A program made the translations under genes and the position numbers. This document shows, one piece after another, positions 1 to 64,000 of a DNA stretch of 64,000 nt; the first letter of the stretch is position 1, and each line of letters begins with the position of its first letter. This DNA comes from Scatophagus argus (Eukaryota > Chordata > Actinopteri > Scatophagidae), in assembly GCF_020382885.2 (NCBI RefSeq), contig NC_058504.1, positions 14,891,019 to 14,955,018 on the forward strand. Reading direction: 5' to 3'. Under the pieces are notes generated by a model. The model had not been told where the DNA came from, made no database searches, and worked only from the letters and a program-made list of their open reading frames with translations.

Positions 1-379
1 GAAGTCTGTTTTTTATTTGTGTATTCTCTTTCTGTAAGCTATATATTATATTCTGGCAGCAGTGAGTATTTTGGATATTTATCTTGTTTACATTTGCCAG
101 CTCAGATGCAGCAGTAACATTATGTTTTCCTGTATCAGTGAATATGAAGCTGCTGATCCCCCTTTGACCTCTGGTGTCAAACTTGATTTGTCATCTACAG
201 TTGGCGCTGTGAGACCCTGTGTGTGTGTGTGTGCGCATGTGTGTTTGTGTACCTGTCTGACTGACTGATCTGTGGCACATTCTGAACAGCTGAAGAGCTA
301 ATGGTCCAGCTGGAGACAGATGGCCTCTCGATAACACTATACCCCCAAGCCGATACTCACACTCTATCACTCTCCTTCT

Positions 380-422
380 CACACACACACACACACACAC
401 ACCCCTTCTCTCTCTCTCTCTC
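380..422. repeat. Compound microsatellite (AC)n then (TC)n
   Basis: An uninterrupted AC run of about 23 bases is followed within three bases by a TC run of about 18 bases. Typical simple-sequence DNA; the short reading frames across it are low-complexity artefacts. Confidence 0.95.
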
Positions 423-944
423 ACGTACACATACAAGAAAATCACATGCATGCACACATAGATTGTTAATCTATTATAAAGCCTGAGGAGACACATTTTT
501 CAATATGAGTTTAATGTTTCACAGTAATTTTGAACAATCTTTTGGCAAAATTAGGTGGCAGCTTAGGTTTCATGAGAGCACGGGGATAAAGCCAGTTAAT
601 TTCTTCCCTTTTTTGTAATTTCCCTCTTTCTGTGACTTTGCTTCTTTGTAGGGCTAATGAAAGAGATAAGTAATAATTTCTTTATATTTGCCTTATCTAC
701 AAGTGCTAGAAAATTACTTTGTAGATTTCACTAGCACTGTTTACGTATAGTTACAAATAAATCCAAATGAATTGTGTCCTTGGCCAAAAAAAATCATTGC
801 AGTCGTCCTGTCTTTACTCTTGCCATACATAGAAATGTGGCTCAAAATTGTACAGAAAATACTTATTTAATATTAAATACGGAAAAGGCTATTAGTACTA
901 ACTCAATAAACAGTATAATAAATGGAAAACTCACTCTGAGTGAG

Positions 945-1330
945 TGAACCCAAAGCAGAAGCGACTTAAACCTACATTCTTTTCGATGGCCAGCAGGGGG
1001 TGACTCCCCTGGTTACAGAAAGATGTCTGATTGCATATAATTCTATGAGAAAATGACTCTACTTTTCCCTTGATTTATCACCTCAGTTATTTCCCTAATG
1101 AGTTTGTGGTCTCAGTTGGTTGGTTTCAAATTTTCCTCTACACAGCATTTTGTTCATCATGGTCCCATTTAGAGTAAAATCTATGAGACAGCAAGGTATG
1201 AATTAGGGTGTGACTACCTTGTGGTGGACAAGTCACTGTGCAGTCAGGTTGGTGGTTCTGATGAACTGTCAGATCTCCTCTAGCTCTCAGTCAAATCCAG
1301 TCCTTGTGCCACTCCATCTCCACCATCTAT
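945..1330. repeat. Probable dispersed fish repeat fragment
   Basis: The stretch carries the run 'ggccagcagggggtgactc' followed by segments such as 'gtcccatttagagtaaaat' that I recall from a family scattered through many percomorph genomes. I cannot name the family. The first run also resembles a CTCF core motif (CCAGCAGGGGG). The call rests on memory of the pattern, not on a second copy in this window. Confidence 0.4.
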
Positions 1331-3022
1331 ATGTGGTTGATTCTGACTCAAAAACAAAAAAAAGAAAGGAAAAAAATAATATGATGACAACATTGTCACA
1401 TTAGCTATGTCCACTTCTTTTTTATGGTCTGTGCTCTTCAAATAAAACATATGCCAGTGACGCGCTTTTGCACTGAGGACATTTGACTAATCAATTGAAG
1501 GGAAGTGATGGCAAATGCCTCACTGTGATGCTTCTGTGGTTGTTGCTGTAACAATGTTCTGACTCCGAGAGGAAGAGGGAAGATGCATTCTTTCTCCTGA
1601 GGATTTCTTCAATAAGTATGACAGTAGCGCAGCTGTATGCTTTCAGTAGGCATTGTGGTTGCTCCAATGTCTACCGGCCAAACACCAGAAGAGATCTGCA
1701 TTCACAAACTTGTTAATTCCCTTTCAAATCATAGTCACATTCAAAGATTTACTCACCATTAATACAGCCATATTTGAATACTGCATTTAGCATTCAGCAT
1801 TTATCAGTACCTCATTAGGTACCTTCAATCTAAAATGGTTGCTAGATAACCTCTGTGAACACAGAGATTGCTGAGGAACATTTTTCAGTTTTAATTTCTT
1901 TTCTGGCATGATTTTAAAGAATATCTTGTGAGGTAGCAGCTTGGGTCTATAGAGGGAGGCAGGTGTAGATGATATTGGTTATACAGTCTACAGCATATGG
2001 GCCTGTCGTGTCCCATGTGTATGTACCTGCCTCTGCTGCTGTCATCTAATTATGCATAGCAAACAAAGCTATCTGCCTGCTGCTACAAACCCACTTCTGT
2101 GGGTTTTGTTGATTGTTACTCATCAGATACAGTAGATGTCTTCAACTGATTAAGACATTGTCGCAATTGACCTGTAGAAAATCACCAAAACCTACTTTCA
2201 GTTTAGTCATTACTGCTATTGTTGCTGCAAATCTGTGTAATTTTCTGGCATCTTGTAACCTTAGAGCTTAGTTGTATCCGCATCTGTATAGATGAAATGC
2301 TACAGGGACAGGGATGTAATCTAAACTGACTGCATTAATTTGATCTCATATTGCTCTTGGGTTGGTAAATGAAGACATAGTATACTAGACAATATGATAG
2401 TATTTCCATTGTATATTAATATCATCAAGCCATTTAGTAACATTTGGGGTGACGTTTTTTCCCTCCATGAATGAAAGCTTTATTTAGCCCAAGATTCAAG
2501 CCATTTAGAAACTACGGTCTCATGAAATAGAGACAGTTATTATTTTTTAAAACATCACACTGCTTCCTTTACACGTATCATAAAATGGCTCATATTATTC
2601 TCTTAAACTGAAATGCATTTCCTGCATTTCTGCATTGCCAGCAGCAGATCATTTTCACTTATCCCACCATGTTAGCTTAACATGAGGAGGACTTCTATGT
2701 GTTTTATGTGTTCTGCGAATTTGGCAGGAATTTTTATGCCTGCATTAGTTCTAGACTTTTACATTTGAACAGCAAGCAGTAAGATGTTGTCTTCACCTAA
2801 CTTGACATTGCCAGTACCTCTTTTTCAGTCTTTTTCTCTGTTTAAGGCTGGCATCACAAAATGACACTTTGAGCTCTAGGGGGTTAATTGACACTAATTA
2901 CATTTCAGCAGCCAGAAGAAATGTCAGTGTAACTACAGAACAAAAACAATGTAATTCAACTTCAAACTTCCAGTTAAAAGAGTTGAAAGAGCTAAAATGT
3001 TTTCTCTTTTTCCTCCCTGCAG

Positions 3023-6000
3023 CGGTATGTGAGCAGAGTGGTGATGTGAGTCTGTGCAGGCTCGTTGATGCTGCTCTCCCTCCATCCTCACCTCCTCCTG
3101 CGGCAGAGAATTCACAGCAGGCCTGCCAAACGCACCAGAGGACCACACCTGCATCACCAACCATCCCCCTGTCCCTTGGCACTGACTCCTCTCTGAGTCT
3201 GACCGCGGCTCCCTTACCTTCCTCCGATGATGCTCCAACTGTAGTTCCCCACCTTCACCACACTTCCACTCCCACATCACTTCCCAACCCACCTGTAAGC
3301 TCCTGGGGCCCAACAGGTGACACCCAGAAGACTTCCCTTTTGCTGCCTGTTGCCCTCCCTCTGTCAGCTACAATGATGGAGCCTAGTTCAGTGTCTGCCC
3401 TCACGGACGAGTGTCTTCTTCAGCCTACCCGCACCTGCCTTGGGTGCTTCATTGAGACCCGTGATGCCTCTCATCCTAACCCCATTCAGAACCCGCCCAG
3501 TGACCCTAACAACAACCCTGACACAGAGACAGGGCTCAGTGTAAGGATAGGTGATGTGAGCCGAGAAGACTTCTCTGACATCAACAACATCAGCATCCAG
3601 TGTCTGAGCCATGCGGGGGAGGCAGTGAGTCACTATGGAGAACAGCTCCTCTCTGACCAGCTACTTAGCTTTCCTCTGCCGAAAGCCCCAGGTGAGGGCA
3701 AGAGAGTGGATGGAAACAAAACAACAGAGGACTGTGATGACCCAGAGGATGATGCAACAGCTAAGAACTTGTATGAGGGACTGTTACTGGACAAAGTGAG
3801 TGGAGAGGAGGTTCTGTTGGCTAATGCTGGCCAGGACTGGGGCTACTTTGAATCTTTTATCAGTGAGAGTAAGATGGAACTGCTGGACCTTTGTTCTAAA
3901 AATGAACTGTCTGTCAACCTATTCTCTGAGGAAGATGTTGACAATCTATTTGATGATGAAGACGATGATTCCACTTTAAGCAGTGATGTCTGTTCGCTGA
4001 AGATTCGTTATGAGTCTTTCCAGGACAACATGAGGGAAAAAACAAATGTGCTCCAAGAGGAGACACAGTTTAACTTTTTCCCCAGTGTCCTGGCCAACTG
4101 TGCCAAGAAAGAGGAAGGAACAGGAGTCTTGAGGAAGAGTGCCGAGGAGCTTCAGCCCAAAACTGATGAGCTCATACTGGAGACAGGGCAGGAAGGAAAG
4201 TCTGGGGACTGCAGTGGTGGGAGTCCCCTTGATGGCTCCCAAGGATCACCCATGTCTACTCCCAAAGTCAACTATCTAATGGACTTCAATTCCACAGAGG
4301 AGTCCGGTGAATTCAGCGATGACAGCTCCTGCACTGGCTCCTCCTCAGACACCCTGCAGGAGGGCAAGTTTAAGAAGGGCCACTCAAAGAGATTGCTCAG
4401 CCCTTCCAACCCTCTCAACTATGGATTGCGCTCCAAGAGAAAAGTTCGATACAGTGATGATTACTTATATGACGTTGACTCGCTTGAGAGTGAAAAGAAT
4501 GCAGAGAAAAAAGAGAAAGCTCCAGCTGGTCAAAAAGAGGAGGAGGATGTAGACTGGTGCCCTAAAAAACGTCGGAAATCCTGTCGTAAAGAGCCACCAG
4601 TGGTCATCAAGTACATCATCATCAACAGGTTTAAAGGAGAGAGGCTCATGTCAGTGAAACTGGGCAAGTTGGACCCTGCGGATGCTACTGTGAGCTTAAA
4701 CACAGACACAGTAAGCAAATATGAGACACTGGCTCCTCTGAAGGATTTCTGGCAGGAGAGGCAAAGAGAGAGACAGGAACAGCTTAAGCTGGCTGCCAGA
4801 GATAAACAACAACGTGGTTTTCATCTAAACGGACGCCATCATCGCCCTTTTAATTCTAATCATCCCAAAAGGAAATACAAGATTGCAAACAGGCTTAAGG
4901 TTCAGAGGATTCCTACTGTGGAGCCATCAACAACAGCACAGGGCTCCCTGCTCTCTGATCGAGGCCAGGGAGGTGTCACTAAAGAAGAGGCCGCTCCCAC
5001 AGTAGGGGGAATAATAGCAGCCCCAGGCCTCCCAGTGACATTAGACACAAACTGCATCACGCACACTGTCACAGCCAAAAGCCGCTCCCAGGAGAGGGAG
5101 GAGAGAGAGGGGAGGAGATTGGGAGGAAATAAAACAGTCAGGATAAGGAAATTCAAAAGTGAAGCCAGGCTGAGGAGCAAGAAAATGAAAGAGGCAGAAG
5201 GAGAGGAGGGAAGAAGCGTGACAAATGAAAAGCATGTCTGTGTCGCTGCGGCACAGATTGAGGACCCTACTGCTGGGTTAGAGGAGGCAGGCATTAGCTC
5301 AACTGCAGTCAAGCCCCATTTGTCTGAAACTACCACCACCGCTCACACATCTGAGGAGAAATTCCCCTTTGTTTCGTCCACCTGCTCTCCTGACAAAGCT
5401 CCCTCCTCAGAGGAGGTGGAAACGGGTGTCCCTGTCATCCCGGGGGGCTACCTGCAGACCCTGTTAGATGCTACAGACTCCTCCAGTGGAGCAGCTATCT
5501 CTTATTTCCCCCAGCAGCCCTCTAGGCAGCAGTATCCTCTGGGGCTATCCCTAGAGGAGAAACAGTTTTCTTCTCTGCAGCTCGCTCAGAGTTGCGTCCT
5601 CTCTCCTCCCTCTGAGTCAGAGCTCCAGCAGTCTCCTCAGAATTGCCCCAGCTTCCCCCAGATGTGGCACCCGCAGCTCTGTGCAAGTCACAGCCAGAGC
5701 TTTGGGTCTGAGACCCCTGAGACTCCTATCTTACCCAACAACTTCCCAACTGCTGTGCCCCTGAATGACAGCCTGCCAGTGTCTAACTACAGCCAGCTGA
5801 GCCCTGAGGCTGACAGGATACTTTATGAGAAGAGCTACCTGACTGAGGGTGCGCTGCAGCCTGGGGCAGATCTGCAAGTGTGTCAGCCTGCCTGTGTGGA
5901 GGGCCAGGTGCAATACCAGAGAGGGTCCCTGTGCACAGACAATGGCAGGCTCATCAGCTATGACTCAGTGGGCTCTCTGTCAGCCTCCTCTAGCAATTAC

Positions 6001-9000
6001 AGCTCCCTCAGCCTCAAGTCTTGTGAACGAGAGGGTGAGGAGGAGGGACGAGACAGCTTCTTAGCTCATTGCAGTCCTAAAGTGGTGATTCAGCAGAGTG
6101 TGGACGCCCTTACCCCACTCAGGGAGTCCTCAGACCTGCTGGACATCTCCAACTTCACCCCTGACAAGTTTAGACACTCATCACTGTCAGAACTTTCTCC
6201 TCCTGAGACCCCTAACCTGTCCCCTCAAGTGGTGGGGCGTGAGATTAAGATGGCAGGGAATGTTGGAGAATACCAGGATGTGAATGACATGACTATGGAC
6301 TGCAATAGAGAGGTAAAGTGGAACTGTGATGTTATGCAGCAACAAGAGCACACAGCAAATGCATACACAGTAGAAGACAGCCAGTTTCCGCTGCACAACT
6401 TTAACAGTCAGGATGTGTTATGTTTGGATAAAAAGGAGCTGGGAGTTACAGAATTTGATGAACAGAATGGTGATATGTTGGCTGGTGAGAAAAACACAAA
6501 GTCAAAGAGGAAAGGCAATTGCAAACAAACAGCTGCAGGACAGAGTCCAAAGAAAGTCCGGGCTCCCAGAGCTCCTAAGTCGGAAAAGGTCAAGACGCCC
6601 AAACAGAACTCGCGCTCCACCAAAAAAATAAAGGCCATGTTGGAGGGTAAGGCAGCAAAGAACCAGGCAGGTGGTTGTGGCACAGGCCTGGCTGACGGTG
6701 GTAGTACTGGGGACTGGTCTGGCACCGGTTGGTCAGAGAGCAACAGCCTGGTTGGGGACGACCAGAGAGAATTCGAGGAGCCCTCCAATATTCTGTCCAA
6801 CATTGTATCTGGCATGGCTGAGGTCCAAAGGTTCATGATGGCCTCTATTGAGCCACTGTGGAATCCCATGTCTGAGGCCTGCATGCCCTCTGAGGCCAAT
6901 AGCCTCAACCTAAAGACCCTCAAAATCTTGGCAGGCACAGAGGCTGACCTGAAAAAAAAGGGAGCTGTGCTAACAGGAGCTGGAAGAGGCAGAAAGGCAG
7001 GGGGCAAGGGAGGAAAAAACCAGGCCAAATTCAACCCCTCTCATCCCCTATTTCCTCAACTAGCTTTGGGCTGTAACATGTTTGATAAACCCAACTTTAT
7101 TAACCCCGGGCCTGCACACAAAAAGCTGTACCGTCACAAGACCAGTGCAAAGTTTCCTCGGATTGAGACACTGAAGGGGAAGCGAGCTGAGAGAGACCCA
7201 AGTAAGGACATAGCACTGATGACCTCTTTTGAGAAACTGAGGTAATATTTTGTTATCAGCTGCTGTTGCACCCCCTTCTCACTTTCCCCCACTACCTGCT
7301 CAGCCTTTCCTCCCAAGCATACAGACGCTATGCCAGAGCTGCATGAGTACTACGTTCCCCCCTTGACTACTCCCTCTTCCTTTTAACCCCCCATCCCGAA
7401 GAGGAAATTAATATCTGCATGAAAAACTTCTTGTACTTTGCAAACTACCTATTGAGTGATTGTGTCAAGCTTGATTGAGATTGAAACGACCATGGCTGCA
7501 TTTTTCTTGCTTTTGTTGTTTCTGCTTTGTTTGTTCTTCTTATAGTCGTTTTGTTTTACTTTTGTCTGAAAAAAAAGGAATAAGCCTTGAAAACAGTTCT
7601 GTCGCCTTTATGAGGAACTTTGTTTTTGTATTTTCTCAGCAGAACTAGCTCCCCTGAATTATGTATTTATTCCCCTTTTCCCTAAAGATGTAGCTATATT
7701 ACACAAATGCATTGAGTGACATCTACGCACCCCTCCTCCTCATCTGTTTTTGTATGCAGAATATGGATGTCCTGTTGTTGCTGTCCTTCATACACTGCCT
7801 GGCTCATTTCAAGAGGGAAACCTACGATTAATGAGACCTATTTAAGCCCAAGACATCTTGACAGCACAAGATGGGACCATTTTGTATTGATGACATATCA
7901 GACGTTGTCTTTCCCTTCCCCAAAGTTGGAGTGACTCCCCATTTCCTTTTATCAAGTGTTTCTTTTTCTTCTGGAATTTAGAGGAACTGGTTACCTAAAT
8001 TTACATTTTTACGCCTTGCAAATTCATAAAAGCTCCACCCTCAGAGTATTTTTGTCAATGTTGTACAGGGACATGCAATATTTGCAAAAAAAAGATGATT
8101 ATAATCTTAAAATTAATGTGCCAAAAGTAACAATGCTGTGTAAATGACCTCTTATATATGTGTGAATATTGGCTGTTCCTCTTTTCTATCCATTGGAGTA
8201 TTGGCTGCTCGGGTTGGAGACTCCTTGCAGAGACTTGCCACTACAGGAATTCTTTATTTGGGACTTTTCTCTCTTCTCTGATGAAAGGCACCAACAGCTG
8301 GCAGTGGTACACCGCCACTCACTAAACCAAATCAGAAAGACTCTGAATTCTCCTCATTTCCCCCACTTTGTTTGCCAAATTCAATTTACCTCAACATCGC
8401 CTGGCACTGAGAAGCAACAAAAGAGAGGCAAAGGGGAGATCTGCTCTGAAGGCTACTGTAGAGAAGGAAGATGAAAAAAGAGATGTTCAAACCAGCTTTC
8501 TCTGGACCAAGGAGAGTGTAGTGCAGATGTTTGAGGGTAAGCAAGGAAATTACTTGTCAGTTGGGGCTGTGCCTCACTGAATGTCGGTTTTGTACTGGAA
8601 ATTCAAGGCAGTTTATTACTCATAGAGATTCTGATGCACGCATCAGTTGTGAAAGGACATTACATTTTTGCAGTTAGATTTAATGTGAATGTGAAAGCAG
8701 TTTTCAGTACAAATGGAATCAGTAATCTTGTAAATGAAGGAAAGCATGTCATTATAGCCACATGGGAATCTTACTTATACATTACCTGAAATGGTAATTT
8801 AAACAGTAATTTTTCCTGACATTTTCGTCTAATTTATGTCTCCACACTGCCGTAGTTTAAGTTACACAACTGGTATATTCAGCCTCTGATTATTTTGGAT
8901 CACTGTCATATCATTTCTAAATTTAACTAATTTCTTTTGAAAGTACTTTATTTTCATATGTAATCTTTAATAACTGTCATCTCATTTTTTGAGGGGTCAG

Positions 9001-9838
9001 TATTTTGGCAGAAAATATTGTCACCATAAAATAAAGGCCAAATAAAGGTTTAAAAAAGTATTGGTGCTATCTGATCCAGTATATTCCCCGGCTATTTATG
9101 AACTACTTTGGGCTCATTCACTGCCTCAATACCCTAAAATAAATCCACCTTAAAATGAACCATACAATCATGCTTAATCAGTTGTAAAATATTTTGATTT
9201 TATACAATAAATTAATTTCAGGAGATATGCAGAGCCCCTTCATATGCTAAGAGTGTCTTGTTCAAATATAAACTCAATCAAAAGGCCTATATTTCCTCTC
9301 TCTTTAGAATGTTAAATACGATTTTTAATTACAAGAGACTAAAGTGAGATGTCCGGACAAATTGAAGCTTGATGTAAAAACAGGCCTTGTCACACTGGAT
9401 ATGGTAATTCTGACGCACAGGTGATAGTAACTGATTGCTTGCGTATGGCAAGAATCATAATCAATCTTTCTCTGTCTTTTTTTTCTCTCCTCTCTGCCAT
9501 GATCCTTTGTTTCTTTTCTCCAGTGTATCAGGGTTAGGACCAAGACAAGCTGCTGATGGGAAGCTCCGCATGGGCTGCAAGCCCATTTAGTCTGCCTTCT
9601 CTCATTTTTGCCTATTGTCAAATTGAATGTACTTCTCTGAGTTCATGTTTTTCTTTTTCTTCTTTTGGTTTTAAAATGTGCCACTGTTGAGCTGCCTCAT
9701 GTTAATGGTGCTAAGAAAGCTGACAATTGTTTTGTTTCTCTCTCTCTCTCTCTTTTTTTTTCTTTTTTTTTCTTTTTGTTTTTTTTTTGTTTTCCCAGAG
9801 TTAACAAAAAAGAAATGCAAAATAGATTAGGTACCTAA
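3023..9838 (+). CDS. nexmif: Neurite extension and migration factor (NEXMIF/KIAA2022-like)
   Basis: A nuclear vertebrate protein needed for neuron migration and neurite growth; no enzyme activity is known. The exon 3023-7241 stays open for about 1,406 codons. Family marks in order are RTCLGCF, YGEQLLSDQLL, SESKMELLDLCSKNELSVN, NLFSEEDVDNLF, SLKIRYESFQDN, NYGLRSKRKVRYSDDYLYD, KYIIINRFKGE and, near the C-terminus, SNILSNIVSGMAEVQRFMM and AKFPRIETLKGKRAERDPS. Basic clusters (PKKRRK, KSKRKGN) suggest nuclear import. There is no ATG between the acceptor at 3021-3022 and 3373, so the true start is either Met at 3373 or, more likely given the open 116-codon P/S/T-rich lead-in, an upstream exon not found. 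The exon can end at AG|GTAATA (7241) and join 9799-9838 behind a strong pyrimidine tract, adding VNKKEMQNRLGT. If unspliced, a stop follows at 7243. The orientation and order with rlim match human Xq13. Confidence 0.9.
9030..9046 (+). promoter_or_regulatory. Tandem AATAAA signals inside the last nexmif intron
   Basis: Two AATAAA hexamers (9030-9035 and 9041-9046) lie in the 2.56-kb intron between the large nexmif exon and its small last exon. They could end a shorter transcript that stops translation at 7245. Their use in vivo is inferred. Confidence 0.4.
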
Positions 9839-12434
9839 CCCTCTTTATGAATGTATATTATAATGTTATGTTTGATGTATTCACTTCATGATTCTTTGAC
9901 ATTGATTGGAATTACTTTTGCTCTTTTCATTAAAAAGATTACCAAGCTTTATATATACTGTCTAGAGTTGTTATCAGAAGGAATCTTAATGAACTCTTGA
10001 CACTACAAAATCTTGTATATTTTTTGTGTGCCAATTTGTAACATATTTTGTAAGTGTATATTTTTCTTAGAAAGTGCTGTGAAGTATTTGTGTGTGTGAG
10101 TAACCTTTTATGCGCCTCTATGGGCAGTGGAAAGGATATACAATGACAAGTTTCTGGTTTTAAAAACCAAAATATGAAAGTATCAACAGAAAACTAGAAA
10201 TATTTACATTTTGTTGGGAGTTTTGTAATAAGACCATGATCTTGTTGTGAGAGTGTTGTGTTACTGTGCAAAACACAAATAAGCAAAGAAAAAAAATGAA
10301 AACTTGGAAAAAATATAATTTGTGAACAATTTGCTGTTTTATAGATTTTCATGTAAATTATTTGAGTATTATTTTGTTTTTTGTTTTGTTGTAATTGTTG
10401 CAAAAGTTTTAAATATTTGTGATCAAGCCTGTATGGTGATAATGTAATATTGGTAACTTGCTGAGTTTTGTAATAATGTTTATGGAGTAAATATACAAAT
10501 TAAAATAAGATTTTGAATGCTGCTTTCTGAAGAGAGTTGGGATGTGTTTTTTACCACCCACCCACCCACTGCTGTTGCCAGTAACTACACTATAAACAGT
10601 AAACATAAAATCTCCACACTAATAGCTTATCTGTAAACAAATTCAGTCCATTCGAAGCAATAATTACAAAAGGCTATGGCAGACAGTTTTGTGAAAACAT
10701 ATAAATATAATATTATAATCAACTTGTTGAGATGTCAGGAGTGATTTGTAATTAACATATCTGTCTAGCAAACAACCCCACACCCCCATCTTTGTGATAC
10801 CATTACAACAACAGTAACAGTGAATAACATAATGTTATATTCAATGTTTGTTCTTGCCAAAAAATGTGCAACTGTAAATACAACCTCAGTAAGTCCAATA
10901 AGTCTGTCCTTATTTGCTATATTGGAGGATTGTTAGACGAAAGGCATTTTAATTTCTGCACAAGTCTGGCTTTGGCTCATGTTATTTTAATGTCATATCT
11001 AATTAGCACACAGGGTCAGGCATTGCTAGAGTGACTGCTCATCCATAACTCTGAGCTGGGCTACTGTGGTCCACACTGCAACTCATTCTGGCGTGCTTAA
11101 TTGGAGCTGGAGATAGTGTCTCAGACCATAAACAGATCCTGTGATGTGTGCCTCCAAAATTGTCAGGTGGTATTAGCATTGTTTTTGTTCTTTAGTCACC
11201 CATAGCAGATAAGGGAGCAGGCAAATTATATGATGGAATGTCTAATGGAATGGATCAGGTACACCTGTGGTTGTTAAATGAGATGCTACTTGTTTTTTTC
11301 AGTGCATGCTCGCACTGCATGGAGAGCTATATGCTCTCTCATTACAACAACTGTTGGTCATTAGGGCAGTTGTTAGTGTATTTGTTTTTTTATCCTGATC
11401 TACTGAGATGAGTAATATTTTTTGAAAGAATCAGCATGTCTATTTCTGCATATATTTGTAATATGTAGCCCACTCATTTTTACTGTGTGAAGAGAACTGA
11501 CGTTTTCTTTGGCTGGCAAGGTAGTTCTAAAAGAAACAAAGGTCTTGAAATACAAACCTTTACAGACTAATCTGATGTGTTCATTTCAGCTATATGGCAT
11601 AATGTTATTGCTAAGTAAGTCATTTTTTTGTTAGAACAATTGCTTTAAGACATTGCAGAGACTTTCAAAAACTGCCTAGCAGTGGTTGGGAGCTTTTTTT
11701 TTTCCATACTGGCTTGTAAATCGTCTGTAAGTGGATGCCACCTACTACCAAAGGGTCACCACTGTGTCTCTTCTGGCATGCTGCAGTATCTACTGTCCCA
11801 CCTCCACCCACACAAAAGTCTCGGGCCTGCTATATGCCTCTAAGTGTCCTTTCTATTTAAAAAAAAGAAAGAAAAAAAAAAGATATATTTTCTTTGACTC
11901 CACTATTGGACTGTTTTTGTGTTTTCACTTGGATGAATTGTAAATGCATACACAGTGTGATGGTTTTATTTCACTGGTTTTAAGTCATTTACAACACAAA
12001 CAATTTCTGCCTTGCATTGATATTAATGTGCAAAGAAAGTGAAAAGCAAAAATCCACTTTGACAACATGGGATGATGATTTTATATTCATATGAAAATCC
12101 AAATTCATTTAAACAGGTAAAAATATTATGTCTTAAACATCATTATCTGTAATATACATTAACATGTCAAAGGCAACAGATTTCAGGTTTGTGTTTTTTT
12201 GTGTTGTTATTCTTATAGGCCTATACTGTTTTGTACGTTCAAATTAATTTCATTAGATTACTAATAGTTAATGATTATTATTGATACAAGTTACTGACAC
12301 AAACAGACAGAATATCTGACATCAAGTTATTAGCCTAAGACAGTAAAAAAAAAAATTGGCTTTGCAAAGTTTTTTCTCAGTCATATTAGTAGGAGAGGAA
12401 AACAAACCTCAGTTTTAAAATATCAAAAAACGCA

Positions 12435-12478
<44 letters not shown>

Positions 12479-12780
12479 TTTGGTGAATACTTCTTTGGCA
12501 AATTTCTAACTAACCATTTTAATGTGTGTATGTGTGTTCATGTGGGAGCGTTCTTGTGCTCACTAGCTGCCTGTAGATCTACTGTATGTCCTATAACCTG
12601 AATTCTGCATAAGCTAAAGGTATTTACGTTTACAACCACATCGTGACGCTACAGTTGAGCAGTGCCTTCCAAACAAACATCCTTTTTCTAGTGCGCTTCT
12701 GACAATGGAATTTTTCCCTGCGTAATGTCTTTAAGGCAGTCAAACCTACCAGGCTACGTACAACTCACACCGCCTCCTTC
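9839..12780. other. nexmif 3' UTR and spacer to rlim
   Basis: AT-rich sequence without conserved reading frames. ATTAAA-type polyadenylation hexamers occur (for example near 9929 and 10499), so the nexmif 3' UTR probably covers the first several hundred bases. No gene seen in the remainder. Confidence 0.5.
12443..12469. repeat. (AT)n microsatellite
   Basis: About 13 uninterrupted AT units followed by a short AC run. Confidence 0.95.
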
Positions 12781-13036
12781 GCTTTGATTGGCAGACATAA
12801 CTCCACTCCATTAGGACTGTGACTGTTATTGCAGTGGCTTGGTCTACCTGGGAGGCTGAACTGAGGGAAACACACGGTTGTTTTCTATCAGTTTCCGGAA
12901 GATTATTGTAGTCTTGCTTAAAGAAAGAAAATGGAAGCCTGAAATCGCACTTAGATAAACACTGAGCCGTTTTTCAAAGAATAATAGAAGAACAACGGGG
13001 GTTTACGATTACATTGCTACTAACATCACTGAAAAG
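12781..13036 (+). promoter_or_regulatory. rlim promoter and non-coding first exon
   Basis: An inverted CCAAT box (GATTGG, near 12785) and a palindromic ETS-type site TTCCGGAA (12893-12900) precede a sequence ending at a good donor, AAAAG|GTAATG (exon end 13036). The next exon begins after the acceptor near 14176-14179 and holds the start codon. The transcription start was not fixed. Confidence 0.55.
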
Positions 13037-14233
13037 GTAATGTTTCATGGATTTGGCGACAGACTGTATGTTCCTTTTGATTATGTTTATTTTCACTAGC
13101 TAGCTCATTTTAGCTTGTTTGCTCTGGTTTGGTATTGGTTGTGAACGTCACTGGTTGACGTCGATTGCTTAGTTAGCTTGCGGCGATGGTCTCAGTATCG
13201 TCCAAGTATTATACTGAAACTCGTGTTTTGTGAATGTTCATTATAATAGTAAACCACAAAAGCACCCATTTCACGCCATGTTTTCTAATATCACTGATAT
13301 TTTTCAGAATAGTAATTTACGCCTAGGTAATGTTGGTGAGGACACCTATCACGAAGTTACTAAGTTAGCGTTAGCTAAGGTTAAAAATCCCGTTGGTATT
13401 ATATGTAGATAGCCACTCTGCTAACGGTAGCTATAATGAAAGCTAACTAGCTGTAGCGTATTAAAAGCGCAACACCAACAGGGTTGTTTGGTCATTCACG
13501 AAAGTTGTTTTGACTCGGGGAGACAAATGGCAGCACACTTACCCTAACACCGACCATTAGCCTTGGGTATTACAACAAACACAGTGGTCATCCTTACTTA
13601 TAATGGTTGAAGTTGTTAGTGTTAGCAACCGTGTGCCGTGCTAATAGCTAGCTAGCAAGCTAACGTAATGTTAGCTAGAAGATGGCCATTTTGTTTTATC
13701 TGTCCTTTGACCAACATGTTGCTTTCCTGTAGGACCATTAAAATGATTCAGATTAGTTGATGACAAGGCCAAGAGACAGTCACCTTTTCCAGTGTGTTCG
13801 GGAAAGTACATTACGACAGACGCATTAGCTATGTTAGCCAGTGAAGCGTTTATAGTAACTTAGCATCAGTTTGCTCTGTAACTAGGGGGCGAAAACCATG
13901 CTAACACTAGCTGGGTCGGTGTTCACATACAGAGACTTGGTTGTTTTTTTTGATGCTCTGTTTTAACTCGTATTTTTCATTGATGTTAATTTCTCTGGTT
14001 GATAGTACCCTCACTCGTCCGTGACACATTTTCATGTGTCTTTGGCAGCGAAAGCCTGTTACATTATACTATTAAGACTACTCGGATTCTAAGTTATATT
14101 AGGTCTTAGATGTAAAGACAATAAACACGACTTATTCACCTGTTTGTAAAATAAATCTTGTTTTTATTTTCTGTAGCAGTTGGATCTTGCTGAAGATTGG
14201 AGAACATCCCCGACCTTCCGACCTTCTGAATCA

Positions 14234-17200
14234 ATGGAAGGGTCTGACAGTTTAGAGCAGAGTGGCAGTAACCAGCCAGGGTCACAGCGCAGAAGACAGC
14301 TGGACCGTCTGGGCAGGGAGGAGGCCTTCTATCAGTTTGTCAACAATCTCAGTGATGAGGACTATCGTCTTATGAGAGACAACAATCTTTTGGGCACCCC
14401 AGGTAATAAACCTTTAATTTAATTACACCAGTCTTGTGATAGTAATCTTTGACTGTGGAATTGCTGGTATTTGTATAATTTTAAGCAATTCAAGGTTCCT
14501 TAAAATATATGTTTGTCAAAAAGATGCAGCAACTGGTCCTTGTAAGTGTGTGTGACATAGGATTCCGTTCTTTTAATTTCCTTTTCTTTTTGTGTAAAAG
14601 TTTTCGTCTAACAATTAAATGCTCATTGCTATTGATTTCTATCTGTTCTCCTTTTCTATGCTTAGTCTGAGCTGTACTGAAAGACAAAAAAAGTAAACCA
14701 AAAAGAGCAAATACACATTTACAAACTTAAAACAAAATATTACTAAATTAAAACATGCTCCAGTGTTGTAAGTTGATAGATGTTCCCTGTTTTGATTATT
14801 GCACTTTTAAATACTTCTTGTGTAGAAAAGGTTCGGATAATAATGCTTATCATATTTTCTATAACACTACCCAGCCCTACAAAGAAGTGCCTCAGGATGC
14901 TTTACAGGCTTGCAGTTGCAAACTTTGCAATCATCATTTAGTTAATGAGATCAACATTTCATATTCTTATGTCCTATTGATAAATCTTTTCATGTTTCCT
15001 ACTTGCCCAATTGAATAAGAATTTATGATTAAAGTTAAGCTTAGGTAACTGCCTCTAGTTTTGGATTTGTCACTACGCTCAAAATGGAAAAACTGCGGAC
15101 TACTGAAGACGTCCAATCCGTCTCTGCCCCAGGACAGTGGCAAGGGGAATGTAAGTTTGGAGCATCCTTTAGAGGAGCACCCTGCAAAGAGAGGGCATTG
15201 AATGGACAATGGCATGCCCTGGTAAGTGTGGTGGTTTTCAGTATTGTCCTGTTGCTGTGTTCAAAGAAAATCAAACAGCTCTATGGACTAATACAGTACA
15301 AAACGACATCAGTTCTTTTTTTTAACATGTCTATTTCTACACATACACATTTCGGCAATATAGTACATGTTTTTTTTTTCTTTTTCCGCTTTAGTTCTCT
15401 ACCTGTCACATAAGTAGCTGCTACAGTGTGTCCCACTGCTGACTATGCATAAATTAGAAAATGAGTCAAGCTTTCAACTCCTCAGCCACCTGCAATGTCT
15501 TCCTTCCAGCTTACAATGATGCTCCAGAACCCTCAAGAAAGGAATGTATGGATTGTCAAAATTTGTGTGTCTTTTTTAATAATGGCCTGTTTTTATTGTT
15601 TTGTAATGTTTTGTTTTCAGGAGAGGTAACAGAGGATGAGCTGTTTAGTAGACTTCAGCAAATCAAAGATGGCCCAGAACAGCAGAATAACACCCCCAGT
15701 ACGGAAGGAGGAGAAGAACCAGTTGGTAAGTTTGCCACTTCTTATTTTTTTTCTTTGGTCAAATTCAGATATGATTTTTTTCACTTAAAAACACTGCTGT
15801 TTTCCAGAACCACCAGAAAACTCTGAGGATCCTACCAGTGGGGACAGTCTATTGGACTGGCTGAACACAGTGAGGCGCACAGGCAACACGACCAGAACTG
15901 GTCATCGTGGAAACCAGTCATGGCGGGCTGTAAGTCAGACCAACCCAAACAGTGGTGATTTTCGGTTTAGCTTGGAAATTAGTGTGAACCGCAACCTGTC
16001 TGAACAGCAGGAAGCTGCTGAAGGGGAACAGGAGGCTCCAGAAGAGGCTTCAGACATGTCTCTAGAAGGTCAAGAAGTAGTGGCAAGTGCTGATCCACCG
16101 GTGCCTTTGGAGACACAAGTAGTGGAAGAACCAGTTGTGGAGGAGCTGGCTGTCATAGTGGAACCAGATCCTGTACTAGAAGAGGTTGTTTCACAAGAGA
16201 TTTTAGGAGAACGTCCTAGCTCGCCTGCTGCCCCGCCAGTACAACCCCAACTTTCTCCTTCTCCACGCAGAGGACAAAGGAGAGCCCGCAGCCGGAGTCC
16301 AGAACCACGCAGGACCAGGGCCCGTATAGCCAGGAGCCGCTCTCCTCTCAACTTAGATCAGCTAGATGGTCTCCCTAATCCACGTCGTGTTCACAGCTCA
16401 CAAGGCCCCAACTCTGCCACCAGTAACCCCTCTGTGCCTCAAGTGGAGGGCAGTTCTCGGACTCGACAACATGTTCTTTCCAGGCAAGCTGCCACTGACA
16501 GTGATGTTCAGCCATCTATGGCAAGTGTAGAATCTGTCCCAGAGGTCCAAAATGTTGCATCTCAGGAAGGTGAAGCTGCTGCGGGGGGAGTGGGCGCTGC
16601 AGGGCGCCGTCCTCCTACTATTATGCTTGATCTCCAGGTACGTCGTGTGCGTCCAGGCGAATATCACCAAAGAGACAGCATTGCTAGTCGTACCCGCTCA
16701 CGCTCCCAGAACTCAAACAACACGTTTCGTTATGAGAGTGAACGTGGTGGATTTCGTAGAACATTTTCACGCTCTGAGCGTGCTGGTGTGAGGACCTACG
16801 TCAGCACAATTCGCATTCCTATTCGTAGAATCTCTGATGCAGGTTTGGGAGAGGCAACCTCCATGGCTCTCCAGTCTATGATTCGGCAGATTATGACCGG
16901 ATTTGGTGAACTCGGCTACCTCATGGATTCAGACTCTGATTCTTTAGATTCAAACCGCGGAGCCAACACACCTGCTGATCTGTCTGAAGCCCTCAACAAC
17001 TCAGATACTACTCCTGCTGCCACTTCTACTGCTGATGCTGATGAGCCGCCTGTGGCACCTGGGATGCTAGAAAGGACAGCTGACACTGATGTGGATGAAG
17101 GCCTCACCAGTGGTCCACCTGCCTCTGGTGGCAGGGCTCGATCTAGACCACCCATTAGCCTAGAGGAGCCCAGCTCACTGCCTTTACTGCGGCTCGCTCA

Positions 17201-17477
17201 CTTCTTCCTGCTAAACGATGATGACGAGGACCAGCCCCAAGGGCTGACCAAAGAGCAGATTGACAACCTCTCAATGCGCAACTTTGGGGAGAGTGATGCC
17301 TTGAAGACTTGCAGTGTCTGCATAACAGAGTATGCAGAAGGTAATAAGCTACGCAAGCTGCCCTGTTCTCATGAGTACCATGTACACTGCATTGATCGCT
17401 GGCTCTCCGAAAACTCCACTTGCCCCATCTGCCGCAGGGCTGTCTTAGTATCGGCCAACCGAGAGAGTGTGGTGTAG
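14234..17477 (+). CDS. rlim: E3 ubiquitin-protein ligase RLIM (RNF12)
   Basis: A nuclear RING-H2 E3 ubiquitin ligase that targets LIM-domain cofactors and REX1 in mammals. Coding exons 14234-14402, 15621-15725 and 15808-17477 join in phase to give 647 residues (human about 624). The N-terminus has the family's [12 protein letters not shown] and [15 protein letters not shown], then [17 protein letters not shown] and [14 protein letters not shown] basic Arg/Ser stretch ([11 protein letters not shown], residues about 130-160) is the usual nuclear signal region. [19 protein letters not shown] and [20 protein letters not shown] form the conserved central block. The RING-H2 finger at residues 593-635 shows CxxC, C-x-H-x2-H-x-H-x-C style ligands ([17 protein letters not shown]), and the protein ends NRESVV as in mammals. 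The start at 14234 matches the mammalian N-terminus; the frame is open slightly upstream but lacks an ATG. It lies downstream of nexmif on the same strand, as in human. Confidence 0.97.
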
Positions 17478-20048
17478 CTTGTAAAAGATTGCAGGTCTTT
17501 TGTCGCAGCCTCACTGACCTAATATCCTGAATCCATGAGAGACTTTGAGGAAATGTCTCCACTGTTCACTGTTCACTCTCTTGTTTGATCATAAAGTTTG
17601 TTTTTGGGTGGTCCATACAGTGACTTTGAGATATTCTTTTTCTAGCAAGACATTAATTATTGCAGTCCCAAGTTAGACACAAGTAATGCATGATGTTTGA
17701 ATCAATCTGTGGTGACCAAGAAGTTTCCTTCATTGCCTCAAGCCATGCTCTCAACCAGACCTGTATCTCATAAAGAACTCCCTGGTTATAAATGCTGCAC
17801 ATCTGCAGGTATTTCAGCCACATGTGCTCTTTTGTATTAGCTCCTAAATGGCGCCTTATATACCAGAAGTTGGGTATTAGGACACTTCTTAGTTAGACCA
17901 GTTCAAAGTATTAGCTGTAAATAAGCTTGTAAAAATAATTTTGAATCATAATTTGTATCAGTGAATTGGTTTTGGATTGTAAATTATCTCATGAAGATTA
18001 AGATGGTGTTGGCTGCTGTCACTCTATCAAAGCATAGGTTGTATTTGTGTACACAGAATTATTTCAAGATTGTGTTGTTCAAAGGATGTAGGACAGTAAC
18101 TCGTTTCCCATTTACAGTGTGATTTGTATTCTCCCTTTTTTCATTCATCTGAAGAAACAAACTATTCTGGAGTTCTGTTGATCACAAAATGTCTTGCTGT
18201 GATAAATTGTTTTAAAATTATTAAATGTTGTACAGACATCAGGGGAAAGATAAAACCAAGTAGCCCTACTTCTGCAACGTGCAATTTTATTTCGGATTCA
18301 TATAGCATCTTTATTTTCTTAATCATTAGAAATGATTGATGAGTATGCATCCCCAAAATTAGGGATGTCTCAAAATTGGTAGTAGCTATTGGATTTATAT
18401 CAAGTTCTTGGCATGTGAATTTTCCCACTACTATACTAACAGGCATGATATGTCAAAAATTTGAATATTGTTGCTTTTTTTTCATGAAAATGTTGTTTAC
18501 TTTTTAATGTACAACAGTCACTTTGTCCTGTCATCCATGAGCGACTTGTGTGATCCTGTATTTTTCCATGAACACTTCTTGTCTTCAATTATCAATGAAT
18601 TATGTTCTCCAAGCTGGTTTTGCATAGAGTGAAAAGAATGGAAATTGACCTAAAATGAATTGTAGATTTGCCTTAATATGAGCTCTTTACCTGTAAGTCC
18701 ACATCAGTGTATAAACGACAACTGAAATTATTCATCCAAAGGTCTGGGTGTAGGACATTTACCAAGGCTGAAAAAAACAAAACAAAACATCACAATATTG
18801 TACTTCAGTCTTAGTAAGGATCCAGTAGAAAGTTGAGGTATGCACCCACTGTACCCTCCTGCCTCATGAGCAGATGCTCCACATCAGTGTGCAATACATG
18901 CTAAAGCGAAAGTAGGGAAAGAAATTCCATTATGTAAATGTATACTATTGTTTAAAAACTCGCTAATGGATACAATCTTAAATGAAGACTCCTTACCTTT
19001 TTAAAAATGTGTTGAAGTTCATTTTATTTTATTTAGACATTCTATAGGTTTTGATAGCACTGTCGAACAGGAACGCTGGCTAAAGGAAGAAAATGACATC
19101 ACTTCCAATGCCATCCTGTATGCGTCTTGTTTCACTGTTTGATATCTTTCTTGGACAGTTTGAATGCAAGATGTTGTCATTGTTAAATAGCATAAACATG
19201 TAAATGAAATGTATGTTCCCTCTTAGGCCATGCTTTAGTTTTGGCCTTGTTCTGTGACCCACCCAGTACAGTATGTTAACTGGGTGTTAAGTGAAACTAA
19301 CCTCTGAATTAAAAAAAAAAAAATTATCCTCAAAAAGTCACTGTCCCTGTACTGCTGAGTAATTTTATTCTGTATCCAGCTGCACACATTACAAATTATG
19401 TATACCATACATACTTTTATTTCTCTCTGCCAGCTCATGTTTGGATTTCTTTAAAAGTAAAGCTAATGCCAACCATTTAGATTCCCCAGTGAGCAAGCAG
19501 GGGATAGTTGGGCTTCCCTTCCCATCAGTGTTATTAGCACTGAAGATCACACCCATTGTGCTCTACATCACATTAGACACATTCAACGTACCGGTGTGTG
19601 TCATTGTTTTGGTTACTGACTCCGGCACTTGGGGAATAGGTGTTATCACTGGCACCCCCAATGGTGGAATTTGTGAAAATCTCCATTTAACTGTAAGATT
19701 AAAAAAAAAAAAACATAAACGCCGCCTTCACGAACACGATCTTTACTAGAATAGCAGGTATTAAGGTGTTCAACAAGACTCAACAAAGCCCACAGCCAAA
19801 GAACCACGAAGGAGTGCAATTTCGACTTTGACCAGTGATATTCAGTTTGTTCATTATTGCCCTTTACGTTGGGGCGCCGGGTATGTAGACTGGTGAATTT
19901 TGGAAGAGAAAATTTGAGTTGAGACGACATAGTCTGGCGCAATCGTAACACGTTATTCTGTGCTATGGCTGGCGTAGCCTCTGATGCAGCCAGTCCACAG
20001 TCCAAAGGTGGGAAAACAAGGAAGGACTGGTGAAAGACGACGGCGAAA
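17478..20048. other. rlim 3' UTR and spacer to glod5
   Basis: AT-rich, without conserved reading frames. The first 1-1.5 kb is probably rlim 3' UTR. The last 300 bases, before the glod5 start, become GC-richer with several CpGs and probably hold the glod5 promoter and 5' UTR. Confidence 0.5.
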
Positions 20049-21370
<1,322 letters not shown>

Positions 21371-21895
21371 TCTTCTTGACCTTGTTTGTGCACGTAAATG
21401 CATCCAATCATTGCACAATTAGAGTTCAAAATATGAAGTTTTTAGACAGACTAAAAGTACTGTAGTTCAAACAAGACATGCACTGTTCTCAGAGCAGGGT
21501 GTATAACAGTTGGTTGTGCAGAGACACTGTTCCTGTGTAGCAGTGCTGACTAGTGGTTGCTATTTTGATTATGCATAGAACAGGCAGTTGAGCTTTATAA
21601 CCACATAGGACTTATGAAGATTTGTTTTTCACTGTGTGAAGAGGAACTGAACACAGTATCATTGATTTTTAAGCTGAAAATTAAAGGTTCTTCCGTGTGC
21701 TAAAGGCTCTGTTATTTCTACTTTTTTATTTAGCACAGTATAAATAACTCTTTAGATTATAGTAGTCTTTGTCATTGTGTCTTCATACTGTTGTTGTCTT
21801 TGTGATTACTTAAGCCATTCCTTTGTGGTGTTTTTTTTCTTTTCTATCAAATGATGACTTAATTTGAATAGAGAAACATTCTGTGTGGAATTACA

Positions 21896-21901
21896 AATAA
21901 A
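21896..21901 (+). promoter_or_regulatory. glod5 polyadenylation signal
   Basis: A canonical AATAAA about 525 bases after the glod5 stop codon, with T-rich sequence before and GT/A-rich sequence after it. Confidence 0.6.
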
Positions 21902-24900
21902 GTTGAAACAGTGAAAAACAAAAGCCAGAAAAATACATTTATTTCACATACAGTACACACTGATTATATACCTTATATATATGTAGAGAGAGAGAGAGAG
22001 AGCGAGAGAGAGAATATATTTATGTTTGTGTAGTAATTTGCATGTTGTAGTGGAGAGTTTCCAGGCAGTTAAATGTCACTGAGCTGGACGGGGCACTTGT
22101 GTTAGATATGCAAATTCTGTGTTCCTGCTTTCTACAGGATTTTCTTTGAACTTCTTCGTGGGACACATCATGCCCAGCTTAGGAACAGTATGAGACATAA
22201 TGAGCACCAGTGATTCATGGGATGTCAGTAAAATATAATAATTCTCCTCAACTCTGGCTAAGGTCTCTAAATATACACTATTCAAAAGAAACCCTCCTAA
22301 ATTATGGGCAGAGGCCATAATTTAGGATACGTGCCACTGAGTCATGTGCAGTGACCGTAGTGCTATACTAACAAGGAGATTCCAGTGTAACACAGCTAAT
22401 TCATCCCAATCAACTAGGGTTCTCACCAGGGACATAGGGAGCCCATAGCATCAGTACATCACGCAATACTCAGGTTGATACTCCGTTTAGATGTTCAAAG
22501 GGCTGTCAACAGGGACAATCTCAAACATAAATTGGATGAGATTAAAAATAGATAATGAATGAAGTGATTTCACGATGAGAACTTTGGTTGGTAAAAAAAA
22601 ACAAACCCAAAAAACAACAACTTAACATTTTAAATTCTGTATCCAGAGCATTAAGAATAATCGATATTCCAGAATTCCTACCCAGCCAAATACATAATGA
22701 CTTCAGAAAACGACCAAATATACATGTGTAATACTGGAATACATATACAACATACAATGTGGATCAGCTTTTTTTTGTGGGTACATTTTGAAACCATATG
22801 AAAATCTTTAGGCAGAATTTAGTTTGTCAGGAATGGATTTTTTTCTTCTTTTTTTGTAAGATTTCTTCAGCTATGACACTCCTTCCAGACACATGCAGAT
22901 TGGGAGCAGATGTGTAAACTACCATGCAATTTAAAAAATAAAAATAATAAAGAAAAGAGTCCAACAGCGCGTGAATACAGGAAGCGCTGTGTGGCAATGA
23001 AACAGAAAGATGTGCTTTATAAATTCATAAGTGTCAGAAAAAGGACAAAATCCACTGAGCATCATGTATCAATGTTGCCAAATATGGGATTAATAATCAG
23101 ACATGCTGGATATTCCCATATTTGCTTCACCATATTCATTATTAATTCTAATAATCATACATGCTGAGTAAGGGCTTGAGATACAGTATGTTTCCTTGCC
23201 CTCAATGCGTTGTCACTCTCAAAGCACAGCCATAACTTTGTTTATGAGCTCTTATAGCCTTTATAATAGTGACAGGGTGACCCAGTTACATGTTAGTGTG
23301 AAACAGTACTCTCCTACCCACCCACACAACCACACCTGGTCTCTTGTTGTGTTTTATCATAAGGAAAGATTCCTAAAGTATAAAAGATTTCCCAGTACTG
23401 CAACATACAACGAGTGTGTGTCATTATAATAACCCCCAAAATGACTGTTGAATAAACACAGATTTCCCCATTGCCTGGATACTGAATTTATTGCTCTTTT
23501 GCATTGCATTGCAGTGTTTCACAATGCTAGTCCTTCCTTAATGCTGCACTCACAGGAAATGTTTTTTTTATTTCCATGTTGTATAGTGACAACAGTTCCT
23601 TAACCTATAATACAAAAACATCTTAATTCCACTACTTCCCTCGTTAGTAAAACTTGCATTCTTCAAGGACAGCATTATCCTCTTTGTACTTGTGACAGAT
23701 TTTGCCTTTGTTTCTTACCTGAAGAAGAACCTTCCACATTTGTTCTAAAATGCTCTGCTCTGGTAATACAGAACACTTAGGACATGCAGTTGCGACCTAA
23801 CATGTACACTTGTGGAAATCTATTTTTACATTTCGTTCTCTTGCCAGTGAAGTTAAAAGTGACCAGTGTGACCAGATTAGTCTGGTCTAAATGACTTTAC
23901 GGCAGCTCTGGGAATTGTGGATCATTCATTTGTTTTAGTTGAAATCAGTAGATCTCAAACATTCCCGAAGAACTATGAATAGATTAGGTTAAATTACAGA
24001 GAAAAGTGTATGAAATAATGCAAAACATCAAACGTTGTGTGGCCCTATCTGAAAGATCAAAGCAGAGTTAGTAAATTACTAGTATCAGTTATTTAAATTG
24101 CTTTCCCAGATTCTCAAACTGCAGGTTCTTCTGAGTCTTGTTTGGCCTTCTATTTTTGGAAAGACCCACAAATCACTTTAACAACAAACTTTATTACTTA
24201 ATAACCTGTATTAACACTTTGCAAAATACTTCTTTGTGAATTCAGTGCAGTGAGGCTGAACTGAGTTGCCTCGGTGCATAAAAACAGGGCACTTGACGGT
24301 CATCCGTTTCCTCCTGGGCAGACTTTCTGGTACACATTGGCTGAAAGAACACACACTGGACTGAGAAAACCATCTCCCCACCCCTCGACTTCCCAACACT
24401 GCTCCAAATTTAAAGCTAATTTTTATTTGCAGTCTCTAGAAAATTTACTCTGCGAGGTTCCTTCTTGTTTCAGTTGAAGAACACAAACAAGGTTGTCATT
24501 TATCACGAAAACAGGAATGTAGATATTGACTTAGTTTTAAATGATTTACTGGCAGTGATTATCTTAATGATGGTCTCATGGACTGTACTTTGTGAACTCA
24601 TTAGTCATTAAGTTACTCCAGAATCTTCTCTTCTAAGGGAATGTAGCATGTTGTATTCTCTCTTGCACTTTGTGTTGCTTTCATTTTTAAATAAATGTGG
24701 TGAAGCAGAAGAGGTGATAATGATGGGTGGAAGAAGAAAATGTCAATTTAATTACCCAGACAGTGATTTCACTAGTTTTATTAAAACAAAAACCCACAAA
24801 CAAAAAATGCTACATTTGTGTAATGAAATTATTAGTGTCAAAGAGGAAACATTGTTCCATTGCAGCAATGTTGTAATATTGCATTACATGTTTTTAAGAA

Positions 24901-25359
24901 TCAAGCATTGACATTGTTTGAGTTTACATTTTAAAATATATTATTTGGCACAAAAAAAACCCCACAGTACAGTACTTTGCACTACATACATGCAAATGTA
25001 TAATATTAATATTTATATTATGTATTTAATACATAAATTTTCCTTCATCTTCCCTTTACAATATAACAATAGCATTTTATAACTCATATTGATTTCTTAG
25101 TAAACTAAAAAAAAATACATAGATACAAGGAAATAATTTAGCACAATGTGCATCAGATCAGTATGTTTTAGCACGACTCTGTCAGTACTGGTGAAAGGGG
25201 GAGGCATACAGAAACATAACTGTCGTTAACAGTGGAGTGGCCTACAGCTGTTTTTCATATAATAACTGTACTGAGTGCAAATTGTTTGGACAAATGTGTA
25301 ATTTTGTTTTGCTTTTTCTCTTTCTCTCATTTGCTGTTATGGTGTGTTTCAGTGAGTGT
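21902..25359. other. Gene-free spacer between glod5 and acod1 (tail to tail)
   Basis: AT-rich sequence. Short open frames show no family resemblance. The part nearest 25,360 should include the acod1 3' UTR (minus strand). Apart from a GA microsatellite I see nothing else. Confidence 0.5.
21985..22012. repeat. (GA)n microsatellite
   Basis: A GA run of 28 bases with one interruption (GC), flanked by TATATA. Confidence 0.95.
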
Positions 25360-28300
25360 TCACTGCAGCTGTGAGAGAAGGGTCCTACAGTCCACGAGCC
25401 TATCCAGGTCCTCCACCACATCAATCAGCCTCTCAACCTTCTCTGAAGGAAGCACCGTCCCTGCGTTGGTCCTGAATTTCTTTCTCAGGCTCTCGTTGGT
25501 CAGCGGGTTGCGCCAGTGACCGTAGAAAGTGTCACAGCGTCCTTTCAGAATGTCGCCACTAACCAGTGTTACCTGGACTTCGCCATACATGCAGTTGAAA
25601 TTAGCCAGGTTGTCCTGGGGATGCTCGACATGAACACGGCTTAAGAGAGCAAGCAATTCGGGCCGCATCATGGCAGAGGGTGTGAAGGACTGCACAGTCA
25701 CCTCGCCATCCAGGAGAGCGGTGCAAGCATTGAACTGGAAGGAGTGGCGTGCCTCATGCTCAGAGTCAGGGAAAGGCCTGTTGATGTACTTTGATTTGGG
25801 GACTCTGAGCAGGATGCCTTGGACTTGAGCTGGGGAGACAGAGCCAGGGCCAAGCCCTACCAGAAGCTTATGGACCGAAGCTGCGGCATCTGCCACCCAG
25901 TGCATCCCCAGATGGGCTGGGAATCGCTTGAAGCCTATGTCCTGCTCCTCTAGCAAGAACATATGTCCACCATCACTGGGTGACTCTAAAGGCTGCGGCA
26001 CATAGTCTTCATAAAAAGCGCTGAAGCCAGCCACCCCATCGACAGCATCTAGGACCAGAGGACTGGCTTCTAGGCCTCTGGAAGCCAGCAGAGCAGCCTC
26101 CAGCCCCAAACGTGAGGCATTGCCAATGTGGAGGGGTTTAGACTGAGTGGCAGCATTAGCCATTGGGGCACCAGATAGAGAAGCAGCTATAGCCAAAGCA
26201 TGACCACACTGAGAGTGATCCAAAGACAAGAGACGAGCACAGGCAGCTGCACTTCCCATGGTGCCCACCACACTGGGAGGGTGAAACCTGATGACAAAGA
26301 AGACAGAAGGAAAGAGAGAGAGGGACAGGTCAGGTGTTTTGGAGTGATTCATTCTTGTGACTTCATCATTATGGCTAACACAGAGCTCCTGTGTGTCTTT
26401 ACTTGACTCTCCGCATGCAGAGACAGCTTATTTCAGGAGTGTTAAAGGGAAAAGGTTTTTAGTCATTTCAGTATTTGATAAACAAGCAAATAATGTGATG
26501 GGTGTGACTTAGTGTAAACATTTGCCAAAAGGAGTCCTGTGTGATATTTGCCTCCACATAGTTAATTGTGCTAACACTACCACAAAGCCTCTGCTGTCCC
26601 TGAGATTAACATAATAACACGTCTTTCACAGCTCATTGACACAACTAAGAGACTACACATTAACCTTACAGCCTTCCTGTAAACCACAGTGCAGAGATCA
26701 GCAGAGTCAAATATGGATTTCTTTAGACTTATGTGGATACTTGTTTTCCACATAACATACAAATAAAATGTCTTCGACAAGGAGCAGGTTTTATATGTTT
26801 TAAGTGATCACTCAGGTAGACCCAATAAATCGCAAAATCTGCAATGTTGCAAACAGCCTGTAAATGTTAACATCCAATTTTGACTTCACCTCTTTGGGAT
26901 GTTGCATGCCTCATTAGAGAACCTCATCAATCGGCCCTGGATTTCAATGCCCACGTTGAATGCCAGCAGGAGGTCCAGGCCACTAGGTTTGCTGCTAGCA
27001 GGCATCATGTCACTGAGTGCTAACACAGCTGGAAGCACTGCTCCTGAGGGATGAGTGGCAGGGTGCCATGTATCATCAAAGTCCATAGAGTGAGTCTGCA
27101 GTGAACAGGAAGAAAAGCACATTTTAACAATAAAGTGATTGCGAATAATAGTACACACTCCCTGTGTGTTGTTGCCCTTGTTGCAATGACCCAATAGCTA
27201 GCTGTAAACTTTTCTTTTTTAAAATTAACTGTAATTTAGCTCTCCACACCCGTCTGCCCTCTGGGTGAATTCGAATATGTCTTCAGTTGCCATAACATCC
27301 CTCAACCACTGGAGGTAAAAGCAGGCTGTGGAAATGAGCTTGACATCCTGATGTCTTTTTCAGGAGTGGAAGCCAAAAAATATTTGTAGACATGACACAA
27401 TGTTGGAAATTTTTGTAGAGGGGTAATGTGGGTTCAATTCAGTATTTTCATCAACCCCTTCTGTGGCTGCTCAGACGGTAACATAGTCAGAGTATAAAAA
27501 AAGCTGTAGCTATGGTATTGGGTTTAGTATGTCTGAAACTGTCCAGTGTACTGGGCCATCTGTTCCACCTATTTAAACTCACCGCCACTCCGTTGACAAA
27601 GGCAGCCAGTGTCGGGGAGAGCCTTGTGCTCTTGCGTCCATACACAGAGCTGATGTCATCAGGAGCATACATGTTCTGAAGGGGAAAAGACGGAGACAGG
27701 TAAACACTGGGTGTTTTTCAAAGGGAGACTGTCATACATTTTGCAGTCACAGATTGTGTCATAACATATAAAAAGTGAACTTTCCTTTAACAAACTGGCA
27801 TATCACTTGTCAGTTGGAAGCTGAATATGTTTCTTTGTGAGTCATATGTCAAACATAGAAATTTGAAAAAGGTCATCAGACATAAAACTCCTGCCTGTTC
27901 CCAAACTATAATAACCTGTGTTTTTTTTTTCACTCATCTTTCCACACACAGCTGTTGCACTGACTTATGAATACTGTTTGTATAAGGTCACATAATTGCT
28001 TTCATTTTATTGCCTCAAATAAGAAACCTTAGAGAAGTTAGTTTTTGTTTTCCTTTAGCCTGTTCCTCACCTGGCAGTGCTGCAGGGCCAATTCAAACAC
28101 GTCTGTTGTGCTGCCAATCAGACCGACTCCAATGCTGTCCAGCATCATTCTTTTGCTGCGGTGGAGCACCAAGGAGGACAAATGCTGAGGCTTTACTTCA
28201 CTGATGAACCTCCCATAACTGGCTGTAACTGTGTCCTCGGGGGCTAGGCGCTTTGAGACTGCAGAGGAATAGAGCAAGAATTGAGTATAAAGGAGAGTAA

Positions 28301-28720
28301 AAATGTTTAGTTAATTTGTCTACAAGTAAAAATCCTGTTTCTAACAGTTAAACCTGAGAGAAATATGTCTTTTTGTATTTAACAAGAGAACCAAATAAAG
28401 TTGAGTGTGCCAAAAGTTAAGTTTACCTTCCACTGCAGACTTGTGCAGTCCTCTGGCAGTCCATACTGGTCTAATGGTTTTCTGCAGGACAAAGAATACA
28501 AAATATATTTACTGACACTTGTAAAATAAATATTGTTATAAATACAGCTGTTTAATATCTCAAATCTTTTAAAGACTGTGAGTGATTTTCTGCCTTTTCT
28601 TTGTCAGACTTATCAAATCTGATCAAGCCTTTATCGCATTCTGAAGTATGTGAATACCTGCTAATCTAACTGATGAAAAAACATATATCTATAAATCTTT
28701 ACCTGTAATGTGGAGATCAT
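25360..28720 (-). CDS. acod1: cis-Aconitate decarboxylase (ACOD1/IRG1)
   Basis: Decarboxylates cis-aconitate from the TCA cycle to itaconate in mitochondria of activated myeloid cells; MmgE/PrpD fold. Six coding exons (28703-28720, 28427-28481, 28071-28258, 27583-27675, 26890-27095, 25360-26287) join in phase to 495 residues. HSMDFDDTWHPATHPSG (residues 120-136) places Asp123, Thr127 and His133 on the positions reported as Asp93, Thr97 and His103 in the mammalian enzyme. NAATQSKPLHIGNA carries the counterpart of His159, and FKRFPAHLGMHWVADAAAS and RPFPDSEHEARHSFQ follow; the end has DTFYGHWRNPL. Relative to mouse the N-terminus is about 30 residues longer and looks like a mitochondrial presequence (Arg/Lys/Ser, RPVWTARGLHKSA), coded by two tiny exons. 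The gene starts head to head with the transporter-YrdC fusion at 29,965, suggesting shared control. Confidence 0.96.
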
Positions 28721-29141
28721 AGCTGTAGTTTGTCTTGTTTTTCTCTTTGAAGCAGTAGGCTCGCAGTCAACAGGTTGCAAGAGATGCTGATGCTTTTTGG
28801 ATTGCAGGAGTATCTGCCTTATATAGTCCAGGACTCACAATGGCTGCTGATACTGACCTGGGAGGAACAGGGAAGCACAGCCATACATGTGACTAAATGG
28901 TATCAGGTTAGGTGGAGGAGTTTCCACAGTGGCCATCATCATCATTATTGTCATAACCAGCATCACTTTCCTCAGGAGCAGAGGAGGAAGGAGTGGTTGC
29001 TGCAACCTCTCAGGTTGCAGGATAGTGTGGGGGAATTTTCATGGACTCCTCCTACTCCCAACCTATTTATGACAAACATTCATCCCTGCTTCAGAACATC
29101 ACAGTTTATCAACAGTTCATCCGTCTGTGCGTCTTCACCAG
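28721..29141. promoter_or_regulatory. Divergent promoter of acod1 (-) and the AceTr-YrdC gene A (+)
   Basis: On the minus strand TATATAAGG (28817-28825) lies about 97 bases from the acod1 ATG. On the plus strand a TATA-like TATTTAT (29064-29070) precedes a presumed untranslated exon that ends at a strong donor, CACCAG|GTAAGA (29141). Gene A then resumes at the acceptor at 29939-29940. Between the two boxes are a 13-bp palindrome GGTTGCTGCAACC (28995-29007), resembling a C/EBP-type site, and GGGAATTTTC (29031-29040), a near match to an NF-kB site. Motif spacing is read directly; binding and shared control are inferred. Confidence 0.55.
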
Positions 29142-29964
29142 GTAAGACTTGTTTTTCTTTTGCTTCATTAATAACCTGCACGAAGACTTCATTAAATATA
29201 GCGTTTAAAATGCTACATAATGAACAGATGGTAATGACATGCTTTTAACTTTTTCTAAATATAGTCAGCTGAAAGATTCGCTGTGGCAGAGCAAATAATT
29301 ACTATTTCAAGTTATTTATGGTCTTAACTGGGAATACAACTCTGAAATATATCATGTGTCAATGAAGCATGAACATATATTAAATTACAAAAAAGCAAAA
29401 AAGCGAAATAAAAATATAAAAGATTCCTGTCTTTTGAGATAATATCAGTCTGTGGATAAAGTGTTGACTTCAGCTGACACCTGCTGCTGTGTAGTCATAG
29501 AGGAGGAAGGCTGAATACAGCTACTCTGCTGTAACTCTTGCTACTGTTGATCAGCTCACTTATCACTGGGCAAGGTCAAAGATTCTCAGGCTTCCCTGAT
29601 AATGTTTAGGGAGATAAGAAAGAAAAAAGTACGCGAGTAGAACTTGACCTAACTGAGTTTATAGGGCTTAATATTTTGTCGCATATGCTTTATGTTATAT
29701 TTATGTCACTTAAAAGTAATCTAATTTGCTTTTAGCCCTTTTTAACTTGTTTTGTACAATGCTCTGCAAATAGAAGACATTAAGGCACTTTGTTCTGTGT
29801 GGTTAGCTTCTCTGAGGTTTTTAAGAAGTCCAGTTGTGCTTTCCAACCGCAGACAACAATCACCTCTTCTGTGTAACTTAGAGGGGTGTGTATATATATA
29901 TGTTCATGAATTGTCTGTGTCATTTATTTTATTGCTTCAGTCATCTGCCAACAACAAAGACACC

Positions 29965-32900
29965 ATGACAACATTAGATGGGTTTCCAGCCAGTTTTTAT
30001 GGTGAACCAGGAGTGTTAGGAATATTATCCAACGGGATCAGTGCATTCCTTGTACTTCTACAGAACTTCAATACTGCACACACTGGCGATGCACCAGTGG
30101 GAGTGGCTAACATACTTCAAGGTATGACCTTAAGAAAATCTTTTAAAATCATATAATAAAATGCAATATGCTCATTTATAGTCATTTCAATTTCATGTTT
30201 TTTTTTTGTTTTTTTTGTTTTGTTTTTCAAATAGGTGTTCATCTGATCCTGATTGGTGGTATATGCCAGCTGGTGGCTGGCTTGCTCTCCTTTAGAAAAT
30301 ATGATCATCTGAGTGGCACTGCCTTTGTTGGCTATGCTGCTCTGTGGGGCAGTTATGGTGCCACCCGTATCTTCTTTGGTGCATTAGCCGAAACTCCTAC
30401 AACAGCACTTATGCAATATCATAATACATCAGTATCAGTAATGAACAGCTCATACTTGTCCACCAGCATGACGAGCAACATATCTTCAAATGCCACCACA
30501 GCGATCCCAGTTTGGTATTTATACCTGTCCATAAAAGAGTCGGCAATCGCTGGTCTGGTTCCCTATGTCCTCCTGTCCTTTCTCCTTGCCTTCTGCTCTG
30601 CCACAGTCAATTATATCATGCCTTTTGTCTTTGGAGCCATCACAGCCACATTAATTTTTGAAGCAGTGGCTCTGATAGCGAGTTCCTGGGCTCTTGTGAT
30701 CTCTGGGATTCTGGAGTTAGTTATCCTGATTTTTGCTATTTATGGTTCAGCTACACTGCTTGTCAAAGGTCTGACTCAACGTCTAGTCCTCAAAGGCTTC
30801 GGTACCCCTCTCTTTAATGTTCTCCTGCTAGGGACCGCCAACTCAGCAAGCGCTCAGAGCATTGGCCAAGAGAAGAAGAAAAACACAAAATATGCAGAGC
30901 CCATGGCCTTGGGTTTCTTCTGTGACACTATTGCCCCCTTTATCTTTGCATTCTACAGCTTTGGGTACATGAAGTCCTTTGCGTTAGGAGCTACATGGGT
31001 CTCAATCGTCATAGCCGCCCAACTCTTGTCCAGCTACTATGCCTATATGCGTCAAGATTGCTACCACACCACTAAGTTTGGTCTTCATGCCACATATTGG
31101 CTGATCAAGGCTTGGGATGAGTTTGTGTTATCTGCTCTGGTTGTGGAGCACAGTAACATAGCCTCAGGGAGGGAAGCAATGGTGGGAGACTGGTTCTTTG
31201 TGGCAGCAGGATTGGTGCTCTGCATAGGAAGCCTGAACACAGATGTCTTAGAATTGATCCACAACATGCTGTTTGTCCTGCTCACAGTTTCAACAGTCCC
31301 CCAGATCCCTCTCCAGGGATACTACATCTTTTTTGGTATAGCGTGCGCCTTGTTCACGGCAGTCTCCCTGTATGGTACCTTCTCACGTCTTATCAACACC
31401 ATAGCAGAGAAGTCCCTAATCCCTGTAGGTCCACAGCCCATTTCCACAGACCGGTTGAAGAACGCTTTGAGCTGCAGCAGGGCCCGGGAGGGAGACCAGG
31501 AGAAGCTCCTCCAAACTGAACAGGCTTCAGACGCCCTGTTCTACCTTTCAAATGGGGTTGCAGCTCTCTCAGCTCTTCATACAAGTTTATCCAGTTTAAA
31601 TCTTGCCTTCCTTCATCTGACGGTCCCTTGGGTCTTTATCTCTGGAACCATCATCCAGGCCTACGTCAGTCGGCTGCAAGTCACAGGAGGTGCCCGTTTT
31701 GGGTCAGTCCTCTCCTCCATTTATGTGGTGGTTTGGGCAACCTGGACCTGGTTTAGATTTGCAGGTATGTCAGTACAAACATGTTTAAATAGACACTGTT
31801 CATACTGAATTACGCAAAATGTGGATCCAGTGTGTTTCTTTTCTAGGTAAACTGCTTGAGCTTTCCACAGAGGCAGCGTATGGTTTTACAGCAGGAGCCA
31901 TTGCTTTCCTGGTCATGAATGCTTTCCTTATGTTGATTGGTAAGGTTGACAGGATTATTGTTTTATAGATGAATTCATTAATGAATTTGTTTGTGTTTAA
32001 GCTTGTTTTCATTCCTCCACTGTTTATGTCAGCTGCCTATCGGAACCTGGTTATGCTGTGTCTAACAGTGGTCATGGAGGTTGTTCTGGTCTGTTTCCTG
32101 CTTTCCACTCTGCAGCGACTGCCATATAAACTGGAAAGTAAGTGCAGACAAGCCTCATTATGAACTTTTTTTTTCAAATCTAGAAATAAACTTATATTAA
32201 AATCATATCTGTAAATGAATCCAATTAGTTATTGAAACATTGTGACAAATTTTCTCTCCAGTGGCCATGCTTGCATTACTTTCAATAATTTGCATATATG
32301 GAGTTCTGGCATCACTGGTGAACTGCATCTTTTCACAAACACTCCTTCCAATGGGCCCTCCCTTAATAAAGGTAACTGGTTAGACTCCATTTGCATTGAT
32401 CTGCCAATTCTATAATGGTCCATCATAATCCATCCTCTTCATTTCGTGAAAATTTTCCTCCCTCTGTGGCTCAGGTGCAAGTGAAGCGGGACTCTGCTGT
32501 AGAGTTACCATGTCCTGCAGTTAATTCACGACTCACCAGTAGTCTCCTGAAGATTGCTGGCCTTCTGGGGGAAGGAGGAGTGTGTGGTATTCCCACAGAC
32601 ACTGTTTATGCCCTGGCTGCATCGTGCAAGAATCCTCAAGCAATAGAGAAAATTTACAATATTAAAGTAAGAATGAAAAATAAACCAGAAATGTAATATG
32701 AAATTGATGATTAAATCTAATTTCATCACATTGTCTTTGATGACATGTTATCTTTGACATTATCCAGGACAGACCAGCAGAGAAGCCCATCTGCATTTGC
32801 ATCTCTAATGTTGAGCAGCTGGTAGCAGCAAAGCCTCCTTTCAGTCCTTTGCTTTGGGAGTTTATGAGGAATGTGTATCCAGGAGGAATCAGCTGCATTG

Positions 32901-33651
32901 TGAGCAAAGGAGACTGGCTGCTTAAACTTGGTAAATTGTACAGAGCAGCTTAAATGTAACGTTACTAGATTCTGTTTCAGCTTATTTTAAAGAAATACCA
33001 ATAATCTGTATTCACCACACCTTTATATTTATTTCATGTAGGTGTGGGACCAGCTTATGATCGTGTTGGTACCAAGGATAGCATCATGATCCGTGTGCCT
33101 GACCATACGGTGACCAGCCACCTATGTGACATCACTGGACCCCTCGCCATCACCTCAGCAAATCCCAGTGGAGAAGCAGACAGCACCCACCACAGCATGG
33201 TCATCAAGTAAGTCATCTCTTCAAGCTTCATGATTCAATTTGGAGAGATTTATACATTGTACGAATTGCACAGTGCCAAGTTGCTTGTGAGTTTCATTTG
33301 TCAGTATATAGACAATGTAAGTATATTGCTTATGGGGATCAACTACACACACATTCACTCACACACCCTGTCTTTATTGACACAGTCGACTGGGACACAA
33401 GATCCAAGGAGTTCTCTGTGATGGGGTATCAAATCAAGTTGTTGCTTCCACTGTGGTCAACTGCCTGAAAATTGATGAAGGTAAAATTCAAAACTATTCC
33501 CACTACATTCTCTCTCTTTTGTGTGTTTTAAAAGGCTCTTTCTAATTGAAAAACTCTTTTGGCAGGGACCATCACTATTGTGAGGGAAGGCTGTGTCCCT
33601 GCAGTAAAAGTCCGACAGATCTTTGACAGAGTGAAAAGCACCATGGTGTGA
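29965..33651 (+). CDS. Fusion A: three AceTr-like membrane units plus YrdC domain
   Basis: I know no characterised vertebrate protein of this kind. Exons 29965-30121, 30235-31764, 31847-31939, 32033-32137, 32262-32371, 32475-32666, 32768-32930, 33042-33207, 33386-33480 and 33566-33651 give 898 residues. Residues about 10-245, 270-455 and 483-665 are three multi-pass units resembling the acetate/succinate transporter family (SatP/YaaH, FUN34). Unit 1 has GGICQLVAGLLSFRK then GTAFVGYAALW; a helix glutamine recurs at 64, 315 and 527; units close with SLIPVGPQP and TLLPMGPPL, like SatP's terminal LPIG. Residues about 680-898 are YrdC/Sua5-like: PTDTVY (705-710), KDRPAEKP (Lys729, Arg731), PGGIS, IRVPDH, TSANPSG (Ser822, Asn824) and ASTVV. 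A loop at 115-140 has four N-glycosylation sequons, favouring the plasma membrane or secretory route over mitochondria. Expected roles: carboxylate transport and threonylcarbamoyl-AMP-type chemistry, neither proven. Confidence 0.85.
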
Positions 33652-35199
33652 TTTTCTTGCACCTCATTTCTCTCCTTCAGAGAGTCTCGTCATACCCGGC
33701 TCCCAGCAAGATCAGCTTCTTCGGCTCCTTCATTTTTATTCAACAATGACAGGGATGTTTTTGAACAATATGAAAAATTGAATATAAAAACAAACAAAAT
33801 TCTGGAATTCACTGCTCAGTAATTATTTTATTTATTGTGGGCAAGAAGTTAGCGCTGTTAGAGCTGGAGTTTTGTTTGTTTTGGTCCCTTCCGATGTTCA
33901 CATTTTGAAGTAGTGCACACTTCTATTATTGTTCGCAAAAACACAGTAAAAGCTAGAGTAAAGTTGGTTGCATATGTGTGTAACTGTGGATGTTTTGGCA
34001 ACTGTTACAATAACATAACCAAAAACAAAACAGTACTCTTATTTATGTTAGTTAACTGAATATTAAAATATCTTCACGAAATGACTGTTATAAATTGTTA
34101 ATGGTTCAAAAATATCTGTTTATATATTTAAAACAAATGTTGATGTGGATTTTCACACTAATTTTCAGGGTGAAATAATCAAACTTCTCTCCTCTCACTG
34201 TATATATTTTTGAGTTATCTTGTGCTGAATAAATCTATGAAAATAAACAATGAATTTGAGTGATGTAATATTTGTGTCCTGAAAGTGGAAAAAAAAAAAA
34301 AAAAACCCAAGGAGAAAATGATCTAATTCTACTCAAATTATCTGTTTGGGCAAGAAATCTTTAAATAAGTTGTTTCCAGTCTAGAAATAAATAGATTCAT
34401 AAGTGTCTAAAGGTTTGAGATAAATAAAAATGCTGTTATTTTAGCTTCACATTAGTTGATATCAAACTTGCCACAGCACAGTAGTAAGTGAAATACACTG
34501 AATATTGCCGCTATGTTCTACATCTTGATTCAGTGGTTTTTCCATTCTGTTCTATTTAAGCACAATGTCATAAAAACATCTTAAAATGAAACCAATGAGA
34601 CACTGAAATGTTGTACAGGAAACACAAGTCATGGTGCCTTTGTTAATGTTGTGATTTTAAATGAAAAGGACAATTTTTGTTTATACAGCAATGCTTTGAA
34701 CTAAATGCTAACATGTGCACAATAATTTTTAGGTATAGTATTTACCAAGTCCATCATCTTCATTTTGCATGTCGGAACGGTAACATTTGTTAATTAGCAA
34801 CACAAAGTAGAGCTGTGGCTGATGACATTAGTTTTTGCAAGTATTTGATCAAATACTGCTGTCATGGACTGACTGACAGCCAAGTACAATGTTGACAGCT
34901 GACATAAGTTACAAATCAATTTGCGTTAATATGTGATCTCATTGTGCTCATTTGCTGGCTTCCAAGGGTCAGATAAGGTGCTGCAATCCTGAGACAGCTT
35001 ATGGTCATTGTATTTTCTTTTTAAGGTGCAGTCACATGAAAATTCTATATTGTACAGGAATTCTTTTGTATAGGAACTTTTAGGTCTCCTGTGACAGATT
35101 TGTGTTTCACGATAATGGTATGCTGGATCAAATCTCCTCTTTTGACCATTGAATTGGGAGTGGTGTATTTTCAAAGTTGGGTAAAGTTACTTACTTAAG
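33652..35199 (+). other. 3' UTR of fusion A and spacer, with polyadenylation signals
   Basis: Two AATAAA hexamers at 34228-34233 and 34242-34247 mark the probable mRNA end, about 580 bases after the stop. The rest is AT-rich and shows no gene. Confidence 0.6.
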
Positions 35200-36977
35200 G
35201 AATTTCCATAAATAGCTGAATGTGTGAGGAAACAAGAGATGAAACTAGTAAAATGCTCAGTGGTGTTTTGCTGGCAGTGAAACACTCCAAAATGCAGTAT
35301 GAAAATGTAACAGCTGATTGGACAGTGAATATACACATAAAATAAAAATACTGTTGTCAGAGTTTACAGTCTGCGACTCAGGGCATGAATGTCTTCTCCT
35401 CATGCTCCACAGGTTGTTAGTCACTGGGGCCAGTGTGCACAGGGCACACTGCAGTCTGATGTTCAGAGAGTATGTTTACTTCTTAAGAGAGGAAATAATG
35501 AAAAAACATTCCCAGAAAATCCACTAAATCCAGTAATACATTTGGAAGGGCCTTTATTGACAAAGAAGGAGGAAATAACAATGTTTCAAAGAGGAATGAA
35601 AGTGGTTTCACCAAAAGGAGATAGTCTTTGGTTTCATTATTGCAGCTGTTTCTTCTGGTAACACCGGACTGATCTTGATAATTACCTATCTGTGACAAAA
35701 CAAACTTGTTTTCCACATCTCTATAACCATAATCCTGACTCTCCTTTTACAACCTCAGGTTTGGCATCATGGCTGTGACCCTCTTGGTTTAAGGACCTGA
35801 CAGTGGAAACAATTATTAGATGTCACTTTAAAAAAAAAAAAAAAAAGAAGTTCAACACGACTTAATAAGACTTAGTGAAAGATGAGGGTGTAATACAACA
35901 GTATGTACATTCAGTATCCTTGAAGTTTCCTTTTTTGGAATCAGAACACAGAAACCTTTTGTTGGAAAACATCCCTGTGTCTTTCAACAAAAAGGTTCTT
36001 TGTTGAAAGACGTCAGGGTGTCTCTAACAATAAGTAAACATCCTTGTATCATCCTTTTGTTATTCTTCAAATACAGTATGACGCCATTCAGGCGTCAGGT
36101 ATCACCACTTCAGTATCTCAATGGTGTCATACATGCACTGAAAAACATATCACTGGGATTTTACATTTAAAAAAAAAAAGTCTTTTCTTGTGAGTTTCTT
36201 TTCTTAATGAGTAACTCATTACCAGGATTAGTCAGGTGCTATTGAACACACATTCGAGCATCTTATGGTTGATATGGGGACCAATAGTTTTTTCCCTTTC
36301 CAAAGGTTCACAAGGCTTCCAATGATAGAAAATTTCATATAAATAGCAACATTATAAGCAAAAATAATTTTCATGCACTTCCTGAGGGAGGATAAGGCTA
36401 AGTATAGTCATGCAGAAAATAAGATGCTCAGTGATGTTTTGGTGACAGTGCAACACACCCCACAACGCCCACAACGCAGTATTAAAATGTGAGTGCTGGT
36501 TGCACGGTCAGCATATACACAAATATTTATACATCAATTTCTTGCGGTCTTCACTCACACCGCAGACAATGTTACATACGGTACAAATATTATGTTTCTG
36601 ATACATCTTCTTTAAAGATCAGGGCGTGATACAACAATATGTACATTCGGTTTCTCACAAGTCACTGGGATTTTCCCCGTTAAAAGGGTAAATATAGGAC
36701 GGTGATGAAATAGAAGCTGCTGTTCTACTCATTACCAGTAAAGATTTAGTTGCTTGCTATTGAACACACTTTAGAGGGTCATATGGTTCATATGGTGACC
36801 TCTTCACTTCTTTACATACAAATATTTACACATCACACTGTGTTCCAATGAGGAGGTTTCTGCAAAAGTAAATAGTCTCCATAATTGTAGGTGTTTTATT
36901 AGGTAACACCCGACAGTCAGATTAGTGTTGATTTGCATTTGTGACACACCTGTTTTAAACATCTCTATGTATAACCA

Positions 36978-37015
36978 TAAGATAAGATAAGATAAGATAA
37001 AAAAAATAAGATAAT
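36978..37015. repeat. (GATAA)n run
   Basis: Four GATAA units, then an A-run and one more partial unit, directly before 'atcctttattag'. A shorter version recurs near 38,574-38,592 in the next array unit. Such pentamer tails often mark the end of a retroposed element; that reading is inference. Confidence 0.7.
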
Positions 37016-37074
37016 CCTTTATTAGTCTAGCAGTGGAGACTGACTTTTTAAATTGTAATAATGATAAAAGTATG

Positions 37075-37210
37075 TGGCGTGGTGGTGCAGTGGTAGGCAC
37101 TGTTGCCTCATAGTAAGAGGGTTCCAGGTTCAAATCCCAGTCTGGGCCCTTCTATGTGGAGTTTGCATGTTCTCCCTGTGCCTGCGTGGTTTCTCTGGCT
37201 TCCTCAAAAC
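37075..37210 (+). repeat. tRNA-headed SINE fragment (V-SINE/DANA-like)
   Basis: Begins with a tRNA-like A-box region (GGTGGTGCAGTGGTAGGCAC), continues with a B box (GGTTCAAATCC) and then the typical 'tatgtggagtttgcatgttctccctgtg' type of body, shortened here. A second, longer relative lies near 61,005. It interrupts a repeat-array unit, since the flanking sequence is continuous in the next unit. Confidence 0.7.
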
Positions 37211-40200
37211 ATTATTAGATGTCACTTAAACAAAAAATGAAAGAAAGAAAAGTTCAACATGTTTCTCCAAGCAAGTCAGTAAAAAATGTTATTTTGAAAT
37301 TAAAGAGAGAGGAAAATGTTGACACAATATATAATTACCTTTTGTGATCTCATCATTAATGTGTTATTTAATTGCTTTAATAACAGAAATCCTCAGTCAT
37401 ATCATTTCTATACTCAATCAAAAAACTCATTCTTACAGAAAGATTTTCATCAATCGATTTGTCTATTTAAATGTGCCCACCCCATAAGAGCTTTGTTTTA
37501 CGTTGCAAATTCCTCCTGAGAATAAAATGTAAAGCAGACAGAGAAGACATTTACAGAAACATCTCTTGACCAAGAACAGCTGTGTGTTCATTTTTTGGTC
37601 TGTATTTCCTCTGGTAACTGAAGCAGCTGGTCCCACAGCCAAACTATTGCACATTTCAGATAAACAGAACAAACATTAAAGATGCAAATGAACTCATACT
37701 CCAAAAGATCCCCATTAATCCAGTCAAGGGCTTTGTGCAAATCAACAAAACAAGTGGACATGATTTCTTGCAGTCTCAGCCACACTGCAGACGATGTGGC
37801 ATAAGGAAGAAATATAATGTTTCTGATAAATCACTTTAAAACTTTTTGAAAGATGAGGGCGTAATACAACAGTACGTACATTCAGTATCCTTGAAGTTTC
37901 CTTCTTTGAAATCAGAACACGGAAAACTTTTGTTGAAAGAAAACACTTTCCTGACAATGGGATGTCTCTAACGTTAAGGAAATATCCTTGTATCTTCCTT
38001 ATGCTGTTCTTCAAAATACAGTATAACGACGTTCAGGTGTCAGGTATCGTCACTCCGGTATCTCAATGGTGTCATACCTGCACTGACAAACATATCACTG
38101 GGACTTTACCTTTTTAAAGGAAAAATCTTTTCTTGTGATGAAACAGAGGCTGCTGCTCTTAATGAGTAATTCATTACCAGGAAATAGTCAAGTACTATTG
38201 AAAACACTTTAGAGCATCTTGTGATTGATATGGTGACCAACACTTTTTTTCCTTTCCAAAGGTTCACAAGGCTTCCAATGATGGATAATCTCATATAAAT
38301 AGCAACATCATAAACAAAAATAATTTTCATGCACTTTGGGAGAGAGGTTAAGGCCGGACGGTCAGCAAAGACTTTACTTTTACTTCTTTAACTGTGCATA
38401 CAAATATTTGCACATCAAACTGTGTTCCATGGAGGAGGTTTCAGCAAAAGTAAATAGTCTTTATAATTGTAGGTGTCTCTTCAGGTAACACCCAAGACAC
38501 CCAGATTAATGTTGATTATCATCTATCTGTGACACACCTGTTTTACACGTCTCTATATATAACCATAACATACGATAAGATAAGAAAAGATAGTCCTTTA
38601 TTAGTCTAGCAGTGGAGACTTACTTTTTAAATTGTAATAATGATATGAGTGGAATTGATCAACCACTAATCAACATCTTACTCACCGCCTTAAAGTCAGT
38701 TTATCAACATTACAGACAGGGCTATGCTAATAACCTTGAAATGAATTATGTGAATTTAGATGAGAGATAATAATAGTGGACAAAGCTACCATGAAGTCAT
38801 CTTTAGGTGGGAAGACTACCATTTTGAAGCCTCAGGTTTGGCATTAGGACTGTTACAATTCTGGCTTGTTGCAGCCAGAAGTGAAGTGACAGTGGACACT
38901 AATAGTCATTAGATACCACTTTAAAAAGAAAAAAAAATCAACATGTCAACATGTTTCTCCAAGCAAGTCAGTAAACAATGTTATTTTGAACTTAAAGAGA
39001 GATGAAAACTTTGACACAATATATAATTACCTTTTGTGATCTCATCATTATGTATACTGTGTTATTTAGTTGCTTTAATAACAGAAATCCTCAGTCATAT
39101 CATTTCTATACTTAATCAAAAACTCATTCTTGTCGGAAGATTTTGGTCAATCAGTTTTTCTATTTAAATATCCTGGCACTTAAATAACTGCCCACCCCAT
39201 ATGAGCTATATCTTACAATGCAAAATTTTCCAGAAAACATTTCATTAAAGACACTTTAAGATATTTGTAAGAAGTAGTGCACTTCAAGGGATTTGACCCA
39301 GTTTTCAGTATTTATAGTCTCTGCTTACAGCATCATAGACTCATAATATACAGTGTCTTATAAATGAATATCTTTCTCTGCAAACAACACAATGTCATCA
39401 ATGTAAAACAAAAGACTACAGTTCATACCTTCAGTCAATAGGAAGAAATATGTTTCTGATACATCACTTTAAGACTTTCTGAAAGATGAAGGCATAATAC
39501 AACAGTATGTACATTTGGTATCCTTGAAGTTTCCTTCTTTGAAATCGGAACACTGAAACCCTTTGTTGAAGGAAATCAATTTCCTGACATTGGGATGTTT
39601 CTACCAATAAGGAAATATCCTTGTGTTTTCCTTGTGCTTTTCTTCAAATCCAGTATGACGCCATTCAGGTGTAAGGTGTCACCACCCAGGTGTCTCAAGG
39701 GTGTCATACCTGCACTGACAAACATATCACTGGGATTTTACCTTTTTAAAGGTGTGATGAAACAGAGGCTGCTGCTCTTAATCAGTAATTCATTACCAGG
39801 AAACATTTAGTCAGGTGATACTGAAAACACTTTAGAGCATCTTATGGTTGATATGGTAACCAACAGTTTTTTCCATTGTCACCTGCGCTGACAAACATAT
39901 CATTGAAATAATTTCGATATATAATATCGGTATATTTGTGTACCCCAAGAAAGCTACTTAGGACTCTGGACAGCATCTGCCTTTCACAGCAGGTTTTACT
40001 GTTTACTGTCTCTGTTTACTGCACAATACATTCATAATATACAGCATCTTGTAAATTAATCTCTTTCTCTGCAAACAAAACAATATCATCAACTTAGCAG
40101 AAAAGTTAATTAAAGTTCACTAAAGAAATATCTTCAGTCATTATTCTAGATCAGTTTGATTTTTTCTGTGTGTTTGGGCAAATCATTTGCACGGAGGGCA

Positions 40201-41320
40201 AATAAAATGAGGCCTGGGATTTCCCTGCTTCATACCAAATAGAGTAGCAAGCAAGTCCTATAATGATTCAACTTTAAACATGCCACTGGGGCTTTATGCA
40301 TTAATGGCATTATAAAACATGAATGCCAGAGCAAATTCACGGCTTTCCTAAAACCAGCAAGTGGACGTGATTTCTTGCAGTCATACTCACACTGCAGACA
40401 ATGTGCAATAAGGCAAAAATATTATTTGATTGATTTGATTACTTATGATACATCACTTTAAGACATCTTGAAAGATGAGAATGTAATTTCACACTATGTA
40501 CATTTGATAACCTTGAACGTTCCTTCTTTGAAATAAGAACACGGAAACCTTTTGATGCACACGTATTTCTTTATACGTGTGCTGACAAACATATCAGTGG
40601 TGTTTTCCCTTTTAAAAGAATAAATACAGGCTTGCTATGAAACAGAAGCTGCTGCTCTTAATGAGTAACTCATTACTAGGAAACATGCATTCAGGTGCTA
40701 CTGAACACCCTTAGGAGCATTGTATAGTTGATATGGGGACCATTTCACGCCTTTCATTTTCCACACAAATATTGACAGTTACAGTTACATATCAGTGTCC
40801 AATGCTGACATACTGTATCTGTGACACACCAGGGCGTGGGCACACCATCTCTATGCATAACCATGATTCTGACTTTATTTCTGAATTGTAATAATGATGT
40901 CATCTTATGAACACTGCAGACAGGACTAATAACCTTAAAAATAATTTTGTGAATTTAGATTATAGACTATATAATAAATAGTGGATGTGCCGACATTTTG
41001 GCTTTTTGGAGCCAGAAGTGACAGTGGAAACTGACAATTATTATATTTCTCCCATCAAGCCAACAAAAAGTGTTTGAAATTAATGAGAGGGCAAAATGTT
41101 TACACAATAAATAATTACTTTTTTGTGTTCTCAACATAATATGTACTGTGTTGTTTAGTTGCTTTAATAACAGAAATCCTCAGTCATATCATTTCTGTAC
41201 TTAATCAAAAACTCATTCTTGTAGGAAGATTTTGGTCAATCAGTTTTTCTATTTTTTACTTAAATAACCGCTCACCCCATATGAGCTATATCTTACAATG
41301 CTTGCTTTAATATCAGAAAT

Positions 41321-43206
41321 CCTCAGTCACATCAGGAGGAAATGCATTGCATTGTCTGAGAACCTAAGGTTAGAAGGTGGCACGACTTGTCAATCATAAG
41401 GTAACTATGCCCTAAAGCACTCTTTGCTTTACCATCTGTTTTGCTCTAAATGAGAACATAATTTATGGAGCCTCTGTCCCAGAACTACATGATACAATCC
41501 CAATTTTCTAAGCACTTAAAAGAATCCATCCAAGTGTGCTTTCAGTGTGCCATACTGGCCAATAAGAAGTGATGCCTCAATAGCCAATATAAACAGAAGG
41601 AGTGATTATTAGTGGGCGGTTTTAATATGGGGAGCACTCCTTTAAATTGAGGAAATCTCTACAGGTGGGTTACAACCTTCTTTGTCACTGTTATGAATTG
41701 ATTGATGATTCTTTTCTTTGACAGAGTAATTACAGGATAGTGTGTTGGCCAATGTTACATGTGTTTTAATGTATAAAGATAAGAAACATATTTTATATTT
41801 GTGTCCAAGAAGAGAAGGACTGGGCAGGTGTTACAGTAATCCTTTTAATGTAAAGTAAATTGAGCATCTTCACAGGTTTCAATTCAGAAACTGAGGCATA
41901 ATATGACACAGTTCCCTTGCCAGTTGACTGAGAGAATAAGTGCTTTAACATTCTTTATGCTTTTTTCATTGTTGATGATACAAACATTACACAGGCCAAG
42001 CAAAGAATTATATTCTGATCCTGAGTGGTTATCCACAATAAATTATGTGATTTTATTGTCTCAGACAGCAGACCATATTTCATATTTCTGATAATATATT
42101 TATAAATACATTTAACATAATTTCAGAAACTAGACAGCTTGATGTATGTGGATGTACCTAGATGTATGCGACAGTGCCAGCTGTCTATAGCTAACAGGAG
42201 AGCCACAGACCTTTCCATTCAGCACAACCTACAACCACTTCACAGTCTTAACAAGAGCTCTCATCAGGCAACATGAACGAAAGCGTGTGTGTTGGGGCTT
42301 TAAAATAAATGTGATTAATTAAATTAAAATTAGTAATTAAATAAATAAAAGTATGCAAATGGTGTATTTCACTGCAGTAACTGCATATTCTACTCAGCAG
42401 AAAAGTGCTTTGCATATAATAGATATTATTCCAAAATGCATTTAGATTGAGAAATTGTTCACTTGTATCAGGCATCACCAGACATTATTTGATAAACAAC
42501 ATGTGATTCCTTTATCCGTTTTCATTACATGTTTCTTATTGTATCTTTTGAATAAATGATACAAAGTCCTCAAAACGCCAACACATAATGTGTTTAAATT
42601 TGAAATAAGCAGTCAGGTTAATTGGAACTGACAGTTCAGTTACAGTGCAGGTGGGTAAGTGATAAAAACAGTGTAAATCACCTAATTGTTGAAATATTAA
42701 AACAACATTGTATAAATAATTGCAGCCTCTTTTGGAAATAATGTATATTTTATCATGAAAAAGTTCATACCGTACATTCTTATATTTAAAGTACTAGTTC
42801 CCGTTCCAGACAAAAGGAAAGACAATGTAAATAAAAATAAAAATATTACATACATCACAAAACATAAATTAATGTTATCGTATTATATATTATAAGTTAT
42901 TAGAGTGCACCATAATGAGTTCGCTCTTGCAAAAAACATCAAAATAAACACACAAACATGTTTAAAACATTTGTTTGGCCAACACAAAATACTAAGACAG
43001 GAAGACAGGAACAGCTTGTGGGGCTATTCCTGCACTTGGTGGTAAATAAAAACGAGTGTGGCAACCAATATATGTACACCTGTGCATTTTTCGTGTGCAC
43101 ATCTGAGTTTATGTTGCATATGGCATGTTTGAAGCAGTACAGTGATACTATGATCCATTTCTAAGGACTGGACTTTGTTCAAATGAAACTGTAGAAGGCT
43201 TTGAGT
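41321..43206. other. Gene-free AT-rich sequence downstream of fusion B
   Basis: No conserved reading frame. It should include the fusion B 3' UTR near 43.2 kb (minus strand). Otherwise nothing recognised. Confidence 0.45.
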
Positions 43207-46200
43207 CTAAAGTTCCTCTGTGTCTCCTGAACCTCCGCCCCTTTGTGTGTGCAGATCATCCTCAAAAACAGGATTCGTCTGCCCCTGCCTGTGCCGCTTC
43301 TGAACCTCCTCGAAGATTTGAAGAACCTTCAAAGCAGACAAACAACAGTAACAGGTTTAAGTGTAAGAATACACTGTACTGAAAATCTTAATCCAGACCG
43401 AACATAATAAAGGATATATTACCTTCGATTTAGGAATGAGACCCACTCTGAAGAAACCAATATGTCCTGTTTCAATCTTAGTGCAGTCAACCACAGTAGA
43501 AGCAATGTTTTCTGGGGAGGCCCCATCACATAACACTCCATCCACCTTACCAAGCAAAATATATATGTAGTTTACTGCACAAAATAAAAACACCAAGGCT
43601 TCTTGTATTTAATTAAACTGAAATATTGAGCTCACCTTGTTGCCCAGCTTGGCATAAACTTGATTGTGGTGAGTTGTGTCTGCTTCACCTGTAGGGTTGG
43701 CGGAGGTTACAGCGATGGGTCCCACCTGCAAGAAAAACAGTTGCTATTTTACTAAAGTCATTTAGTTTCAGTCATTTTAAGACTTGCAGTGATTAATTTC
43801 TACAGCCCTTACGAGATTTATGAGATGCGTGGCCACAGAACAGTCTGGGTTTCTGATGGCTATGCTTTGTGGAGTCCCTATGTGTATGGCAGCATCTCCT
43901 AAACCAAAGGGGTCCATCCATGGGCCTATGTGAGACAAGAAACCAGTATGAGGCTAATTCAACCCCTACCATGAAAAATTAGGCACCCACATACACAGTT
44001 ACACATACAAATAAACATCCACAAATGCACACCTACCTCTGGGTATAACCATGCTAATGGAGGAGGGCCATGCAGCCTCCATGAAGTCCAGGAGGAGTGG
44101 GCTCAGGAGGTGTCTCACTGGCTCCAGCTGCTTGATGGAGGAGATCCACAGGGACATGGGTCGGTCCTGCGCCTGCTTCTTCACCCTGAAGTCATTTAGA
44201 AGGCAATTAGAGGATAATGAGAATGCATCAATGAATGGATGCAGATCATAGCACACTCACAAAAATGGAAACTTACTTGTAAGCTTTGACAACTGCGTCG
44301 GGCCTGTTGCAAGCTGCCACCAGCACATAGACAGTGTCAGTAGGCATTCCACATATGCCACCATTTTTCATGATTTCTGCAGATGAAAAAGGAGAAATGA
44401 CACTCACTTCAAGTATGTAAACAACTGTGCATTTTTCAAAATCACCATTTAATTTCTTAAAGTTCTCACCTGCAATCTGCTGGACGGACGACGACTTGCG
44501 GGCTGGTAGATGCGGACAGATATTTGCACCTCCCCCGACCCCACTCAGCTTAATTAAAGGATTTCCTAAGGGGATTTGAGGGGATTGGAAGGTGCTGTTG
44601 AAAATGTGCGCCAGGAAACAATAAAAACTGATAAGCCCAAAGATGATGGTGACTCCTATGTCGTAACCGTAAGGCAGTGCACCTACTGCATCCAGCAGGA
44701 AGCTAATAAGAATGAGCTGGAAGGTGAGGGCGTGGGCAAACCAAGCGACATTTAGAAACAGTGCCGCAGCCGTCACTAAACCATTAAATAGCATGAAGCC
44801 AATGACCCCGACAGCCACATCAAAGCTCCTGGCTTCACCATACAGTCCGCCGTATCGTGTCAGCCCCCACACTGTCCACATGACCCCATAGAGGACAAAA
44901 ACAGTGCTCTCAAAGGATTTACCTCGAGAAAAAGCTACTGAACCACAGATCAGCTGGAGTGCCCCTCCAGCCACCACCACCCAAGGCAGAACCAGCACAG
45001 ACAGAGGATTTCTGTCACTAACTGTGGCTGTGATGGCAAAAGCTGCCAGCACATTGCAGGCGTGGCCTAACACCTCTGCATCTGCATACTTGGAGTAGCC
45101 CAGGTAAGGTGCATGCAGCTCTTTATCATGGGGTCTGAGAGTAAGGCCGGGCATCCTGGTTACTAAAGTCTTGCAATATTCCTGTCCTGTGGGAATCATT
45201 GTAGGGTAGACCATATTGAATGTGGTAATTAAAAGCATGATGGCAGAGATTACAAATATAGCTCCCTGTACACCCTGCGTGCCTCCTTGGAAGAAGCCTT
45301 GAGGCTGGGCTGCAATGGCAATACAATAAGCTACAAAGAATAACACGTAGAGCCCATCCAGCAAGCTCTTCTGACAACTGAACAGAGCCAGGACAAAGAA
45401 AAGTACAGAGAAGACAACAGGGAAGGGAACAGGCGAGTAAGGCTGAATTGAGTAGAATGATAGAAAGGCACTGTAGCCCTCTGCAAATCGTAGCACAGCA
45501 CAGAAGCCATAAAATGTGGCAGCAAGTGTGTCCATGGCTCGGTAGAAGAGCACACACATTCCAACCTGGAAGACTCCAGCTGTCCACAGCCAGGGAACAT
45601 GACCAACGAACAGTCTGGGAACCACACCTAACAGAGGACAGGCTAGCACAGAGGCGGACAGCAAGTTCATCACCAGACCTACTGACACTGCAGCACTGCA
45701 CTTGTGGTCCTGCTCTGTTTTCAGCTCAGTTTTGCTCTTAAGATGTGTTCCTGGAAGCTCCACTTTACCACCAGTGATGATGAATAGCAGTCGTCCAAAC
45801 CCGAAGTAAAGACCCACCAGAGAGACAAGAAGGTAATTAGCAGCTGTGGCAGACAGACCAAAACCTGCAGCTGACAAACCCGCAATCTGATGGGCACATG
45901 CTAAGCTAATGCCAACAGCTATGAGAAAAAGAACTGGTTTCTTTACTGTCACTGCTACACTGCCTATGATGAACAGGGCTAGCGTGAATGCTGCCAGTCC
46001 TGGGACCAGAGAGGATTTCAACTCTGTGAACTCCAACACCCCCTGCCCCACCAGGATATACACCAGACCTGAGCCGCACCACAGGGCAGAGACAGTCAAA
46101 CACAGACAGGAAAACAGCAGGGCGTGGGACAGACTGCGAAGGATACCTGAGAGACAAAGAGTAAACAGAGGAGATGGACCAAAATTATTTTTTACCCACA

Positions 46201-46978
46201 AATATTACAAATTAACAAATTAAACAAAAAATGTGATATGCGTTTATCGAAACCAACCTGCATAAGCTAAGAGGGCTGCAATGATGAGGAGCAGAATTCC
46301 CAGTGCAGTACTGTGGATGAAACTTTTCTCAGGCGAGCTGGCATAGTCATTTATCAAAAGCAGTAAAGATCCTGCAAGTCAGAGGAAAACGCTATTATTT
46401 AAAGCCACCTGCTCTTAACTTGCCAACAGAAAAACTTCATGTGATTGTAGCATTTTGACTAAAAAGATTATGTGATTTTGTTCAATCCAATAGCAAGAGC
46501 AGGTGTTTCCATAAAAGACGACTAAGGGAGAAGTTTTATTTATTTATTTTTTTTCAGAACTTGCTGTTACCATCATATTTTTTTTTAATGTTTGCACCAA
46601 AATACAGGAGGTTGTTACCATGTCTGTGGAGATTCTCAGTCATCCAGGTCATATTCACTCAAAGAATTAAAGCAAGGCGTCTGGACTTGTGAAGATTGAC
46701 TTGATTAACTTGACTTCAAGTCAATCTTCAAATCAATCTTCAATTCAAATCTTCACAAGTCCAGACGCCTTGCTTTAATTCTTTGAGTAGGAGGTTGTTA
46801 CTTTATTTTTAAATATACGGCACTGGCCCATACGAGATTCACGCTAAAACTGATAAAACATCAGTCATAAAGTACAAAGGGACATCATGAAAATAAAAAA
46901 TAAAAAAATAATAAAAATCTTACCGCCGGAGATGCCCAGTATGCCGACGGACACATGCAGAGAGCCGAGTTGAGCCAT
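43207..46978 (-). CDS. Fusion B: diverged paralogue, AceTr-like units plus YrdC-like domain
   Basis: Exons 46924-46978, 46258-46371, 44470-46146, 44277-44376, 44037-44185, 43813-43925, 43636-43725, 43423-43545 and 43207-43326 give 846 residues. Membrane units span about 1-200, 225-420 and 425-600. The last one keeps the family pattern best: GGALQLICGSVAFSRGKSFE, then YGVMWTVWG, closing PQIPLGNPL. The glutamine of this helix is present in units 2 and 3 but I do not see it in unit 1. The YrdC-like part (about 616-846) has PTDTVY (627-632) and TSANPTGEAD (Ser744, Asn746). Aligned without gaps to copy A, KDRPAEKP reads KKQAQDRP, so the Arg of the KxR pair is Gln653; PGG is PSS. It may be inactive in adenylate chemistry or altered in substrate. 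It shares its 5' flank with the ES1-like gene. Start chosen because MAQLGSLH is the first Met of the open first exon. Confidence 0.82.
46658..46787. repeat. Long perfect inverted repeat in intron 1 of fusion B
   Basis: A 37-base arm at 46658-46694 (starting CTCAAAGAATTAAAGC) is matched perfectly in reverse complement at 46751-46787, with a 56-base spacer that itself contains shorter imperfect complements. Transcribed, it would form a strong hairpin. The sequence before it, 'cagtcatccaggtcat', resembles the start of the repeat at 49,562. Confidence 0.9.
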
Positions 46979-47791
46979 GGCAGGAGTCGCTTTCTGAGGA
47001 TGCGGGCTGCGCTTTAATACTGCTGCGTGTGACGTCAGAACGCAGGTACGGAGGAAAATCAGCATCTGGGAAACTCCTCACTCCCGTCACAGCAACAGGC
47101 TACTGGTAAAATGATCCCTCAAGCCGTGCGTCAAATACAAAAAATAAAAAAGAGCGAATTGTAGACTTTCTTATGATAATACCTGACATTATATATACAG
47201 AGATATCATGTGGGCTGACTATGATGTTACACCATGATGTTAAAGTTCTATATTTTAATCGTAATTTAGCCTAAATGTTAACAGTAATTGTTCTTGTATG
47301 CCGTCACGAATTTCACGAACTTTCAACCAGTAAAATTGAAATAAGGTAGTAGGTTTCTCCAGCCGTGCTTCACAAAATGCAAACAAGAGCAAGACCGACG
47401 TTTACTTTAAGGTCTGCTAAAAGTATTACTACTTTCTATTGAAAACAGCTACTGGTACATGTTCAATTTATCCCGTGTTTATTTAGTCTAGTGTAGTATA
47501 TCTTAAATAAACTCTAAAAGGTCTGAACGTGTACCCGTAGTTGTTTTCAGTAGAATAAAAGCATTACATAGGCTGAATAATCTGTCTTCATTAGACCTCT
47601 TTTATCTTTAGCTCATTGTGAGGAATGATTCAGCATTTCTCCTCAGTGTTTGGACAGCGGGTTGTGGGAGGAGCCAGAGGCGTGCGTAAGGCTATAAAGA
47701 GTCAGCCTCAGAGTTCAGCCTGCACACCTCCGACCCTCCTGAACGCCTCCGTTTGACACAGTGTGAAAGCCAGGCCAGCTGCGCATACAAG
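46979..47791. promoter_or_regulatory. Head-to-head promoter region of fusion B (-) and ES1-like gene (+)
   Basis: On the plus strand TATAAAG (47693-47699) stands upstream of a non-coding exon ending at CAAG|GTGAGC (47791), which feeds the acceptor at 48255-48256. Fusion B starts translation at 46978 on the other strand, so at most about 715 bases separate the B start codon from the ES1 TATA box. No TATA box was evident for B. Shared control is inference. Confidence 0.5.
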
Positions 47792-47911
47792 GTGAGCTCC
47801 ATCTGCACTGTCTTCACTGACATTTTAGCTGTTTTAGTCAATAATGATCACGTTAAATGTAAAGTAAATGAATTGGTGAAATGCTTATTAAGTTTCTTTT
47901 AAATATATGTG

Positions 47912-47918
<7 letters not shown>

Positions 47919-47963
<45 letters not shown>
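47919..47963. repeat. (AT)n microsatellite in ES1-like intron 1
   Basis: About 22 uninterrupted AT units preceded by a short GT run. Confidence 0.95.
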
Positions 47964-47964
<1 letters not shown>

Positions 47965-48268
47965 CAATACTGTGAAGTCCGGCACAGCAACATCCAACAC
48001 TGTAACTCCTCTTTACTGGTGTCAAATGTGTTACCTGTTGGCAAACAACCCTCCTGGCACTCCTGTCCTGTGTCACTCTCTGTCACCTGTCTGTTAGTTT
48101 TATTATGTAAACATTGGCAGCAGCAGTGCTTTTCATATCTGATCAGGCAATCAAATAGGGATTTAAATTTCAATAATTGAAGAAAAGTCACATTGTCTAG
48201 ATGAATTATATTTTTAGAGTCTGGATCAGCGTGTGTGCTTTGTCTGTGTTGCATAGGAACTAGGAACC

Positions 48269-49342
48269 ATGGTGAAGCGTGTTGCAGTTATTCTCTCAGG
48301 CTGTGGTGTCTATGATGGCAGTGAGATCCACGAGGCCTCTGCTGTCCTCGTCCATCTGAGTCGGGCTGAAGCAAAAGTAAGAGAAGTGAACTTTACAGTG
48401 TGTTTATCTGTTATTTTATGTCAAACTTGTCAGTCCAGTCCCATTTAGAGGGACTTTAAGGGACAGCTTTCACGTCTGTGTTTCTGTCCAGAGTTGACCT
48501 TTGTAACAACTCTAAAATAATTCCAGAATTTTTAGCTACGGAATCCGATCCGACATAGAAAGTTTTGTGTCATTTCAGGTGCAGATGTTTGCTCCGAATG
48601 CAGATCAGATGCATGTTGTAAATCATTGTGAGGGGAAACCCACGGCGGAGAAAAGAAACGTCTTACAGGAAAGCGCTCGCATCGCCAGGGGTGACGTGAC
48701 TGATCTGGCCAAGTTGGATGTTTCAGCTTTTGATGCTGTCATCATTCCAGGTTAGGCTGGTGCAGCCATAAATAAACGTCAGAGTAAAATATTTTACATT
48801 TTTTTCTCCACCTCCACTCGTGATATGCTGAACGAATCCTGTGTGTTCTCCTTCAGGGGGCTTTGGTGTGGCAAAGAACTTGAGTGACTGGGCAGTGAAG
48901 AATAAGGACTGCAGCATCCAACCACAACTTGAAAAGGTCATCAAGGAGTTCCACAAAGCCCATAAACCGCTGGGCATGTGCTGCATCTCCCCCATCCTCG
49001 CTGCCAAAATCCTGCCAGGCTGTGAACTCACTGTGGGGCAGGACAAAGAGTGTGAAAAGTGTGTGAAACAGTTTGTCGTCATCAGATTTCTATGGCTATG
49101 GAAAAAAAAAAATCTACAGCTCTAACTTTTCCTCTCCTTTCAACTTTAGGTGGCCGTATGCTCAGACAGCAGGTGCATTGAAGGAGTTGGGCTGCAAACA
49201 CGTCAACACGGATGTGGACAAAGCACACGTTGATGTCAAAAATAAGCTGGTCACCACCTGTGCGTTTATGTGCAATGCTCCCTATCACAAAGTGTTTGAT
49301 GGAATAGGAGTCATGGTTAAAGAGACACTGAAACTGGCTTAA
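48269..49342 (+). CDS. ES1/GATD3 family protein (DJ-1/PfpI-like fold)
   Basis: ES1 proteins are class I glutamine-amidotransferase-like (DJ-1 superfamily) proteins; the known vertebrate one (GATD3) is mitochondrial. Coding exons 48269-48376, 48579-48750, 48857-49058 and 49150-49342 give 224 residues, against about 268 for human GATD3. The start [20 protein letters not shown] opens directly on the first beta strand. Further marks are [35 protein letters not shown], around the usual nucleophile-elbow Cys, and [14 protein letters not shown]. The missing mitochondrial presequence suggests a cytosolic paralogue. Intron 3 uses a weaker donor (GTGTGT); reading through it would break the family-conserved CEKWPYAQ. 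An untranslated exon ends at 47791. It runs divergently from fusion B. Confidence 0.92.
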
Positions 49343-49492
49343 GATGTCTTTAATTACACACTGGGTGTTCATTTACTTTTAAACAAATTGTGATTTCTCT
49401 ATAAGTGTGGATTTTTTTTTTTTGATCAACTTATAACACTGATCTCTCAGTATATATCGGATGTTATATCCTTAATGTGTTTTGAGATTTTC

Positions 49493-49498
49493 AATAAA
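49493..49498 (+). promoter_or_regulatory. ES1-like polyadenylation signal
   Basis: AATAAA about 150 bases after the ES1-like stop, in a T-rich context. Confidence 0.65.
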
Positions 49499-49561
49499 AG
49501 TTAATCTACAAATTACAATTTTGCCATTTTTTTTTATATAAGATCAAACAATTAAAATGAC

Positions 49562-49710
49562 AGCCTGTGAATATTCTCATTCATCCAGGTCATGGTTATC
49601 TCAAGGAAATTCAATCGAATGCAACTGGACTTAGTTATTTGTCTTTGAAGACATTTCACCTCTCATCCAAGAGGCTTCATCAGTTCATGCTCGCTTGACT
49701 AGGCTGGGAC
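49562..49710. repeat. Dispersed fish repeat fragment
   Basis: Contains 'cattcatccaggtcatgg', then 'caactggactta', 'tctttgaagacatttcacc' and 'caagaggcttcatcagttc', a string I recall as scattered through many teleost genomes. Family name not recalled. Its opening is shared with the sequence just before the inverted repeat at 46,658. Confidence 0.55.
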
Positions 49711-50244
49711 TAATTAAATTGACAAAAAAAATCCAAAAAATAATTACAGCTTGATGATATTTTTATATAGACATATATTTTCATATAGTCATATTTGCTA
49801 CATTGTGTTGTATATTGTGTTGGACAAGTTTTTTTACCTTGTCCAGGCAGAGATCCATAAGACTTCTGCCTGTTAATATACATTATTCTGTGATTTAAAC
49901 ATCTAACTATGAAACAGCTCTGGTTTTCCCTTTGCTTGTTTGCTAGTGAGAAGTAATCCCAGCAACCCATACTGTTTGAAATTGTGGATTCAAGCAACCC
50001 AGAGACAGAATTGTAGCTTCTGCTATGGTTAAAAACCTTTTACTGCTTATTTCAGAAATACTCTTGTGTGAAATTAAGATTTCCTTTAATGAATCAACAA
50101 ATTACTGTACTTCAGAGCAGTCTTTTAAGTGAAAATGTAACATTTGCATCTGGATAACATGGAGTACAGTTTGTTAAATTTTTGAAAGTTGAACAAAGGT
50201 TTGGTAAGAAGTTACACTACACACCAAAACTCTAAAAATCAAGT

Positions 50245-50585
50245 CAAGAAGAATTCAGAATCACTTTATTGGCAGTATATATATATTTTACATGCACGCA
50301 TACAATGTCTTCTGCATTTCACCCATCCTTAGTTGAACACACATGCAACAAACCTCCTGTGAAACACACAAGAGCAGTGGGCTGCATAGAGCACCTGGGT
50401 GGGGGTTAATTGGGGATTAAGTGCCTTGCCCAAGGAGGGCATTTTTCACATTAATCACTCCACCACACCCAAATTTTTCCTGCCTGTGGGGTAATCGAGC
50501 CAGCAACCCTCCGATCACAAGCCGCTTCTCCAACCTCTAGACCGCGGCTGCCCCCGTGTTCTGTCAAACAGAACACCTCAGCTTT
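50245..50585 (-). repeat. tRNA-derived SINE, inverted
   Basis: Read on the minus strand it begins 'gcagccgcggtctagaggt', an A-box-like tRNA head, followed by a B-box-like GGCTCGATTACC and ending toward a TTATTGGC-type tail near 50,263. The body contains 'agtgccttgcccaagg', common in fish repeats. Copy is diverged. Confidence 0.6.
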
Positions 50586-50953
50586 TTGAATCATATTTCA
50601 GCTTTTCGCAAATAATTATGAGTAATTTCATGAAATAAAGCCGGTACATAGAAATACTAAGATCCATTTATATGCCAATGTCATGTTATTTTGACAGTTT
50701 ATTTTAAAGTTTAATCTGAAGCAGTACAGTTGCGTTTTTATATGGCACAATACAATGTCCACAAATTGTGAACATGAAAACAACAATTATTAATCAGTTC
50801 AAGATATTTTGGTACAGTAGTGTAGAAAATATACCATAGGTGCCACCTATTTTTGAAACATTATGCTATTCATACACACAGAGTAGATATTTGGCCCAAG
50901 CATGAAATATTGCTGTAATGAGTACAGGTAACTGGGAAGAATCAAGAAAGGGT

Positions 50954-52421
50954 TCATGTGGTTTTGTTAGAGAAATGATTGAAGCGATCCGTTCCAAAGG
51001 CCAGAGTTGTAGCATGAAATTTCCTGGGACGATTAGGATCCTACAGACAACAGAAAGAATCAGAATCAATAAATGGTATTACACAGTGAACTTGCATGAT
51101 ATAAAGGAATACATCAATATTCAGGCTTGTCTGACCTGGATGGGATATGCACAGGTGGGAACATAACGGATCACAAACCCACAGCGCCTCCTCTGGGATG
51201 TGTTGGCATCGCTGGCATGGACGAGGAGTCCATCATGTATCTGCCAAAACAAATCCAAAATGAATTCATCATGTATTGCACTCAGTAACAATTATTTAAA
51301 AAAAAATGAATAAACTCACAGACATCTGCCCAGCTAACAGAGGGCAAAGCAATGCCTTGTCAGTCTCTATCAGCTCTTCTGGTATCTCCTGGTTGACTGA
51401 CAGCATGTTTCCAGGGCGACTTGCTTGGCGATGGGGCAACATGCCAGCGCAGTGGCTACCTACGAGACAAAAAAAAAAAAAAAGCAGCACACTTCAGAGA
51501 CCCTCGTCTGCTCCTCTAAAAGGTCAAACAACATGCGTCAAGGGAAGCTTTTCATGGAGACGTGTCTGCTTTTATTTAGCTGAGGATCAAACATTGCAGT
51601 TGCTAAATGCACAAATTCACCCGAGAGCCATAAATGAGTAGCTGAGGTACCTGGGATGACCTGAAGGGCGCCGTTCTCCTTCACTGAGTCATCTAATGCG
51701 AGCCACACAGAGAGAACAGGACCACCAGCAATGCCCCAATATCTGCGAATAAAACTACTACAGTTAGACAAACTGAAACAAAGCAAAACAAAACCTTCCA
51801 GCGTTTTTAATATTTTCTTCAGTGTTTGAATCAACCTCATATCTTGATGCCAGGCCACATATGGGACTTCATTCTCTCCAGCATTCCCATCAGGTTTGAG
51901 TGTTGGGTATTTACAGATGAAACGGGAGTCCAGCAGGATGACGTCAGGGCCCAAGATGGCTTTGACCACTTTTAAGATTTGAGGGTGTTTGGTCAGGTCC
52001 CTCACCCACGGATACTGAAGGTGAACACAGTGGAGGCTGTACTGGGTGTACTCTTGACCTGGAAACATACAAACACACAATATACCCATTTAATGACAAC
52101 TTGTGCTCGGTTATTTCATTTTCAAACATTAATTTTGAGGAGCACAATAACAGACAAGCACGAAACCCCAGTCCTGGGATCCCAGTATTATTATTTTCAC
52201 TTACTTCTGCATGCTTTCTCTTTTTCCTGACTAACTTGCCCTCTTCATCCCTCTCCTTGCTCATGCTCCTTCATCTTCCACTGGTACTTACCAAATTCCC
52301 TCTCCAGCTCAGAAAAGGCATGCTTGGCCTCCCTCAGCTCTGTGTCTGTCAACACAGGCAGTGCTGAGAGGAAGCCTTGTTGGTTGTAGATCTCCTGCAG
52401 TTTAGCCTCAGATGTAGTCAT
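50954..52421 (-). CDS. PhyH-family Fe(II)/2-oxoglutarate dioxygenase
   Basis: A member of the phytanoyl-CoA dioxygenase superfamily; substrate unknown. Exons 52292-52421, 51836-52058 (3' edge uncertain by one base), 51651-51742, 51320-51459, 51136-51240 and 50954-51040 give 258 residues. The facial triad is visible: WHQD (His114, Asp116) and the distal His in GLLVHASDANTS, followed by RRRCGFVIRYVPT, where an Arg would bind 2-oxoglutarate. VWLALDDSVKENGALQVIPG is the standard core. It does not look like human PHYH or PHYHD1; the WHQDxRYW plus RYVPT pattern is closer to short bacterial-type members, which databases often label hypophosphite-dioxygenase-like. No signal or peroxisomal (SKL-type) end is seen; it ends NKTT. 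It is tail to tail with the ES1-like gene. Confidence 0.88.
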
Positions 52422-55207
52422 CTCTATTAGTGTGCTCCACCACAGATGCCTTGGGCGTTCTGCTTCCAAAATTTATAAGGTAGACACCATGGTGGAGGTG
52501 AAGATTAGGGGGAAGACCACAGAAAGAGAGAAGATAAAGTTTAACTATGTTTTCCCTAAGACTGTTTTTAATCTATTTGTATTTTAGTTGTTTATGTAGA
52601 CATAAAAAGAAAACATGTCCTGCCCACCTTACCTGATGGGAATGAAAACATATAAAACCACATTTACGTGGGTCACACTGAGCACCACCTTGTTCCACTT
52701 GCACTACAAGACCAATATAACCCTGGAGACTATGCCTCAGTGCCTGCGTGAAACACTCTGTTGTCCATATTAAGAGTCTCATTGTTAAGCTGTATCTGTT
52801 GGCTAAAACAGGTCAGGAAAAAAGAGCCTTTCACTCATTATAGTGGACAAGCCAAAGACTGAAACTGTCCTTTGAGCTCCATAATCCTCTGAGTGAAACA
52901 TCAACACTTCACCTGCAGTGATGCAACACTGCCTTTTTATGAGATAAAATTGGCAAAACCGCAGTGAAAAAAAAAATAGAGCGTTACATTTCTGCATTCA
53001 TGCTTAAATGAAATATATATAGATAAACCAATCAAATGTATACTAGATGATTACATTAAAACATAAGAAGTAGTAGACTTCTATCTTGTCCAGGTAGAGT
53101 CATACCAAATTACTTTAATCGTAATTAATAGTACCTGTCAGTTTTAATTTACTAATTACTATTACAGTGCCTCCGTACCTGCCTGCTGTTCAGTCTTCCC
53201 TTCTTTCTGTGAGTCTGGGTTCTGGATACTACTTAAGAGCTTCTGTGGTCATGCTTATATACTGCACAGAGCACTTGTCTGTCAGCATCTCATTATGCAA
53301 CTCCCATCCTAAAGTAAACGTGGTGTGATATTTACAATAAGGAGGAACAAAAACAAGGAAAACAAATATAAATGGAAAACCCATGACTGAGTGATACACA
53401 CTGCAGTACATATGAGGTGCAGTGTGTGTAACATAAAACCTTTTTCTTTCCAGGACCTATGTGCCAGAGCTGGGATAATCTCCTTTTACAAGGCTCGTAT
53501 TGTTTTACCACCAGGAAACAGATACTCAGACTCACTGACATGAAGGGTGGCGGTGTCTTAAATCGTGAAAATGATCCACACTGAAATAATGCAAACAATT
53601 TAAGGTAACTCATTATTCAGTGACAACCATCACATTCAACTTCTGTTTCCTAGGCAAACATAGGAATTATGACTGATAAGTGTGCAAACAGGGCTGAGTA
53701 AAGGATGAATGACAGGAGGTAACACGATAACAGTTGGCCATCTTTCTCTTTGCTTAATTGCTGTCATAATTATTGTTCTGGATACTATAAATATCATTAT
53801 ATATTTATATTCATTATTAGCAGAAGAGACAGTAACATCCTCATCTTATTTCCCAACAAATGTAAACCAACTTCCCTTGAGAAAAAAATAAAATACATAA
53901 TCCTCCCCTTTTTCTGACCCTGATTCCCCTCCAGGTATTTTTTTTTTTTACAGCGCCTTACTTATTAACTAGGTGCTTTTCTTTTGATTTATAACATCTC
54001 AAATGAGAAAGATGTTCAGCAGTGCCCACATAAGTTGCGGGTTTCCTTCTCTGAAAACTGTGCTACAGTTTCCTCTAACAGCAGCATCCACATTTTCACT
54101 TCCTTGACAGTGATTTACAAATGCACTGTGCTATGCGTATATGTGTGCATGCATCAGAACATTCAGTAAATCAATGATTAAACTGACCCAAATGAAACCA
54201 AATGAATAGTTTAATTGTTGCAGTGTGTTTAACAAAATACAATGTGCGTAATGTGCAGTATTGTAAAAGAGTGATTCACATTCTCTTATGGGAACTTCCC
54301 AAGGATGTTGAGAAAATAATTCACAGGGGAAAATTCTTGATCACTCAGGGGCCAACTGTTGTGTGATGACTGTATCAGTAGTTTCAGATCTTTTATGAAC
54401 CAGTGACTTGGAAACACCGGGAAACATTCACTCAGCAGCACACTTCAGAGTCCCTCGTCTGCCCTTTGACGGCTGTTCTGTGACTCCCGCTCAAATGCAG
54501 TGTCCTTGTCCGACTTTCTGATGTCATTGCAAACACATTTTATCATATGGTCGGCTGTTTTAATGAACCAGGACGTTTTGAGAAGAAATTCTTTTTTTTA
54601 CAAACTTAAAGTAATGCACCAAAAAGAGAAGAAATCATTAAACAATCATCATTAATAAGATTACAACTGCGTGCATCCTCCTCTGTCACAAAGACATTGA
54701 AGCGGATCAGTTACTATTATTAGCCTAGTTATTATTACGCTACTTATTATATTATTATAATATTTTGACTATTTTTGTGTTTTTTTAATATCAGGAGATA
54801 TATTAGACATATTAAATACAGGTACAAAACAGTTACTGTCACGTAATATACATAAAAAGGCTGTAGACTATAATCTACAATTTATGTGTGAACTTTCTTC
54901 ATTAAGAAAGGTAACAAGCAGAACTTCTGAAAGGTCAAACAACATGCTTGATTCCAGAATTTCTCATGGGGTATTTCCAGCCACATGCTATTTTGGTCAA
55001 TAGTAATCAGATGAAAGCACAGATGGTGGCAAAATACTATACTTGCTTTTAAAATCCAATGATACCTGTGATGTAGATTTACTGGAGCTCCTCTTTAATG
55101 ATGCAATAGTGCCAGAGGAGAATTTTCCAGAGGAGAATTACTGATTTGTAACTCATACATTTAAAATTTCATTTACTTTGTGTACTTTTTTTCTCTTTTT
55201 TTCTGAC
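52422..55207. other. Gene-free spacer between the PhyH-like and tnip-like genes
   Basis: No conserved frame. It should hold the PhyH-like gene's promoter (52.4 kb upward, minus strand) and the 3' UTR of the tnip-like gene. Short strings near 54,433 ('agcagcacacttcagag') and 54,931 ('aaggtcaaacaacatgc') repeat ones found side by side in a PhyH-like intron near 51,483-51,538. Confidence 0.45.
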
Positions 55208-58200
55208 TCAGTTTGACTCTTTGTCCCTGGTTAGGTGCTTAGGGCAGAGAGGATGGTGCTGTTTTCTCTTCTCTCCACTTTGTGTCCTCTTGTCTCCTCC
55301 CAGTGGCTGTTGCTCATTATTGCAGCGGTGGACAAGCACAGGATCCTTGTTTGGAGACGTCTTCTTCAGCAACAGCCGCTGCAGCACCTGTTTGTCAGAC
55401 CTCTCCCGTCGGAAATCATCCTCATAAATCTTGAGCTGCAGCGATGTCAGAACCCCAGAAAGTAAAATCAACATTATTTTAAACCTTTGGAGATGTGGAG
55501 ATGAGTAAAAGTTCAGTTAAGGCCTTTTAAGCTTTATTTTAGCATGTAAGGTATTTAAGTAATTTACGTGAGGTATAAGGCATTTCAGTCTTTATTTTGA
55601 CATAAATGATCACAGCACTGCTGCATGGATTCTCAGTTGTCTGAGCACATCGTTTTTCTGGCTGAAGCGTAATCATGCTTGCGTTTGTCTGTGTGAGTGT
55701 GTGTTTTGCGTGTGAGACTGTGCACATAATTAAAACACTACCTGCTCTTGCAGTAGTGCCACCTGTTGGCGCATCTCCTCCCTCTTCTTCCTCAGCCTCC
55801 GATTTTCCTGCAGTGTTTGTTTGTGGTCATTATGCTCTGTCTCGTATTCTGCCTCATAAATTTGGGTCTGCTGACATAAGACATTGATATGGCAGTGAAC
55901 CAATAACGGAGCCATATCTTGTGATCAGCAGATCCTGTACTTCTTATTATGCTGTGAACACATTTCAGAATATTACAAAGCCACCACTTGGTGGTGCAGT
56001 TCACTGTCTAATTCAAGCATAAGCTTTAAGCATATCTTTGCCTGGCAACAGTGAGTTGACATCAGTTCTGCTCTCATCACATCAGAAATGGGAACATTTT
56101 TTGATGCTGTGCTGAAGAGAGCATCCCACCTGACATCTCAGTGCCTCCAGCTGCTCTTTTAGATCCTTCACTTCTTGCTGGGAGTCGCCCAGTGGGGCAC
56201 TGCTGCTTTGGCTTTTTCCATGCCAACCTGCCTCTGGGTTGGAAGAAGCTGGGAAAAAGGAGGATGATGGGTTGTATCCAGAAACATGAGTGGGTGACAG
56301 GTTGGGACCTCCTGGAGGGTTATTAATGGGGCATGACACAGGGCTGCGAATCACAGCGCTGAAGCCGCCCTTTAGTAAAGACACAAGACACACTAATTAA
56401 TGCTACTGAATATTGGAGAATATTGACAGAAATGAAAATGTACAAATGCATCACATGTACAGACGGGTGGCAGGTATACTACCTGTTTGGCAGGTGTACA
56501 ATCTTTTTCTGGGTAGTGCATTTTGCTCTCCACCAGTCTGATGTACTCTTGCAACTCCTGATTCTTCTTCAGCTCCTGCATTAAAGTCTGCTCATAGTAC
56601 TCCTTCGCACTCTGCAACCACAAACAATACAGTGAACCTCAACATTGTAACCCAAACACAACCCACAGTGAGACCCCCCCCCATATGCAATGAACTTTAT
56701 GTGTATACCATCGGTTATGTGTGTACATTTACATTTTCTTTGTGCAAGCTTGCAGTTTTGTTGTGTATTCACCTGTTGGTGCTCGACTTTGAGCAGCAGC
56801 CTGCTGTTGAGCTGTTTGATGGCAGCGTTCTCCAGCTCCAAAGTCTCTACTCTGTGCTGTAGACTCAGTGTAGCACTGCGGTACACTTGGTCCCAGTCCT
56901 CATTCAGCTTCATCAGCTGTAACACACCATCATCGTCACGTAGCCATGAATGCCATGACATTGAATAATGTCATCCATCATTCACGGCCTTCACACGAGT
57001 TTTGGTATCAGGAAGTGAATTTAGGTCAATGAGGCGAGACTCTTAAAGCTTCACTCCTTACATGTGCACTCCCTACACATCACATCGCTGTTTACAGCAG
57101 CTGAAAGGAGCATCTAATTAAAATCAAGAAGCAAAGGTTGTGTAATTGTGAAAAATGTCACTGTAATAGATCACAAGCAGCAGTTTTCATACACTCCTCC
57201 TCTTGTTTTTAAGAGAGAAATAAATGTAATTGCCAACATCATCACTACAAATGTGGATCTGTAGAGTTTCTCCAACAGTTTTAAGTTGATATTGTACCTC
57301 TTTGTTAACTCTGCGGAGCTCAGTGTTTCTGTTGAGCAGCAGCAGCTTCTCTTGGTCCGTGGAGGTGACAGTCATACTCTCAGTGATCAGAGTGACCTGC
57401 TCCTCAGTGGACAACAGCCTGTCACCCACGGGACTCACATCCTCTGTCCTGCACACACACCAACACAGAGAAGCAGTTTACATATGCATGCAGAATAAGT
57501 CCCATAAATAAAGTCATGATGAAGAACATTAGCAGAGGATTTCCATTAATAAGCAAACACGTGTGCGAACAAAAGAATGTCAGAGTACTTTTGAACACCC
57601 ACTCACATAGAGTGCACTTTACAGAGAATCGAACTGGAGCTATTATGCACACCCACGCACACACATGCATGCACAGTCACATTATGCACTCAAGACACTC
57701 AGACACACACACACACAGAGGGAAATAGTGGTGCATTAGCTGTATCCACAGTCCTTGCTAATCAAAATATCTGTGTGTTTACTATCAGATGTGTTTGTAT
57801 ATCGATAGCCTCTGGAAACAATGTGGCTGATGATCCCTGGAAAATGTTGATTTCTACTGAACCACTTGGAGGAAGATATTTGCAAAGAATTATTAGTCAA
57901 ACTAGCTTGCTTTCCACCAGCTCATTTCTAAAAGGAATAGCTCACATGGAATCAAAAGAGATCTGAAGTCCAAGGGGAGTCTGCACAGGAGGTAACACAC
58001 AATTGTCCGTGTAGCCCCCATCTTTTTCACACAAACATACTGTTGAACTGCCATAACCTCAGAGACTTAAACACTATAAGGATCACAATCTGCGATCACC
58101 TCTTAACCCCCTCAAGGCTAGACTCTCCTGAAACACATGCTTTCATCCACTTACGCATGGTGTCCTGCTGTGTGATAACCAGTGTTACACAGTTTCCGAG

Positions 58201-59885
58201 AGCTTCATTCACAGGTCAAAGCAGTACAAGGAACAAGAGGATGCAGATCTATTTTAATGCCAAAATGACACACAAATGTATGATGTTTTTGGTTGTATAT
58301 TGGTGACAAGATGCTGATGTTTTGTGAAAATTTTGGACCATCAGTTTGAGTGATTTTCACAACAAATAGTGCCTGGACACATAAAAACATGGAATATGAG
58401 CATTTATTTCCTAAAGCTCAAAGGATAATTTCTGAGAACTTGCAGTTGTACAGAAGTTTACATGTGGGACTATTTCTTTCTGGGAGCAGTGATTCACTGG
58501 AGTTTTTGCTGACTACCTGGCAGTGACAGCCCTCATTAAGATCACAAATGACACATCACTTTCCATATAAGATATAAAATATTTGTCAAAATCTACACTT
58601 TGTGCCCTCTGACATTCCTCAGGGTTCAACAAGACAAGATAGAGCTATAGAGAAGGCCGATTATGGCCACTGATGAGTAAATCATCCGCACATAACCAAC
58701 AGACAGAAGCCGAAATAAATGAAACAGTCAGTATGATCACATAATGCTGAAATACCCATGTCCAACACCCTGTCTTGGCAAGTCAGCACTGTATACTCAG
58801 CTGTCCTGTTGGGACCACATTATGCTCCATGTTTTAATGATCCAATATACACTGTGTGACCCAGTTTGACAAAGTTTTCAGTCGTATGCCATTATAGAAG
58901 GACACTAAAATGCCACTTCTGCCAGCAGCACTATGGTAATTCACTGTCATGGCATATGATAAATATGGGGATAATATCTTTCCTTCTTGCTGGTGGCAAC
59001 CCTGACAAATACAACACTTCATCTCTGTGCGCGACTGTTCTCAACCCTTACACCAAAGAGCAGTGGACTTTTCTGTAGGTAGTGTGGTCATGGTTTTTAC
59101 CAGGTCATGGTTTTTGTCATGTGTTCCCACATGAAGAACCATGGCTAGTGTTCTTATATGTACATAAAAAGAAGTAACAGTAATATACGAAAGTTATTTC
59201 AGGCTGTTGACATTTTATTATTATATGATAATTGATATTTACTAGCGTTTTTACAAATGTGATGTATTATCAGCATTGTTAAATAAAGAACCGTGCCTTA
59301 CATATTTATGACATCATGGGGAAGTCCACGGTTACTCTTTCATCCTCTGTTCATGGAACTAAAATTCTTCATATAATGATCTCAGCGTCCATGAAATCAA
59401 GAAATAAAATTTATCTGTACTGTGGGTTTGAAACAGTTTCCAGATTTTCTTGGATAAATCAGGGAATAGTAAAAATGAAACCTTCCCACCTATCACAAAG
59501 GCTCAAGTTATTTTTAAGAATGCTTGGTAACAACATGGGCTTAATCCAATTATAGGAATTACTATACAAAACAATAAAATATAAAATATTTTATACTTAT
59601 GGACAGTCAGAGAGTTGTAATAGTACTTCCTTGCTATCATTTACCACTCTAGTTGGTAGACCTTTACATTAAATTGCTGTAGGCTGTTCTATTATGTGCT
59701 CTTAATTTTGAGTTTACCCCAGTATGTAGAAATGTTGAGGATACATACCACAATTCTTCAGCTGAATTGTGTTTCTGTTGGTTCTGAGGGAGGCTGCTGT
59801 CACTCTTTGGTGAAGTATCTTTCTGCGTTCCTGCTGCTGATGATAATGATGAGGAAGATGACAAAGACAACACATCTCCATCCAT
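55208..59885 (-). CDS. TNFAIP3-interacting protein (ABIN/TNIP family, TNIP3-like)
   Basis: ABIN proteins bind linear/K63 polyubiquitin and A20 and restrain NF-kB signalling in the cytosol. Exons 59749-59885, 57298-57448, 56773-56916, 56483-56611, 56130-56369, 55742-55867 and 55208-55435 give 384 residues. The N-terminus is Ser-rich. Residues about 97-187 (LMKLNEDWDQVYRSATLSLQ through YYEQTLMQELKKNQELQEYI) are a coiled coil like the AHD1 region of ABIN3. After a Pro/Ser linker, a second coiled coil (about 270-335) ends in LKIYEDDFRRERSDKQVLQ, the UBAN ubiquitin-binding motif (DDFxxERSD, about 315-323). The tail is basic with a His/Cys pair (HHPLCPKH). Which of the vertebrate TNIP paralogues it is cannot be fixed from sequence alone; the AHD1-like part favours TNIP3. 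Confidence 0.88.
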
Positions 59886-61004
59886 GACAGATCAAATCCT
59901 CAAATCTTCATAAAGTGTGAAAGGAAATTAAAACGTTGCGATACGCATGGGACGAAGCTTCTCTTCATAAAGTCCCTGCCGAGCATGTGGTTGAAAGTAA
60001 ATAGTGTCATCAGTATTGATACGTAACAAAAGAGGAAGTAGCTCACACCACATGATGCAGTTAAGAGAATAGGAAGTGACACTGACAACTGTTTTAGCTG
60101 TATTCGAGAGGGTTAGTCCCACTGTGGTGGGCTGTTTAAATGTACTGCAAATTACAATGACTGTACAGTACTCAAAATGTTTACCCATTTGACATTTTGT
60201 TTTGTTCTGACATCATTAGGAGAATCTGGGAAACTCCACTCAGTGTGAAGTGTGTGTGTTTGTGTGCATGTGTTGTGTGTTTATGCTTATGTGCGCGTTA
60301 CCTGTTAGCCAAGCTGTTGTTGTATGCTGTTAAATGAGCAATTCAGGAAAGAGCTAATAGCAGGAGAGCTGAATAGATATGCATAATTTCTCCATGATTA
60401 CATATTGCAGGACATGTAATTGATAATAATGGTAACGCATACATTTATTCATGACAAATAATGATAGGGTCAGGCTGATTGCATTCACTAGTCTGCTCAT
60501 TACTGGGATTGAGGGAAGTGGGCTGCAGCAGGTTAATTAGGAAATCACATGTTCATCCAAGGGACAATCAAGTAAATTAAAGGATTTTTGTTAATTATGT
60601 TCCTCTTAGTCAGGCTAAGCTATCTTTTATTAACACTAGGAAAATTAATTTGCCGACCTCATTTGCTGCACGTTTTCCACCACCAACTGAATCCAAGGGA
60701 CTCTAAGCTACTTGTTGTAAAGAAATAGGTACCATGCGGCAAAAGGAAGAGCTGCTGTTCAGTGGCTCAGATGTGAATATCCTGCTCACTCTCATAGTTT
60801 ACGTTTGCGAGTTCAAAGGTAAAATAGAAACTGGGGATCTCCTGCACATTCATCAGTGACACTTGTCAGCATCACGATAGTATGTCGTTGTCACTTGTCA
60901 GTTTGCCTTAAGGTGGCAATCTGTACAGCATACAGATTTAAAAGATCCCAAAAATGAAAACAAAAAAGTGTACAACTGCCGAACAAAAAAGAGATTTTAA
61001 AACA
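59886..61004. other. Upstream region of tnip-like gene; possible conserved non-coding DNA
   Basis: The first few hundred bases should contain the tnip-like promoter (minus strand). From about 60,340 to 60,720 the sequence is AT-rich but complex, with several homeodomain-type TAATTA/TTAATTA cores and no simple repeats, the texture of a developmental enhancer. This is inference without any alignment. Confidence 0.3.
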
Positions 61005-61285
61005 TTTCATACATGGTGCACAATGCCAACATCCTGTCTCACAGCAGCAGGGTTCCAGGTTCGAGTCTGGGACCTTCTGTGTTCTCCGTGTTCCTGTGTG
61101 GGTTTTTCCCCGGGTACTCTGTTTTCCTCCCACAGTCTCAAAAATCTGCACATTAAGCTAATTAGCTACTCTAAATTGCCCCTACTAGTGAATATGTGAA
61201 TTTGTCTGATTGTTCCTCTTTGGCGACCATTCTCAGCTGGGATAGGTGATCCTGCATGTATAAGAGAGAATGAATGGATGGCAGA
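61005..61285 (+). repeat. V-SINE/DANA-like SINE copy
   Basis: Shows a B box (GGTTCGAGTCTG), 'tgtgggtttttccccgggta', 'gttttcctcccacagtct', 'ctaaattgccccta', and the closing 'agctgggatagg' then 'gaatgaatggatgg'. These are the successive landmarks of the fish V-type SINE body; the copy is diverged and partly deleted. Confidence 0.75.
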
Positions 61286-64000
61286 GCGGCCATACCAGAT
61301 GTCATGTCAGTCCATCCACTTCAGTTTGGATGAAGGTGGGGGACTGACAGGCCATCATTGCTATCCCTAAAGCCATTTCCCCCAGCGAGGCTAAAAAATC
61401 ACTAAACTAACTGGTCAGGTCAGTTCAGTCAGGTAGATCTTTCTGTGTGCACCCTCTAAGTCAGAAGAAGGTTCTTGCTATCCCTAAGCTGTTCCAGCTC
61501 ATTGCCCTCTTCCCCCAATCAAAACCTGTCCATGTTCTCCAATCACATGTGAGATGTCAACTTTAACAGTGTCCTCTCTCTCTCTCTCTCTGCTGTCATT
61601 CATTTGTCATTTCATCACTGTGACGATTGTGTATCTCCGAGCATGATTTGTGACATCACAAACAGTTGGGAAGCCAGTCCTGGTCCACTTGCCAGCACAC
61701 ACCAGTCCTCGATTCAGGCAACAACCATAAATTATCACAACTCACTTGTACCCTGATGAAAAAGAGTTAGAGTGTTGCTATCTACTGTGTTATCCAGACG
61801 GCTGGGTGAAAGCTGCTGTTATTTTTCCAGCTGATGCATTATGCTATCAAAGCAGACGGGGCAACAAAATGTTTCACTGCTGCCCAGGAGCTTTGATTTG
61901 CTCCAGTGATTCCATCCACATGCCCACGTCATTATGGACACCAGTCAGAGTATTGCTGTGCCAGGCAGAGGCTTTGCTGGGAGGCCCAACAAGAGAGTGG
62001 CAATGCAGTGCCTTTATTGACCCCAGCCTCCTCAGATCGTGCAGTCGAATAGAGAGTGGCCAAGTGAGTGAGGATGACTGAGAGGTGGATAGTTCTCCTA
62101 AGTTATTGCCGTTCCTGTATGTGTGTAATCTGACATCAGCAGCTAAAAGGAGAAGGTCTGGGTTTTTTTTCACTGGATTGGGCCATTAGGCTCTTAAGCA
62201 CTTGCTCTGTGCGGATCCACTCTAACAGTTCCTTCACTCGTTTCTATAGCTGCAAAAGCTTGACTGACCAAATCAGGGTCAATGATTGAATTTGACCAAC
62301 TGTTCCAGGTTCAGAGACTGAGCACTTCTGTATGTCTCAACTAAGATCTATCAAAATGAATGTGGTGTGAGCGTGTGTGTGTGTGCGTGCGTCTCAGTTG
62401 CATGACTGTGGTGGAGTGTGTGAATGGGAAGTGAAGCCTCTGGAGAATTTCTGTCAAAACCTGACAAGGCATTACTCTGCCCTCTCGTGTTTTACCACAA
62501 ATGGAAGGGATACACAGGACAAAGTACATCATGCAAGCTTGCATTCACTCACAACCACATGCGTACACACCAACACACACTCCAAATACTCGCTTACTGT
62601 GCTACTACAACTCTCAAAGGACAAGTGCAGCACAATAGCTCATATTTAACTGACCAGTAAATCATAAAAAGTCTGAATTCCATATACAGTATATCCACAA
62701 AGAATAGATCCACAAATCTATATAACAAAATTAAAATTCCCTATGCGAGTCACACATTAATTATATATAGAAGATATAAAATATGTTCTTATTTGCAGGC
62801 ATCACTTAAGAATGCAAGAAGCAATGAGAGAAAGACAGAGATGAGGCATAAAACATTTGTGTCCTCCGAAGAAGACTGTTAACATGCAGACAGAAGCAAC
62901 TGAAGGCCATTTTAAATGCATAAGCTGTCAATAATATAAAAGGCTCTTTAATTAAGCATCTTGATGGCACGCTCAACCTTTACCAGTGCGTAATATTAGC
63001 ATGAGAAAAGCTGTTTCAAATCATGAGGCAAACTTGTGCTGTTTCAAATTCTCTTGATTAAGATCAGGCTATCTCATCTGCATACAGCATTTCATCAGAA
63101 ATGTTCTGCAATGGATGGCATAAGCAGTAGGGAAACAAACGAAACAAATGAGCTATCTATCATGTGGGTAGTGTCTCCAGAAAATAGGAGATAGTTGTAC
63201 ATATAAAGAAAAGAGCACTTCTAAATTGATATTGATCATCTGAGGCACCACTCTCTTGTGTAAGATTTCTACAGGTACTACCCTACAACAATAAAATTCA
63301 CAAAGACCTTTGCAGATTTACAGACATGAAAGGGACTGCTGCAAAGTCAGAGACAAAAGAGACTGTAAAATACCTTGCTATTAGAGATAAAGCTTGAAGT
63401 TTTAACAGGCAGTCAAGCACATGCAAGAGACAAATGAAAGCTGGATGTATAAAACTGATCACTTCAGAGCTCTATAGCAGATCGAAAAAAACCCAGAAAC
63501 ATAAGACATAATAATTAAACACATCCTGAAAGATCTTTGAGTTGTGCTTTTGTTCTGTTGAAATGTCTAACTCTACATTCAGAGTCCTCTCTAACTGTAT
63601 CTGGAAAGCCCCTCATTGCCGACGGGAAGGCGGATCGAGTTCAGCAAAGTTTTAATGTGACACTATTAATTTGGCCAGTTAATCAAAAATGCTCACTATT
63701 CTCCATTAACTAAGCTTTTAATGCTCCCATTAAAAATTAATGTCACCCTACTTCGCACTTCAGCATGGGTGAGCTCATTAGAGACAATCTGTGAACATGA
63801 CCCTTCTTTGCCCGGCCATGGCTCAATAAGCCCTGCTTCACTGTCTAGATTGTTGGGGAATAAATCTAATCTGGTCCCCTTAAAGCTTGATCAAGTCCAT
63901 CATTATCTGATAACTTGTGTAATACAGATCTCCTTTTGTGCCATCCTGCCTTTTTCTGGACTCTTATTTTTATTTTCCTTTTTTCTTTTCTGAATCAGTG
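61286..64000. other. Gene-free right end; possible conserved non-coding elements
   Basis: No conserved reading frame on either strand. A TC microsatellite lies at 61573-61591. A stretch near 61,620-61,740 ('gcatgatttgtgacatcac') resembles another dispersed fish repeat. The segments 62,925-63,120 and 63,590-63,965 are complex, AT-rich, repeat-free and contain homeodomain-type cores (TTAATTAAG, CATTAAAAATTAATG), so they are candidates for conserved enhancers. Confidence 0.35.

What the first reader, a model, noticed from the sequence alone, without database searches (positions are those of the whole stretch)
29965..33651. Vertebrate fusion of three acetate/succinate-transporter-like units to a YrdC domain
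Seen: one ten-exon gene, phases closing perfectly, joins about 665 residues of multi-pass membrane protein to a full YrdC/Sua5-like domain. Pattern matching shows the membrane part is three repeats, each with the family's helix glutamine (Gln64, 315, 527) and each closing with a SatP-like end (SLIPVGPQP, TLLPMGPPL; weaker in unit 1). Known: AceTr (GPR1/FUN34/YaaH) proteins carry acetate and succinate in microbes and I know of none described in mammals; YrdC makes threonylcarbamoyl-AMP for tRNA t6A from Thr, bicarbonate and ATP. Inferred: a membrane transporter coupled to, or gated by, carboxylate/adenylate sensing.
Basis: partly seen in the sequence, partly recalled or inferred. Interest (0 to 1): 0.88.

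Follow-up and report, generated by a model that had tools for sequence, protein, structure and literature searches.

The report
Channel-YrdC fusion beside itaconate-synthase-like gene
A fish gene really does join three copies of a microbial acetate-channel fold to a tRNA-modification enzyme domain; that fusion was described in print in June 2026, but its place beside a fish gene that probably makes itaconate points to a testable job in the antibacterial itaconate response.

Summary

New here: (1) head-to-head with .3 lies irg1l, an itaconate-synthase homologue. In 35 of 42 fish .3 and irg1l share a contig length; 7 of 10 with comparable tags number them consecutively. (2) Zebrafish irg1l.3.4 and .5 change together. 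(3) .3 keeps the KxR/SxN active site (120/120).4 lacks its arginine (0/120). (4) The gate phenylalanine is Asn/Asp in all three .3 units. (5) Topology puts YrdC in the cytosol. Best reading: an infection-induced carboxylate, probably itaconate, channel.

The parts
29965..33651 (+). si:ch211-153b23.3: 10 coding exons (29965-30121, 30235-31764, 31847-31939, 32033-32137, 32262-32371, 32475-32666, 32768-32930, 33042-33207, 33386-33480, 33566-33651), 898 aa
   Evidence: splice model; 100% identity to P0001
29965..30800 (+). AceTr-like unit 1 (about residues 8-240; helices 1-6, glycosylation-rich loop 103-151)
   Evidence: PF01184; helices; sequons
30861..31472 (+). AceTr-like unit 2 (about residues 262-465; helices 7-12)
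   Evidence: hhalign to unit 3 E 1.1e-7; helices
31500..32371 (+). AceTr-like unit 3 (about residues 475-665, exons 2-5; helices 13-18)
32475..33651 (+). YrdC/Sua5 domain (residues 666-898, exons 6-10), complete KxR/SxN tetrad K729, R731, S822, N824
43207..46978 (-). si:ch211-153b23.4: 9 coding exons (46978-46924, 46371-46258, 46146-44470, 44376-44277, 44185-44037, 43925-43813, 43725-43636, 43545-43423, 43326-43207), 846 aa, same architecture, degenerate YrdC. The public record (875 aa) starts 29 codons upstream, at 47065, also open in this window
25360..28720 (-). irg1l (cis-aconitate decarboxylase-like): exons 28720-28703, 28481-28427, 28258-28071, 27675-27583, 27095-26890, 26287-25360, 495 aa
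   Evidence: splice model; solved cis-aconitate decarboxylases E 2.5e-163; many fish relatives named 'immunoresponsive gene 1, like'
28721..29141 (.). presumed shared divergent promoter block between irg1l (-) and .3 (+), ending in a presumed untranslated first exon of .3 with a GT donor at 29142
   Evidence: sequence; no transcript evidence from this species

Best explanation
The gene encodes an 18-helix membrane protein made of three SatP/AceTr-like six-helix units followed by a cytosolic YrdC (threonylcarbamoyl-AMP synthase-like) domain. Together with its paralogue .4 it belongs to an inducible gene cluster with irg1l, an itaconate-synthase homologue. Most likely mechanism: two chains form a SatP-like ring of six units (the dimer idea is from PMC13316224) that conducts carboxylates across a glycosylated secretory-pathway membrane (plasma membrane or phagosome), with itaconate or a related C4-C5 dicarboxylate as the intended cargo; replacement of the gate phenylalanine by Asn/Asp makes the constriction wider and more polar. 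The YrdC domain of .3 binds ATP, threonine and bicarbonate and either makes TC-AMP locally or gates the pore; that of .4 has lost the ATP-site arginine and is probably structural or regulatory. Shown: anatomy, homology, gene neighbourhood, active-site pattern. Computed but indirect: topology, fold, co-expression. Inferred: transport, cargo, coupling.
For: Fold and homology. Neighbourhood: irg1l is the adjacent head-to-head gene. In 35 of 42 species seen in both lists.3 and irg1l have the same longest-contig length, including gar, bowfin and sturgeon; in arowana (Scleropages) that contig is only 25,743 bases. Locus tags are consecutive (in three species in steps of ten) in 7 of 10 species with comparable tags: Channa striata, Mugilogobius, Prochilodus, Acnodon, Zoarces, Albula, Aldrovandia. 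Co-regulation in zebrafish: irg1l.4 and .5 listed together in a Shigella sonnei infection figure; irg1l.3 and .5 are 3 of 5 hub genes of one module; irg1l.4 and .5 are 3 of the 5 up-genes listed for one PFOS dose; across 18 contrasts, correlation with irg1l is 0.90 (.4), 0.88 (.3), 0.86 (.5), median -0.07 over 54 rows. Gate: the Phe position is N23 (111/112), D283 (119/119), N492 (119/119); in yeast Ato1, Phe98Ala and Leu219Ala admit succinate (PMC13316224 passage). Topology of .3: more K+R inside than outside in 120/120; N-glycosylation sequons in the helix 3-4 loop of 118/120, 372 against 143 in shuffles (maximum 169). Indirect: mutants of the separate zebrafish gene acod1 (not irg1l) are more susceptible to Shigella flexneri (PMC10846535 passages).
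Against: No transport data exist, and itaconate production by the irg1l product was not tested here. Co-expression is not specific: sult5a1 (0.91) and si:ch211-207n23.2 (0.90) track irg1l as well, and neighbours with a shared promoter can be co-induced without shared function. In 7 of 42 species the contig lengths differ (four salmonids, eel, turbot, Tachysurus), and in Amia and Astyanax .4 lies on a contig of another length. Tags were not consecutive in Siganus, Danionella and Coregonus suidteri. Mammals make itaconate without these genes and can carry it by MCT1/MCT4 (PMC12658120 abstract). Engineered AceTr proteins prefer monovalent succinate (PMC9409672 passages), a minority form of a dicarboxylate at cytosolic pH. 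The acidic D283 in unit 2 could repel anions. Sequons also occur in loops assigned inside (36, 11 and 4 of 120 sequences in three loops), and .4 has no sequon-rich loop (at most 6 of 120 in any), so the glycosylation argument holds for .3 only. Two papers naming these genes do not list irg1l (PMC11489432.3 not significant; PMC7083608, stickleback methylation).
Confidence: 0.42

Rival explanations
1. A general short-chain monocarboxylate channel (acetate, lactate, propionate) of epithelia and immune cells. The irg1l neighbourhood reflects shared inflammatory regulation, not itaconate as cargo.
For: Characterised family members in the passages read mostly carry acetate and other monocarboxylates (PMC13316224); co-expression also includes genes not known to belong to the cluster.
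Confidence: 0.3
2. Transceptor: the units no longer conduct well; carboxylate binding in the membrane part controls the YrdC domain (or ATP/threonine binding in YrdC gates the pore). This is.
For: YrdC predicted cytosolic and directly after the last helix; complete active site in .3; acidic D283 and histidine H337 at pore positions of unit 2.
Against: All three units keep the family's glutamine and units 1 and 3 the gate tyrosine, as expected of working pores.4 lacks the ATP-site arginine, so it could not be switched in the same way.
Confidence: 0.14
3. Substrate-feeding t6A factory: the membrane part brings in or concentrates bicarbonate or another anion for local TC-AMP synthesis; ACOD1-type decarboxylation releases CO2 nearby.
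For: All seven Sua5 active-site positions named in PMC10321239 (passage) are kept in .3, mapped through the alignment: T706 119/119, K729, R731, S822, N824, S860 120/120, R877 114/114 sequences with a letter there.
Against: NCBIfam's TC-AMP synthase model TIGR00057 falls short of its cut-off (116.5 of 123.2 bits).4 lacks the arginine in 120/120. That fish also have an ordinary Yrdc gene is recalled, not tested.
Confidence: 0.1
4. Gene-prediction artefact joining two genes.
For: The membrane part and YrdC are on separate exons (5 and 6).
Against: Long relatives across ray-finned fish; 5 of 5 lgn rows for .3 cover the whole query on 2.8-3.2 kb contigs; independent paper.
Confidence: 0.01

Closest known systems
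Vertebrate Ato-Sua5 fusion family (PMC13316224, iScience June 2026)
   Same: About 900 aa, three Gpr1/Fun34/YaaH units plus C-terminal Sua5/YciO/YrdC; two clades there, two paralogues .3 and .4 here (that they are the same two was not tested); SatP-like fold.
   Different: That paper's main text has no mention of itaconate, aconitate, irg1 or zebrafish and calls the mechanistic implications unclear. In the passages read I saw no mention of gene neighbourhood, loss of the KxR arginine in one paralogue, polar gate or glycosylated loop; its supplements were not seen.
SatP / AceTr / Ato acetate-succinate channels (PF01184; PDB 5ys3, 5zug)
   Different: Three units in one chain; NPAPLGL motif reduced to P-L-G matches; gate Phe replaced by Asn/Asp; fused enzyme domain.
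Sua5/TsaC/YRDC threonylcarbamoyl-AMP synthases (PF01300, TIGR00057)
   Different: Membrane-tethered; protein ends after the TsaC-like domain, with no room for a SUA5 domain; .4 lacks the tetrad's arginine.
Mammalian itaconate transporters MCT1/MCT4 (PMC12658120, abstract)
   Same: Proposed shared cargo and infection context.
   Different: Another transporter family, MFS fold (recalled).

Membership tests
AceTr (GPR1/FUN34/YaaH, PF01184) | profile match above Pfam's curated cut-off | tested here: met
   Unit 1: 28.1 bits in the whole protein, 31.5 alone (cut-off 25); sturgeon unit 1 27.7 over profile 17-192 of 207. .4 unit 3 24.3-24.9, just under. Units 2 and 3 of .3: no hit.
AceTr (GPR1/FUN34/YaaH, PF01184) | NCBIfam equivalog cut-off for acetate uptake transporters (AceTr_1, PRK10659) | tested here: not met
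   21.7 of 50 bits and 20 of 297 bits, both in unit 1
AceTr (GPR1/FUN34/YaaH, PF01184) | six-helix SatP fold in each unit | tested here: inconclusive
AceTr (GPR1/FUN34/YaaH, PF01184) | NPAPLGL signature at the start of helix 1 | tested here: not met
   Unit 1 EPGVLGI, unit 2 EPMALGF: only P, L, G match. So not an ordinary AceTr member but a diverged branch.
AceTr (GPR1/FUN34/YaaH, PF01184) | FLY constriction | tested here: not met
   Phe replaced by N23/D283/N492; Tyr kept in units 1 and 3 (Y86, Y549), His337 in unit 2; Leu position I188 in unit 1, L604 in unit 3; unit 2's Leu position was not assigned. The SatP Phe position rests on recalled SatP numbering.
AceTr (GPR1/FUN34/YaaH, PF01184) | carboxylate transport | not testable with these tools
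   needs flux assays
Sua5/TsaC (TC-AMP synthase) | KxR/SxN tetrad | tested here: met
   .3: K729, R731, S822, N824 in 120/120; tetrad as defined in PMC10321239 and PMC3223725 (passages).
Sua5/TsaC (TC-AMP synthase) | KxR/SxN tetrad in the paralogue .4 | tested here: not met
   Arg position is Q in 113, H in 4, K, A and E in one each of 120; no R; K680, S773 and N775 kept in 120/120.
Sua5/TsaC (TC-AMP synthase) | curated equivalog cut-off TIGR00057 | tested here: not met
   .3: 116.5 of 123.2 bits
Vertebrate Ato-Sua5 fusions (PMC13316224) | three Gpr1/Fun34/YaaH units + C-terminal YrdC, about 900 aa, vertebrate | tested here: met
   paper passages
cis-aconitate decarboxylase (neighbour irg1l) | full-length similarity to solved ACOD1 with the same active-site segments | tested here: met
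   E 2.5e-163 over residues 34-491; DDTWHPATHPS, KRFHPPSVVGT and KPLHIGNA segments identical in the alignment; that these are the active-site segments is recalled
cis-aconitate decarboxylase (neighbour irg1l) | itaconate production | not testable with these tools
   needs an enzyme assay

The most novel reading that the evidence does not exclude
Non-mammalian vertebrates possess a dedicated, infection-induced itaconate channel: the two Ato-YrdC fusions, linked to the itaconate-synthase-like gene since before the split of sturgeons from other ray-finned fish, form a heteromeric six-unit ring (.3 with a working nucleotide/threonine domain, .4 with a disabled one) that delivers itaconate across the plasma or phagosomal membrane under control of ATP and threonine. 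Mammals lost it and rely on general carriers.
Probability: 0.3. Interest if true: 0.85.

Novelty: already known. Interest (0 to 1): 0.6.

Why it matters
The fusion itself was published in June 2026 with its function left open. Linking it to the itaconate-synthase-like gene by conserved neighbourhood and shared expression turns 'why is a bacterial-type acetate channel fused to a tRNA-modification enzyme in fish?' into a concrete, cheap experiment in zebrafish, and offers a candidate itaconate route that mammals lack.

Tried and rejected
Artefact of joining two genes: rejected (5 of 5 lgn rows, long relatives, published family). Mitochondrial location, suggested by names such as 'YrdC domain-containing protein, mitochondrial': disfavoured for .3 by sequons in 118/120 and by topology, not excluded. 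NF-kB, AP-1, ISRE and STAT consensus sites in the 421-base promoter block: none found with the consensus strings used; one palindromic C/EBP-like TTGCTGCAA at 28997, no weight given. Rfam at gathering scores: no match in the window. The .4 structure model is poor (pLDDT 48.2); only its helix count and SatP match are used, with that caveat. Sequence links of .4 units 1 and 2 to the other units by hhalign: not found (probability at most 21%). The identity of zebrafish .5 could not be settled. Papers: passages were read of PMC13316224, PMC9409672, PMC6980646, PMC11140123, PMC7083608, PMC8877790 (plus part 1 of 2 of its table section), PMC9228135, PMC11489432, PMC10846535, PMC9654439, PMC10321239 and PMC3223725; abstract and outline of PMC12658120; no paper was read whole. 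That the irg1l link is not in print rests only on (no paper; PMC6980646, which lists both without linking them in the passage seen; no mention in PMC13316224; one tumour review holding both words, listing seen only).

Counts: 55 rows of the table part seen were used (54 besides irg1l); tfr1b (17 values), hbbe1.2 and fkbp5 (ND) were dropped, and part 2 of that section was not read. In one search species were typed from the listed rows that bear a species name and a contig length; the .4 list was typed only in part (40 species), and Dissostichus mawsoni, present in the .3 and .4 lists with different contig lengths, was left out. The two Toxics papers may come from one group.

Full report
WHAT IS THERE. 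The finding's coordinates, exon number and phases are right. Joining ten GT-AG exons between 29,965 and 33,651 gives 898 codons and a stop. The product is identical over its whole length to a Scatophagus argus protein called si:ch211-153b23.3 (P0001), so the window is from spotted scat. The other listed relatives (120 of 304 hits are listed) run from perciforms to gar, bowfin and sturgeon at 66-87% identity; 112 of the 120 are 800 aa or longer. Five rows come from contigs of 2.8-3.2 kb that cover the entire query although the scat gene spans 3.7 kb; these look like transcripts, so the two halves are one message.

THE NEIGHBOUR. Head-to-head with .3 lies irg1l (28,720-25,360, 495 aa), clearly of the cis-aconitate decarboxylase family by comparison with solved enzymes (E 2.5e-163). 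The two start codons are 1,245 bases apart. Using contig lengths printed by the protein searches.3 and irg1l share a contig length in 35 of 42 species.3 and .4 in 36 of 40 typed species, all three in 19 of 23. Consecutive locus tags in seven of ten species and a 25.7-kb arowana contig holding both genes show close linkage in osteoglossomorphs, elopomorphs, ostariophysans and acanthomorphs (group names recalled). Of the seven species where .3 and irg1l differ, four are salmonids; in Amia and Astyanax it is .4 that lies elsewhere.

EXPRESSION. Six library papers name genes of this zebrafish clone; four of them also list irg1l. They appear together in a Shigella sonnei infection figure, as three of five hub genes of one module, among the five up-genes listed for one PFOS dose, and in a table of 18 contrasts where .3.4 and .5 correlate with irg1l at 0.88, 0.90 and 0.86 against a median of -0.07 for 54 rows. 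Two other genes correlate as well (sult5a1 0.91, si:ch211-207n23.2 0.90), so this supports shared control, not shared function. The other two papers do not show the link.

ACTIVE SITE. The tetrad K56xR58/S143xN145 and T33/S181/R195 of Pyrococcus Sua5 (PMC10321239 passage) map through the alignment to K729, R731, S822, N824, T706, S860 and R877 of .3. In the 120 listed .3 proteins none of these changes where a letter is present (T706 119, R877 114, the rest 120). In the 120 listed .4 proteins six of the seven are likewise kept, but the arginine is Gln in 113, His in 4 and Lys, Ala or Glu in one each, never Arg. So the .3 domain is probably catalytic or at least nucleotide-binding, and the .4 domain probably not.

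PORE. In SatP and Ato proteins the narrowest point is the FLY element; loosening it admits succinate (passages). In .3 the Phe position is Asn, Asp, Asn in units 1, 2, 3 (111/112, 119/119, 119/119), Tyr is kept in units 1 and 3 but His in unit 2, Leu is Ile in unit 1 and Leu in unit 3 (unit 2 not assigned). In .4 unit 3 the Phe position is Ser (86) or Asn (31 of 120), and the Leu position is Tyr in 117 of 120. The signature NPAPLGL is reduced. This is a shift to a wider, polar gate, compatible with dicarboxylates; transport itself is untested, and the Phe assignment rests on recalled SatP numbering.

TOPOLOGY. With the N-terminus inside, K+R are commoner in inside loops in 120 of 120 .3 proteins, and the helix 3-4 loop carries N-glycosylation sequons in 118 of 120, 372 in all against a shuffled mean of 143 and maximum of 169. 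Sequons also occur in three inside loops (36, 11 and 4 of 120), and .4 shows the same charge bias (17.7 against 3.4 on average) but no sequon-rich loop. This points to the secretory pathway for .3, with YrdC in the cytosol.

MECHANISM. I take the most likely function to be an infection-induced carboxylate channel working with irg1l, itaconate the leading candidate cargo (0.42). The ring-of-six dimer is the published hypothesis. Shown: genes, domains, linkage, residues. Inferred: flux, cargo, coupling.

KNOWN OR NEW. PMC13316224 (iScience, 22 June 2026; passages read) already reports the triplicated Ato domain fused to Sua5/YrdC in vertebrates other than mammals, two clades, and the SatP superposition. 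An NCBI record already names one such protein 'grp1_Fun34_YaaH and SUA5 domain-containing protein' (P0157). So the object of this finding is already known. The itaconate link, the .3/.4 active-site split, the polar gate and the glycosylated loop were not seen in the passages I read; searches pairing YrdC with acod1, irg1 or itaconate found no paper that links them as far as the listings and passages show.

Noticed in passing
window 43207-46978 (-): Second triple-AceTr-YrdC gene (.4), not mentioned in the finding; its YrdC lacks the KxR arginine in all 120 listed relatives.
   Followed up: yes
window 25360-28720 (-): irg1l, cis-aconitate decarboxylase-like, head-to-head with .3.
   Followed up: yes
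window 44732-44734 (-), residue 557 in P0122 numbering: Scat .4 has His where 117 of 120 listed relatives have Tyr, at the position aligned with the SatP gate leucine in unit 3.
   Followed up: no
window 51541-52089 (-): Part of a phytanoyl-CoA dioxygenase (PhyH) gene (PF05721 E 5e-10). A zebrafish PhyH-like gene, zgc:174917, stands in the same Shigella figure list as irg1l and .4; whether it is the same gene is unknown.
   Followed up: no
window 15789-17474 (+): Large open frame with a RING-H2 finger (PF13639 E 7.5e-14); looks like an RLIM/RNF6-type ubiquitin ligase (recalled).
   Followed up: no
window 2806-7242 (+): 1,479-codon open frame with DUF4683 (PF15735 E 6.8e-73).
   Followed up: no
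window 35886-36170, 37857-38117, 39490-39807 (+): Three similar open frames (..LEVSFFxIxTxKxFV..) between the two fusion genes, probably copies of a dispersed repeat.
   Followed up: no
Amia ocellicauda rows P0097, P0227, P0352: In bowfin .3 and irg1l share a contig length but .4 is on a contig of another length, so the three-gene cluster is not universal.
   Followed up: partly
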